From an uncultured Lachnoclostridium sp. (GTDB taxonomy: Bacteria; Bacillota; Clostridia; Lachnospirales; Lachnospiraceae): a DNA stretch of 41,508 nt. The position numbers and the translations under genes were made by a program. The stretch covers positions 1-41,508 of the forward strand of contig CALWDO010000025.1 in the NCBI GenBank assembly GCA_944376715.1. Reading direction: 5' to 3'. The notes under the pieces are model-generated. The model ran no database searches and had not been told where the DNA came from. It saw only the letters and a list, made by a program, of their open reading frames with translations. Of this stretch, positions 1-41,508 are shown piece after piece; the stretch's first letter is position 1, and the number at the start of each line of letters is the position of its first letter.

Positions 1-660
1 AACTCCATCGGATATCCTCATCTGAACGTAAAGATTGGCGCTACTCATGCGGGTATTTCCGTAGGTGAAGACGGCGCTACCCATCAGTGCAACGAAGACA
101 TTGCGCTTATGAGAGTGATCCCGGGCATGACGGTGATCTGTCCGGCAGACGATGTGGAAGCCAGAGCTGCAGTAAGAGCGGCTGTTGAATATGAAGGACC
201 GGTCTATCTGAGATTTGGCCGTCTGGCAGTGCCGGTATTTAATGACCCGGATACTTATAAATTTGAGATCGGCAAAGGCATCACCCTGAAAGAGGGTAAG
301 GATGTGACGATCATCGCTACCGGCCTGGAAGTATACGAGAGCCTGGAAGCCGCAAAGATGCTGGAGGCAGACGGTATCTCGGCAGAAGTGATCAATATCC
401 ATACCATTAAGCCTCTGGATGTGGAGCTGGTATGCGCTTCCGCAAAGAAGACCGGAAAAGTGGTTACGGTAGAAGAGCACTCCATCATCGGAGGACTGGG
501 AGGAGCTGTAGCGGAAGCCCTTTCCGAAAATCAGCCGACGAAGATGATGCGTATCGGTATCAACGACGTGTTTGGCGAGTCCGGCCCGGCGAAAGAACTG
601 ATCGTAAAATACGGACTGGATGCAAAGAGCATCTATGAAAAGATAAAAGCATGGATGTAA
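1..660 (+). CDS. Transketolase, C-terminal subunit (partial, 5' end outside window)
   Basis: The frame is open from base 1 to the TAA at 658-660. It begins inside a pyrimidine-binding domain: the stretch GEDGATHQ is the typical transketolase/DXS-like signature. It continues through the C-terminal transketolase domain (GLEVYESLEAAKMLEADGI, then the EEHSIIGGLGGAVAE segment). The protein would transfer two-carbon units between sugar phosphates in the non-oxidative pentose phosphate pathway. In many Firmicutes transketolase is split into an N-terminal (thiamine diphosphate) and a C-terminal polypeptide; whether this is the split form cannot be proven because the start lies outside. A terminator hairpin follows at 703-733, so this is the end of its operon. 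A 1-deoxyxylulose-5-phosphate synthase C-terminus is the main alternative, but the wording of the motifs fits transketolase better. Confidence 0.85.
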   Translation, partial: NSIGYPHLNVKIGATHAGISVGEDGATHQCNEDIALMRVIPGMTVICPADDVEARAAVRAAVEYEGPVYLRFGRLAVPVFNDPDTYKFEIGKGITLKEGKDVTIIATGLEVYESLEAAKMLEADGISAEVINIHTIKPLDVELVCASAKKTGKVVTVEEHSIIGGLGGAVAEALSENQPTKMMRIGINDVFGESGPAKELIVKYGLDAKSIYEKIKAWM

Positions 661-702
661 TGCAGATTCTATCCTGAATTGTATACAGATGTAAATTGGG
701 GT

Positions 703-733
703 GGGGCCGTTGGAAGACGGTCCTGCTTTTTTA
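703..733 (+). terminator. Rho-independent terminator after transketolase
   Basis: A stem GGGCCGT / ACGGTCC (one G-U pair) closes a short loop and is followed by a run of T at about 726-732. Confidence 0.75.
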
Positions 734-759
734 TAGATATTTGAATAGGAGTGAATGAT

Positions 760-1569
760 ATGCAGCCGGAGATGTTAATATTGCTGGGCACAGGCAATGC
801 TACAGTGACCAGGTGTTATAATACTTGTTTCGCGATTCAGACGGGAGAAGAATATTTTCTGGTAGATACCGGAGGCGGGAACGGGATTCTGACGCAGCTG
901 GAGAAGGCGGGGATTCCATTGGAATCTATTCATGAAATTTTTATAAGTCATGAGCATACAGATCATCTGCTGGGACTGGTGTGGCTGATCCGCATGATCG
1001 CTACCAAGATGAAAAAAGGGCAGTATGAAGGAGACCTGCAGATTTACTGCCATGAAGAACTGGAAAAGACGATCCGGACGATCGTGGAGCTGACGGTGCA
1101 GAAAAAATTCTGTAAGATGATCGGAGAGAGGATTTTCTTCCGTACCGTAAAAGATGGAGAGACGAAAAAAATCCTGGATTATGATGTGACATTTTTTGAT
1201 ATCCGTTCCACGAAAGCAAAACAGTTCGGATTCACTATGAAGCTTCAGAATGGAAAGAAATTCACATTTCTGGGAGATGAGCCTTATCAGGAGCATGAGG
1301 AAAAATATGCTGAGAATGCGGACTGGCTTCTCCATGAGGCGTTCTGCCTTTACCGTGACCGGGATCTGTACAGCCCCTATGAAAAACATCATGCGACGGT
1401 AAAAGAAGCGTGCGAACACGCAGAAGCGCTGGGCGCAAAAAATCTGATCCTGTACCATACGGAGGATAAGAATCTGGCAGAACGGAAGAAGTTGTATACA
1501 GAGGAAGGGAAGCAGTATTACCACGGAAATCTTCTGGTACCGGACGATCTGGAGAGGATACTTCTATAA
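760..1569 (+). CDS. Metallo-beta-lactamase-fold hydrolase, RNase Z-like
   Basis: The protein is about 269 residues. Its N-terminus LLGTGNATVTRCYNTCF and the metal motif SHEHTDH at residues 63-69 (HxHxDH) place it in the metallo-beta-lactamase superfamily, in the branch that resembles ribonuclease Z and phosphodiesterase-like hydrolases. Later metal ligands are visible as FLGDEP and the His of KHHAT near the C-terminus. The substrate is not deducible. I chose ATG 760 because AGGAG at 747-751 sits 8 bases before it; an upstream GTG at 751 overlaps that Shine-Dalgarno sequence and is unlikely to be used. It is a single-gene unit between two terminators, convergent with luxS. Confidence 0.8.
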   Translation: MQPEMLILLGTGNATVTRCYNTCFAIQTGEEYFLVDTGGGNGILTQLEKAGIPLESIHEIFISHEHTDHLLGLVWLIRMIATKMKKGQYEGDLQIYCHEELEKTIRTIVELTVQKKFCKMIGERIFFRTVKDGETKKILDYDVTFFDIRSTKAKQFGFTMKLQNGKKFTFLGDEPYQEHEEKYAENADWLLHEAFCLYRDRDLYSPYEKHHATVKEACEHAEALGAKNLILYHTEDKNLAERKKLYTEEGKQYYHGNLLVPDDLERILL

Positions 1570-1597
1570 AAGATTATTCTGCCGCGGCAGAAAGAAT

Positions 1598-1646
1598 AAA
1601 AAACCGGGGACATAGCTCTGAAAACCAGAGCTGTCCCCGATTTTTT
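1598..1646. terminator. Bidirectional terminator between the MBL hydrolase and luxS
   Basis: A long GC-rich stem (CGGGGACATAGCTCTG with CAGAGCTGTCCCCG, one bulge) has a T run on the plus side (1641-1646) and an A run on the other side (1598-1603) that reads as a T run on the minus strand. It can end both converging transcripts. Confidence 0.85.
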
Positions 1647-1699
1647 GCAGAACCTAAATCAATACGGCAATTCCTGCCACAAGTGTTCTGTGCCGTCAA

Positions 1700-2179
1700 C
1701 TACTGCGGGTATACCAGCCGTTCTTCCGTGATGTCATACAGCACTTCGTCCAGATATTTTCTCGCCAGCCATTTTGCCATGGGCAGGTTCATATCCAGAT
1801 AGTTGCCGCAGTCTCTGGGGCTGGCTCCGGGGATCTCGCCTTCGTAATCCCGGATAAATTCATACATTTCAATCATCAGGTTTACAATGTCCGAAGATTC
1901 ATAGTCTCCTGCCAGCAGCAGATAAAAACCGGTGCGGCAGCCCATAGGTCCAAAATAGATGATCTTGGAACCGAAGACCGGATGATTGCGCAGGAATGTG
2001 GCGCCCAGATGCTCGATGGCATGTACTTCCGCCGTGTTCATAACGGGCTCGTCGTTAGGGCTGGTCATGCGAAGGTCAAAGGTCGTGATGCATGAACCCT
2101 CCACCTGATCCTTGCGGGACACATAGACTCCCGGGATCAGACGGATATGGTCTATGGTAAAACTGGTGATTTTCTCCAT
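1700..2179 (-). CDS. luxS: S-ribosylhomocysteine lyase LuxS
   Basis: LuxS cleaves S-ribosylhomocysteine to homocysteine and DPD, the precursor of autoinducer-2, in the activated methyl cycle. The 159-residue length is normal for the family. The metal motif HxxEH is at residues 53-57 (HAIEH), the catalytic Cys is in GPMGCRTG (residue 81), and the third metal-binding Cys is in PRDCGNYL (residue 124). The ATG at 2177-2179 has a strong AGGAGG site upstream. The gene is monocistronic, with its own promoter interleaved with that of mgtE and a shared terminator downstream. No methyl-cycle partner gene is adjacent. Confidence 0.97.
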   Translation of the reverse strand: MEKITSFTIDHIRLIPGVYVSRKDQVEGSCITTFDLRMTSPNDEPVMNTAEVHAIEHLGATFLRNHPVFGSKIIYFGPMGCRTGFYLLLAGDYESSDIVNLMIEMYEFIRDYEGEIPGASPRDCGNYLDMNLPMAKWLARKYLDEVLYDITEERLVYPQ

Positions 2180-2218
2180 AAGTGTATGCCTCCTGTATAA
2201 AATTTTGTCATTGTTTTC

Positions 2219-2247
2219 ATGATAGCAAAGTTTGTTGACAAAGGCAA
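2219..2247 (-). promoter_or_regulatory. Probable sigma-A promoter of luxS
   Basis: On the minus strand TTGCCT (2242-2247) and TATCAT (2219-2224) are separated by 17 bases. It overlaps the divergent mgtE promoter. Confidence 0.55.
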
Positions 2248-2263
2248 GGAAGAAAGATAAAAT
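2235..2263 (+). promoter_or_regulatory. Sigma-A promoter of mgtE
   Basis: A perfect TTGACA (2235-2240) and TAAAAT (2258-2263) are separated by 17 bases. Transcription would start near 2270, which supports the downstream mgtE start at 2298. The leader is only about 30 bases, so there is no room for an M-box magnesium riboswitch. Confidence 0.8.
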
Positions 2264-2297
2264 GAAATTCGTACTATATGGGAGGAGGACACGGGAT

Positions 2298-3644
2298 ATG
2301 GAACAGTATGACGTATCCGAACTGCAGAAATATTTAGATGAGCACAGGTTCCGTGAACTCCGATCCAGGCTGATGGAGATGAATGAGGCAGATATTGCAG
2401 AGTTCCTGGAAGGGTTGGATCACAACCAGAAGGTTCTGATCTTCCGGATGCTTCCGAAAGAACTGGCGACAGATGTATTTGCCTTTCTGGAAGCGGACGA
2501 CCAGGAAGATATCATCAATGGCATCACGGATGCGGAGATCCAGAATATTATCGAGGATCTGTTCGTGGATGACGCGGTGGATATGCTGGAGGAGCTTCCC
2601 GCCACGGTGGTGAAAAGAGTCATGCGTATGGCGACGCCGGAGACGAGGACGCTGATTAACCAGTTTCTGCAATATCCGGAAAACAGCGCCGGAAGCATCA
2701 TGACTGCGGAATACATCGGCCTGAAAAAATATATGAATGTGGAACAGTCGTTTTCTTATATCCGCGCTCACGGAGTGGATAAGGAGACGATCTATACCTG
2801 CTTTGTCATGGACGGGGAACGCCATCTGGAAGGCGTCGTGACCATTAAGGATCTGTTGATGAATCCTTACGAGACAAAGATCCAGGACATCATGGATACC
2901 AATTTTATCAAGGCGGTGACTACGGATGACCAGGAAGAGGTCATGGATCTCTTCAATAAGTATGACCTGATCTGCCTTCCGGTAGTGGACCATGAGAACC
3001 GTCTGGTGGGTATTGTCACCGTAGATGACGTCGTGGACGTCATGGAAGAAGAGGCTACGGAAGACTTTGAAAAGATGGCGGCCATGCTTCCCAGTGATAA
3101 GCCGTATCTGAAGACCGGGATCTTTGAACTGGCAAAGAACCGCATCGTCTGGCTGACGGTGCTCATGGTCAGTTCTATGATCACGGGAGGGATTCTGACC
3201 TATTATGAGGAGGCATTTGCGGTACTTCCGCTTTTGGTGAGCTTTGTTCCCATGCTGACCGGTACCGGAGGAAATGCCGGCAGCCAGTCCAGTACCATGA
3301 TCATCCGCTGTATGGCTATCGGGGAAGTAGAACCGTCGGATATTCTTAAGGTGGTCTGGAAGGAAGTGAGAGTAGCTCTGGTGGTGGGATTCCTTCTGGC
3401 GGCGCTGAATTTTGTACGGCTCATGATCATGTATCCGGGACAGATTATGATCTGCCTGACCGTAGTGATCAGCCTTTATATCACAGTGATCATGGCTAAA
3501 AGCATCGGATGCACACTGCCCATTATCGCCAAGCTTCTGAAGCTGGATCCGGCGATCATGGCGGCGCCCCTGATCTCTACGATCGTGGATGCGTGCAGCC
3601 TGATCGTATACTTTAGAATCGCATGTAATTTATTAAACATATGA
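2298..3644 (+). CDS. mgtE: Magnesium transporter MgtE
   Basis: MgtE is a homodimeric Mg2+ channel of the cytoplasmic membrane gated by its own cytosolic Mg2+ sensor. The 448-residue protein shows the usual order: an acidic N-domain of helical repeats (EMNEADIAEFLEGL, residues 30-130), two CBS domains (about 130-260), a linker helix and about five membrane helices containing the conserved pore segment TGTGGNAGSQSST. ATG 2298 is chosen because GGAGGAGG lies about 9 bases upstream and the promoter at 2235-2263 leaves earlier in-frame ATGs at or upstream of the transcription start. trpS begins 50 bases after the stop with no clear promoter, so the two may be cotranscribed. Confidence 0.94.
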   Translation: MEQYDVSELQKYLDEHRFRELRSRLMEMNEADIAEFLEGLDHNQKVLIFRMLPKELATDVFAFLEADDQEDIINGITDAEIQNIIEDLFVDDAVDMLEELPATVVKRVMRMATPETRTLINQFLQYPENSAGSIMTAEYIGLKKYMNVEQSFSYIRAHGVDKETIYTCFVMDGERHLEGVVTIKDLLMNPYETKIQDIMDTNFIKAVTTDDQEEVMDLFNKYDLICLPVVDHENRLVGIVTVDDVVDVMEEEATEDFEKMAAMLPSDKPYLKTGIFELAKNRIVWLTVLMVSSMITGGILTYYEEAFAVLPLLVSFVPMLTGTGGNAGSQSSTMIIRCMAIGEVEPSDILKVVWKEVRVALVVGFLLAALNFVRLMIMYPGQIMICLTVVISLYITVIMAKSIGCTLPIIAKLLKLDPAIMAAPLISTIVDACSLIVYFRIACNLLNI

Positions 3645-3694
3645 TACCAGGGGCAAAAGGTTGTTTGCTCCAGCAACAATATTATAGGAGAGAA

Positions 3695-4705
3695 ATGAAA
3701 ATGATAAACGGAAAGAAAGTGCTGTTCAGCGGAATGCAGGCCACAGGCAACCTGACTCTTGGAAACTATCTGGGAGCCATGAAGAACTGGGTGACGCTGA
3801 GCGATGAATATGAGTGTTTTTACAGCGTAGTGGATATGCATTCCATTACGATACGCCAGGATCCGTCCACGCTGCGCCAGCGTGCCCGCAAACTGTTGAT
3901 GATCTATATCGCGGCAGGTCTGGATCCGGAGAAGAATTGTCTGTATTATCAGTCTCATGTGTCAGGCCATGCAGAATTGGCCTGGATTCTGAACTGTTTT
4001 ACTTATATGGGCGAACTGAACCGTATGACCCAGTTTAAAGATAAGGCGGCAAAACATGCCGATAATATCAATGCGGGGCTTTTCACATACCCGGTACTGA
4101 TGGCGGCGGATATTCTGCTTTATCAGGCGGATGTGGTTCCGGTAGGCGTAGACCAGATGCAGCATCTGGAATTGACCCGCGATATCGCGCAGCGTTTTAA
4201 CGGGATCTATGGAGATGTATTTACAATTCCCGAGGCATATGTGGGTAAAGTGGGCGCCAAGATCATGAGCCTGCAGGACCCGTCCAGAAAGATGTCCAAG
4301 TCGGATGAGAATCCTAATGCGTCCATCTATCTCATGGACGATCCGGACACGGTTATGCGCAAATGCAAGAGAGCGGTTACGGATTCGGAAGGGCAGATCC
4401 TCTATCGGGAGGAACAGCCGGGTATCCATAATCTGATCGATATCTACAGCGCCTGCACCGGGAAGACGCCGGAAGAGACAGTAAAAGAATTCGACAAAAA
4501 AGGGTACGGAGAGTTCAAGATGGCGGTCGGAGAAGCGGTGAACAGCGTGCTGAAGCCTCTTCAGGAGCATTACGCCCAGTTGGAGAAGGATAAGGCTTAT
4601 ATTGACCGCATTATCAAAGAAAACGCACAGAAAGCGGAATATGTGGCGACGAAAACCCTGCGAAAAGTACAGCATAAAGTGGGATTCCCGGACCGTATCC
4701 GCTAG
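3695..4705 (+). CDS. trpS: Tryptophanyl-tRNA synthetase
   Basis: This class I synthetase charges tRNA-Trp. The 336-residue protein has the family fold: FSGMQATGNLTLGNYLGA carries the HIGH-type element (GNYLGA), the substrate pocket segment is seen as VPVGVDQMQHLELTRDIA, and the KMSKS loop is RKMSKSDENP. The start is ATG 3695 or ATG 3701; AGGAG at 3686-3690 serves either (4 or 10 base gap), so the first two residues are uncertain. The leader between mgtE and trpS is too short to contain a T-box, although a tryptophan-type T-box occurs elsewhere in this window. It is followed 13 bases later by the pseudouridine synthase gene. Confidence 0.96.
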   Translation: MKMINGKKVLFSGMQATGNLTLGNYLGAMKNWVTLSDEYECFYSVVDMHSITIRQDPSTLRQRARKLLMIYIAAGLDPEKNCLYYQSHVSGHAELAWILNCFTYMGELNRMTQFKDKAAKHADNINAGLFTYPVLMAADILLYQADVVPVGVDQMQHLELTRDIAQRFNGIYGDVFTIPEAYVGKVGAKIMSLQDPSRKMSKSDENPNASIYLMDDPDTVMRKCKRAVTDSEGQILYREEQPGIHNLIDIYSACTGKTPEETVKEFDKKGYGEFKMAVGEAVNSVLKPLQEHYAQLEKDKAYIDRIIKENAQKAEYVATKTLRKVQHKVGFPDRIR

Positions 4706-4718
4706 AAGAGAGTACAGG

Positions 4719-5648
4719 ATGGAACCGTTCTGCAATGAGCGACATTTTTCATATGCAGCAGGGAGAGCCGAACAGGGGATGGCCGTAGGGCAATTTCTGA
4801 AAGAGAAGGGATATTCCCGCCATGCGCTGACTTTACTGAAACAGACAGAAGGCGGAATTCTCTGTAACGGAAGCGAGGTGTATCTTAACCAGCTCCTTCG
4901 GGAAGGGGATCGGGTGGATCTGTTCCTGAAGGAAGAAGTGCCGGAGGAGATAGAACCGGTAGAACTTCCATTCGGCATCGTTTATGAAGATGAAGATCTG
5001 TTGGTCGTGGATAAGCCGGCGGATATGCCGGTTCACCCTTCCATGAGAAATCATGACAATACTTTGGCCAATGCGGCGGCATGGTATGGAAGAGAAAAGG
5101 GCGACCGGTTCGTGTACCGGTGCGTGAACCGCCTTGACCGGGATACTACGGGGCTTTTAATCCTGGCAAAACACATACTGAGCGCATCAGGTTTATACAG
5201 GCAGATGAGGGAAAGAGAGATTCACCGGACATATCTGGCGATCGTAAAAGGATTGATCCGAAAAGCGGGGACCATAGACCTTCCTGTAGGAAGAAAAGAA
5301 GATTCTGCGATTGAACGGATGATAGATCCGGATCATGGGGAACGCGCGGTGACTCATTACCGCCCGATCTGCTATGGGAATGACTGGACGCTGATAGAAT
5401 GCAGACTGGAGACAGGACGGACACACCAGATCCGTGTGCATATGAGCAGCTTCGGGCATCCTCTCGTGGGAGATTTCTTATACGGAGACCGGGAAGAGCA
5501 GATGCCGCGGCAGGCGCTCCATTCCTGGAAGCTGTCATTTGTTCATCCTATTACGGGGGAGTTTCTGGAATTTGTCAGCCCCCTGCCTTCAGATATGCAA
5601 AAATATATGAAAGAGAGAGCGAAAAATGAAGTTTCAGATGATACATGA
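4719..5648 (+). CDS. RluA-family pseudouridine synthase
   Basis: The 309-residue enzyme isomerises uridines in ribosomal or transfer RNA. An S4-like RNA-binding segment (SRHALTLLKQ...GGILCNG...LREGDRVDL) is followed by the catalytic domain with the conserved NRLDRDTTGLLI motif that holds the catalytic Asp, and by ETGRTHQIRVHM and GHPLVGDFLYG, all hallmarks of the RluC/RluD branch. Which RNA position it modifies cannot be read from sequence. ATG 4719 is chosen because it follows the trpS stop closely; in-frame ATG codons upstream lie inside trpS. The Shine-Dalgarno site is weak (AGAAGAGAG). It overlaps the next gene by 23 bases. Confidence 0.9.
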   Translation: MEPFCNERHFSYAAGRAEQGMAVGQFLKEKGYSRHALTLLKQTEGGILCNGSEVYLNQLLREGDRVDLFLKEEVPEEIEPVELPFGIVYEDEDLLVVDKPADMPVHPSMRNHDNTLANAAAWYGREKGDRFVYRCVNRLDRDTTGLLILAKHILSASGLYRQMREREIHRTYLAIVKGLIRKAGTIDLPVGRKEDSAIERMIDPDHGERAVTHYRPICYGNDWTLIECRLETGRTHQIRVHMSSFGHPLVGDFLYGDREEQMPRQALHSWKLSFVHPITGEFLEFVSPLPSDMQKYMKERAKNEVSDDT

Positions 5649-5994
5649 AAACTATAATGTGGCGGACCTGGAAAGGTCGGAAGAATTTTACGGTAAAGCG
5701 CTCGGACTTAAAGAGGTGCGCCGGAAAGAGGCGGAGGACGGTTCTTTTATCATCGCTTATCTGAAAAATGAGGAAAGTGATTTCGAACTGGAACTGACCT
5801 GGCTCAGAGATATGGACCGCCCGTACAATCTGGGAGACTGTGAATTCCATCTGGCTTTTCGGACAGATGATTACGATGCGGCCCACAAGCTGCATAAAGA
5901 GATGGGATGTATATGTTTTGAAAATCCGTCCATGGGCATTTATTTTATCCAGGATCCGGACGGCTACTGGCTGGAGATCGTTCCTGCGAGATAG
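5626..5994 (+). CDS. Glyoxalase/VOC-fold protein, lactoylglutathione lyase-like
   Basis: The 122-residue protein matches the small vicinal-oxygen-chelate fold of glyoxalase I. It starts MIHENYNVADLERSEEFY with the first metal His near residue 7, an internal Glu in FELELTW, the second His in CEFHLAFR and the C-terminal Glu in GYWLEIVPAR, so the four metal ligands appear conserved. It may detoxify methylglyoxal or act on a different thiol adduct; substrate unknown. Its start lies inside the end of the pseudouridine synthase gene, which implies translational coupling. The stop abuts the convergent queH stop with no gap. Confidence 0.85.
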   Translation: MKFQMIHENYNVADLERSEEFYGKALGLKEVRRKEAEDGSFIIAYLKNEESDFELELTWLRDMDRPYNLGDCEFHLAFRTDDYDAAHKLHKEMGCICFENPSMGIYFIQDPDGYWLEIVPAR

Positions 5995-6627
5995 TCAAAG
6001 GGTTTCCGGATGACGCTCTTTCCAGGAATAGATACAACCGCAGTAATCCTGGCGGTACAGGCCATATTCTCTGGAAAGTTCCGTGGAGCGTTTGTAGCCG
6101 TTCCGCTTTTTGAAATCATTGGGAAGCCAGCGGACGCCGTAGGAAGCGGCCAACTCTTCCCCGATCTCGTTTAATTTCTCTGCGTTCTTGAGCGGACTGA
6201 TAGAGAGGGTTGTGGCAAAATAGTCATAACCCCTTTTTTTTGCTTCCCGGACCGCTTTTTCCAGACGGAGCCGGTAGCAGGCGAAGCACCGTTCGCCGCC
6301 TTCCGGCAGATGTTCCATGCCTCTTGCGCAGTCGTAAAACTCCTGCGGGATATAGTCGCCTTCCAGAAAAGAAATGGGATGTTCCGCAGGGAGTTCTTTT
6401 ATAAACCGCTTCTGTTCTTCCACGCGGGCGTGATATTCCGCGGCGGGATAAATATTAGGATTGTAATAGAAGACCGTGATGGAAAAATACCGGGACAGGT
6501 ATTCCAGCACGTAGCTGCTGCAGGGCGCGCAGCAGGAATGCAGAAACAGGGAAGGAACCTGTCCTTCTTCCAGACTTTCAATCTCACGGTCCAGTTCTTT
6601 TTGGTAATTTCTCTTGTTCATACACAT
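5995..6627 (-). CDS. queH: Epoxyqueuosine reductase QueH
   Basis: QueH carries out the last step of queuosine synthesis, reducing epoxyqueuosine in tRNA; it replaces QueG in many anaerobes. The 210-residue protein has the family cysteines: CCAPC at residues 32-36, C114 and C117 in ERCFACYRLRL, and the C-terminal DYCGC pair (196 and 198), which bind an Fe-S cluster and a second metal. The start codon ATG at 6625-6627 is chosen because AGGGA lies 7 bases upstream on the minus strand; a second ATG two codons later is an alternative. The gene is convergent with the glyoxalase-like gene, and no shared terminator is visible. Confidence 0.93.
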   Translation of the reverse strand: MCMNKRNYQKELDREIESLEEGQVPSLFLHSCCAPCSSYVLEYLSRYFSITVFYYNPNIYPAAEYHARVEEQKRFIKELPAEHPISFLEGDYIPQEFYDCARGMEHLPEGGERCFACYRLRLEKAVREAKKRGYDYFATTLSISPLKNAEKLNEIGEELAASYGVRWLPNDFKKRNGYKRSTELSREYGLYRQDYCGCIYSWKERHPETL

Positions 6628-6695
6628 CAGTATATCCCTGCCGGAGAAAATTGCAAGCATAAATGTGAAGAATTATGAAGAATGGAAAGGGGATA

Positions 6696-6724
6696 TTGCG
6701 GAGAGAAAACCGGACAGATATAAT
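6696..6724 (+). promoter_or_regulatory. Probable promoter of the MBOAT-SGNH operon
   Basis: TTGCGG (6696-6701) and a consensus TATAAT (6719-6724) are separated by 17 bases, 35 bases before the start codon chosen for the MBOAT gene. Confidence 0.65.
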
Positions 6725-6758
6725 AACTTTTGAAAACGAGCAAGAGAGGAAATCGTAT

Positions 6759-8171
6759 ATGGTTTTCAGCAGCATGGATTTTGTCTTTCATTTCCTCCCG
6801 GTATTCCTGGCGGTTTATTTTTTGACGCCGTTTCCCTGGAAGAACTGGATTTTATTTTTGGGAAGCCTGTGTTTTTATCTGTATGGGACGCAGGGACATC
6901 TTCTGTATATTGTTCTGCTCCTTTCGGCGGCGGCGGTCGCTTATCTTGCCGGCCGAAGTTTGGAAAAAAGCCGAAGCAGGCATGGGAAAAGATTATGTCT
7001 GCTGACCGGGCTGGGATACAGTCTGGGAATGCTTATAGTTTTTAAATATTCAGGTTTTATCGTAGAAAATGTAAATATGCTGTTGAATATGGCCGGTATG
7101 TCCGCGCAGCTTCCTTCTGTTGAACCCGCGCTCCCTTTAGGGATCAGCTTTTATACATTCCAGGTATGTTCGTATCTGATTGACGTGTACAGGGGGACGA
7201 TACAGGCGGAACGGTCATTGTTTCGCCTGATGGGTTATGTCTGTATGTTTCCGCAGCTTTTGTCCGGGCCGTTAATTCGTTATGGAAAACTGATGAGAGA
7301 ATGGAAAGACAGAGTACATTCCATGGACGGTTTGGAAGAAGGACTCCGGATCTTTACCGCGGGTCTGGGCATGAAGGTACTGATAGCCAATCAGGTGGGG
7401 AATCTGTGGCGTCAGACATGGACGATTGGTTTTGAGAGTATCTCCACGCCTATGGCGTGGCTGGGACTTCTGGCTTATACGCTCCAGATCTATTTTGATT
7501 TTTACGGTTATTCCCTGATGGCTTCCGGCCTGGGACGGGTCATGGGATTCCATTTTCCGGACAACTTCCGGCAGCCGTACTTATCCGTATCCATGACGGA
7601 ATTCTGGAGAAGATGGCATATGACGCTGGGAGCATGGTTTCGGGATTATGTATATATTCCGCTGGGCGGCAGCCGGACCGGAATGGGGAGGACGCTGCGC
7701 AATTTATTGGCTGTATGGCTTCTGACCGGACTCTGGCACGGAGCCAGCTGGAATTATATCCTGTGGGGAATTGTTCTTTTTCTGATTATCGCTGTAGAAA
7801 AGCTGGGATTTCTGCAATTTCTGGAGAGACACCGTATCTTCGGGCATCTGTATATGACGTTCTGGATTCCCATAAGCTGGCTGGTATTCGCAGTGGAAGA
7901 TCTTCCGATGGTGTGGATCTACCTGACGCGGCTGTTTCCGTTTCTGGGCGGCGCTTCCGCATCGGTGTTTTCCGGAGATTACCTTAAATATGGAAAGGCA
8001 TATGGGATTTCACTGGCCCTGGGACTTGCGTGTATTGGAGGGCTCCCGGAAAAACTCTGGAGCAAAAAGCATGGATTTTTGACTGCCGCGGTGCTGCTGG
8101 CCGTCTTCTGGTGCAGCATATACTGCATATGGAAAGGGATGGATGATCCTTTCTTATACTTCAGCTTTTAG
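6759..8171 (+). CDS. MBOAT family O-acyltransferase (AlgI/PatA/DltB-like)
   Basis: The protein is about 470 residues with roughly ten or more hydrophobic segments. It carries the family signature EFWRRWHMTLGAWFRDYVYIPLGGSR and the catalytic-His region LLTGLWHGASWNYILWG. Members move acyl groups across the membrane onto polysaccharides such as alginate or peptidoglycan, or onto teichoic acid. ATG 6759 has AGAGAGGA 8 bases upstream and lies downstream of the promoter at 6696-6724; earlier in-frame starts fall at or before the transcription start. The SGNH-hydrolase gene follows after 18 bases, the usual pairing in which the membrane protein delivers acyl groups and the SGNH partner transfers or removes them outside. 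The acceptor glycan is not known. Confidence 0.9.
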   Translation: MVFSSMDFVFHFLPVFLAVYFLTPFPWKNWILFLGSLCFYLYGTQGHLLYIVLLLSAAAVAYLAGRSLEKSRSRHGKRLCLLTGLGYSLGMLIVFKYSGFIVENVNMLLNMAGMSAQLPSVEPALPLGISFYTFQVCSYLIDVYRGTIQAERSLFRLMGYVCMFPQLLSGPLIRYGKLMREWKDRVHSMDGLEEGLRIFTAGLGMKVLIANQVGNLWRQTWTIGFESISTPMAWLGLLAYTLQIYFDFYGYSLMASGLGRVMGFHFPDNFRQPYLSVSMTEFWRRWHMTLGAWFRDYVYIPLGGSRTGMGRTLRNLLAVWLLTGLWHGASWNYILWGIVLFLIIAVEKLGFLQFLERHRIFGHLYMTFWIPISWLVFAVEDLPMVWIYLTRLFPFLGGASASVFSGDYLKYGKAYGISLALGLACIGGLPEKLWSKKHGFLTAAVLLAVFWCSIYCIWKGMDDPFLYFSF

Positions 8172-8189
8172 AAATACGAAAGGAAAAAA

Positions 8190-8993
8190 ATGAAATATAT
8201 ATATACCTGTATGCTGGGAATCAGTTTTTGCGCGGCTATGCTGCTGGCGCCGGTCAGGGAAGCGCTTATACAGGGGGAACCTGCCCGTGCGGCGTTTTCG
8301 CAGCCGGATCTTTTAGAGCCTCCAAAGGTCCGGGATGATGCGGATAAGAATGATATGCCGGAAGTTCCCAAGCCTCAGAAAGAGCAGGAGAAGCAGCCGG
8401 AGGAACCGGCAGAGACAGAACCGGTTTCCCGAGAACATTTTTTTGATGACGCTTTGTTTATCGGGGATTCCAGGACTGTGGGACTTTTCGAGTACGCGGA
8501 CATGGGGACGGCGGATGTATTTGCCGATTCAGGCATGAGCCTTTATAAGGTTATGGAAGTGCGTCTCTCCATGGGAGACCAGGGGGATAAGTCATTGCAG
8601 GAAGTGCTGGAAGGCAGACAGTACAGCCGTATATACCTGATGCTTGGTATCAATGAATTGGGGTATAACCAGGAAAACACGGCGGAAAAGTACCGGGAGC
8701 TGGTACAGTATCTCGAACAGATACAGCCCGGAGCCCGGATTATCCTGGAGACCAATATGCATGTGTCAAAGAAAAGATCCGAGTCGGATCCTATCTACAA
8801 TAATGCAAATATAGATGCGTTTAATGATCGTATTCGGGAGATCGCATCAGAAGAAAGTCTTACCTGCATCGATATCAATGAACGGTTTGACGACGGAGAG
8901 GGGAACCTGGCAGAGGAATATACTGCAGACGACGCGCACCTGATGGGGAAATACTATGCGGAATGGGCTGACTGGATTTACGAGAACAGATAA
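8190..8993 (+). CDS. Secreted or membrane-anchored SGNH/GDSL hydrolase
   Basis: The 267-residue protein begins with one hydrophobic segment (residues 3-20), which is a signal peptide or membrane anchor. A Pro/Glu/Lys-rich linker (about 44-80) follows, and then an SGNH domain: block I IGDSRTVG with the catalytic Ser at residue 94, the block III-like LGINELGYN, and a C-terminal Asp-x-x-His in ADDAHL. It is probably extracytoplasmic and acts on O-acyl esters of a surface polymer together with the MBOAT protein encoded just upstream. GAAAGGAAAA precedes the ATG. A terminator hairpin follows at 9007-9042, so the operon has two genes. Confidence 0.85.
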   Translation: MKYIYTCMLGISFCAAMLLAPVREALIQGEPARAAFSQPDLLEPPKVRDDADKNDMPEVPKPQKEQEKQPEEPAETEPVSREHFFDDALFIGDSRTVGLFEYADMGTADVFADSGMSLYKVMEVRLSMGDQGDKSLQEVLEGRQYSRIYLMLGINELGYNQENTAEKYRELVQYLEQIQPGARIILETNMHVSKKRSESDPIYNNANIDAFNDRIREIASEESLTCIDINERFDDGEGNLAEEYTADDAHLMGKYYAEWADWIYENR

Positions 8994-9006
8994 TCATTTC
9001 AAAAGA

Positions 9007-9042
9007 GGGTTTCTGATTTGAAAAAGACAGAAGTCCTTTTTT
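9007..9042 (+). terminator. Rho-independent terminator of the MBOAT-SGNH operon
   Basis: A nine-pair stem (GGGTTTCTG with CAGAAGTCC, two G-U pairs) is followed by six T at 9037-9042. Confidence 0.75.
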
Positions 9043-9046
9043 GTTC

Positions 9047-9073
9047 AATAAAACTAACTTAAAATAGTTTATT
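9047..9073. promoter_or_regulatory. Inverted repeat, candidate operator for the ROK repressor
   Basis: Arms AATAAAACTA (9047-9056) and TAGTTTATT (9065-9073) match each other apart from one extra A, with an 8-base spacer. XylR-type ROK operators also contain AAACTA-like arms, so binding by the regulator encoded at 11103 is plausible. This is inference. A second overlapping pairing (ACTTAA/TTAAGT) exists. Confidence 0.35.
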
Positions 9074-9154
9074 AAGTATATATAAAAAAACAGAATATAT
9101 TATATAATTTCAAAGAATAAACTTAAAATTAAAAAGATAAATAACCCAGATCTT

Positions 9155-9172
9155 CTTGAAAAACGTTTCGAG
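9155..9172. promoter_or_regulatory. Imperfect palindrome, candidate operator or cre-like site
   Basis: CTTGAAA (9155-9161) and TTTCGAG (9166-9172) form an inverted repeat with one mismatch around AACG. It resembles a catabolite-control (cre) element but the spacing is off by one base, so the assignment stays open. It lies about 130 bases upstream of the promoter. Confidence 0.3.
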
Positions 9173-9302
9173 AATATGATAACACGTATTATTAAATGTG
9201 CATAATTACAGATTTGCTTACAGGACTTCAAAAAGGAAGGTGCAAAATTAATAAAATATGTGAAATATAAAAAATATTTAAAAGAAAAATGCACAAAAAA
9301 TG

Positions 9303-9331
9303 TTGACAAGTAAGCAATACAATGATATAGT
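9303..9331 (+). promoter_or_regulatory. Sigma-A promoter of the sugar/polyol operon
   Basis: A perfect TTGACA (9303-9308) and TATAGT (9326-9331) are 17 bases apart, about 57 bases before the kinase start codon. Confidence 0.8.
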
Positions 9332-9387
9332 CATCTTAATTAATAAAGTTAAGAAACAAACAGAAAATTATAAACGGAGTGAAGAAT

Positions 9388-11076
9388 ATGGAAAAAAACT
9401 ATGTGATGGGAATAGATTTTGGCAGCGACTCCGTGAGAGCTGTAATTGTGGATGTAAAAGACGGAAGGACTGTGGGCAGCGCTACTTGTGAGTATGAGCG
9501 CTGGATGAAGCAGATGTACTGTGATGCGTCGAAAAATATGTTTCGGCAACATCCACTTGACTATCTGGAAGCTTTTGGAAAATGTGTAAAAGGAGCTTTG
9601 GATGCGGCCGGAGAAAACGCTGGGGAATACGTCAGGGGAATAGGCGTTGATACGACAGGTTCGACTCCTTGCCCGGTAGACAAAAACGGAACTCCGCTGG
9701 CGTTGCTTCCTGAATTTTCAGAAAATCCGAATGCAATGTTTTATCTTTGGAAAGATCATACCGCTATAGAAGAGGCAAAAGAAATTAACAAAATATTCTC
9801 AGATTTTAATGGCGAGGACTATCTGAGATTCCAGGGTACATATGCTTCTGAATGGTGGTGGGCGAAGATTCTCCATGGTTCCAGAGCGGATGAAAGAGTA
9901 AAGGAAGCTGCATATTCATGGGTGGAGCACTGTGACTGGATTCCAGCATTGCTGACAGGGAATACCAATCCGGATTCTATGTACCGCTGCAGTTGTGCGG
10001 CTGGTCATAAAGCATTGTGGCACAGCGATTTTGGGGGATTGCCATCTCGGGAATGTCTGGAGAAAGTAGACCCGTATTTGGCAATGATAGCGAGACATTA
10101 CGCGAAAGCTCCACAAGTTGCCACGACAAAGGTGGGAATAATTACAAAAGAGTGGGCACAGCGGCTGGGATTAAATGAAAATGTGGTAATCGGCGGAAGC
10201 TCGCTGGATGCTCATGCAGGGGCTGTAGGGGCAGGGATTAAACCGAAAGTCCTGGTAAAAGTAATTGGGACGTCGACGGTGGATATGCTGGTACAAAAGA
10301 GAGAAAATCTTCGGGGCAGAGATTTGCATGATTCATGTGGACAGGCAGAAGATTCTATTCTTCCTGGATATGTGGGAATGGAAGCAAGCCAGGCAGCGTT
10401 TGGGGATTTGTGTTCTTGGTTCCGTACCATATTAATGTGGCCTGTGCGGAATATTATTGGTGAATCAGATCTGCTTACTGATGTTCAAAAAGAGAAACTG
10501 ATTCAGATGACAAAGGAAAAGATGCTTGACCGGATCACGGAGGAAGCGGAAAAGATTGATTATGATCCGAATTTGACGGTTCTAGATTGGTTTAACGGAC
10601 GAAGATATCCTATGATCAATGAAACAGTAAAAGGAGGAATGTATGGACTGACACTGGGAACGAATGCTCCAGAATTGTTTAAAGGTATTTTATTCGCGGC
10701 TGTATTTGGTTCAAGACGTATCTTTGATTCTTTTGTTTCCAGAGGAATAGAAATAGATGAAATTATAACGGTAGGAGGGATTTCCCAAAAATCCCCATTG
10801 ATTATGCAGATGCTTGCAGATGCAATGAAGAGACCGATTAAAGTATCAAATCTTCCGCAGGCATGTGCACAGGGCGCAGCAATGTATGCGGCAGTTGCGG
10901 CTGGATTTTATGATGACCTGGAAGAAGCACAGGCATATATGAATGTCGGATTTAGAAAAATATATATGCCGAATGAAAGTAATTTTGAAAAGTATGACAG
11001 GCTTTACAAGCAATATCTGAGGGTGGGGCGTCATTTTGAAGAGATTCAGACGGAACGAAATCAGGAAAGAATGTAA
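9388..11076 (+). CDS. FGGY carbohydrate kinase, ribulokinase (AraB) type
   Basis: The 562-residue protein phosphorylates a ketopentose or related sugar with ATP. The N-terminal FGGY lobe reads GIDFGSDSVRAV, as in AraB. Other AraB-like blocks are NPNAMFYLWKDHTA, ASEWWWAKILH, EHCDWIPALLTG and the catalytic-Asp region SSLDAHAGAVGAG. The length matches E. coli AraB (566). ATG 9388 has GGAG 8 bases upstream; a GTG at 9379 overlaps that site. It is the first gene of the operon and leads to the repressor after 26 bases. No araA or araD is present, so the substrate may be a ketose made by the SDR enzyme encoded downstream rather than L-ribulose from arabinose. Confidence 0.85.
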   Translation: MEKNYVMGIDFGSDSVRAVIVDVKDGRTVGSATCEYERWMKQMYCDASKNMFRQHPLDYLEAFGKCVKGALDAAGENAGEYVRGIGVDTTGSTPCPVDKNGTPLALLPEFSENPNAMFYLWKDHTAIEEAKEINKIFSDFNGEDYLRFQGTYASEWWWAKILHGSRADERVKEAAYSWVEHCDWIPALLTGNTNPDSMYRCSCAAGHKALWHSDFGGLPSRECLEKVDPYLAMIARHYAKAPQVATTKVGIITKEWAQRLGLNENVVIGGSSLDAHAGAVGAGIKPKVLVKVIGTSTVDMLVQKRENLRGRDLHDSCGQAEDSILPGYVGMEASQAAFGDLCSWFRTILMWPVRNIIGESDLLTDVQKEKLIQMTKEKMLDRITEEAEKIDYDPNLTVLDWFNGRRYPMINETVKGGMYGLTLGTNAPELFKGILFAAVFGSRRIFDSFVSRGIEIDEIITVGGISQKSPLIMQMLADAMKRPIKVSNLPQACAQGAAMYAAVAAGFYDDLEEAQAYMNVGFRKIYMPNESNFEKYDRLYKQYLRVGRHFEEIQTERNQERM

Positions 11077-11102
11077 ATTGTAAATTAATTAAGGAGTACA
11101 TA

Positions 11103-12368
11103 ATGCAGAAGGTGGATAAAAGCATTGTTAATATGGCAAATAAAGTAAATATACTTCGTATTTTGTGGGAGAGCCAGTGTATTTACCGGGCCGAAATTGC
11201 CAGAATGACAGGGCTTTCTCAGCCGACTGTTATGAAAATTGTAGACGAATTTATAGACCGCGGATTAGTAAACATCAGTGGAAAAGGAGTTTCAAGCGGC
11301 GGAAAACCGCCCTTAATGCTCGAGTTTAAGTGGGATGCTTATTACATTATCGGAGTAGATATTAACGAGTATCGGATCGAGATCGTTCTGATGGATTTGG
11401 GATTTCATGTGGTTGATACGCGTATTCAGGATAATCGTGAAATCGATACATCGGAAACTATTTTAAAGCGTCTGGTAGAAGAAATTATGTTTCTTCTCGG
11501 TAATCATCCTGATAAAAAAGAGCGGATTTTAGGAATCGGGGTAGGAATTCCTGGAATTGTAGATGCCCAGCGGGGAGTCGTCGTTAATTCAACAGAACTG
11601 AACTGGAAAGATGTCAAGGTAAAAGAATATCTTCTGCAGTATTTCGAAGGGAAGATTACAATCGAGGACAGTACACGTGCGCTGGCTCTTGAAGAAAAAA
11701 TACTTGGCCGTGGACGGAATGTAAAAAATTTTTTGTGTCTATCTTTGGGATCCAGCATAGGGTCTGCGCTGGTAATGAACGGAGAATTATGTTATGGCAG
11801 TTCGAGCGCTTCTGGTCAGATAGGCCATATGGCGGTTGAAAGACGGGGTGAAGCATGTTCGTGCGGTAACTATGGATGCTTGGATCTATACGCTTCCGGA
11901 CGAGCGATTCAGTTAGAAGCCAAAAAAATTGTGAGGGAGCATGCGGAATCGCAAATTACAGACCTTGTATATGGGGATCCTGAAAAAGTGGATTTAAATA
12001 TTGTATTTGAAGCGGCAATGGGAAATGACAGCGACGCTCTTGCAATTTTGGAAAAAGCGGCAGATTATCTGGCTATGGCTGTGGCAGGAATTATCAACCT
12101 TACAGATCCGGAATTGATTATATGTGAAGGGAAAATATGCAGAGAATGCGATATTTTTATGAAGATGTTCAAAAAGTATATACGCCGCAGAAGGATGCGT
12201 TATGTGGGAAGGGAAGTTGAAATTATCATATCTGATCCGAAAAGTTATATGAGTTCTTTTGGGTCAGCTTCCTTTATCCTTGAACGGTTTATTCAGGCCG
12301 GAGGGGAAGTAAAAGAATTACTTCGTATAAAAAACACGGAGCATGAACATATAATTTATGTAAGTTGA
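11103..12368 (+). CDS. ROK-family transcriptional repressor
   Basis: The 421-residue protein has an N-terminal winged helix-turn-helix (residues 15-60, with RAEIARMTGLSQPTVMKIVDE) fused to a ROK sugar-kinase-like domain. The zinc motif is complete: GHMAVERRGEACSCGNYGCLD, ligands H242, C252, C254 and C259. Such proteins (XylR, NagC type) bind DNA until an inducer sugar binds the ROK domain. AGGAG precedes the ATG by 7 bases. Position inside the operon predicts autoregulation and control of the kinase, dehydrogenase and importer genes; a candidate operator lies at 9047-9073. Its inducer is probably the transported sugar. Confidence 0.9.
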   Translation: MQKVDKSIVNMANKVNILRILWESQCIYRAEIARMTGLSQPTVMKIVDEFIDRGLVNISGKGVSSGGKPPLMLEFKWDAYYIIGVDINEYRIEIVLMDLGFHVVDTRIQDNREIDTSETILKRLVEEIMFLLGNHPDKKERILGIGVGIPGIVDAQRGVVVNSTELNWKDVKVKEYLLQYFEGKITIEDSTRALALEEKILGRGRNVKNFLCLSLGSSIGSALVMNGELCYGSSSASGQIGHMAVERRGEACSCGNYGCLDLYASGRAIQLEAKKIVREHAESQITDLVYGDPEKVDLNIVFEAAMGNDSDALAILEKAADYLAMAVAGIINLTDPELIICEGKICRECDIFMKMFKKYIRRRRMRYVGREVEIIISDPKSYMSSFGSASFILERFIQAGGEVKELLRIKNTEHEHIIYVS

Positions 12369-12382
12369 ATAGGAGGACAGCT

Positions 12383-12865
12383 ATGAGAACAATTAAAGCC
12401 AAACCGATTACAGCCGGGAATTTTGCATGTTATGGAAATTTTTTCAGCATTTTAGAGCCATCTGGAAGCGCACTTGGAAATTTTTATAATGATAAAGTGC
12501 TGTTGCCGGTTTCAGGTAACATGCCAGTTGCATTTTCCTCACTTGTGCTGGACAAGCCGGAGAAAATGATCGTCAGTGAGGTTGAATATCATAATTCGAC
12601 CGGTGAGGGAATGCTTCCTCTGGATGATGATGTAGTGTTGCATGTGGCACCGCCCAGCAATGAAGCGGTTCCAGAACTTACAGAGGCATTCATTGTACCA
12701 AAAGGAACAATGGTTAAGATTAATACCGGAGTGTGGCATATGGGCGTTATGCCGATTCATAAGGAAAAAGTACACGTTTTGATTGTGCTTCCGGAGAGGA
12801 TCTATAAAAATGACTGTTTCGTTGTAAAATATTCGGAAGAAGATCAGATTGAAATTACGTTATAA
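12383..12865 (+). CDS. Ureidoglycolate lyase (AllA)-like cupin protein
   Basis: The 160-residue protein resembles the AllA family: the start KAKPITAGNFACYGNFF, the middle AFIVPKGTMVKINTGVWHMGVMPI and the end VLIVLPERIYKNDC correspond to family blocks that form a cupin-type barrel with the His of the VWH segment. AllA splits ureidoglycolate in allantoin breakdown, but no allantoin gene is nearby. Here it sits between the repressor and the dehydrogenase genes, so a role on a sugar acid, lactone or keto-sugar is more likely. AGGAGG lies 6 bases before ATG 12383. The family call rests on recalled motifs and needs a profile search. Confidence 0.6.
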   Translation: MRTIKAKPITAGNFACYGNFFSILEPSGSALGNFYNDKVLLPVSGNMPVAFSSLVLDKPEKMIVSEVEYHNSTGEGMLPLDDDVVLHVAPPSNEAVPELTEAFIVPKGTMVKINTGVWHMGVMPIHKEKVHVLIVLPERIYKNDCFVVKYSEEDQIEITL

Positions 12866-12899
12866 AGCGGTAAACGCTAAGAATTAGGAGGATTAAAAA

Positions 12900-13679
12900 A
12901 TGACTGATGTAAAGGAATTATTTTCTCTAAAGGACCGTGTTGCAATCGTTACGGGAGGCGGTCAAGGACTCGGAAAATCTATGGCAATCGCCCTGGCACA
13001 GGCAGGAGCAGATATTGTCATTGCTGCCAGAAGAATTACAACCGCATTGGAGACACAAAAAATTATTGAAGGTCTTGGTGTAAAATGCACAGTAATTAAA
13101 GGCGATATGCGTGTAGAAGAAGATGTAAAAAATATGGTTGATCAGGTAATGAAGGAGTATGGAAAGATTGATATTCTCTTCAATAACGCAGGAACCTGGA
13201 GAGGCGATGATGCTGAAAAGGTGACTACAGAGGATTGGAAAGAAGTTATTGATGTCAATCTGACAGGCCCGTTTATTGTTTCCCGTGAAGTAGGTAAAGT
13301 TATGCTGAAGCAGGGAAAGGGCAGCATTGTCAATATAGCGTCTATGTCTGGAATGATTGTAAATACGCCGCAGAATCAGTGTGCGTATAATGCGTCTAAA
13401 GGCGGATTGATTATGTTGACTAAATCAATGGCGACTGAGTGGGCAACCCGAGGCGTACGAGTAAACGCCCTGTGCCCTGGATATATGAGAACGGAAATGA
13501 GCGAAGACAGGTATCAGAGAAAAGATCCTGCAATTGACAGATGGTTTTCCATGACACCGATGGGAAGATCCGGAGTTCCTGACGAGTTAATGGGAATCGC
13601 TGTTTATCTGGCATCCGATGCATCCAGTTTCGTTACAGGAGCGGCTTACTTAGTTGACGGCGGTTATACTGCTTGGTAG
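12900..13679 (+). CDS. SDR-family oxidoreductase, sugar/polyol dehydrogenase-like
   Basis: The 259-residue protein is a classical short-chain dehydrogenase. The nucleotide-binding motif TGGGQGLG is at residues 18-25, NNAG is near 95-98, the catalytic Ser is in NIASMSG (148 or 150), and Tyr163/Lys167 form YNASK. After TGGGQGLG the segment IAARR suggests an NADP-tolerant pocket. The closest named relatives by pattern are gluconate 5-dehydrogenase and polyol dehydrogenases. In this operon it probably oxidises the imported polyol to a ketose, or reduces a keto-sugar, for the kinase. AGGAGG sits 8 bases before the ATG. The binding-protein gene follows 61 bases later. Confidence 0.85.
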   Translation: MTDVKELFSLKDRVAIVTGGGQGLGKSMAIALAQAGADIVIAARRITTALETQKIIEGLGVKCTVIKGDMRVEEDVKNMVDQVMKEYGKIDILFNNAGTWRGDDAEKVTTEDWKEVIDVNLTGPFIVSREVGKVMLKQGKGSIVNIASMSGMIVNTPQNQCAYNASKGGLIMLTKSMATEWATRGVRVNALCPGYMRTEMSEDRYQRKDPAIDRWFSMTPMGRSGVPDELMGIAVYLASDASSFVTGAAYLVDGGYTAW

Positions 13680-13740
13680 AAAAGGGGTTAGAGGTTTGAA
13701 GGAAAAATGACCCGAAAAATTAACAAATGGAGGTATTATC

Positions 13741-14772
13741 ATGAGAAAGAAACTGTTGGCTTTTGTGGGTGTCGCGATAATGAGTGCTATGGTAATGACG
13801 GGCTGTTCCAGCGGAAGCAGCACAACGGAAGACACTGCAACTGATGCTGCAACAACTGAAGAAACAGCGGATACTGGAACTGAAGAAACAGCAGACACAG
13901 CTGAAACAACGGATACAGCTGAAGAAACGGAAAGTACCGGTGAAGGCATTAAGATTGGCGTTTCTGTCGCAGACCAGTCCAATGTGTTTTATGTTGATAT
14001 TATAGACGGTATGGAATCCGCAGTTAAAGACGGTGATGAACTGATTATTGTGGATGCTGGATTTGATGCCGCAAAACAGCTGAATGATATTGATGATATG
14101 ATTCAGCAGGGTGTCAGCGCAATGCTGATTGACGCAGTGGATTCTAATGCAATCGCACCTGCTATTGAAGCATGCAAAGCAGCTAATATTCCGGTAATCG
14201 CTTATAATAGCCCGGTGAACCAGGAAGTGGACTGCACCGTTGTAACAGATAACTTCCTTGCAGGACAGTTGATTGGTAAAGCGCTTGGCGAAGCTGTCGG
14301 AGGGAAGGGTGAAGTCGCAATGTGTACCTACAATGTGGCTGAAGTTTGCCTTGACCGTGCAAATGGATTCAAAGATGCACTTTCTGCGTATCCAGACATC
14401 GAGATCGTAGTAGAACAGGAAGTTCAGTCCGGAACAGATACAGCTCTTCCGGTTGCGGAAAACATTATCCAGGCATATCCGGATATTGTAGGTATGTTTG
14501 CTCAGAATGACCCGACCGCCCTTGGATGTGTTGCGGCTGCTGAGAGTGCAAACAAACTGGATCAGATCAAGATCGTAGGCGTTGACGGATCTGATGATGG
14601 TAAGGCTGCAGTGGCAGAAGGCAAAATGCTTGCAACTGCTGCCCAGGATCCGGTGACGATTGGCTCTACCGCTATTGAATCAACTTACAAAGTTATTGCA
14701 GGCGAGTCAGTTGAAAAAGAAATTCTTATCCCGTCTTATCTGATAGACGCAAGCAATGTTGCAGAAGAATAA
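13741..14772 (+). CDS. Sugar ABC transporter substrate-binding lipoprotein (RbsB type)
   Basis: The 343-residue protein starts with a lipoprotein signal peptide ending in VMTGC (lipidated Cys at residue 22). A low-complexity Thr/Glu/Asp/Ala linker (about 28-60) follows, made of repeated short units, then the type I periplasmic-binding fold typical of ribose and galactose binders (IKIGVSVADQSNVFYVDIIDGME, then IDAVDSN, AQNDPTALG, VGVDGSDDG). It captures the substrate at the outer membrane face of the cell membrane and hands it to the permease. GGAGG lies upstream of the ATG. A perfect hairpin sits between this gene and the ATPase gene, perhaps raising the level of this protein over the membrane parts. 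Confidence 0.93.
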   Translation: MRKKLLAFVGVAIMSAMVMTGCSSGSSTTEDTATDAATTEETADTGTEETADTAETTDTAEETESTGEGIKIGVSVADQSNVFYVDIIDGMESAVKDGDELIIVDAGFDAAKQLNDIDDMIQQGVSAMLIDAVDSNAIAPAIEACKAANIPVIAYNSPVNQEVDCTVVTDNFLAGQLIGKALGEAVGGKGEVAMCTYNVAEVCLDRANGFKDALSAYPDIEIVVEQEVQSGTDTALPVAENIIQAYPDIVGMFAQNDPTALGCVAAAESANKLDQIKIVGVDGSDDGKAAVAEGKMLATAAQDPVTIGSTAIESTYKVIAGESVEKEILIPSYLIDASNVAEE

Positions 14773-14834
14773 GTGAAGTTAACATAACAAAAATAGGGTG
14801 AATAGTCGGACAACGATGCCTGTTCACCGGAGAA

Positions 14835-14870
14835 ATATCACACGTGGGAATAAAATCCCACGTGTGATGT
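14835..14870 (+). promoter_or_regulatory. Perfect intercistronic hairpin between binding protein and ATPase genes
   Basis: Thirteen uninterrupted pairs (ATCACACGTGGGA with TCCCACGTGTGAT) plus two more outer pairs close a six-base loop. No T run follows, so it is probably not a terminator; it may protect the upstream mRNA from 3' decay. Confidence 0.7.
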
Positions 14871-14895
14871 ATTCATGAATCAATGGAGGTTAGGA

Positions 14896-16422
14896 ATGGA
14901 TGAAAAATATTATTTAGAGATGCTTGATATTAACAAGACATTCCCCGGTGCAAAGGTGCTTAACCATATTGATTTTAAGATTAAATTAGGTGAAGTACAG
15001 GCGTTGATGGGTGAAAATGGTGCGGGCAAATCAACGTTAATGAAGATTCTGGGGGGGATTTACCAGAAGGATAAGGATTCCGGGAAAATTCTTGTAGAGG
15101 GAAAAGAAGTAGAAATCAACACGGTGGACGATGCCCAGAAATATGGCATCAGTATAATTCATCAGGAGATCAGCCTGGCAGAAAATATGACCGTATTTGA
15201 TAATATTTTTATGGGTCGTGAGATTGACAGGAAAACAAAGGGATTTTTGAACGATAAAGAAATGATTCGCAGATCACAGGCGATCATAGATGAATTGAAG
15301 GTTGATATTGATGTTCGTCGGAAAGTAGGAGAGTTGAGTATCGCAAAGCAGCAGATGATAGAAATTTGCCGGGCGCTGCTTTCCAATGCAAAGATTATCG
15401 TCATGGATGAGCCGACTTCGTCTTTGACGCAGACAGAAATAGATCAATTATTTGAACAAATTCATAAGTTGAAAGAGTCGGGGATTGCGATTATATACAT
15501 ATCGCATCGTATGGAAGAAATATTTCAGATATCTGATACAATCACAGTGCTGCGCGATGGCCATTTAGTGGGTTCAAAACCTGCCAGTGAACTGGACAAC
15601 CAGAAAATTATTGAAATGATGGTTGGACGTGACCTGAATAAATATATGAAGAACGACGAGTATCTGGAAGGCGGGGAGGTTTGCCTGGAAGTTAGAAATC
15701 TGAATAATAAAAAATTGAAAGATATCAGCTTTATCTTGAAAAAAGGAGAGATTCTTGGATTTGCCGGTCTTGTCGGCGCTGGACGGACAGAAACAGCGAG
15801 GGCTATTTTTGGAATTGATCCGATCAGTTCAGGGAAGATCTTAGTTCATGGTAAAGAAGTAAAAATAAAGAGCGCTTCGGACGCGATTAAAGCAGGTATA
15901 GGCTATGTCCCTGAGAACCGCAAGGAAGAGGGTCTGGTACTGATGAGTTCTATTCGTTCTAATCTCACAATTTCTGTGCTGGAACAGTTTATCAAAGGCT
16001 GTTTTGTGAACAGGAAAAAGGAGAATAGCATTGTGGACGAATATGTAAATAAGCTTTCGATAAAGATGGCTTCTGCTGAACAGCTGGTACAGTATTTGTC
16101 AGGAGGCAATCAGCAGAAAGTTGTCCTATCAAAATGGCTTGCTACCAGGCCGGATATATTGATTTTGGATGAGCCGACCAGAGGAATCGATATCGGAGCA
16201 AAGACCGAAATATATCATCTAATCATGGAAATGGCAAAATCTGGAGTTGCCGTCATACTTATTTCCTCCGAAATGGAAGAAATCATCAATTTGAGCACAA
16301 GAATTATTGTAATGTATGAAGGAAGGATAAAAGCAACTTTAACAGAAGAGGAAACCAGAACGGTTGCTCAGGAAGATATTATGTGGTATGCGTCAGGGAG
16401 GATGAAAGATGAAGCAAAGTAG
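14896..16422 (+). CDS. Sugar ABC transporter ATP-binding protein (RbsA type)
   Basis: The 508-residue protein has two fused ATPase domains, as in RbsA, MglA and XylG. The first has Walker A GENGAGKST at residues 39-47, a degenerate signature LSIAKQQ and Walker B IIVMDEPTSSL. The second has a degenerate Walker A (GLVGAGRTE), an intact signature LSGGNQQK and Walker B ILILDEPTRGID. This pattern of one strong and one weak half is normal for the family. ATG 14896 is chosen because GGAGGT ends 5 bases upstream; an in-frame ATG at 14875 lacks a site. It overlaps the permease gene by 14 bases, so the two are translationally coupled. Confidence 0.94.
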   Translation: MDEKYYLEMLDINKTFPGAKVLNHIDFKIKLGEVQALMGENGAGKSTLMKILGGIYQKDKDSGKILVEGKEVEINTVDDAQKYGISIIHQEISLAENMTVFDNIFMGREIDRKTKGFLNDKEMIRRSQAIIDELKVDIDVRRKVGELSIAKQQMIEICRALLSNAKIIVMDEPTSSLTQTEIDQLFEQIHKLKESGIAIIYISHRMEEIFQISDTITVLRDGHLVGSKPASELDNQKIIEMMVGRDLNKYMKNDEYLEGGEVCLEVRNLNNKKLKDISFILKKGEILGFAGLVGAGRTETARAIFGIDPISSGKILVHGKEVKIKSASDAIKAGIGYVPENRKEEGLVLMSSIRSNLTISVLEQFIKGCFVNRKKENSIVDEYVNKLSIKMASAEQLVQYLSGGNQQKVVLSKWLATRPDILILDEPTRGIDIGAKTEIYHLIMEMAKSGVAVILISSEMEEIINLSTRIIVMYEGRIKATLTEEETRTVAQEDIMWYASGRMKDEAK

Positions 16423-17389
16423 CGTAAAGAAAAATTATTTAATACAGAATCCGCTTATAAGATTTATTCAGAGAAATACGGGAATCTTAATAGGGTTAGT
16501 GGCAATGTTTGTATTTCTTTCCATATTTACAGATTCATTTTTAACAAGTTCTAATATGCTTCAGGTACTTCGCCAGATATGTATCAATGGATTGCTTGCC
16601 TTTGGTATGACGTTTGTATTGATTATCGGCGGTATTGACCTTACAGTTGGCTCTGTAGTGGCTATCAGTGGGGTCACAATTGTAATGATGCTGAATTCAG
16701 GGATTCCCCTTCCGATTGCTTTTATAGTTGCACTACTGTTAGGCGCTTTGGTTGGTGTTGCGAATGGAAGTATAACAGCGCTGACAGGAATGCCGCCTTT
16801 TATTGTAACACTTTCTTTGCAGGGAACGGTACGGGGTGTTGCGTATGTGATTACGGATGGACGTTCGGTATCCTGCGATAATGAATTGTTTAATACGATT
16901 GGAAATGGATATTTTTTAGGAATCCCTATTCCGATTTATATTGTTGCTTTAGTGATGATTGTTATTTCGGTTCTTTTATACTATACTCGTTTTGGACGGA
17001 GAATGTATGCAGTCGGCGGAAATATGACTGCCGCTAAATTTTCAGGAATTCATGTGAAGAAAATTACGATTCAGGTCTACGTACTGTCTGGTATACTTTC
17101 CGCACTTGCAGGAATTATTCTTGCGTCACGTATGTATTCCGGACAGCCTGCATCTGGTCAGGCTTATGAATCTGACGCAATCGCGGCGGCGGTGCTTGGA
17201 GGGACAAGTTTCAACGGCGGTATCGGAACAGTTGGAGGCACTTTAATAGGCGCTCTTGTGATTGGTTTCCTCTCAAATGGATTGAATCTGCTTCATATTT
17301 CGTCTTATGTACAGCAGATTATTAAAGGATTGGTTATCATAGCTGCAGTAGGAATCGATATTCTGAAAAACAGGAAGAAAGTTGCCTGA
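16409..17389 (+). CDS. Sugar ABC transporter permease (RbsC type)
   Basis: The 326-residue protein is highly hydrophobic with about eight to ten membrane segments. It carries the RbsC-family blocks GMTFVLIIGGIDLTVGSV and AAAVLGGTSFNGGIGTVGGTLIGA, the latter being the site that contacts the ATPase. It forms the channel of the ribose/galactose-type importer with the two preceding genes. The start overlaps the ATPase gene and no further gene of the operon follows; two hairpins lie downstream. Confidence 0.93.
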   Translation: MKQSSVKKNYLIQNPLIRFIQRNTGILIGLVAMFVFLSIFTDSFLTSSNMLQVLRQICINGLLAFGMTFVLIIGGIDLTVGSVVAISGVTIVMMLNSGIPLPIAFIVALLLGALVGVANGSITALTGMPPFIVTLSLQGTVRGVAYVITDGRSVSCDNELFNTIGNGYFLGIPIPIYIVALVMIVISVLLYYTRFGRRMYAVGGNMTAAKFSGIHVKKITIQVYVLSGILSALAGIILASRMYSGQPASGQAYESDAIAAAVLGGTSFNGGIGTVGGTLIGALVIGFLSNGLNLLHISSYVQQIIKGLVIIAAVGIDILKNRKKVA

Positions 17390-17421
17390 CTATAGAAGCC
17401 AGTTTGGATGTATATTTTGAG

Positions 17422-17500
17422 GGAACTGTCAGGAGACGGATAGTTCCGAACCAGGAGGCTGTTGCGAAATAGATGGTTCATCTATGGCGCAATGGCCTCC
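17422..17500 (+). terminator. Two hairpins after the sugar operon, possible terminator
   Basis: The first pairs GGAACT (17422-17427) with AGTTCC (17442-17447). The second, 17454-17500, is a long stem of three paired blocks (GGAGGC/GCCTCC, TTGCG/CGCAA, ATAGATG/CATCTAT) with small internal loops. Only a weak T-rich tail (GTTTGTTTG) follows, so termination efficiency is uncertain. The rest of the gap to 17595 shows no gene. Confidence 0.5.
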
Positions 17501-17595
17501 CAGTTTGTTTGAAAACAGAAAACGGACTCTGAAGGGCTCAAAATTTGTAAACGAACATTCATTGAAATATTTTTACTGATATAGTTTTTTTAATT

Positions 17596-18090
17596 TCAGA
17601 AAGAAGTCTGTACTTCTGTGCAGGGTTCCGCGCCGTAGAAAGGCAGCCTGCCTTCGCTGTATCCGTAAGCAAAGTAATGGTTCAGAAGAGCCACCGGGTC
17701 TTTGCCGATCACTTCTGCTACATCCGGGTAAGTATTGTAATAGAATACCGGATCGAATTTTGGCAGATCGCTGTCGGCATTGTCAGGATCAGATGGATAA
17801 TTGGTCATGAGAAAAGCGGTACGGTCTTCTTCCGTATCCACGATTCCGGCGGCATCCCGCCATTCTGCCTGCATGTTCGGAAAACGTCCCTCTGCCATCC
17901 CGAAGGATTCATAATGATTGAACAGGGCCTGAGGATCAAAACCGGTTACATTGGCCACATCCGGGTATTTCTGAAAATAATAATGCGGATCGAACGCAGT
18001 CTCCGCTCTGGCGGGAACCGCGGCGAAGGCCGAGCACAGAAATACGGCGCCGAGGGTACATAACAGTGTTCTGGTTTTACTGAACTTCAT
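17596..18090 (-). CDS. Small secreted protein with two 39-residue YPDVA/GxxEGR repeats
   Basis: The 164-residue protein has a clear signal peptide (MKFSKTRTLL start, cleavage probably after VPARA). The mature part holds two copies of a 39-residue unit at about 33-71 and 112-150. Each runs FDPxxYYxxYPDVAxVxGxDPxALxNHYxxxGxxEGRxP, with an acidic spacer between. This unit occurs in surface and secreted proteins of many bacteria, but its function is not established to my knowledge. GGAGGTG lies upstream of the ATG and a promoter is visible at 18135-18163. It is a single gene, convergent with the sugar operon. Confidence 0.8.
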   Translation of the reverse strand: MKFSKTRTLLCTLGAVFLCSAFAAVPARAETAFDPHYYFQKYPDVANVTGFDPQALFNHYESFGMAEGRFPNMQAEWRDAAGIVDTEEDRTAFLMTNYPSDPDNADSDLPKFDPVFYYNTYPDVAEVIGKDPVALLNHYFAYGYSEGRLPFYGAEPCTEVQTSF

Positions 18091-18134
18091 CTTGCTTCAC
18101 CTCCATATGAAATCACGTTTTAACTTCTGTATAC

Positions 18135-18163
18135 AGAATAACATCCGGACTGCCGATTTTCAA
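18135..18163 (-). promoter_or_regulatory. Probable promoter of the repeat-protein gene
   Basis: On the minus strand TTGAAA (18158-18163) and TATTCT (18135-18140) are 17 bases apart. Confidence 0.5.
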
Positions 18164-18204
18164 TACTATTCAGAATCTGTACGAGAATTAAGCGGGGATT
18201 GATT

Positions 18205-18233
18205 TTGCCCTTTTCTGTGCGTTATAGTAATAT
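18205..18233 (+). promoter_or_regulatory. Probable promoter of the ureohydrolase-like gene
   Basis: TTGCCC (18205-18210) and TAATAT (18228-18233) are 17 bases apart; an alternative is TTGATT (18199-18204) with TATAGT 18 bases on. Confidence 0.4.
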
Positions 18234-18267
18234 ATAATCTTTTGTACCAGGAAGGAGTGTGGACGCG

Positions 18268-19023
18268 TTGGGGAAAAAGCAGAATCTGCTGCTGGATTTT
18301 TCACATACTTATCCGGAAGGAATTGAAAAAGAGGCACAGAACCTGGAGAGAATGGATATGGGCGATATCAGCGGGACAACGATGTATTGCTCCGGAGAGG
18401 CGGAACAGAAGATCCGGGAGAGACTGAAAGATTATGGCCCGGATGGAATCCATTTTCTCGATAACGGGAACTATCATTATGTGACAAAATTTTTCACGGA
18501 AAAGATCAGAATCCCTTTTGCTCTGGTCCTGTTTGACCATCACAGCGATATGCAGCAGCCGCTTCTCTGCGACCTGACAAACTGCGGAAGCTGGGCCGGA
18601 GAACTGCTGCGGGAGGACCCGTATCTGAAACAGTTGATTTTGGTCGGTCCGGACAAGGAGAGCATAAAAAATATTCCGGAGGAGCTGAAGAAAAAAGTAA
18701 TCTGTATCAGTATGCAGGAAATCGAAGAAATGTCCGCGGAAACACAGATAAAGAGGATAGATGTATCTCTTCCTGCCTATATCTCTATTGATAAGGACGT
18801 ACTCGATCATTACAGCGCCAGGACGAACTGGAACCAGGGGAATATGTCTCTTCATACCCTTCAGGCGCTTCTTTCGGAGGTGTTCTCACATCAGACGGTG
18901 ATCGGAGTCGATATCTGCGGAGAATGCAGCAGACAGGAACCCTTGTTGAAGTATGTGGAAGATGAGGAAATCAACCAGGAAACGAACCGGATACTGTATC
19001 GCTTCCTGGCTGATCTGCTGTAA
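18268..19023 (+). CDS. Arginase/agmatinase-fold (ureohydrolase family) protein, substrate unknown
   Basis: The roughly 251-residue protein keeps the binuclear manganese ligands of ureohydrolases in altered form: a His in NGNYHYV, D-x-H-x-D in FDHHSDMQ, and D-x-D in SIDKDVLD. A late Glu lies in VDICGECS. The surrounding sequence is diverged from true arginases and agmatinases, so hydrolysis of a guanidino compound or a related amide is likely but the substrate is open. The best Shine-Dalgarno site AAGGAG (18252-18257) points to a TTG start at 18268; a GTG at 18259 lies directly against that site. It stands alone and converges on the NhaC gene. Confidence 0.7.
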   Translation: MGKKQNLLLDFSHTYPEGIEKEAQNLERMDMGDISGTTMYCSGEAEQKIRERLKDYGPDGIHFLDNGNYHYVTKFFTEKIRIPFALVLFDHHSDMQQPLLCDLTNCGSWAGELLREDPYLKQLILVGPDKESIKNIPEELKKKVICISMQEIEEMSAETQIKRIDVSLPAYISIDKDVLDHYSARTNWNQGNMSLHTLQALLSEVFSHQTVIGVDICGECSRQEPLLKYVEDEEINQETNRILYRFLADLL

Positions 19024-19040
19024 TTGAAATTTCTTTCTTT

Positions 19041-20423
19041 TTAGCTCTTTTTCTCTATTTTGCCGGTGCCGTAGCCGGTGACGATGGCAAAAATCAGGAT
19101 AAAGAGCATACTGATGGAATAGTAATTGACGAAGGGCACCGAAGCCGGAGCCACCGCGAAGGCTTCGCCAAACTGGGCAGACAACTGGGCCGGTATGACG
19201 CAGTGGACGGTCCAGGGAGCCAGGAAGCAGAAGGTACAGCCGGTGCAGTCCAGCAGGTTTGCCCGGCGGTAGCGGTCTACGCCCGCCTTCTCACCGATGT
19301 CGTTGACCAGATCTCCCAGAGCCACGATGGCCACGGCGATAACGCCGGTGATCATGCTGAGCAGGCCGGTGGATATGACGATCGTCGCCTCTGTGCTGCG
19401 TTTACCTTTGGCAAAGCGATTGAGGAGATGTCCCACATCCTCGAAGAGGCCGCTGCATTCCATAACTCCCAGCAGGCCGAAGACCGCGATCAGCATGGCC
19501 ACTGTTCCCATGGTGCCGGTGATGGAATCGATGATCAGCCCGTTTACTGTAAAACCTCCGGGGAAGGACAGCAAGTCGGAGACAGAGTAGATACCGGTCA
19601 CCAGTCCTGCCACGATACCGGCCAGGATGCCGCAGGACAGGGCCGCGATCAGATGCTTGCGCATCAGACAGAGTACGATAATCACTATGGGCACCACCAG
19701 CATCACCAGACTTACCGGATTGACATCTGTTTCGCTTATACTGACCAGATCCAGATCGTCGTTGGAGACCGTTCGGGTAAATATCAGGAAGAGAACCAGC
19801 GCAGCCACGGCGGCCGGGATGGAGTAACGGGTCCGGGTACGCACCACCGTTCCCAGATCCGCGTGCTGGGTGGTGGAAGAGGCGATGGTGGTATCGGAGA
19901 TCGGTCCCAGATTGTCACCGAAGGCGGCGCCGGATACGATGGCTCCGATCATAAACTCCGGCGAGGCTCCCGCCATAACGCCCACAGGAAACAGGATCGG
20001 GATCACCACAAAGTAGGTCCCCACCGAAGTGCCGGTGGCAAACGCCAGCAGGCAGGTCATGATAAAGGTCGCGGCGACGAAGAATTTTCCGGTAAACCCT
20101 GCCGCGACCACATAAGCCGCCACAGTCTGCACCACGCCGCTCGCTGAGATCAGTTTGCCGGAGACTGCCGCCAGTATGACTGCCAGGGCGACCACGCCGA
20201 AGATAGGTTTGCCAAGACCGTAGACGATGGCGTCGCCATAGGCTTTATCGTCTTTGGCAAAGATCACACCGACGATCAGCGCCATGAAAAATGCCACTAC
20301 ATAACCGTTGACGTTGGACTGGCTGACCGCCGCCCAGACGATGATCACCGCCGCCGTCAGAAGCGGTATCAGTTTGCCAAATTTTCCGAAGTAGAAGTCC
20401 ACGCGTTTTTTCGAGTCACTCAT
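19041..20423 (-). CDS. NhaC-family Na+/H+ antiporter-type transporter
   Basis: The 460-residue membrane protein has about eleven to twelve hydrophobic segments and the family block GAAFGDNLGPISDTTIASST, followed by a second repeat half with TGVIAVAIVALGD and CTFCFLAPW. NhaC proteins exchange Na+ and H+. Some relatives have been proposed as amino acid transporters in T-box regulons (YheL for tyrosine, from memory of comparative-genomics work). ATG 20421-20423 is chosen because GGAGGAG sits 8 bases upstream; an ATG at 20456 overlapping the stop of the preceding gene is an alternative that would add 11 residues. It is the second gene of the T-box-controlled unit, about 29 bases after the oxidoreductase. 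Confidence 0.88.
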   Translation of the reverse strand: MSDSKKRVDFYFGKFGKLIPLLTAAVIIVWAAVSQSNVNGYVVAFFMALIVGVIFAKDDKAYGDAIVYGLGKPIFGVVALAVILAAVSGKLISASGVVQTVAAYVVAAGFTGKFFVAATFIMTCLLAFATGTSVGTYFVVIPILFPVGVMAGASPEFMIGAIVSGAAFGDNLGPISDTTIASSTTQHADLGTVVRTRTRYSIPAAVAALVLFLIFTRTVSNDDLDLVSISETDVNPVSLVMLVVPIVIIVLCLMRKHLIAALSCGILAGIVAGLVTGIYSVSDLLSFPGGFTVNGLIIDSITGTMGTVAMLIAVFGLLGVMECSGLFEDVGHLLNRFAKGKRSTEATIVISTGLLSMITGVIAVAIVALGDLVNDIGEKAGVDRYRRANLLDCTGCTFCFLAPWTVHCVIPAQLSAQFGEAFAVAPASVPFVNYYSISMLFILIFAIVTGYGTGKIEKKS

Positions 20424-20452
20424 AATCTTTTCTCCTCCTTTTTTATAATTTT

Positions 20453-23095
20453 TCATTTATACTTTTCTTGATCTATGGTGATCGGCTTCATCTGCAGGGC
20501 CGTGCGGGCGCAGGCAGCCACGCAGGCTGGCTTTTCCCCTGCACGGATCCGGTCGATGCAGCCGTTGCATTTCCGGGCAGTCCCGCCGTCCAGACGGATC
20601 GCTCCGAATGGACAGGCGTCCTTGCAGGCGCCGCAGCCCACACAGTTTTCAGTGTCGCAGGTCACCAGCCCAGTCTCCTCATCCCGCTGGAAACAACCGC
20701 CGGGGCAGGTATCGGCACAGGCCGGATTCTGGCAGTGCCTGCAGGTGTCAAAGCTCCAGAATATTCTGCCGCCGACTTCGTGCCGGGCAACCTGGCAAAG
20801 GCTTTCTTCGCCCTGCTCCGGCCTGCGGCCATTTTTCTCCATACAGGCCACGACGCAGGCCTGGCATCCAACACATAGCTCCGGTTTCCAGAGTATGCTT
20901 CCCATGACCGCAGGATCCGGCGCTTTTATCGGTGCTGTCGGCGTGCGGTCCGGCCGGACTGTCCTTTCGGTATCGCCGCCCGCCTTCTCGACGCGCACTG
21001 GCCGGCTGCGAAAAGCAGGGAAGCCGGAATAGGGATCCACATCCTCGAGGCTGAGGATCGCGTTAGGATCTGCCTCGGCAAATCCATGGGGCACGTATAC
21101 GCATCCCCGGTCTGCCTGTATGGTTACCATGGCTTTCGATTTAATAGAGCCGTTCTCCGTAGAGATCACCAGGTCATCGCCATCCTCCACGCCCAGTTCC
21201 CGGGCGTCCTGGGGATTGATCTGAGCCTCGGGCCAGGGGGTTAAAGCCTTACTGTAGGGTACGCCCCGCAGCCGGGAATGAAGATGGGCCGGCAGCCTGG
21301 GCGAGGAACACATCCGGAAGGGGAAACCTTCCTTTTCCACCGGAGGTATGTATTCAGGCAGAGGCTTAAGCCCCATGTCCCGGTATTTTTCGATGGCCAG
21401 GGAATACAGCTCAAAGCGGCCGCTTTCGGTAGCCAGGCCTTTTTCCAGAAGCGTTCCCGGCACATACTCATCAGAGGGAAGCTGTACCGGACCGCCCGCC
21501 TTCCACAGCTCTTCCAGGGTGACCGGCAGGCGGCGGATCAGATGGCGGTAGCAGGCTTCCGGCCCTGCGGCAAGCAGAGGATCGGCAAGCCCCAGTCTGC
21601 GGGCCAATTCACAGATAATGTCCACGTCGGACCGGGACTCATAGAGCGGTTTGATCACCGGTCTGGTATACCAGATATATCCGCCGCACCAAACCTTCAG
21701 TTCACTGCGCTCCAGGGAACTGCATACCGGAAGGACGTAATCGCAGAGACGGCAGGTATCCGTCATAAACAGTTCTGTGTTGACCAGCAGTTCCGCTTTT
21801 GACATCGCCTTTTTCAGCCGCTCATTGGCCGGTCCGATCCGATAATTCAGTCCGAAACCCATGATCGCGCGGATCGGATACGGTTCGTCTGTCTCCAGCT
21901 GGGGGATCAGTCCATTGGTCTGGGCCTCATCGATAAACTGGTTCCACAGAGGGAACCGCTCGCTGCCTATAGCCGGAGCCATGCGCTCCGGGCGGCATTC
22001 CCGGATAAATCCGTCCTCGTCGATATCCAACCCTGCCCCCTGGTAATTGTAACTGAAAGAGACAGGAATCTGCCCGCCTGGACGATCAAAGCTGCCGGTG
22101 ATGGCCGACAGGGACATGATCGCCCGATAGTTTTGGAACCCGTTCCGGTGATGACCGATGGGAGCCGCACTCTCGCAGATAGACAGCGGGAGATTTTCCC
22201 CGATCATCCGCGCGGCCCGAATTACTTCCGCGGCAGGTACGCCGGTCAGCCGTTCCGTCTCCTCCGGCGTGAAACGGGAGACATACTTCCGATATTCCTC
22301 ATACCCGTAGACGTATCGGTTAATATAATCATCATTAGTCATCCCTTCGCGGATCAGCACATGGGCCAGCCCCAGAGCCAGAGCCCCGTCTGTCCCTGCT
22401 CTTGGGCGCAGATGGATGTCCGCCAGCCGCTCCGACGCAGGCGTGATACGGGGATCCACGATGATTACTTTCATACCTCTTGCTTTTCCCCGTTCCACCG
22501 AATCTGCCGCCAGATCGCGGGAATAGTAGGGATTGAAGGCCCATCCCAGGAAAACGCCGGAACGACCGGTGTCGCTGCGGCACATGATGTTTCCCGTGGT
22601 CACCAGCCAGTTCAGAAAGGTGGAAAACATGCAGTTGCTGGATTCCGAACCGTAATTCGGCGTTCCAAAACTGTTTGCAAGCCGGTGTAAAAACGGGCGG
22701 TACCATTTGGTATAGCCGGAATAGAACATCACTGATTCCGGCCCGTGTCTCTGCCGGATCGCCAGCAGTTTTTCCGTAATCTCTTCAAAAGCCTGATCCC
22801 AGCTGATCGGTTCAAACCGGCCGCCGCCCCGGGGGCCTACCCTTTTTAGCGGCGTCTGCAGACGGTCTTCCCGATAGATATAGCTGCGGTTCATCTGACC
22901 TTTGGTGCAGATCCTGCCGTGACTGGCCGGATGCTCCTTCATTCCCTCGATCCGGACAATCTTCCCGTCTTTCACATAGGCATCCAGACCGCAGTGGAAG
23001 GAAGGGCAGCAGATGTCACAAATCCCGTGGCGGACTTCCGTCTGCTTTTCTGCCTGCGGCTGTCTTTTTGTGTCTTCCATTTCCACGCTGCTCAT
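20453..23095 (-). CDS. Molybdopterin oxidoreductase fused to a four-cluster ferredoxin domain
   Basis: The 880-residue protein belongs to the DMSO reductase superfamily. Residues 20-65 hold an N-terminal Fe-S site (C26, C29 or C30, C35, C63); the pattern CDICCPSFHC departs from the usual CxxCxxxC. The Mo-bis-MGD domain follows, with a probable Mo-ligand Cys155 in ESSNCMFS and a C-terminal pterin-binding domain around 610-700. Residues 741-870 form a polyferredoxin with four Cys groups (CVGCQAC, CRHCQNPAC, CVGCGAC, CNGC...CVAAC), normally a separate B subunit. No twin-arginine or other signal is present, so the enzyme is cytoplasmic, and no membrane anchor subunit is encoded. AGGAGGTG precedes the ATG. 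The substrate is unknown. Confidence 0.88.
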   Translation of the reverse strand: MSSVEMEDTKRQPQAEKQTEVRHGICDICCPSFHCGLDAYVKDGKIVRIEGMKEHPASHGRICTKGQMNRSYIYREDRLQTPLKRVGPRGGGRFEPISWDQAFEEITEKLLAIRQRHGPESVMFYSGYTKWYRPFLHRLANSFGTPNYGSESSNCMFSTFLNWLVTTGNIMCRSDTGRSGVFLGWAFNPYYSRDLAADSVERGKARGMKVIIVDPRITPASERLADIHLRPRAGTDGALALGLAHVLIREGMTNDDYINRYVYGYEEYRKYVSRFTPEETERLTGVPAAEVIRAARMIGENLPLSICESAAPIGHHRNGFQNYRAIMSLSAITGSFDRPGGQIPVSFSYNYQGAGLDIDEDGFIRECRPERMAPAIGSERFPLWNQFIDEAQTNGLIPQLETDEPYPIRAIMGFGLNYRIGPANERLKKAMSKAELLVNTELFMTDTCRLCDYVLPVCSSLERSELKVWCGGYIWYTRPVIKPLYESRSDVDIICELARRLGLADPLLAAGPEACYRHLIRRLPVTLEELWKAGGPVQLPSDEYVPGTLLEKGLATESGRFELYSLAIEKYRDMGLKPLPEYIPPVEKEGFPFRMCSSPRLPAHLHSRLRGVPYSKALTPWPEAQINPQDARELGVEDGDDLVISTENGSIKSKAMVTIQADRGCVYVPHGFAEADPNAILSLEDVDPYSGFPAFRSRPVRVEKAGGDTERTVRPDRTPTAPIKAPDPAVMGSILWKPELCVGCQACVVACMEKNGRRPEQGEESLCQVARHEVGGRIFWSFDTCRHCQNPACADTCPGGCFQRDEETGLVTCDTENCVGCGACKDACPFGAIRLDGGTARKCNGCIDRIRAGEKPACVAACARTALQMKPITIDQEKYK

Positions 23096-23141
23096 GTTTC
23101 ACCTCCTGGCTGTGTCAAAGCTCTGTATATAAAATTAAAAT

Positions 23142-23179
23142 AAAAAAAGCTCTTATCCCCTGTACAGGGACAAAAGCTC
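23142..23179 (-). terminator. T-box transcription terminator
   Basis: On the minus strand GAGCTTTTGTCCCTG pairs with CAGGGGATAAGAGCT (small bulge) and seven T follow. It competes with the antiterminator that includes the T-box core. Confidence 0.85.
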
Positions 23180-23449
23180 ATTCTTCTGCGGTACCACCCT
23201 TATTGCCGCCTCCGGCGGCCTCTCTGTCTGCATACAATCATATGCGCTCTCTGATAACGGGTTGGGACCCCGTCGGCGCCTACTCTCAACCATCTGCCAG
23301 GCCGTGTCAGCCAGACCTGTATCATGCGGATCATTTCGGGCCGCCCTCGCAAGTCCATTCGATATAATCTGTGCTGCCGCTTCTCACCTGCTGCGGCTCT
23401 CTGTATACACCCGAATCCTATCTACTTCTCTTGCTCATCGGTTTAATTT
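23142..23449 (-). ncRNA. T-box leader riboswitch, apparent tryptophan (UGG) specifier
   Basis: The leader is read on the minus strand. Stem I shows base helix CCG/CGG, a K-turn-like ATGA opposite GAGGG, helix GCAAG/CTTGC, the AGTA motif, an AGAGAGCC bulge region and an apical GGTGAGA loop. On the returning strand GAA-TGG-A places the codon TGG at 23355-23357, directly above the lower helix. The T-box core AAGGGTGGTACCGC lies at 23188-23201. Binding of uncharged tRNA would favour the antiterminator and switch on the Mo oxidoreductase and NhaC genes. T-box identity is certain; the specifier is my reading and less sure. Confidence 0.92.
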
Positions 23450-23455
23450 TTCCTC

Positions 23456-23484
23456 ATTTTACAACCGCGATATTTGTTTGTCAA
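23456..23484 (-). promoter_or_regulatory. Sigma-A promoter of the T-box operon
   Basis: On the minus strand a perfect TTGACA (23479-23484) and TAAAAT (23456-23461) are 17 bases apart. It begins 13 bases after the terminator of the upstream tRNA gene. Confidence 0.85.
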
Positions 23485-23496
23485 GTAAAATGACAT

Positions 23497-23529
23497 AAGA
23501 AACCCGCGTAGATCAAAAAACTACGCGGG
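23497..23529 (-). terminator. Terminator of the tRNA-Ser gene
   Basis: A nine-pair perfect stem (CCCGCGTAG with CTACGCGGG) is followed on the minus strand by TTTCTT. Confidence 0.75.
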
Positions 23530-23540
23530 AATGTCCTCAG

Positions 23541-23628
23541 CGGAGACGGTGGGATTCGAACCCACGTGCCGGTTGCCCGACAACTTGATTTCGAGTCAAG
23601 CTCGTTATGGCCACTTCGATACGTCTCC
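23541..23628 (-). tRNA. tRNA-Ser (anticodon CGA)
   Basis: An 88-base cloverleaf: acceptor GGAGACG/CGTCTCC with discriminator G, anticodon stem CTTGA/TCAAG around loop CTCGAAA (anticodon CGA, reads UCG), a long variable arm typical of serine tRNAs, and the T loop GGTTCGAATCC. The 3' CCA is not encoded. Confidence 0.96.
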
Positions 23629-23659
23629 ATAATAAAAGCTCTGCGAACAGAACTTTTAC

Positions 23660-23688
23660 AGTATAACACAGTTTTCAGATTTGTGCAA
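23660..23688 (-). promoter_or_regulatory. Promoter of tRNA-Ser, inside the end of rqcH
   Basis: On the minus strand TTGCAC (23683-23688) and TATACT (23660-23665) are 17 bases apart; the -35 box lies within the last codons of rqcH. Confidence 0.65.
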
Positions 23689-25411
23689 TTCCCGAAATAT
23701 CAGAATCGATCATCATAGAGTAATTCGTATAGTAAACTACAAATCCTGGTTTGGCGCCGTTTGGCTTTTTCACATGTTTTTTCTCTACGTAATCAATTTC
23801 TACTTTATCAGTGCCCCGGGCCGCGGAATAATAAGCGGCCAGCCGGGCGGCTTCCTCAAAAGTGCGGTCCGGAAGTTCTTTTCCCTCTGTCTGGACGATC
23901 ACGTGAGATCCCGGTATGCCTTTTGCATGGAACCACCAGTCGTTTCCTCTGGCAAACTGGAAGGTCAGCTCGTCATTCTGGTAATTATTTTTCCCCACAT
24001 ATATATGAAAACCGTCGCTGGACAGATAATGGAAAGGCCTGGAGGTAATCTTCGGACGTTTGTTTCCCGGAGCGCGCTTGCGGATATAGCCGGATTCCAT
24101 CAGTTCTTCTTTGATCTGAACCAGATCCTCTTCCTGCAGCGCGATATCCAGCGCGGTCTGGATGGATTTGAGGTGTTCAATCTCGGCCGAAGTCTCCTGC
24201 AGCAGTTTTGTGACTGCCTCGCAGGTCCTTTTCAGCTTGCCATATTTGTCAAAGTATTTGGCCGCATTGGCCTGTACGGAGATCTGGGGATCCAGCGGAA
24301 TCGTGACAGTCTCGCCGGTATAGTAATTCACTGCTTCAAAACTCTTGCTGCCCGGCTCCACTCCATAGCCGTAGGTGTTGATCAGCTCTCCGTATATACG
24401 GTATTTTTCACGTTTTTCCGTGTCCTTCAGCTGTTTTGCCTGCAGGTCGTATTTTTTTACATTGCGTTCCAGGGCGGTCTGCACGATCCGGCGCAGGTCT
24501 GTAGATTTCTGGCGGATCCGTGTCAGAGTGTTCCGCTCCGCGTAATAATGCTCCAGCATAGCGGAAACAGAAGCATAGAGCTCTCTGCGGAAATGTCCAT
24601 AGAGTGTCAGAGGAAGACACGAGTATTCCACAGGCGTTTTGCCGTCGTAGTATATGGCCGGTTCCCAGCTGCCGAAGCGCAGCGGTTCCAGAAAACGGCA
24701 GAACGTCCGGTACAGATGAATCAGTTCTTCGGGTTCATAGGAAGAGGCTGCCCGGCCAGAATCCAGAGAAGCGCGGTAACAGATCTCTTCTGCGGCGATC
24801 GGACTGAGCCCGGTCAGAGAGGTGTAGAGCGCTTTCGACAATTTCACGGATTTTGCGGACAGGATGGACAGGAACTGCTCTTCCGTGACAGATAGAGGAT
24901 CCGCCTTCTCCTGGGTTTCCGGGATGAAATACGGTCTGCCCGGAAGCACCTCCCGGACAGAACTCATCTGTGAAGAGACATGTTTGATGCTGTCGATAAT
25001 CATATCCTGATCGCTGCAGAAGATGATGTTGCTGTGTTTTCCCATAATCTCTACGACCAGGTATTTTTTGCACAGATCGCCCATCTCGTCCAGATGTTCG
25101 ATCTCAAAGCGCAGGATACGTTCCAGAGAGGGCTGAGTGATGGAAATAATCCTCCCTCCGCTGATATGCTTGCGCAGCAGCATACAGAAATTGGGAGCAG
25201 TCAGGGGACTGTTTTTGTTGTTTTCTGTCAGATATATAAGAGGAAGGCTTGCAGACGCGCTGAGCAGGAGACGGAAATTTCCTTCCCGGGTTTTGATGGT
25301 CAGGAGAAGCTCGTCCGTCTCCGGCTGGGCGATCTTGGAAATACGTCCGCCGGCCAGTTTTTCATTTAATTCATGTGCCACGCAGGACACGGTAATGCCG
25401 TCAAATGCCAT
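23675..25411 (-). CDS. rqcH: Ribosome quality control factor RqcH (NFACT family)
   Basis: RqcH binds stalled 50S subunits and recruits tRNA-Ala to add C-terminal alanine tails that mark the nascent chain for proteolysis. The 578-residue protein has NFACT-N at the start (MAFDGITVSCVAHEL), a long central coiled coil (about 270-430), and NFACT-R (FQFARGNDWWFHAKGIPGSHVIV). The Asp-Arg pair reported as essential in B. subtilis RqcH appears here as Glu97-Arg98 (SLERIL). Older annotations call it a fibronectin-binding protein. AGGAG lies upstream of the ATG. It is divergent from yicC with interleaved promoters. Confidence 0.93.
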   Translation of the reverse strand: MAFDGITVSCVAHELNEKLAGGRISKIAQPETDELLLTIKTREGNFRLLLSASASLPLIYLTENNKNSPLTAPNFCMLLRKHISGGRIISITQPSLERILRFEIEHLDEMGDLCKKYLVVEIMGKHSNIIFCSDQDMIIDSIKHVSSQMSSVREVLPGRPYFIPETQEKADPLSVTEEQFLSILSAKSVKLSKALYTSLTGLSPIAAEEICYRASLDSGRAASSYEPEELIHLYRTFCRFLEPLRFGSWEPAIYYDGKTPVEYSCLPLTLYGHFRRELYASVSAMLEHYYAERNTLTRIRQKSTDLRRIVQTALERNVKKYDLQAKQLKDTEKREKYRIYGELINTYGYGVEPGSKSFEAVNYYTGETVTIPLDPQISVQANAAKYFDKYGKLKRTCEAVTKLLQETSAEIEHLKSIQTALDIALQEEDLVQIKEELMESGYIRKRAPGNKRPKITSRPFHYLSSDGFHIYVGKNNYQNDELTFQFARGNDWWFHAKGIPGSHVIVQTEGKELPDRTFEEAARLAAYYSAARGTDKVEIDYVEKKHVKKPNGAKPGFVVYYTNYSMMIDSDISGIAQI

Positions 25412-25436
25412 GATTGATTCTCCTTTTCATTCCCCC

Positions 25437-25465
25437 ATTATACTTGACGGCATTTTGAAAATCAA
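25437..25465 (-). promoter_or_regulatory. Promoter of rqcH
   Basis: On the minus strand TTGATT (25460-25465) and TATAAT (25437-25442) are 17 bases apart. Confidence 0.65.
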
Positions 25466-25472
25466 CTATAAT
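25444..25472 (+). promoter_or_regulatory. Promoter of the yicC-gmk-rpoZ-ptsI unit
   Basis: TTGACG (25444-25449) and a consensus TATAAT (25467-25472) are 17 bases apart. It shares 22 bases with the divergent rqcH promoter. Confidence 0.75.
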
Positions 25473-25532
25473 AGACAATGGTTATCAGGCAGAAGATATG
25501 GATCTGCCGGTTTTAAGGAAAGAGAATAAGCG

Positions 25533-26411
25533 ATGATAAAGAGTATGACCGGTTTCGGCCGCTGTGAACTCTCCGAAGGAGAACGAAAGGTCTCGGTTGA
25601 GATCAAGACAGTCAATCATCGGTATCTGGACGTGGCGATGAAGATGCCGAAGAAACTGAATTTTTTTGATTCTGCGATCCGTACAGTATTGAAGGAGTAT
25701 CTTCAGCGGGGGAAAGTGGACGTATTTGTTACTTATGAGGATCTGAGCGAGAGCAATGTGTCTCTGGTATACAACCAGAATATAGCAGAGCAGTATATAA
25801 GATATTTCCGGCAGATGGAAGAGCAGTTTGGCCTGGAAAATGATATGAAAGTATCTGTCCTGGCACGATGCCCGGAAGTTCTGGTGATGGAAGAACAGCA
25901 GGAGAACGAGGAAGAGATCTGGCAGCTTTTAGAGAAGGCTGTCCGCGGCGCCTGTGAAAAAGTAGTAGAGACCAGAGTGCGTGAAGGTGAGGCGCTGAAG
26001 GCCGACCTGTTGGCAAAATTAGACGAGATGCTGAAGATGACTGCGTTTATCGAGGAGCGTTCGCCGCAGATTATGGCGGAATACAGACAGAAGCTGGAGG
26101 CAAAAGTCCAGGACCTTTTGGCGGATACCCAGACGGACGAGGGCAGGATAGCCATGGAAGTGACTCTTTTTGCCGACAAGATCTGTGTGGATGAGGAGAT
26201 TGTGCGTCTCCGGAGCCATGTGGAGGCGACAAAGGCCGCGCTGGAAAGCGGAGGAAGCGTGGGACGCAAGTTGGATTTCATCGCCCAGGAGATGAACCGG
26301 GAGGCGAATACGACGCTGTCTAAAGCCAATGATCTGGAGATTTCCAATTGCGCGATCGACCTGAAGACGGAGATCGAGAAGGTTCGTGAACAGATTCAAA
26401 ATATAGAATAG
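25533..26411 (+). CDS. YicC-family endoribonuclease
   Basis: The 292-residue protein opens with the family signature MIKSMTGFGR and continues EIKTVNHRYLDV; the C-terminal half contains the DUF1732 block GGSVGRKLDFIAQEMNREANT. E. coli YicC is reported to be an endoribonuclease that affects small-RNA turnover; the B. subtilis homologue is YloC. It heads a tight cluster with gmk 8 bases downstream. In B. subtilis a remA gene lies between these two and is absent here. The Shine-Dalgarno site is weak (AAGGA 13 bases upstream). Confidence 0.93.
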   Translation: MIKSMTGFGRCELSEGERKVSVEIKTVNHRYLDVAMKMPKKLNFFDSAIRTVLKEYLQRGKVDVFVTYEDLSESNVSLVYNQNIAEQYIRYFRQMEEQFGLENDMKVSVLARCPEVLVMEEQQENEEEIWQLLEKAVRGACEKVVETRVREGEALKADLLAKLDEMLKMTAFIEERSPQIMAEYRQKLEAKVQDLLADTQTDEGRIAMEVTLFADKICVDEEIVRLRSHVEATKAALESGGSVGRKLDFIAQEMNREANTTLSKANDLEISNCAIDLKTEIEKVREQIQNIE

Positions 26412-26419
26412 GATATTGT

Positions 26420-27052
26420 ATGGGCAGACAGGGAATATTGATAGTGGTGTCCGGGTTTTCGGGTGCCGGCAAGGGTACGGTTATGAAGGGCCTGATGGAT
26501 CGTTACGGCAGCTATGCGCTGTCGGTTTCCGCCACAACCAGGCCGCCCAGACCGGGTGAAGTAGAGGGAAAAGCGTATTTTTTCAAGACCAGGGAAGAGT
26601 TTGAACAGATGATTGCGGACGGAGCCCTGATTGAATACGCGCAGTATGTGGACAATTATTATGGAACGCCTAGGGCTTATGTAGAGCAGCAGTTGTCGGA
26701 GGGGCGCGATGTGATCCTGGAGATTGAGATCCAGGGCGCACGCAAGGTGCGGGAGCAATTCCCCGAGGCAGTGCTGCTGTTTGTAACGGCAAAAGATCTG
26801 CCGACTCTCCGCAGCCGTTTGACCGGAAGAGGAACGGAGCCGCCGGAGGTGATTGCCCAGAGGCTCTGCAGGGCGGCGCAGGAGTCGGAAGGAATCGAGG
26901 AGTATGACTATCTGGTGATTAATGACGACCTGGACGCCTGCGTGGAAGAGATTCACGGGATCATTGAAAGCGAACATCGCAAAATCAGCCGCAACAAAGA
27001 CTTTATACATCAGATCAGAGAAGAACTGGAAGTGTTTTCGAAAGGAGAATAA
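26420..27052 (+). CDS. gmk: Guanylate kinase
   Basis: The enzyme phosphorylates GMP to GDP with ATP. The 210-residue protein has a P-loop GFSGAGKGT (residues 12-20), the GMP-binding blocks SVSATTRPPRPGE and YYGTP, and the lid region SRLTGRGTE. The length is normal for the family. AGGA lies a few bases before ATG 26420. The gene order yicC-gmk-rpoZ is conserved in Firmicutes and links nucleotide supply with transcription. Confidence 0.97.
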   Translation: MGRQGILIVVSGFSGAGKGTVMKGLMDRYGSYALSVSATTRPPRPGEVEGKAYFFKTREEFEQMIADGALIEYAQYVDNYYGTPRAYVEQQLSEGRDVILEIEIQGARKVREQFPEAVLLFVTAKDLPTLRSRLTGRGTEPPEVIAQRLCRAAQESEGIEEYDYLVINDDLDACVEEIHGIIESEHRKISRNKDFIHQIREELEVFSKGE

Positions 27053-27055
27053 TAT

Positions 27056-27325
27056 ATGTTACATCCGTCTTATACAGACTTAATGAAGACTATCAACGGT
27101 GAAGTAGAGGAAGGCGATACTCCGGTGGTGAACAGCCGGTATTCGATTGTGCTGGCAACGGCCAAAAGGGCGCGTCAGCTGATCGCCGGGGAAGAGCCGT
27201 TTGTAGATGCAAAAGGGAAAAAACCGCTTTCCATCGCTGTAGAGGAGTTCAGCAAAGGCTATGTGACGATTGAGCCGGAAGAAGAAAAGGAAGAGAGCGC
27301 GGCGCTGGAGGATCAGACCGTATGA
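27056..27325 (+). CDS. rpoZ: RNA polymerase omega subunit
   Basis: The 89-residue protein is the small subunit that helps assemble the beta' subunit. It shows NSRYSIVLATAKRARQL near the middle (the N-x-x-x-x-V-x-x-A-K-R-A-R-Q motif) and KPLSIAVEEFSKG after it, with an acidic C-terminal tail. GGAG precedes the ATG, and the start is 3 bases after the gmk stop. Confidence 0.95.
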   Translation: MLHPSYTDLMKTINGEVEEGDTPVVNSRYSIVLATAKRARQLIAGEEPFVDAKGKKPLSIAVEEFSKGYVTIEPEEEKEESAALEDQTV

Positions 27326-27374
27326 TGGAGTGCCCGGATTCGGATGGGACGGAAAAATATATGGGAGGATAGAT

Positions 27375-28991
27375 ATGATAGTAAGAGAAGGAAAGAGTGT
27401 ATTTAAAGGAGTGGCGATCGGCAAGATCTTTGTCTACAAAAAAGCGGAAAAAGCAGTGACCAAAGAGATCATCACCGATGTGGACGCCGAACTGGCACGT
27501 TTCCAGGAAGCGAAAGATAAAGCTATGGAGCAGCTGAAGAGTCTTTATGAGAAAGCGCTCCGAGATGTGGGAGAAGAAGAGGCAATGATCTTTGACGTTC
27601 ATCAGATGCTGCTGGACGATCTGGATTATAATGAGTCTATAACTAATATTATCAAAGAAGAAAAGATGAATGCCGAATATGCGGTGTTCATGACCTGCGA
27701 ACAGTTCATGGGTATGTTCCTGAGCATGGATGATGAATATATGAGAGGCCGCGCCGCGGATATCGAGGATATTTCCAAGCGTGTGATTTCCATTCTGAAC
27801 GGTACGCAGGTAAGTCCGGAGGCTATGCCGGAACCGGTGATCATTGTGGCGGAGGACCTGGCGCCCAGTGAGACCGTGCAGTTCGACAAGAGCAAGATCC
27901 TGGCTATCGTGATTCAGAAGGGTTCCGCCAATTCCCATACCGCGATTCTGGCCCGTACCATGAATATTCCGTCTCTGGTTACGACGGATATTGAAGTGGA
28001 TACGAAATACAATGGAAGAATGGCAGTGGTGGACGGTTTCGCCGGATTGTTCTATATTAATCCGGATGACGAGACCATGGCCAAGATGGAAGAAAAGAAA
28101 AAGCGCGCTGACGAGCAGCGTGCACTGCTCCAGGAGATGAGAGGAAAAGAAACCGTTACAAAGAGCGGCAAACATATCCATCTGTACTCCAATATCGGAG
28201 GCGTTCAGGATGTGGACGCGGTGCTTGAGAACGACTCTGAAGGCATCGGCCTTTTCCGAAGCGAGTTCCTTTATCTGGGACGGGACGATTATCCCACAGA
28301 AGAGGAGCAGTTTGAAGCATATAAGACGGTTCTGTCCCGGATGCAGGGCAAGAAAGTCATTATCCGTACTCTGGATATCGGAGCGGACAAGCAGGCAGAT
28401 TACTTTAATATTCCGAAGGAAGAGAATCCCGCTCTGGGATTCCGCGCAATCCGTATCTGCCTGACCAGAGAAGACGTATTCCGTACCCAGTTGAGAGCGC
28501 TGCTGCGCGCATCTGCGTTTGGCAATCTGGGTATTATGTTCCCGATGATTATCTCTGTAAAAGAGATTGTCCGCATCAAAGAGATTGTGGATGAAGTGAA
28601 ACTGGAACTGGACAGAGAAGACATTGCATATGGCAATTTTGAACTTGGTATCATGATCGAGACGCCTGCAGCGGCCGTGATCAGTGATCTGCTGGCTCCG
28701 CATGTGGACTTCTTCAGTATCGGAACCAACGACCTGAGCCAGTATACTCTGGCTATTGACCGCCAGAATCAGTCCCTGGACAACTTCTTTGATCCGCATC
28801 ATGAAGCGATCCTGCGGCTGATCCAGATGACGATCGAGAATGCTCACAAGTCCGGCGCATGGTGCGGTATCTGCGGTGAGCTCGGGGCCGATATGGAGCT
28901 GACGGCAAGATTTATCCAGATGGGTATTGACGAGCTTTCCGTTTCTCCGGGATACACGCTGGAGCTGAGAAAGCGGATTCGCGAGTGCTAA
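27375..28991 (+). CDS. ptsI: PTS phosphoenolpyruvate-protein phosphotransferase (enzyme I)
   Basis: Enzyme I takes phosphate from PEP and passes it to HPr, starting all PTS sugar uptake. The 538-residue protein has an N-terminal HPr-binding and phosphohistidine domain with the active His188 in GSANSHTAILART, and the C-terminal PEP-binding barrel with GIGLFRSEFLYLGRD, FPMIISVKEI and SIGTNDLSQYTLA plus the catalytic Cys in WCGICGELG. ATG 27375 is chosen for the GGAGG 6 bases upstream; earlier in-frame starts overlap rpoZ. It precedes ptsH, the reverse of the common ptsH-ptsI order. Confidence 0.96.
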   Translation: MIVREGKSVFKGVAIGKIFVYKKAEKAVTKEIITDVDAELARFQEAKDKAMEQLKSLYEKALRDVGEEEAMIFDVHQMLLDDLDYNESITNIIKEEKMNAEYAVFMTCEQFMGMFLSMDDEYMRGRAADIEDISKRVISILNGTQVSPEAMPEPVIIVAEDLAPSETVQFDKSKILAIVIQKGSANSHTAILARTMNIPSLVTTDIEVDTKYNGRMAVVDGFAGLFYINPDDETMAKMEEKKKRADEQRALLQEMRGKETVTKSGKHIHLYSNIGGVQDVDAVLENDSEGIGLFRSEFLYLGRDDYPTEEEQFEAYKTVLSRMQGKKVIIRTLDIGADKQADYFNIPKEENPALGFRAIRICLTREDVFRTQLRALLRASAFGNLGIMFPMIISVKEIVRIKEIVDEVKLELDREDIAYGNFELGIMIETPAAAVISDLLAPHVDFFSIGTNDLSQYTLAIDRQNQSLDNFFDPHHEAILRLIQMTIENAHKSGAWCGICGELGADMELTARFIQMGIDELSVSPGYTLELRKRIREC

Positions 28992-29069
28992 TCAAAGACA
29001 TTATGGGGCTGTCCCTTACAGGGAGATCCATGATATAAAAAAGTATATATTTCAAAAGGAGAATGAATT

Positions 29070-29327
29070 ATGAAATCTTTTACTTACACTGTTCAGGATG
29101 AACTGGGAATCCATGCAAGACCGGCAGGAATGCTCGCAAAAGCTGCAGCCGGCTACAAGAGCGTTGTTACCATTGACAACGGCACCAAAAAGGCAGATGC
29201 AAAGAGACTGATGGCGATCATGGGAATGGGCGTTAAGAAAGGAACTACCGTTACCGTTACCGTAGAGGGAGAAGATGAAGACGCAGCATGCGCAGCAATG
29301 GAAGAGTTCTTCAAATCCAATCTGTAA
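29070..29327 (+). CDS. ptsH: HPr-like phosphocarrier protein with Arg at position 46
   Basis: The 85-residue protein relays phosphate from enzyme I to sugar-specific PTS components through His15 in GIHARPA. The usual regulatory serine (Ser46 of B. subtilis HPr, in KSIMG) is replaced: here the segment reads ADAKRLMAIMGMG with Arg at residue 46. HPr kinase therefore cannot phosphorylate this site, and the protein should not serve as CcpA corepressor in the standard way. AAGGAG precedes the ATG. It follows ptsI after 78 bases and is closed by a strong terminator. Confidence 0.93.
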   Translation: MKSFTYTVQDELGIHARPAGMLAKAAAGYKSVVTIDNGTKKADAKRLMAIMGMGVKKGTTVTVTVEGEDEDAACAAMEEFFKSNL

Positions 29328-29351
29328 TGACCAGATGATAAAAAGATGAAT

Positions 29352-29402
29352 AAATCCGTATGGGACCATGTGCGGCAGGCACCTGGTTCCATACGGATTT
29401 TT
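29352..29402 (+). terminator. Strong terminator after ptsH
   Basis: A perfect 12-pair stem (AAATCCGTATGG with CCATACGGATTT), extended inward by further pairs, ends in a T run. Confidence 0.9.
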
Positions 29403-29429
29403 GCATTCAGTGCAAGGCTGTGTTATACT
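29401..29429 (+). promoter_or_regulatory. Promoter of the M16C peptidase gene
   Basis: TTGCAT (29401-29406) and TATACT (29424-29429) are 17 bases apart; the -35 box adjoins the ptsH terminator. Confidence 0.6.
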
Positions 29430-29473
29430 TGATTCGGATATGTATATAATAAGTAAAAAACCTGGAGGAACCA

Positions 29474-32401
29474 ATGACAGTAGAATCGTTAAAATCATAT
29501 GAACTGATCCAAAAAGAGCAGATCCCGGATCTGAGATCTACGGGTTATTTGCTGAGACATAAAAAGACGGGCGCCAGAGTGGCGCTGTTGTCCAATGACG
29601 ATGAAAACAAAGTATTCAATATCGGATTTCGTACGCCGCCTTCGGACAGCACGGGAGTCCCTCATATTATGGAACATTCCGTACTCTGCGGATCGGCGGA
29701 TTTTCCGGTCAAAGATCCGTTTGTGGAGTTGGTGAAGGGATCCCTGAATACGTTTTTGAACGCCATGACTTATCCGGACAAGACGGTTTATCCGGTGGCC
29801 AGCTGCAACGACCAGGATTTCCAGAACCTGATGCACGTATATCTGGACGCTGTGTTCCGCCCCAATATTTATAAAGAGGAAAAGATATTCCGTCAGGAAG
29901 GATGGCACTATGAGCTGGAGTCGGAAGATGGAGAGATGGCCTACAACGGAGTGGTCTATAATGAGATGAAGGGGGCGTTTTCTTCTCCGGAGGATATGCT
30001 GGACCGGGAAGTGATGACTACACTGTATCCGGATACGCCGTATTTTTACGAGTCCGGCGGAGATCCCAAGCATATACCGGAGCTGACTTATGAACAGTTT
30101 CTGGATTTTCATCGGAGGTTCTATCATCCGTCTAATTGTTATATTTATTTATATGGGAATATGGACATGGCGGAAAAGCTGGAGTGGATCGACGAACACT
30201 ATCTGAGCAAATACGACCGTCTGGACATAGACTCTGAGATCTGCCTGCAGAAGCCTTTTGAACAGCCGGTGGAACGGATCGTAGATTATCCGGTCTCTTC
30301 AGAAGAATCTCCGAAAGGGCAGGCGTATCTGTCCTGGAATGCGGTGATAGGTACTTCTCTGGATGCGGACTTGTATCTGGCGTTCCAGGTCATCGAGTAT
30401 GCGCTGTTATCCGCTCCGGGGGCGCCGCTGAAGCAGGCGCTGCTGGATGCGGGTATCGGCAAAGACATCCTGAGCACGTATGAAAACGGCATCGCACAGC
30501 CTTACTTCTCTGTGATTGCAAAAAATGCGGACGTGGAGCAGAAGGACGCTTTCTGCCGGGTGATCCGTGAGACGCTGGAAAAGATTGCGGAAGAAGGTTT
30601 TGACCGGAAAGCGCTGCTGGCGGGATTGAATTACTACGAGTTCCGCTACAGAGAGGCTGATTTTGGAAACTATCCGAAGGGCTTGATGTACGGCCTGCAG
30701 ATGTTTGACAGCTGGCTTTATGACGAGAAAGAACCGTTCCTGCATCTGGCATGCCTGGACCGTTTCGCCCGCTTCCGGAAACAGGTGGACAGCGGATACT
30801 TTGAGGAACTGGTTCGGAAATACCTGCTGGAGAACACTCATACGGCTCTGCTGGTTCTGCGCGCGGTACCCGGTCTGGAAGCGAAAGAACAGGAGCGGGT
30901 AAAAGAGAAACTGAAAGAATATAAAGATACCTTGTCTCAGGCAGAGATAAAACAGGTGGTGAAGGCGGCAAAAGAGCTGAAAGAATATCAGGATGAGCCT
31001 TCTCCCCAGGAAGAACTGGAAAAGATCCCTATGCTGAAGAGGGCAGATATCCGCCGGGAAGTGGAACCTTTGATTAATGAGGTTCTGGATGTGGATGGCA
31101 CAACGGTTCTCTGGCAGAATATACCTACCAGCGGGATCAGTTATATCCGTCTCCTGTTTGACGCGGACGGCCTGCCGGATGCGCTGATTCCTTATATGGG
31201 GATCCTGAAACAGGTCCTTGGTTTTATGGATACAGAGAATTACAGTTACGGAGAGCTGTTTAACGAGATCAACTGCCATACGGGAGGTATCAGCGCGACT
31301 GTCAATCTGTACGGAAACATGCGGGAAAAAGAACGCTTCTGCATGAAATTCGAGATGAAGGCAAAGGCACTTTACGATAAAACAGACTTTGCATTCGCCA
31401 TGATGAGGGAGATCCTGCAGAAAACCAGGCTTACGGATACCAAGAGACTTTATGAGATCATCGCCCAGATGAAATCCCGTCTGCAGATGTATCTGATGTC
31501 GGCGGGCCATTCGGCGGCGGCCGTGCGTGCCATGGCAAAATTCTCCAGGTCTGCGAAGATCAACGACCGGATGAATGGAGTGGCCTTCTACTGGCTGATT
31601 GAGGATCTGGAGCAGCATTTTGATGAGAAAAAAGAAGATCTGATCCAAAAGCTGACGGAAGTCATGCAGTATGTGCTCCGTCCGGAAAATCTGATCGTTT
31701 CCTGTACGGCGGAAACGGAAGGAATCGAAGCGGTAAAACGGGAGATACCGTCTCTGAAGGACGCACTGTATACGGGAACGCTTCCGGCGGCGCCCCGGGA
31801 AGAACCGGCGGCATTGGAGTATATGAAAGAGGGGCTTAAGACGCCGTCCGCTGTTCAGTATGTGGCGCGCGCCGGTCATATCAGCCATTATACAGGGGCC
31901 TTCCGGATCCTGAAAGTGATCCTGAGTTATGAATATCTCTGGATCCAGATCCGGGTCAAAGGAGGAGCATACGGATGTATGAGCGGTTTTGGAGTCTACG
32001 GGGACAGTTATCTGGTATCTTACCGGGATCCGAACCTGAAGGAGACCAACCAGGTATTTGAAAATACGGCGGATTATGTGGAACATTTTGACGCCACAGA
32101 CCGGGATATGACTAAATATGTCATCGGGACAATCAGCGAGATGGATACGCCTCTGACACCGGCGGCGGCGGGCAACCGGTCCATGTCCGCATGGCTGACA
32201 CACACGACGCTGGAAGACCTGCAGCGTACGCGGGATCAGGTGCTGGAGGCGACGCCGGCTGATATCCGCGGCCTGGCATCGGGAATCCGGGAACTTCTGG
32301 ACGAAGGCAGTCTCTGCGCCATCGGAAACGAGAACCGGATCGAGAATGAGAAAGAGATGTTTGACCGGACCTGGAATCTGTTCCACACCGCGGAAGCATA
32401 G
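29474..32401 (+). CDS. Insulinase-family zinc peptidase, M16C (PreP-like)
   Basis: The 975-residue protein matches presequence-protease-type M16C peptidases, which fold two M16 halves into a chamber that degrades short peptides. The inverted zinc motif is HIMEH at residues 64-68, with the third ligand Glu in VVYNEMKGAFSSPEDM near residue 160. The middle carries the M16C-associated domain, and the C-terminal half contains the substrate-binding GGAYGCMSGF block. No signal peptide is seen, so it is probably cytoplasmic. CTGGAGG precedes ATG 29474. era starts 19 bases downstream and may be cotranscribed. Confidence 0.93.
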   Translation: MTVESLKSYELIQKEQIPDLRSTGYLLRHKKTGARVALLSNDDENKVFNIGFRTPPSDSTGVPHIMEHSVLCGSADFPVKDPFVELVKGSLNTFLNAMTYPDKTVYPVASCNDQDFQNLMHVYLDAVFRPNIYKEEKIFRQEGWHYELESEDGEMAYNGVVYNEMKGAFSSPEDMLDREVMTTLYPDTPYFYESGGDPKHIPELTYEQFLDFHRRFYHPSNCYIYLYGNMDMAEKLEWIDEHYLSKYDRLDIDSEICLQKPFEQPVERIVDYPVSSEESPKGQAYLSWNAVIGTSLDADLYLAFQVIEYALLSAPGAPLKQALLDAGIGKDILSTYENGIAQPYFSVIAKNADVEQKDAFCRVIRETLEKIAEEGFDRKALLAGLNYYEFRYREADFGNYPKGLMYGLQMFDSWLYDEKEPFLHLACLDRFARFRKQVDSGYFEELVRKYLLENTHTALLVLRAVPGLEAKEQERVKEKLKEYKDTLSQAEIKQVVKAAKELKEYQDEPSPQEELEKIPMLKRADIRREVEPLINEVLDVDGTTVLWQNIPTSGISYIRLLFDADGLPDALIPYMGILKQVLGFMDTENYSYGELFNEINCHTGGISATVNLYGNMREKERFCMKFEMKAKALYDKTDFAFAMMREILQKTRLTDTKRLYEIIAQMKSRLQMYLMSAGHSAAAVRAMAKFSRSAKINDRMNGVAFYWLIEDLEQHFDEKKEDLIQKLTEVMQYVLRPENLIVSCTAETEGIEAVKREIPSLKDALYTGTLPAAPREEPAALEYMKEGLKTPSAVQYVARAGHISHYTGAFRILKVILSYEYLWIQIRVKGGAYGCMSGFGVYGDSYLVSYRDPNLKETNQVFENTADYVEHFDATDRDMTKYVIGTISEMDTPLTPAAAGNRSMSAWLTHTTLEDLQRTRDQVLEATPADIRGLASGIRELLDEGSLCAIGNENRIENEKEMFDRTWNLFHTAEA

Positions 32402-32420
32402 AATGAGAAAGGAAAAATCT

Positions 32421-33326
32421 ATGGAAGAACAGAAGAAATCTGGATTTGCAGCCCTGGTGGGGCGTCCAAATGTGGGAAAATCCACGCTGATGAACCGGCT
32501 GATCGGACAGAAGATCGCGATCACATCCAACAAACCTCAGACTACCCGTAACCGGATCCAGACGGTCTATACCTGTGAAAAAGGACAGATCGTTTTTCTG
32601 GATACGCCGGGTATCCATAAGGCAAAGAATAAACTGGGAGAATATATGGTAAATGTGGCGGAACGGACGCTGAAAGAAGTGGATGTAGTCCTCTGGCTGG
32701 TAGAGCCCACAACTTATATCGGCGCCGGAGAAAAGCACATAGCAGAACAGCTGGCGCATATCCATACTCCCGTGATCCTGGTAATCAACAAGATTGATAA
32801 GGTAAAAAAAGATGAGCTGCTCACATATATCGACGCTTACCGGAAACTGCTGGATTTTGCCGAGATTGTACCGGTATCGGCGTTAAAAGGGATGAATGAG
32901 GATGTACTGCTGGACCAGATTTTCAAATATCTGCCATACGGCCCCATGTTTTATGATGAAGATACGGTGACGGATCAGCCTATGAGAGCAATTGTCGCCG
33001 AACTGATCCGGGAGAAGGCATTAAAACTGTTGGATGAGGAGATCCCCCACGGGATTGCGGTATCCGTGGACGTGATGAAACAGCGTCCTAAGCAGGATCT
33101 ATGGGATATTGAAGCGACGATCGTCTGCGAAAGGGACTCCCATAAGGGCATTATCATCGGAAAAGGCGGCGCTATGCTGAAAAAGATCGGTTCTGCCGCC
33201 CGGTATGAAATAGAGAGGATGCTGGAGGCCAGGGTAAATCTGAAGCTGTGGGTGAAAGTGAAGAAGGACTGGAGAGATTCTGACTTCCTGATAAAAAATT
33301 TCGGATACGACAAGAAAGAAGTATAG
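32421..33326 (+). CDS. era: GTPase Era
   Basis: Era binds the 3' end of 16S rRNA and helps 30S maturation. The 301-residue protein has G1 GRPNVGKST, G3 DTPG, G4 NKID and G5 SALKG in the GTPase domain, followed by a C-terminal KH domain with GIIIGKGGAMLKKIG. ATG 32421 is chosen because AAAGGA lies 8 bases upstream; an ATG at 32403 is possible but lacks a site. The order era-yqzL-recO is conserved in Firmicutes. Confidence 0.97.
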   Translation: MEEQKKSGFAALVGRPNVGKSTLMNRLIGQKIAITSNKPQTTRNRIQTVYTCEKGQIVFLDTPGIHKAKNKLGEYMVNVAERTLKEVDVVLWLVEPTTYIGAGEKHIAEQLAHIHTPVILVINKIDKVKKDELLTYIDAYRKLLDFAEIVPVSALKGMNEDVLLDQIFKYLPYGPMFYDEDTVTDQPMRAIVAELIREKALKLLDEEIPHGIAVSVDVMKQRPKQDLWDIEATIVCERDSHKGIIIGKGGAMLKKIGSAARYEIERMLEARVNLKLWVKVKKDWRDSDFLIKNFGYDKKEV

Positions 33327-33387
33327 TACCCGGCCGCTTCGGGGATTCTATGAATATACGGATGGAGAAAACGGAGGTTCATAGAAT

Positions 33388-33549
33388 ATGGATAAGTGGG
33401 AACAATTTGCACACACCGGAGATATACGAGATTATCTGGCTTATAAAGCTGAGGAAACAAAAGTCAGAGGGACAGGTGAGAGACATGAGCAGTCAGGCTT
33501 GCACGGTGACAGGTATCGTTTTGTCTGCAGCGCCAGCCGGAGATTATGA
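33388..33549 (+). CDS. yqzL: YqzL-family small protein
   Basis: A 53-residue reading frame with GGAGG 10 bases before its ATG. Its first part, MDKWEQFAHTGDIRDYLAYK, matches the pattern of YqzL (Trp, Phe, TG, and YL-x-[FY]K), and YqzL lies between era and recO in B. subtilis. The function of YqzL is unknown. The last 22 codons overlap the start of recO in another frame, so its C-terminal part (HEQSGLHGDRYRF and onward) may be shaped by recO rather than by selection on YqzL. Confidence 0.75.
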   Translation: MDKWEQFAHTGDIRDYLAYKAEETKVRGTGERHEQSGLHGDRYRFVCSASRRL

Positions 33550-34147
33550 TAAACTGGTAGTTCTGCTGACCAGGGAGCGCGGTAAGATCCGCGCGTTTGC
33601 CAGAGGGGCGAGGCGGATGAACAGTCCACTTCTGGCGGCGGTGAATGTATTTGCCTTCGGAGAATTTCAGATCTATGAGGGAAGAACCGCTTACAGCATC
33701 GCCCAGGCGTCTATCCGGAACTATTTCAGTGAACTGATGACCGATTTTGAAGCTTCCTGTTACGGGCAGTATTTTCTGGAGTTCGCGGATTTTTATACAG
33801 GAGAAAATGTGGATGGAACAGATTACCTGAAGCTTTTGTATCAGTCGCTGAGGGCTTTGTCCGTTCCGTCCCTGCCCAGGATACTGGTCCGCTACATATA
33901 TGAGCTGAAGGCCATGGTCTACAGCGGAGAGTGTCCGCAGACCTATGAACAGTTCGAAAACTGGAACCTGGATCCCTCCACCATGTATGCGCTTCAGTAT
34001 GTGACGGCTTCTCCGGTGGAGAAGCTGTATACATTTACACTTAGTCCGGAGGTGTGCGGAGAATTTGGAAAAGTTGTGGAATGGCTAAGGGAGAGATACG
34101 TGAAACGGCATTTCAAATCCCTGGAAATACTTGAAACATGCCTGTAA
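33485..34147 (+). CDS. recO: DNA repair protein RecO
   Basis: RecO works with RecR to load RecA on gapped DNA. The 220-residue protein starts with the OB-fold region CTVTGIVLSAAPAGDYDKLVVLLT...GKIRAFARGARR and continues with the helical RecO C-terminal domain. It is a little shorter than the usual 240-255 residues, and I see no four-Cys zinc site of the kind found in some homologues. ATG 33485 is chosen because the OB-fold begins directly after it and AGGTGAG is upstream. It overlaps yqzL by 65 bases. Confidence 0.92.
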   Translation: MSSQACTVTGIVLSAAPAGDYDKLVVLLTRERGKIRAFARGARRMNSPLLAAVNVFAFGEFQIYEGRTAYSIAQASIRNYFSELMTDFEASCYGQYFLEFADFYTGENVDGTDYLKLLYQSLRALSVPSLPRILVRYIYELKAMVYSGECPQTYEQFENWNLDPSTMYALQYVTASPVEKLYTFTLSPEVCGEFGKVVEWLRERYVKRHFKSLEILETCL

Positions 34148-34159
34148 AATGTGTATAAT
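34131..34159 (+). promoter_or_regulatory. Promoter of the lipoprotein gene, in the recO 3' end
   Basis: TTGAAA (34131-34136) and a consensus TATAAT (34154-34159) are 17 bases apart; the -35 box lies within the last codons of recO. Confidence 0.7.
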
Positions 34160-34217
34160 TACGAAGACAGCGGCATGTGTTGCGGAACCATGTCCTGTAT
34201 CTGGAAGGAGGAACGGA

Positions 34218-34808
34218 ATGAAACGATGGATAATGTGCGTCTGGGTACTGGCGGTAACTTTACTGACAGCAGGATGCGGATCCTCATCCTTTGAACCGTC
34301 GGTGACTTCTATTTACATAAAAAAAGACGGTACGCTGACACAGGCGATCGTCGAAAGTTTCGAGAAAGCTTATTACAGTGAGAATGAATTTTCTTCCATG
34401 GTGGAGAGTGAGATCACTGCTTTTAATGAAAGCCATGGGGAAGATCTGATATCGATGGAAAGTCTGGAAGTAAGAGACGACACCATGTATCTCCTGCTGG
34501 ATTATACAGACGCGGACGCCTACGCGGAGTATAATGATACTTTCTGCTATGTGGGAACGGTAGGCAGTGCCCTGGAAGATGGTTTCTCTTTTAATATGGA
34601 CTTCCGCGATGCAGATTATGTGGAGCGGGATACTGCCGACGTGACTATGGATCAGGATCAGTCGATTGTGATTTTGAAGGACGAAGGAACTGTTCAGTTG
34701 GAACAGCCTGTAAAATACGTCAGCAACAATGTGGAGATTCTTTCCGACCATATGCTTCAGGTGATGACGATCGAAGATCCTGAAGAGTATGCATATATTG
34801 TTTATTGA
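34218..34808 (+). CDS. Putative lipoprotein of unknown function
   Basis: The 196-residue protein begins with a lipoprotein signal (MKRWIMCVWVLAVTLLTAGC; lipidated Cys at residue 20). The mature part is acidic, with no motif I recognise; IYIKKDGTLTQAIVESF near the start is a feature of small lipoproteins I have seen next to glyS or recO in Lachnospiraceae, but I cannot name a family. AAGGAGG lies 5 bases upstream of ATG 34218. It has its own promoter and runs into glyS after 20 bases, so the promoter probably serves both. Confidence 0.75.
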   Translation: MKRWIMCVWVLAVTLLTAGCGSSSFEPSVTSIYIKKDGTLTQAIVESFEKAYYSENEFSSMVESEITAFNESHGEDLISMESLEVRDDTMYLLLDYTDADAYAEYNDTFCYVGTVGSALEDGFSFNMDFRDADYVERDTADVTMDQDQSIVILKDEGTVQLEQPVKYVSNNVEILSDHMLQVMTIEDPEEYAYIVY

Positions 34809-34828
34809 AAAAGTGAGGAGATCAATTC

Positions 34829-36217
34829 ATGGAAAAGACAATGGAGAAAATCGTAGCTCTGGCTAAAAACCGCGGGTTTGTATATCCGGGAAGCGAGATC
34901 TACGGCGGTCTGGCGAATACCTGGGATTATGGCAACCTGGGCGTAGAACTGAAAAACAATGTAAAAAGAGCCTGGTGGCAGAAGTTCATACAGGAAAATC
35001 CCTACAATGTAGGCGTGGACTGCGCGATCCTGATGAATCCGCAGACCTGGGTGGCTTCCGGACATCTGGGAGGATTCTCTGATCCGCTGATGGACTGTAA
35101 ATGCTGCCATGAGCGTTTCCGCGCCGATAAGCTGATCGAAGATTATATGGAAGCAAACGGCATTAAGATCGAGGGATCCGTAGACGGCTGGTCTCAGGAA
35201 GAGATGAAGAAATATATCGACGAGCACGATATTGTATGCCCCAGCTGCGGCAAGAAGGATTTCACGGATATCCGTCAGTTTAACCTGATGTTCAAAACAT
35301 TCCAGGGCGTGACGGAGGACGCGAAGAGTACCGTATATCTGAGACCTGAGACGGCGCAGGGTATCTTTGTCAACTTTAAAAATGTGCAGAGAACCTCCCG
35401 CAAGAAAGTACCTTTCGGTATCGGACAGATCGGTAAATCCTTCCGTAACGAGATCACGCCGGGTAACTTTACATTCCGTACCAGAGAGTTCGAGCAGATG
35501 GAGCTGGAGTTCTTCTGCGAGCCGGGCACGGATCTGGAGTGGTTCCAGTACTGGAGAGGTTTCTGCCGCGACTGGCTTCTGAGCCTGGGCATGAAAGAAG
35601 AGGAGATGCGTCTGCGCGACCACTCTCCGGAAGAGCTCAGCTTCTACAGCAAAGGAACTACGGATATCGAGTTCCTGTTCCCGTTTGGCTGGGGTGAGCT
35701 GTGGGGCATCGCAGACCGCACGGACTATGACCTGACGCAGCATCAGAACGTATCCGGACAGGATATGAGCTATTATGACGATGAATTGAAGGAGAAGTAT
35801 ATTCCTTATGTTATCGAGCCGTCCCTGGGCGCGGACCGCGTGGTGCTGGCATTCCTCTGCTCCGCATATGATGAGGAGGAACTGGAAGGCGGAGATGTGC
35901 GTACCGTACTCCACTTCCATCCGGCGCTGGCTCCGGTGAAGATCGGCGTGCTTCCTCTGTCCAAGAAGCTGTCCGAAGGCGCGGAGAAGATCTATACGCA
36001 TCTCTGCAAGAAGTACAACTGCGAGTATGACGACAGAGGCAATATCGGCAAGAGATACCGCCGTCTGGACGAGATCGGCACGCCGTACTGCGTGACCTAT
36101 GACTTCGAATCCGAGACCGACGGCTGCGTAACCGTCCGCGACCGCGATACGATGGAGCAGGAGCGAGTGAAGATCGCAGATCTGGACGCATATTTTGAGG
36201 AGAAGTTTACATTTTAA
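34829..36217 (+). CDS. glyS: Glycyl-tRNA synthetase, homodimeric type
   Basis: This class II synthetase charges tRNA-Gly; it is the one-subunit type, not the GlyQ/GlyS pair. The 462-residue protein has [19 protein letters not shown] at the start (motif 1 region), zinc-like pairs CKCC and CPSC, motif 2 [17 protein letters not shown], motif 3 [12 protein letters not shown], and a C-terminal anticodon-binding domain. AGGAG lies upstream of the ATG. The short 20-base gap to the lipoprotein gene leaves no room for a glycine T-box. Confidence 0.97.
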
Positions 36218-36233
36218 ACAATGAAGTATTGAG

Positions 36234-36266
36234 CAGGGGCGGATGTAATTTATACATCCGCCCCTG
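36234..36266 (+). terminator. Strong hairpin after glyS
   Basis: Fourteen perfect pairs (CAGGGGCGGATGTA with TACATCCGCCCCTG) close a five-base loop. The tail is A/T-rich but not a clean T run. Confidence 0.65.
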
Positions 36267-36345
36267 AAATTATAGTAGCAACCCCTTGAACCATATGTTG
36301 TTTTTTGATAGAGTGTGTCAAACAGAAGCGATCGGAGGTGCCAGA

Positions 36346-36417
36346 ATGGATGCGAACCATTTGATTGCAAACAAAATCGCTGAAGGCATTGAAAACATTG
36401 AATATTCTATGTTATAA
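36346..36417 (+). CDS. Possible 23-residue small protein or leader peptide before pfp
   Basis: A 23-codon frame (MDANHLIANKIAEGIENIEY start) has a near-ideal GGAGGTG five bases before its ATG. Its end overlaps the -35 to -10 region of the next promoter, and its stop lies inside the -10 box. I recognise no family. It could be a real small protein, a leader peptide, or chance. An upstream TTGAAC (36286-36291)/TAGAGT (36309-36314) pair could serve as its promoter. Confidence 0.35.
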   Translation: MDANHLIANKIAEGIENIEYSML

Positions 36418-36418
36418 T
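36389..36418 (+). promoter_or_regulatory. Promoter of the phosphofructokinase gene
   Basis: TTGAAA (36389-36394) and a consensus TATAAT (36413-36418) are 18 bases apart. Confidence 0.6.
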
Positions 36419-36467
36419 AAAAATAGTGGTGTGCCGCACCATATTACATTTTCTGGAGGTTAGAAAG

Positions 36468-37709
36468 ATGAGTGAGTTAAGAGGAGCTATGATCATTGGC
36501 CAGTCCGGTGGTCCTTCTTCCGTAATCAATGCCAGCTGCTACGGTGCAATTAAGGCTGGACTTGATGCTGACTGTATTACAAAAGTCTATGGAGCAGCTA
36601 ACGGTATCGTCGGCGTGCTGAATGACAAGCTCTATATCATGGATGAAGAGGATCCGGAAGAGCTTGCAATCATGAAATATACCCCGTCTTCCGCACTGGG
36701 ATCCTGCCGTTATAAGATCGCAGATCCGGACGAGGATGAGACCGATTACAAGAGAATTCTTGAGATTTTCAAGAAATACGATGTTCGTTATTTCTTCTAC
36801 AACGGTGGAAATGATTCTATGGACACCTGCAACAAGATTTCTAAATATATGAAGAAAGTCGGATACGACTGCCGCGTAATGGGTATTCCGAAGACGATCG
36901 ATAACGACCTGTTCGGAACCGACCATTGCCCGGGATTTGCTTCCGCAGCAAAATACATCGCTACCTCTCTGGTAGAGCTGTATCAGGATTCTCACGTATA
37001 TGACAAGGGTCAGGTGACGATCGTAGAGATCATGGGACGTCATGCAGGATGGCTGGCAGGCGCTGCCGCTCTGGCAAGAGTAGCAGGATATCCGGCAGAC
37101 CTGATCTATCTTCCGGAAGTAGACTTCAATATGGACGAGTTTATCGAGGACGTACAGAAGATCTGGGAAGAGAACCACAACGTGATCGTGGCTGTATCCG
37201 AAGGTATTCACTATGCAGACGGTAAGTTTGTATCCGAAGCAGAGACTTCCGCTACCGACGGATTTGGACATGCCCAGCTGGGCGGACTGGCAGCAAGACT
37301 GGCAGATGTGGTGAAAAACGCGATCCCGGGCGTAAAAGTTCGTCCGATCGAGCTTTCCCTGCTGCAGCGCTGCGCGGAGCACTGCGCATCTCAGACTGAC
37401 TCCGACGAGTCCTTTATGGCCGGACAGACCGCTGTGAACGAAGCGATCAAAGGCGTAACAGACAAGATGGTTGGCTTCAAGTGCACCCGTGACGAGAATG
37501 GTTATAAGTGCGAGGCAGATCTGCTTGATCTTTCTTCCGTAGCTAACTATGAGAAGAAAGTTCCGGTAGAATGGATCAATGAGAGAGGAAATAACGTAAG
37601 CGACGCGTTCATCGATTACGCGCTTCCGCTGATCCAGGGCGAGATCCAGATGAAGAAAGAGAACTCCCTGCCGCGTTTCGTAAAACTGAAAAAAGTGATC
37701 GCAAAATAA
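36468..37709 (+). CDS. Pyrophosphate-dependent 6-phosphofructokinase
   Basis: The 413-residue enzyme interconverts fructose 6-phosphate and fructose 1,6-bisphosphate. Two signs point to pyrophosphate rather than ATP: the phosphate-donor loop reads GGNDSMDT, with Asp where ATP enzymes have Gly (GGDGS), and the catalytic loop is PKTIDND with Lys where ATP enzymes have Gly (PGTIDND). The substrate block EIMGRHAGWLAG is also present. The reaction is reversible and saves ATP. ATG 36468 follows TGGAGG by 7 bases. It stands alone between its own promoter and terminator. Confidence 0.9.
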   Translation: MSELRGAMIIGQSGGPSSVINASCYGAIKAGLDADCITKVYGAANGIVGVLNDKLYIMDEEDPEELAIMKYTPSSALGSCRYKIADPDEDETDYKRILEIFKKYDVRYFFYNGGNDSMDTCNKISKYMKKVGYDCRVMGIPKTIDNDLFGTDHCPGFASAAKYIATSLVELYQDSHVYDKGQVTIVEIMGRHAGWLAGAAALARVAGYPADLIYLPEVDFNMDEFIEDVQKIWEENHNVIVAVSEGIHYADGKFVSEAETSATDGFGHAQLGGLAARLADVVKNAIPGVKVRPIELSLLQRCAEHCASQTDSDESFMAGQTAVNEAIKGVTDKMVGFKCTRDENGYKCEADLLDLSSVANYEKKVPVEWINERGNNVSDAFIDYALPLIQGEIQMKKENSLPRFVKLKKVIAK

Positions 37710-37727
37710 TCATGCGATTGAACCCGG

Positions 37728-37762
37728 GGCTGTCTGCAATGAGCAGACAGCCTCATTTTTTT
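37728..37762 (+). terminator. Rho-independent terminator after the phosphofructokinase gene
   Basis: A ten-pair perfect stem (GGCTGTCTGC with GCAGACAGCC) with a five-base loop is followed by seven T. Confidence 0.92.
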
Positions 37763-37769
37763 GAAAAAT

Positions 37770-37801
37770 AGTTGCGTGCGCTACTTATTTTGCGCTATAC
37801 T
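37770..37801 (+). promoter_or_regulatory. marR promoter with overlapping operator-like palindrome
   Basis: TTGCGT (37772-37777) and TATACT (37796-37801) are 18 bases apart. The imperfect palindrome AGTTGCG-TG-CGCTACT (37770-37785) covers the -35 box, and a TGCGCTA direct repeat occurs at 37777 and 37791. This arrangement fits autorepression by the MarR protein. Confidence 0.5.
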
Positions 37802-37829
37802 ACCATCCGGAAAGCAGGTGAGAATTTAT

Positions 37830-38294
37830 ATGGAAGGACATTTTTCCAACCTGGGACGCTGTATCTCGATCCTGGACCGGCTGATGAAGATGTACTATGA
37901 TCATGGTTTGTCGGAGTTTGAGATCGGCTGGGGACAGCAGTTTTATGTGGAATATCTGTATGACCATCCCGGCGCGTCTGCCCAGGAGATGGTGGAGTGT
38001 ATCCGGGTGGATAAGGCGACGCTGACAAAGGCGATAAAGAAGCTGACAGAGATCGGCTATGTCAGAATGGTCAGAAATGAAGCCGACAGACGGGTTAAAC
38101 AGTTATATTTGACGGACAAAGCCATCCCGGCTGCCCGGCAGATCAAAAAGATACACGGCAAATTTTACGAGACGCTGTGTTCCGGCATATCTCCGGAGGA
38201 AATCAGGCAGACGGAAACAATTCTGGAGAAGACGATGGAAAATCTTAATCAAAAAGTATGGCACAGAATGGAGGAACATCATGGAGAAGCATAA
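37830..38294 (+). CDS. MarR-family transcriptional regulator
   Basis: The 154-residue protein has a winged helix-turn-helix (about residues 45-105: PGASAQEMVECIRVDKATLTKAI, then the wing with NEADRRVKQLYLT), the standard MarR DRR motif and helical dimer ends. ATG 37830 is chosen because GCAGGTGAG lies upstream; an earlier in-frame ATG lies in the terminator of the previous gene. It overlaps the exporter gene by 14 bases. The usual role would be to repress itself and the exporter until a drug or phenolic ligand binds. Confidence 0.9.
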   Translation: MEGHFSNLGRCISILDRLMKMYYDHGLSEFEIGWGQQFYVEYLYDHPGASAQEMVECIRVDKATLTKAIKKLTEIGYVRMVRNEADRRVKQLYLTDKAIPAARQIKKIHGKFYETLCSGISPEEIRQTETILEKTMENLNQKVWHRMEEHHGEA

Positions 38295-39684
38295 TGTCGT
38301 ACAACTGACAGAAGGAAAGAGAAATCTGATATTTTTAAATCTGGTGGTATCCGGTATCGCATCGTCCACATTGTCGACGGCGATGACCACGGCGCTGCCT
38401 AACCTTGTAGAATATTTTAATGTGAGCACGTCGATCGGACAGTGGGTAACCAGCGGATATTCCCTTGCCATGGGAATGGTGATGCCTTTGACGGCGTTCC
38501 TGATTACCCGCTTTCCGACGAAGAAGCTGTATATGGCGGGGATCGGCAGCTTTATTGTGGGCCTGCTGCTCAGTATCTTTGCCGGTAATTTCGGAGTTAT
38601 GATGGTGGGAAGAGTCCTGCAGGCCTGCGGCAACGGAGTCCTTATGTCGGCGGCGCAGGTGGTGATCCTGACGGTATATCCGGTGGAGAAGAAAGGAACT
38701 ATGATGGGCACTTATGGGCTGGCGACTACTGCAGCGCCTGTTATCGCGCCCACGATTGCCGGGCTGATGATTGATGCTTTTGGCTGGAAATCGATCTTCT
38801 ATCTGGTTCTGGTGATCATGGCGGTTTCGTTTGTGATTTCCGGTCTTGTATTTGAAGATGTTCTTGAGATCCAGAATAAGAAATTTGATGTCCTTTCCTT
38901 CGTTGAAAGCATTTTTGCTTTTGGAGGCATCACACTGGGTATCGGAAACATCAGCAGCTATGGACTGATAAGCATACAGGCAGGGCTTCCGCTTCTGATT
39001 GGCGCAGTCGTGTGCGTTCTGTTTATCTTGCGCCAGTGCGGTTTGGAAAAACCGTTTCTGGATGTCAGGATCCTGGGAAACTGGAACTACGCGGTAAGCG
39101 TAATCGCCAGTATGGTACTCTATCTGGTAATGATGGGTTCTTCCGTGATGATGCCCCTGTATGTACAGAGCGTTATGGGATACACGGCAGTGGTATCCGG
39201 GCTGGTCACGCTGCCCGGATCTCTGGCGACTGCGATTGTGAGTCCTTTTGCGGGAAAGCTGTATGATAAGATAGGAATTAAAAAAATATTTGTGGCCGGC
39301 TCTGCCATATTGATTGTCAGCAATATCGGCATGTTTTTCCTTACAAGAAGCACGCCCCTCTGGGTAGCCGCAGGCTTCAATGTAATTCGAAATGTAGCTA
39401 TAGGAAGCCTGATGATGCCGCTTTTAACATGGGGAACCAGCAATGTAGATCCGAAGAAAGTAGCGGACGCCTCTTCTTTGCTGACATCCTTCAGGACGAT
39501 TGCCGGATCCATCGGATCGACGGTGTTTGTGGGAATTATGACGGCAGTAAGCGCCAATTCCGCGGCAACCTATGGAGAAAATGCGCTGATGCATGGTATG
39601 AATATGTCATTCTTCTGGATGGGGATTGGAGCGGTGGTTCTTTTGCTGATTTCCATCTTCGCAGTAAGAAAGGAACGCGCATAG
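38281..39684 (+). CDS. DHA2-family MFS drug exporter (EmrB/QacA type)
   Basis: The 467-residue protein has about 14 hydrophobic segments. The N-terminal half shows TALPNLVEYFNVSTSIGQWVTSGY, the usual DHA2 opening, motif A-like TRFPTKKLYMAG and motif C-like APVIAPTIAGLM. It would expel drugs or toxic organic compounds in exchange for protons; the substrate is unknown. TGGAGGAA precedes the ATG, and the 14-base overlap with marR means translational coupling. No terminator is obvious in the gap that follows. Confidence 0.9.
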   Translation: MEKHNVVQLTEGKRNLIFLNLVVSGIASSTLSTAMTTALPNLVEYFNVSTSIGQWVTSGYSLAMGMVMPLTAFLITRFPTKKLYMAGIGSFIVGLLLSIFAGNFGVMMVGRVLQACGNGVLMSAAQVVILTVYPVEKKGTMMGTYGLATTAAPVIAPTIAGLMIDAFGWKSIFYLVLVIMAVSFVISGLVFEDVLEIQNKKFDVLSFVESIFAFGGITLGIGNISSYGLISIQAGLPLLIGAVVCVLFILRQCGLEKPFLDVRILGNWNYAVSVIASMVLYLVMMGSSVMMPLYVQSVMGYTAVVSGLVTLPGSLATAIVSPFAGKLYDKIGIKKIFVAGSAILIVSNIGMFFLTRSTPLWVAAGFNVIRNVAIGSLMMPLLTWGTSNVDPKKVADASSLLTSFRTIAGSIGSTVFVGIMTAVSANSAATYGENALMHGMNMSFFWMGIGAVVLLLISIFAVRKERA

Positions 39685-39800
39685 AGATTCTTTGGCATTT
39701 TGACCTCTGATATTAAAAAACAGGGAATTAATTGTTAAAAAAATGACAAAAATATAAAAGAATTTGGCGGGAAATATGTAAAAACAGCACAAAACATCTA

Positions 39801-39828
39801 TTGACTTTCATGCAAAATATGGTATGAT
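39801..39828 (+). promoter_or_regulatory. Promoter of ppdK
   Basis: TTGACT (39801-39806) and TATGAT (39823-39828) are 16 bases apart, with GATAAT just downstream as an alternative -10. The expected transcription start is near 39835. Confidence 0.6.
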
Positions 39829-39834
39829 AATTAT

Positions 39835-39868
39835 GTGCGCAGAGTGAGACACACGTTGCGCACTTTTT
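39835..39868 (+). promoter_or_regulatory. 5'-terminal hairpin with T run in the ppdK leader
   Basis: GTGCGCA (39835-39841) pairs with TGCGCAC (39857-39863), with an inner GTG/CAC, and five T follow. It would form the very start of the transcript, so it may stabilise the mRNA or act as a short attenuator. Confidence 0.5.
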
Positions 39869-39904
39869 ATTTTCTATTTTTATCACTTTTTAGGAGGGCA
39901 TGTG

Positions 39905-41508
39905 ATGGCAAAGTGGGTTTATATGTTTACGGAAGGGAATGCGTCCATGAGGAATCTTCTGGGCGGAAAAGGTGCGAACCTTGCTGAGATGACCAGTCTC
40001 GGACTTCCGGTTCCCCAGGGATTCACGGTGACGACGGAAGCGTGTACACAGTACTACGAAGACGGAAGGCAGATCAATGACGAGATCATGGGTCAGATCA
40101 TGGAAGCAATGGGCAAATTGGAGGAAATTACCGGTAAGAAATTCGGAGACAAGGAGAATCCGCTTCTGGTTTCTGTCCGCTCCGGAGCAAGAGCTTCCAT
40201 GCCCGGTATGATGGATACGATCCTGAATCTGGGATTGAATGAAGAAGTGGTGGAGACCCTTGCGAAAGCATCCGGCAACCCGCGCTGGGCATGGGACTGC
40301 TACAGAAGATTTATCCAGATGTATTCCGACGTAGTTATGGAAGTCGGCAAGAAATATTTCGAAGAACTCATCGACAAGATGAAAAAGGAAAAAGGCGTGG
40401 TACAGGATGTGGAGCTGTCCGCGGAAGATCTGAAGACGCTGGCCGGCCAGTTCAAGGCAGAGTATAAGGAGAAGATCGGGGAAGATTTCCCGTCGGACGC
40501 AAAAGACCAGCTGGTAGGAGCAGTAAAAGCTGTATTCCGTTCCTGGGACAACCCCAGAGCCAACGTATACCGCCGCGATAATGATATCCCGTATTCCTGG
40601 GGAACCGCGGTCAACGTACAGATGATGGCGTTTGGAAATATGGGCGACGACTGCGGTACCGGCGTCGCGTTTACGAGAGATCCGGCTACCGGCGAGAACG
40701 GCCTGTTCGGCGAGTTCCTGACCAACGCGCAGGGCGAGGATGTGGTTGCCGGTGTGCGTACTCCTATGAAGATTTCCGAGATGGAGGAGAAATTCCCGGA
40801 GGCGTTTGAACAGTTCAAGAATGTTTGCAAGACCCTGGAAACCCACTATAGAGATATGCAGGATATGGAGTTTACCGTTGAGCACGGCAAATTGTATATG
40901 CTTCAGACACGTAATGGTAAGAGAACGGCGAAGGCGGCTCTGAAAATTGCCTGCGATCTGGTGGACGAAGGAATGAGGACCGAGGAAGAAGCGGTAGCCA
41001 TGATTGATCCGAGAAACCTGGATTCCCTGCTTCATCCGCAGTTCGATACAGACGCCCTCAAAAAAGCGGTTCCGATCGGCAAAGCGCTGGGAGCATCCCC
41101 GGGAGCTGCATGCGGACGAATCGTGTTTACCGCGGACGATGCGGAAGAATGGGCAAAGAAAGGTGAGAAGGTTGTCCTGGTACGTCTGGAAACTTCACCG
41201 GAAGATATCACCGGTATGAAGTATGCGCAGGGTATCCTGACTGCCCGCGGAGGTATGACTTCCCATGCGGCGGTAGTTGCCCGCGGTATGGGGACATGCT
41301 GTGTATCCGGATGCGGCGATATGGTGATGGATGAAGCGAACAAGAAGTTTACACTGGGCGGAAAAGAATTCCATGAAGGCGACCCGATCTCTTTGGACGG
41401 ATCTACCGGAAATATTTATGACGGCATCATTCCTACGGTAGACGCTACGATTGCCGGAGAATTCGGCAGGATCATGGGATGGGCAGATAAATACAGAAGG
41501 CTGAAGGT
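39905..41508 (+). CDS. ppdK: Pyruvate phosphate dikinase (partial, 3' end outside window)
   Basis: PPDK interconverts PEP, AMP and PPi with pyruvate, ATP and phosphate. The 534 visible residues start MAKWVYMFTEGNASMRNLLGGK-type and include the ATP-grasp domain (SVRSGARASMPGMMDTILNLG) and the phosphohistidine domain with the catalytic His454 in GGMTSHAAVVARG, equivalent to His455 of the C. symbiosum enzyme. The PEP/pyruvate barrel lies outside the window. AGGAGG is 7 bases before ATG 39905. The gene has its own promoter and a leader hairpin. Confidence 0.97.
   Translation, partial: MAKWVYMFTEGNASMRNLLGGKGANLAEMTSLGLPVPQGFTVTTEACTQYYEDGRQINDEIMGQIMEAMGKLEEITGKKFGDKENPLLVSVRSGARASMPGMMDTILNLGLNEEVVETLAKASGNPRWAWDCYRRFIQMYSDVVMEVGKKYFEELIDKMKKEKGVVQDVELSAEDLKTLAGQFKAEYKEKIGEDFPSDAKDQLVGAVKAVFRSWDNPRANVYRRDNDIPYSWGTAVNVQMMAFGNMGDDCGTGVAFTRDPATGENGLFGEFLTNAQGEDVVAGVRTPMKISEMEEKFPEAFEQFKNVCKTLETHYRDMQDMEFTVEHGKLYMLQTRNGKRTAKAALKIACDLVDEGMRTEEEAVAMIDPRNLDSLLHPQFDTDALKKAVPIGKALGASPGAACGRIVFTADDAEEWAKKGEKVVLVRLETSPEDITGMKYAQGILTARGGMTSHAAVVARGMGTCCVSGCGDMVMDEANKKFTLGGKEFHEGDPISLDGSTGNIYDGIIPTVDATIAGEFGRIMGWADKYRRLK

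Follow-up and report, generated by a model that had tools for sequence, protein, structure and literature searches.

Results

Organisation of the locus

The window, a stretch of 41,508 nucleotides from the genome of an uncultured Lachnoclostridium sp., carries a T-box leader with the genes of a molybdopterin oxidoreductase (the Mo enzyme) and an NhaC-family transporter behind it, all on the minus strand (Table 1). The two genes are adjacent, with 29 nt from the stop codon of the Mo gene to the start codon of NhaC, and the gap from the terminator to the Mo start codon is 51 nt. An earlier note on this DNA had described the same unit; it was right about the adjacency, the strand and the T-box in front, but overlooked the ferredoxin domain at the C-terminus of the Mo enzyme.

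Table 1. Features of the T-box operon and its surroundings (positions are those of the window)
Feature	Position	Strand	Remarks
NhaC-family transporter, 460 aa	19041..20423	-	PF03553
Molybdopterin (bis-MGD family) oxidoreductase, 880 aa	20453..23095	-	probably cytoplasmic; predicted Mo ligand Cys155
C-terminal ferredoxin domain (DmsB/NrfC-like) of the Mo enzyme	20489..20896	-	residues ~734-869
Intrinsic terminator	23147..23179	-	14 pairs + T run
T-box core AGGGTGGTACCGCA	23187..23200	-	UGGU bulge at 23193-23196
Specifier codon UGG (Trp)	23355..23357	-	one base (A) ahead of the closing helix; position rule of PMC7778990 (excerpt)
T-box leader, Stem I to antiterminator	23163..23447	-	RF00230 match
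Sigma-70-type promoter TTGACA-17-TAAAAT	23456..23484	-	11/12 consensus matches
tRNA-Ser(CGA)	23540..23628	-	synteny with sister genome G014 stops at its 3' end
Segment missing from sister genome G014	18190..23540	.	T-box, Mo gene, NhaC, arginase-like gene

That the leader is a full T-box, as had been claimed, was borne out by a covariance search, in which RF00230 matches it over all 219 model positions with 100.8 bits (E 3e-21), above the gathering score of 93. The Stem I loop presents a specifier codon, the core holds the UGGN sequence, and the terminator overlaps the antiterminator. The core lies one base away from where it had first been placed (23188-23201), and the promoter and the terminator (previously given as 23142-23179) were found as well. 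The 53-nt segment of the terminator region has a folding energy of -22.1 kcal/mol (z -6.2), equalled by 0/200 shuffles. There are seven promoter-like sites in the 5.7 kb scanned, a total little higher than in shuffled sequences (mean 3.6, sd 2.1); the six besides the leader promoter match 9/12 consensus positions each. A second, constitutive promoter past the terminator had been named as evidence against the T-box reading, and the sigma-70-type scan calls no minus-strand site between the terminator and the start codon. A plasmid search with the leader as query gave zero matches.

The Mo enzyme contains the Molybdopterin, Molydop_binding and Fe4S4 domains, all three, and so belongs to the DMSO reductase (bis-MGD) superfamily. 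Its fused ferredoxin domain scores 70.2 bits against Fer4_11 (cut-off 26.2) and 90.4 bits against TIGR02951, under the cut-off of 214.1. The protein stays under the curated cut-off in each of the 25 families listed of the 56 matched; it reaches 278.3 bits against formate dehydrogenase alpha (TIGR01591, curated cut-off 666.25) and 165.8 bits against bisC_fam (curated cut-off 1017.55). Inspection by eye revealed no twin-arginine signal. The alignment column of Cys155 holds cysteine in 25/25 Mo proteins. BisC has serine as its Mo ligand. The same residue is given for DMSO reductase in an excerpt of PMC11574389, and the cysteine thus sets the Mo enzyme apart from S/N-oxide reductases of the BisC/DMSO type. 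NhaC scores 76.1 bits against Na_H_antiporter (PF03553, cut-off 23) and 89.2 bits against the Na+/H+ antiporter equivalog TIGR00931, short of the curated cut-off of 370.

Specifier codon and cognate amino acid

Read by its position in Stem I, the specifier is UGG, and the cognate amino acid of the leader is, on this sequence evidence, tryptophan. A survey of the specifier motif in 299 genomes of the family gave 59 sites in 55 genomes, and a reversed-pattern control gave 0. The genes downstream of 55/59 sites resemble Trp synthesis or uptake genes (40 TrpX-like, 7 TrpB2, 4 trpE, 3 trpC and 1 trpD), most of these names coming from BLAST to reference ORFs that are themselves named by resemblance. 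Two further sites precede Mo genes and two are unclassified, one (L191) without a T-box core and the other (L206) a T-box that has an ECF-like transporter gene behind it. A paralogous leader in the window's own genome (L004) stands before a TrpX-like gene.

One could instead read the leader as a Met T-box whose specifier is the AUG one base earlier, in which case the two genes would encode a methionine sulfoxide reductase (the Mo enzyme) and a Met-type transporter (NhaC). The sequence GAAUGG does hold AUG followed by a purine, and the discriminator base of the two tRNA-Met genes examined is A, which would form a Watson-Crick pair with UGGU, whereas tRNA-Trp has G, leaving U opposite G73 as a wobble pair only. 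The wobble counts against Trp; U opposite G73 is, however, reported for 46% of Trp T-boxes (PMC7778990, excerpt), and the codon place by the rule of the same source is UGG. Moreover, the serine ligand of DMSO reductase is missing from all the Mo proteins aligned, and Trp-like genes follow nearly all sites with the same motif. We regard the Met T-box as extremely unlikely, and as a reading of the specifier it was rejected on the 59-site survey.

The earlier note had named neither an amino acid nor a specifier; Trp (UGG) was added by the present analysis.

Insertion site and trp genes of the window's genome

The module is, as judged from synteny with the sister genome, an insertion after tRNA-Ser at a variable site. 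No direct repeats were found at the insertion edges; the one repeat pair lies inside the segment. TrpA has 0 matches in the window's genome and is present in 8/16 other genomes of the genus. The sister's trp genes have no DNA match in the window's genome, which has unbroken sequence without trp genes at the sister's trp site. A TrpB2 query, for which canonical TrpB is likewise a match (E 2e-33), found no match there; for want of a positive control in this search, and with an assembly that is 88% complete, the absence of trp genes is not certain. Indole salvage via TrpB or TrpB2 in the window's own genome is not favoured on sequence grounds.

That the leader descends from the genus's own trp operon leader was rejected, since 6/6 scanned trp-locus stretches (L160, L162, L175-L178) carry a different T-box type, AAAUGGACCG, with 65.9-90.9 bits, all under the gathering score. 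Blastn of the window against these six gave nothing at 1e-3.

It is conceivable that the leader is a relic without a current role, the operon having been transferred in and being used for something unrelated to Trp. The insertion at a variable site, the failure to find the Mo gene in 16/16 other genomes of the genus, and the likeness of the leader to trpE leaders, as if it had been taken from a trp operon, would all fit. However, the leader lacks none of promoter, specifier, core and terminator, and a second genus, described below, has a separate Trp leader, which speaks for selection; we attach little probability to a relic.

Recurrence in other genomes

The order Trp T-box, Mo gene (39% identity) and NhaC (53%), followed by a UbiD decarboxylase gene, occurs in a genome of a second genus (G648), and this is the one T-box, Mo and NhaC operon beyond the window in the sampled genomes. 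The conservation in relatives on which the earlier note had staked its reading is thin: at E <= 1e-100 the window's Mo gene goes unmatched in 60/60 other genomes (16 of the same genus, 20 of the same family and 24 of the same order). A T-box core lies directly upstream in just 2/25 Mo proteins of the tree set.

In the leader tree, the window's leader joins four trpE leaders (98/87), and the G648 leader falls within a 10-row group of trpD, TrpB2, trpC and two TrpX leaders (98/92); a single clade of the two was rejected (p-AU 0.0007). The two leaders thus fall into separate groups of Trp T-boxes, and Trp control was probably added or exchanged on two occasions. Four Mo relatives have 45-48% identity, and three of them (L235, L236, L238) lie beside PatB-like genes, one of these with RidA too; with such neighbours, sulfur amino acids fit better than Trp. 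It may be that the Trp-controlled Mo operons of the window and G648 do not share a substrate.

These comparisons bear on whether the T-box has its only meaningful target in NhaC, as a plain Trp importer, with the Mo gene a passenger inserted upstream. Tyr T-boxes are known on NhaC transporters (PMC2494555, excerpt), the segment sits at a variable site, and the window and G648 are not sisters in the Mo protein tree. Against a passenger, the Mo-then-NhaC order is repeated in G648 behind a Trp leader of another group, and the closest NhaC relatives (73% in G178 and 69% in G577; 2/249 other genomes at E <= 1e-70) have neither T-box nor Mo gene around them, in two cases only and in stretches of 13 and 12 kb. 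We consider a passenger Mo gene unlikely, but still a serious alternative. The relative in G178 adjoins a class-V aminotransferase gene (cysteine-desulfurase-like) and a PatB-like gene, both named by resemblance; given these neighbours and the lack of a T-box at the closest relatives, NhaC need not be Trp-specific.

In G424 (L245), a Trp T-box, TrpB2, an SRAP-like gene, a Mo gene (38%) and a ferredoxin gene follow one another on the same strand. In the gaps between them no minus-strand terminator is called by the scan; with an intervening gene and a 118-nt gap that holds a visible hairpin without a T run, it is weak as a third case. A contig scan with six poorly chosen peptide patterns, in which 23/54 stretches held relatives, all distant (21-33% identity), was left out.

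Discussion

The Trp T-box very probably controls both the Mo gene and NhaC. Regulation by this T-box is well supported; the substrate and the chemistry we infer. A real T-box before the Mo and NhaC genes, with the pairing recurring in G648, makes credible the link to an amino acid that the earlier note had proposed, and a role of the Mo enzyme in making or salvaging Trp, and of NhaC in transporting it, is put forward conditionally.

We propose that the Trp-specific T-box operon serves a cell lacking its own trp genes as a module for acquiring Trp, an explanation that as a whole has in our judgement an even chance of being right. Uncharged tRNA-Trp(CCA) would bind the leader at UGG (specifier) and UGGU (bulge) and let the antiterminator form; the Mo enzyme and NhaC would then be made together from a presumed common transcript. 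The import of Trp, or of a surrogate for it that is indolic or oxidised, would fall to NhaC. The Mo enzyme, with its fused ferredoxin and predicted cysteine ligand and probably in the cytoplasm, would catalyse a two-electron step leading to Trp or a direct precursor, with reduction or dehydroxylation likelier than oxidation. That both proteins serve Trp acquisition is evenly balanced; that the Mo enzyme performs the reductive salvage step proposed here is possible, though less likely than not.

Alternatively, the Mo enzyme could clear an indolic or aromatic compound that is toxic or a competitor, or act as an electron sink, in Trp starvation, with NhaC as an exporter or exchanger. The substrates of the UbiD family are largely aromatic acids, and G648 has a UbiD gene. 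Some gut bacteria respire by dehydroxylating catechols with related Mo enzymes (PMC11574389, excerpt). Unlike periplasmic respiratory enzymes, however, the Mo enzyme has a fused ferredoxin and no twin-arginine signal that we could see, and supply fits starvation control better than respiration does; we find such a clearing or sink role improbable.

If Trp acquisition is the function, a Mo-dependent Trp route may be sketched in which bacteria lacking trp genes take up, via NhaC, an indole compound that is oxidised, hydroxylated or carboxylated, and the Mo enzyme, in G648 together with UbiD, converts it to Trp or a precursor, the trigger being uncharged tRNA-Trp. This sketch is speculative and on balance unlikely to hold in full.

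Few RNA signals reveal, as T-boxes do, which amino acid a gene is there for. Seen with two leader types, the pairing of a Trp T-box with a Mo enzyme offers a way to test what an uncharacterised branch of Mo reductases does and how bacteria that require Trp are supplied with it. If the Mo enzyme restores Trp from indoles that are damaged or have been modified by microbes, this would be a new salvage step. In searches of 5.39 million open papers, subscription journals and preprints aside, no listing describes a T-box controlling a Mo oxidoreductase; a few of the papers listed contain both terms (e.g. PMC5640608, PMC2700814, PMC4342826).

The trpE and trpXYZ T-box leaders (TrpX of Streptococcus suis; PMC9382623, excerpt) share with the window's leader the Trp-type T-box, the terminator and the expected induction at low Trp, but their targets are Trp synthesis or an ABC transporter rather than a Mo enzyme and NhaC. 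The Mo enzyme resembles PhsA/PsrA-like thiosulfate/polysulfide reductase (PDB 2vpw) and formate dehydrogenases in sequence family, in the Fe4S4 motif and in the cysteine aligned at the ligand place, and differs from them in the twin-arginine signal, which was not seen, in its fused ferredoxin and in its control by amino-acid starvation. Gut catechol dehydroxylases, compared by description, have in common the bis-MGD family, an Fe-S partner and possibly aromatic substrates, whereas in Eggerthella and Gordonibacter they are regulated by their substrates (PMC11574389, excerpt). Tyr T-box-NhaC transporters (PMC2494555, excerpt) likewise place NhaC under an aromatic amino-acid T-box, but in the window the specifier is that of Trp and a Mo gene stands between the leader and NhaC.

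A tryptophan T-box upstream of an unusual target

The RNA element of the window is an ordinary, intact Trp T-box; the unusual part is its target, the genes of a molybdopterin (Mo) oxidoreductase and an NhaC-family transporter. It is the single T-box in the whole window at the gathering score, and one of 8 over the cut-off among the 11 T-box matches in the genome, G000 (2.9 Mb, 79 contigs, 88% complete).

Features of the window and of compared loci
Locus	Feature	Position	Strand	Remarks
Window	Promoter TTGACA-17-TAAAAT	starts at 23484	-	first element of unit running 23484 to 19041
Window	T-box leader	between promoter and terminator	-	RF00230, 219/219 model positions, 100.8 bits (gathering score 93), E 3e-21
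Window	Intrinsic terminator	23147-23179	-	after T-box leader
Window	Mo oxidoreductase, 880 aa	after terminator	-	C-terminal ferredoxin domain
Window	NhaC-family transporter, 460 aa	ends at 19041	-	after Mo oxidoreductase gene
Window	tRNA-Ser(CGA) and RqcH/NFACT gene	upstream of T-box unit		
Window	Arginase-family gene (PF00491)	18259-19023	+	convergent with NhaC gene; agmatinase score 22.9 bits, far under cut-off 174.3
Window	Sugar-type ABC transporter, FGGY and ROK kinases, SDR	8988-17588		likewise missing in collinear stretch of sister genome G014
Window	Tryptophan--tRNA ligase gene	3641-4705	+	TIGR00233, 366.9 bits (cut-off 176.75); no own T-box at gathering score
L211 (G648)	Near-perfect 80-nt hairpin between Mo and NhaC genes	2802-2883		several microRNA families match, all under gathering scores, probably through shape alone
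L245 (G424)	Trp T-box, TrpB2, SRAP-like gene, Mo enzyme, ferredoxin	6583-11659	one strand	
L241 (G446)	Mo/FAD/ferredoxin gene set downstream of trpB-trpA-like genes (resemblance), regulator gene between	2357-9243		
L241 (G446)	PYLIS_1 (pyrrolysine insertion) match	14763-14862		
L206	Trp T-box ahead of unnamed ORF and ECF-like transporter ATPase (by resemblance)	240-516		

The Rfam alignment gives the specifier loop of the window leader as GAA-UGG-A, with the closing helix CUUG next. According to the portion of the TBDB paper used here, priority goes to the three bases that lie 2-4 nt ahead of where the specifier bulge ends (PMC7778990), and applying this rule to the loop yields UGG, that is, Trp. 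Applied by eye to the ten other leaders of G000, the rule agreed with the downstream gene, named by resemblance, in seven (Cys, L001; Phe, L002; Leu, L003; Trp, L004; Tyr, L007; Thr, L009; Ile, L011), L006, L008 and L010 being the three without an assigned reading. The motif GAAUGGAC is common to the window leader and L004, which is followed by a gene for an ABC substrate-binding protein whose sole NCBIfam match at E <= 1e-20 is TrpX (167.9 bits, under the cut-off of 390). Since the discriminator of G000 tRNA-Trp is G, the UGGU bulge of the window leader pairs by wobble. The same bulge U is found in 26 of 40 TrpX leaders (C in 12, unread in 2) and in all four trpE leaders, and the same portion of the TBDB paper puts U at this position in 46% of Trp T-boxes (PMC7778990).

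Recurrence of the Trp-controlled Mo and NhaC genes

The motif GAATGGACNNNCGAGGGC was found at 59 places in 55 of 299 family genomes, G000 counted in, and a reversed-motif control gave 0 matches among the same genomes. All 59 sites were retrieved and classed by the first downstream ORF matching a reference ORF as TrpX-like (40), TrpB2 (7), trpE (4), trpC (3), trpD (1), Mo enzyme (2) or no match (2); the trpE and trpD names and the TrpX references except L004 were assigned by reading of sequences, and an NCBIfam check was made for one TrpB2 and the genus's TrpC. As for the unclassified sites, L191 is without a T-box core, and at L206 a T-box of 72.1 bits precedes genes that perhaps encode a Trp-specific ECF transporter.

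The two Mo-enzyme sites are the window and L211 of G648, a genome with another genus code in the same family. The L211 T-box (75.2 bits, under the gathering score; E 5e-15) shares the UGG motif, and a TTGACA-17-TATCAT site lies upstream of it. Its Mo enzyme (831 aa, with a C-terminal ferredoxin part) matches that of the window at 39% over 827 aligned positions, and its NhaC at 53% over 432 positions. The third gene encodes a UbiD-family decarboxylase (TIGR00148, 312.7 bits, cut-off 244.85; VdcC, 243.7 bits, under its cut-off of 650).

When 58 Trp leaders (the 59 sites minus L191) were placed in a tree, the window leader clustered with the four trpE leaders (98/87), and the G648 leader belonged to a group of 10 rows with trpD, TrpB2, trpC and two TrpX leaders (98/92). 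Forcing the two Mo leaders together was rejected (p-AU 0.0007), a result that is strong, not final, since the pair was picked after pairwise identities were known and the leaders are short. The 25-row tree of Mo proteins puts both in a single well-supported group of 11 without making them sisters, and their sisterhood was not rejected (p-AU 0.158). Trp control therefore probably joined Mo and NhaC twice, or the leader was swapped for a different Trp leader; under either history, Trp regulation of the pair looks selected.

At E <= 1e-100 the window Mo protein matched none of 60 other genomes. A sample of 391 other genomes of the order gave three matches at 1e-110, and a two-row profile at 1e-160 found matches in 19 genomes of a family sample of 396 others. 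The set of 25 Mo genes comprises 23 places from the family profile search and two from the order search. A T-box core lies directly upstream of two (window, G648) and 2.25 kb upstream of one (L245 in G424, ahead of a TrpB2 gene). L245 is a possible third Trp-linked Mo enzyme. L238 has a distant upstream core match without other T-box marks, and 21 of the 25 have no core within 1.8-6 kb of upstream DNA, L246-L254 being checked by core pattern alone. Rfam scans of L235-L244 and L042-L044 gave no T-box at gathering score, a threshold that the G648 T-box also misses. Among 20 loci compared (L042-L044 outside that comparison), no NhaC was seen four ORFs or fewer away from the Mo gene. When 250 family genomes were searched for NhaC at 1e-70, G000, G178 and G577 matched, and G648 was not among the matches listed.

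Genome context and probable tryptophan auxotrophy

The sister genome G014, whose RqcH is 95% identical to that of G000, is collinear with the window to the tRNA-Ser end (23541) and again from 18189. Window 18190-23540 is absent there and other genes occupy its place; gene content downstream of tRNA-Ser(CGA) differs among G000, G014 and G006 (window 18190-23540, L159, L161). Judged by these three genomes, this is a variable insertion site. No direct repeats were found flanking the inserted segment.

Of 17 genus genomes, 8 have TrpA; G000 gave no match. The left flank of the G014 trp region matches G000 contig C26, where other genes follow, in unbroken sequence, the gene that adjoins the trp leader in G014. 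No counterpart of the right flank turned up at that G000 site, and the trp genes of G006 lie in a different setting; thus the trp genes are absent from the site, with excision not proven. A TrpB2 query, which also matches canonical TrpB, found no match in G000. With no TrpA or TrpB2 match and no trp genes at that site, Trp auxotrophy of the cell is probable though not certain.

What the Mo enzyme and NhaC may do

The closest solved relative of the window Mo enzyme is the thiosulfate reductase chain 2vpw_A, and, for the 25 NCBIfam families listed out of 56 with a match, the protein stays under every curated cut-off. With no twin-arginine signal visible by eye at its N terminus and a fused electron-transfer domain, a cytoplasmic two-electron enzyme would be the simplest reading. 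The Mo-ligand position, its role inferred from alignment to known enzymes, is Cys in 25 of 25 Mo proteins. There is no support for a BisC-type S-oxide reductase with a Ser ligand.

A starvation signal would imply supply, by transport and conversion. In G000, direct conversion to Trp by the window operon would be preferred over indole production because TrpB was not seen. In G648, UbiD taking a carboxyl group off an indolic or other aromatic acid would fit.

Some evidence points away from Trp. The nearest NhaC relatives have no T-box, and one adjoins a class-V aminotransferase gene (cysteine-desulfurase-like) and a PatB-like gene. Three of four Mo relatives at 45-48% identity (L235, L236, L238) have PatB-like and FAD oxidoreductase genes as neighbours, and one of the three has RidA too; the PatB of L235, the sole PatB tested so, scores 425.6 bits in NCBIfam (cut-off 340). 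Such a neighbourhood would fit a role with sulfur amino acids or with oxides of these. The two Trp-controlled operons may have switched substrate, or the Mo enzyme may leave Trp untouched. Across the Mo loci L235-L240 and L242, an FAD oxidoreductase gene occurs at 7 of 7 and a separate ferredoxin gene adjoins the Mo gene at six (L237 without); some also have PatB, RidA, MmgE/PrpD or arylmalonate-decarboxylase-like genes.

A route to Trp through the Mo enzyme is plausible, testable and unproven. According to the portions of the two papers cited, NhaC proteins are already known under Tyr T-boxes (PMC2494555) and occur under lysine riboswitches, with transport unproven (PMC11477304); a Trp route via a Mo enzyme would be new.
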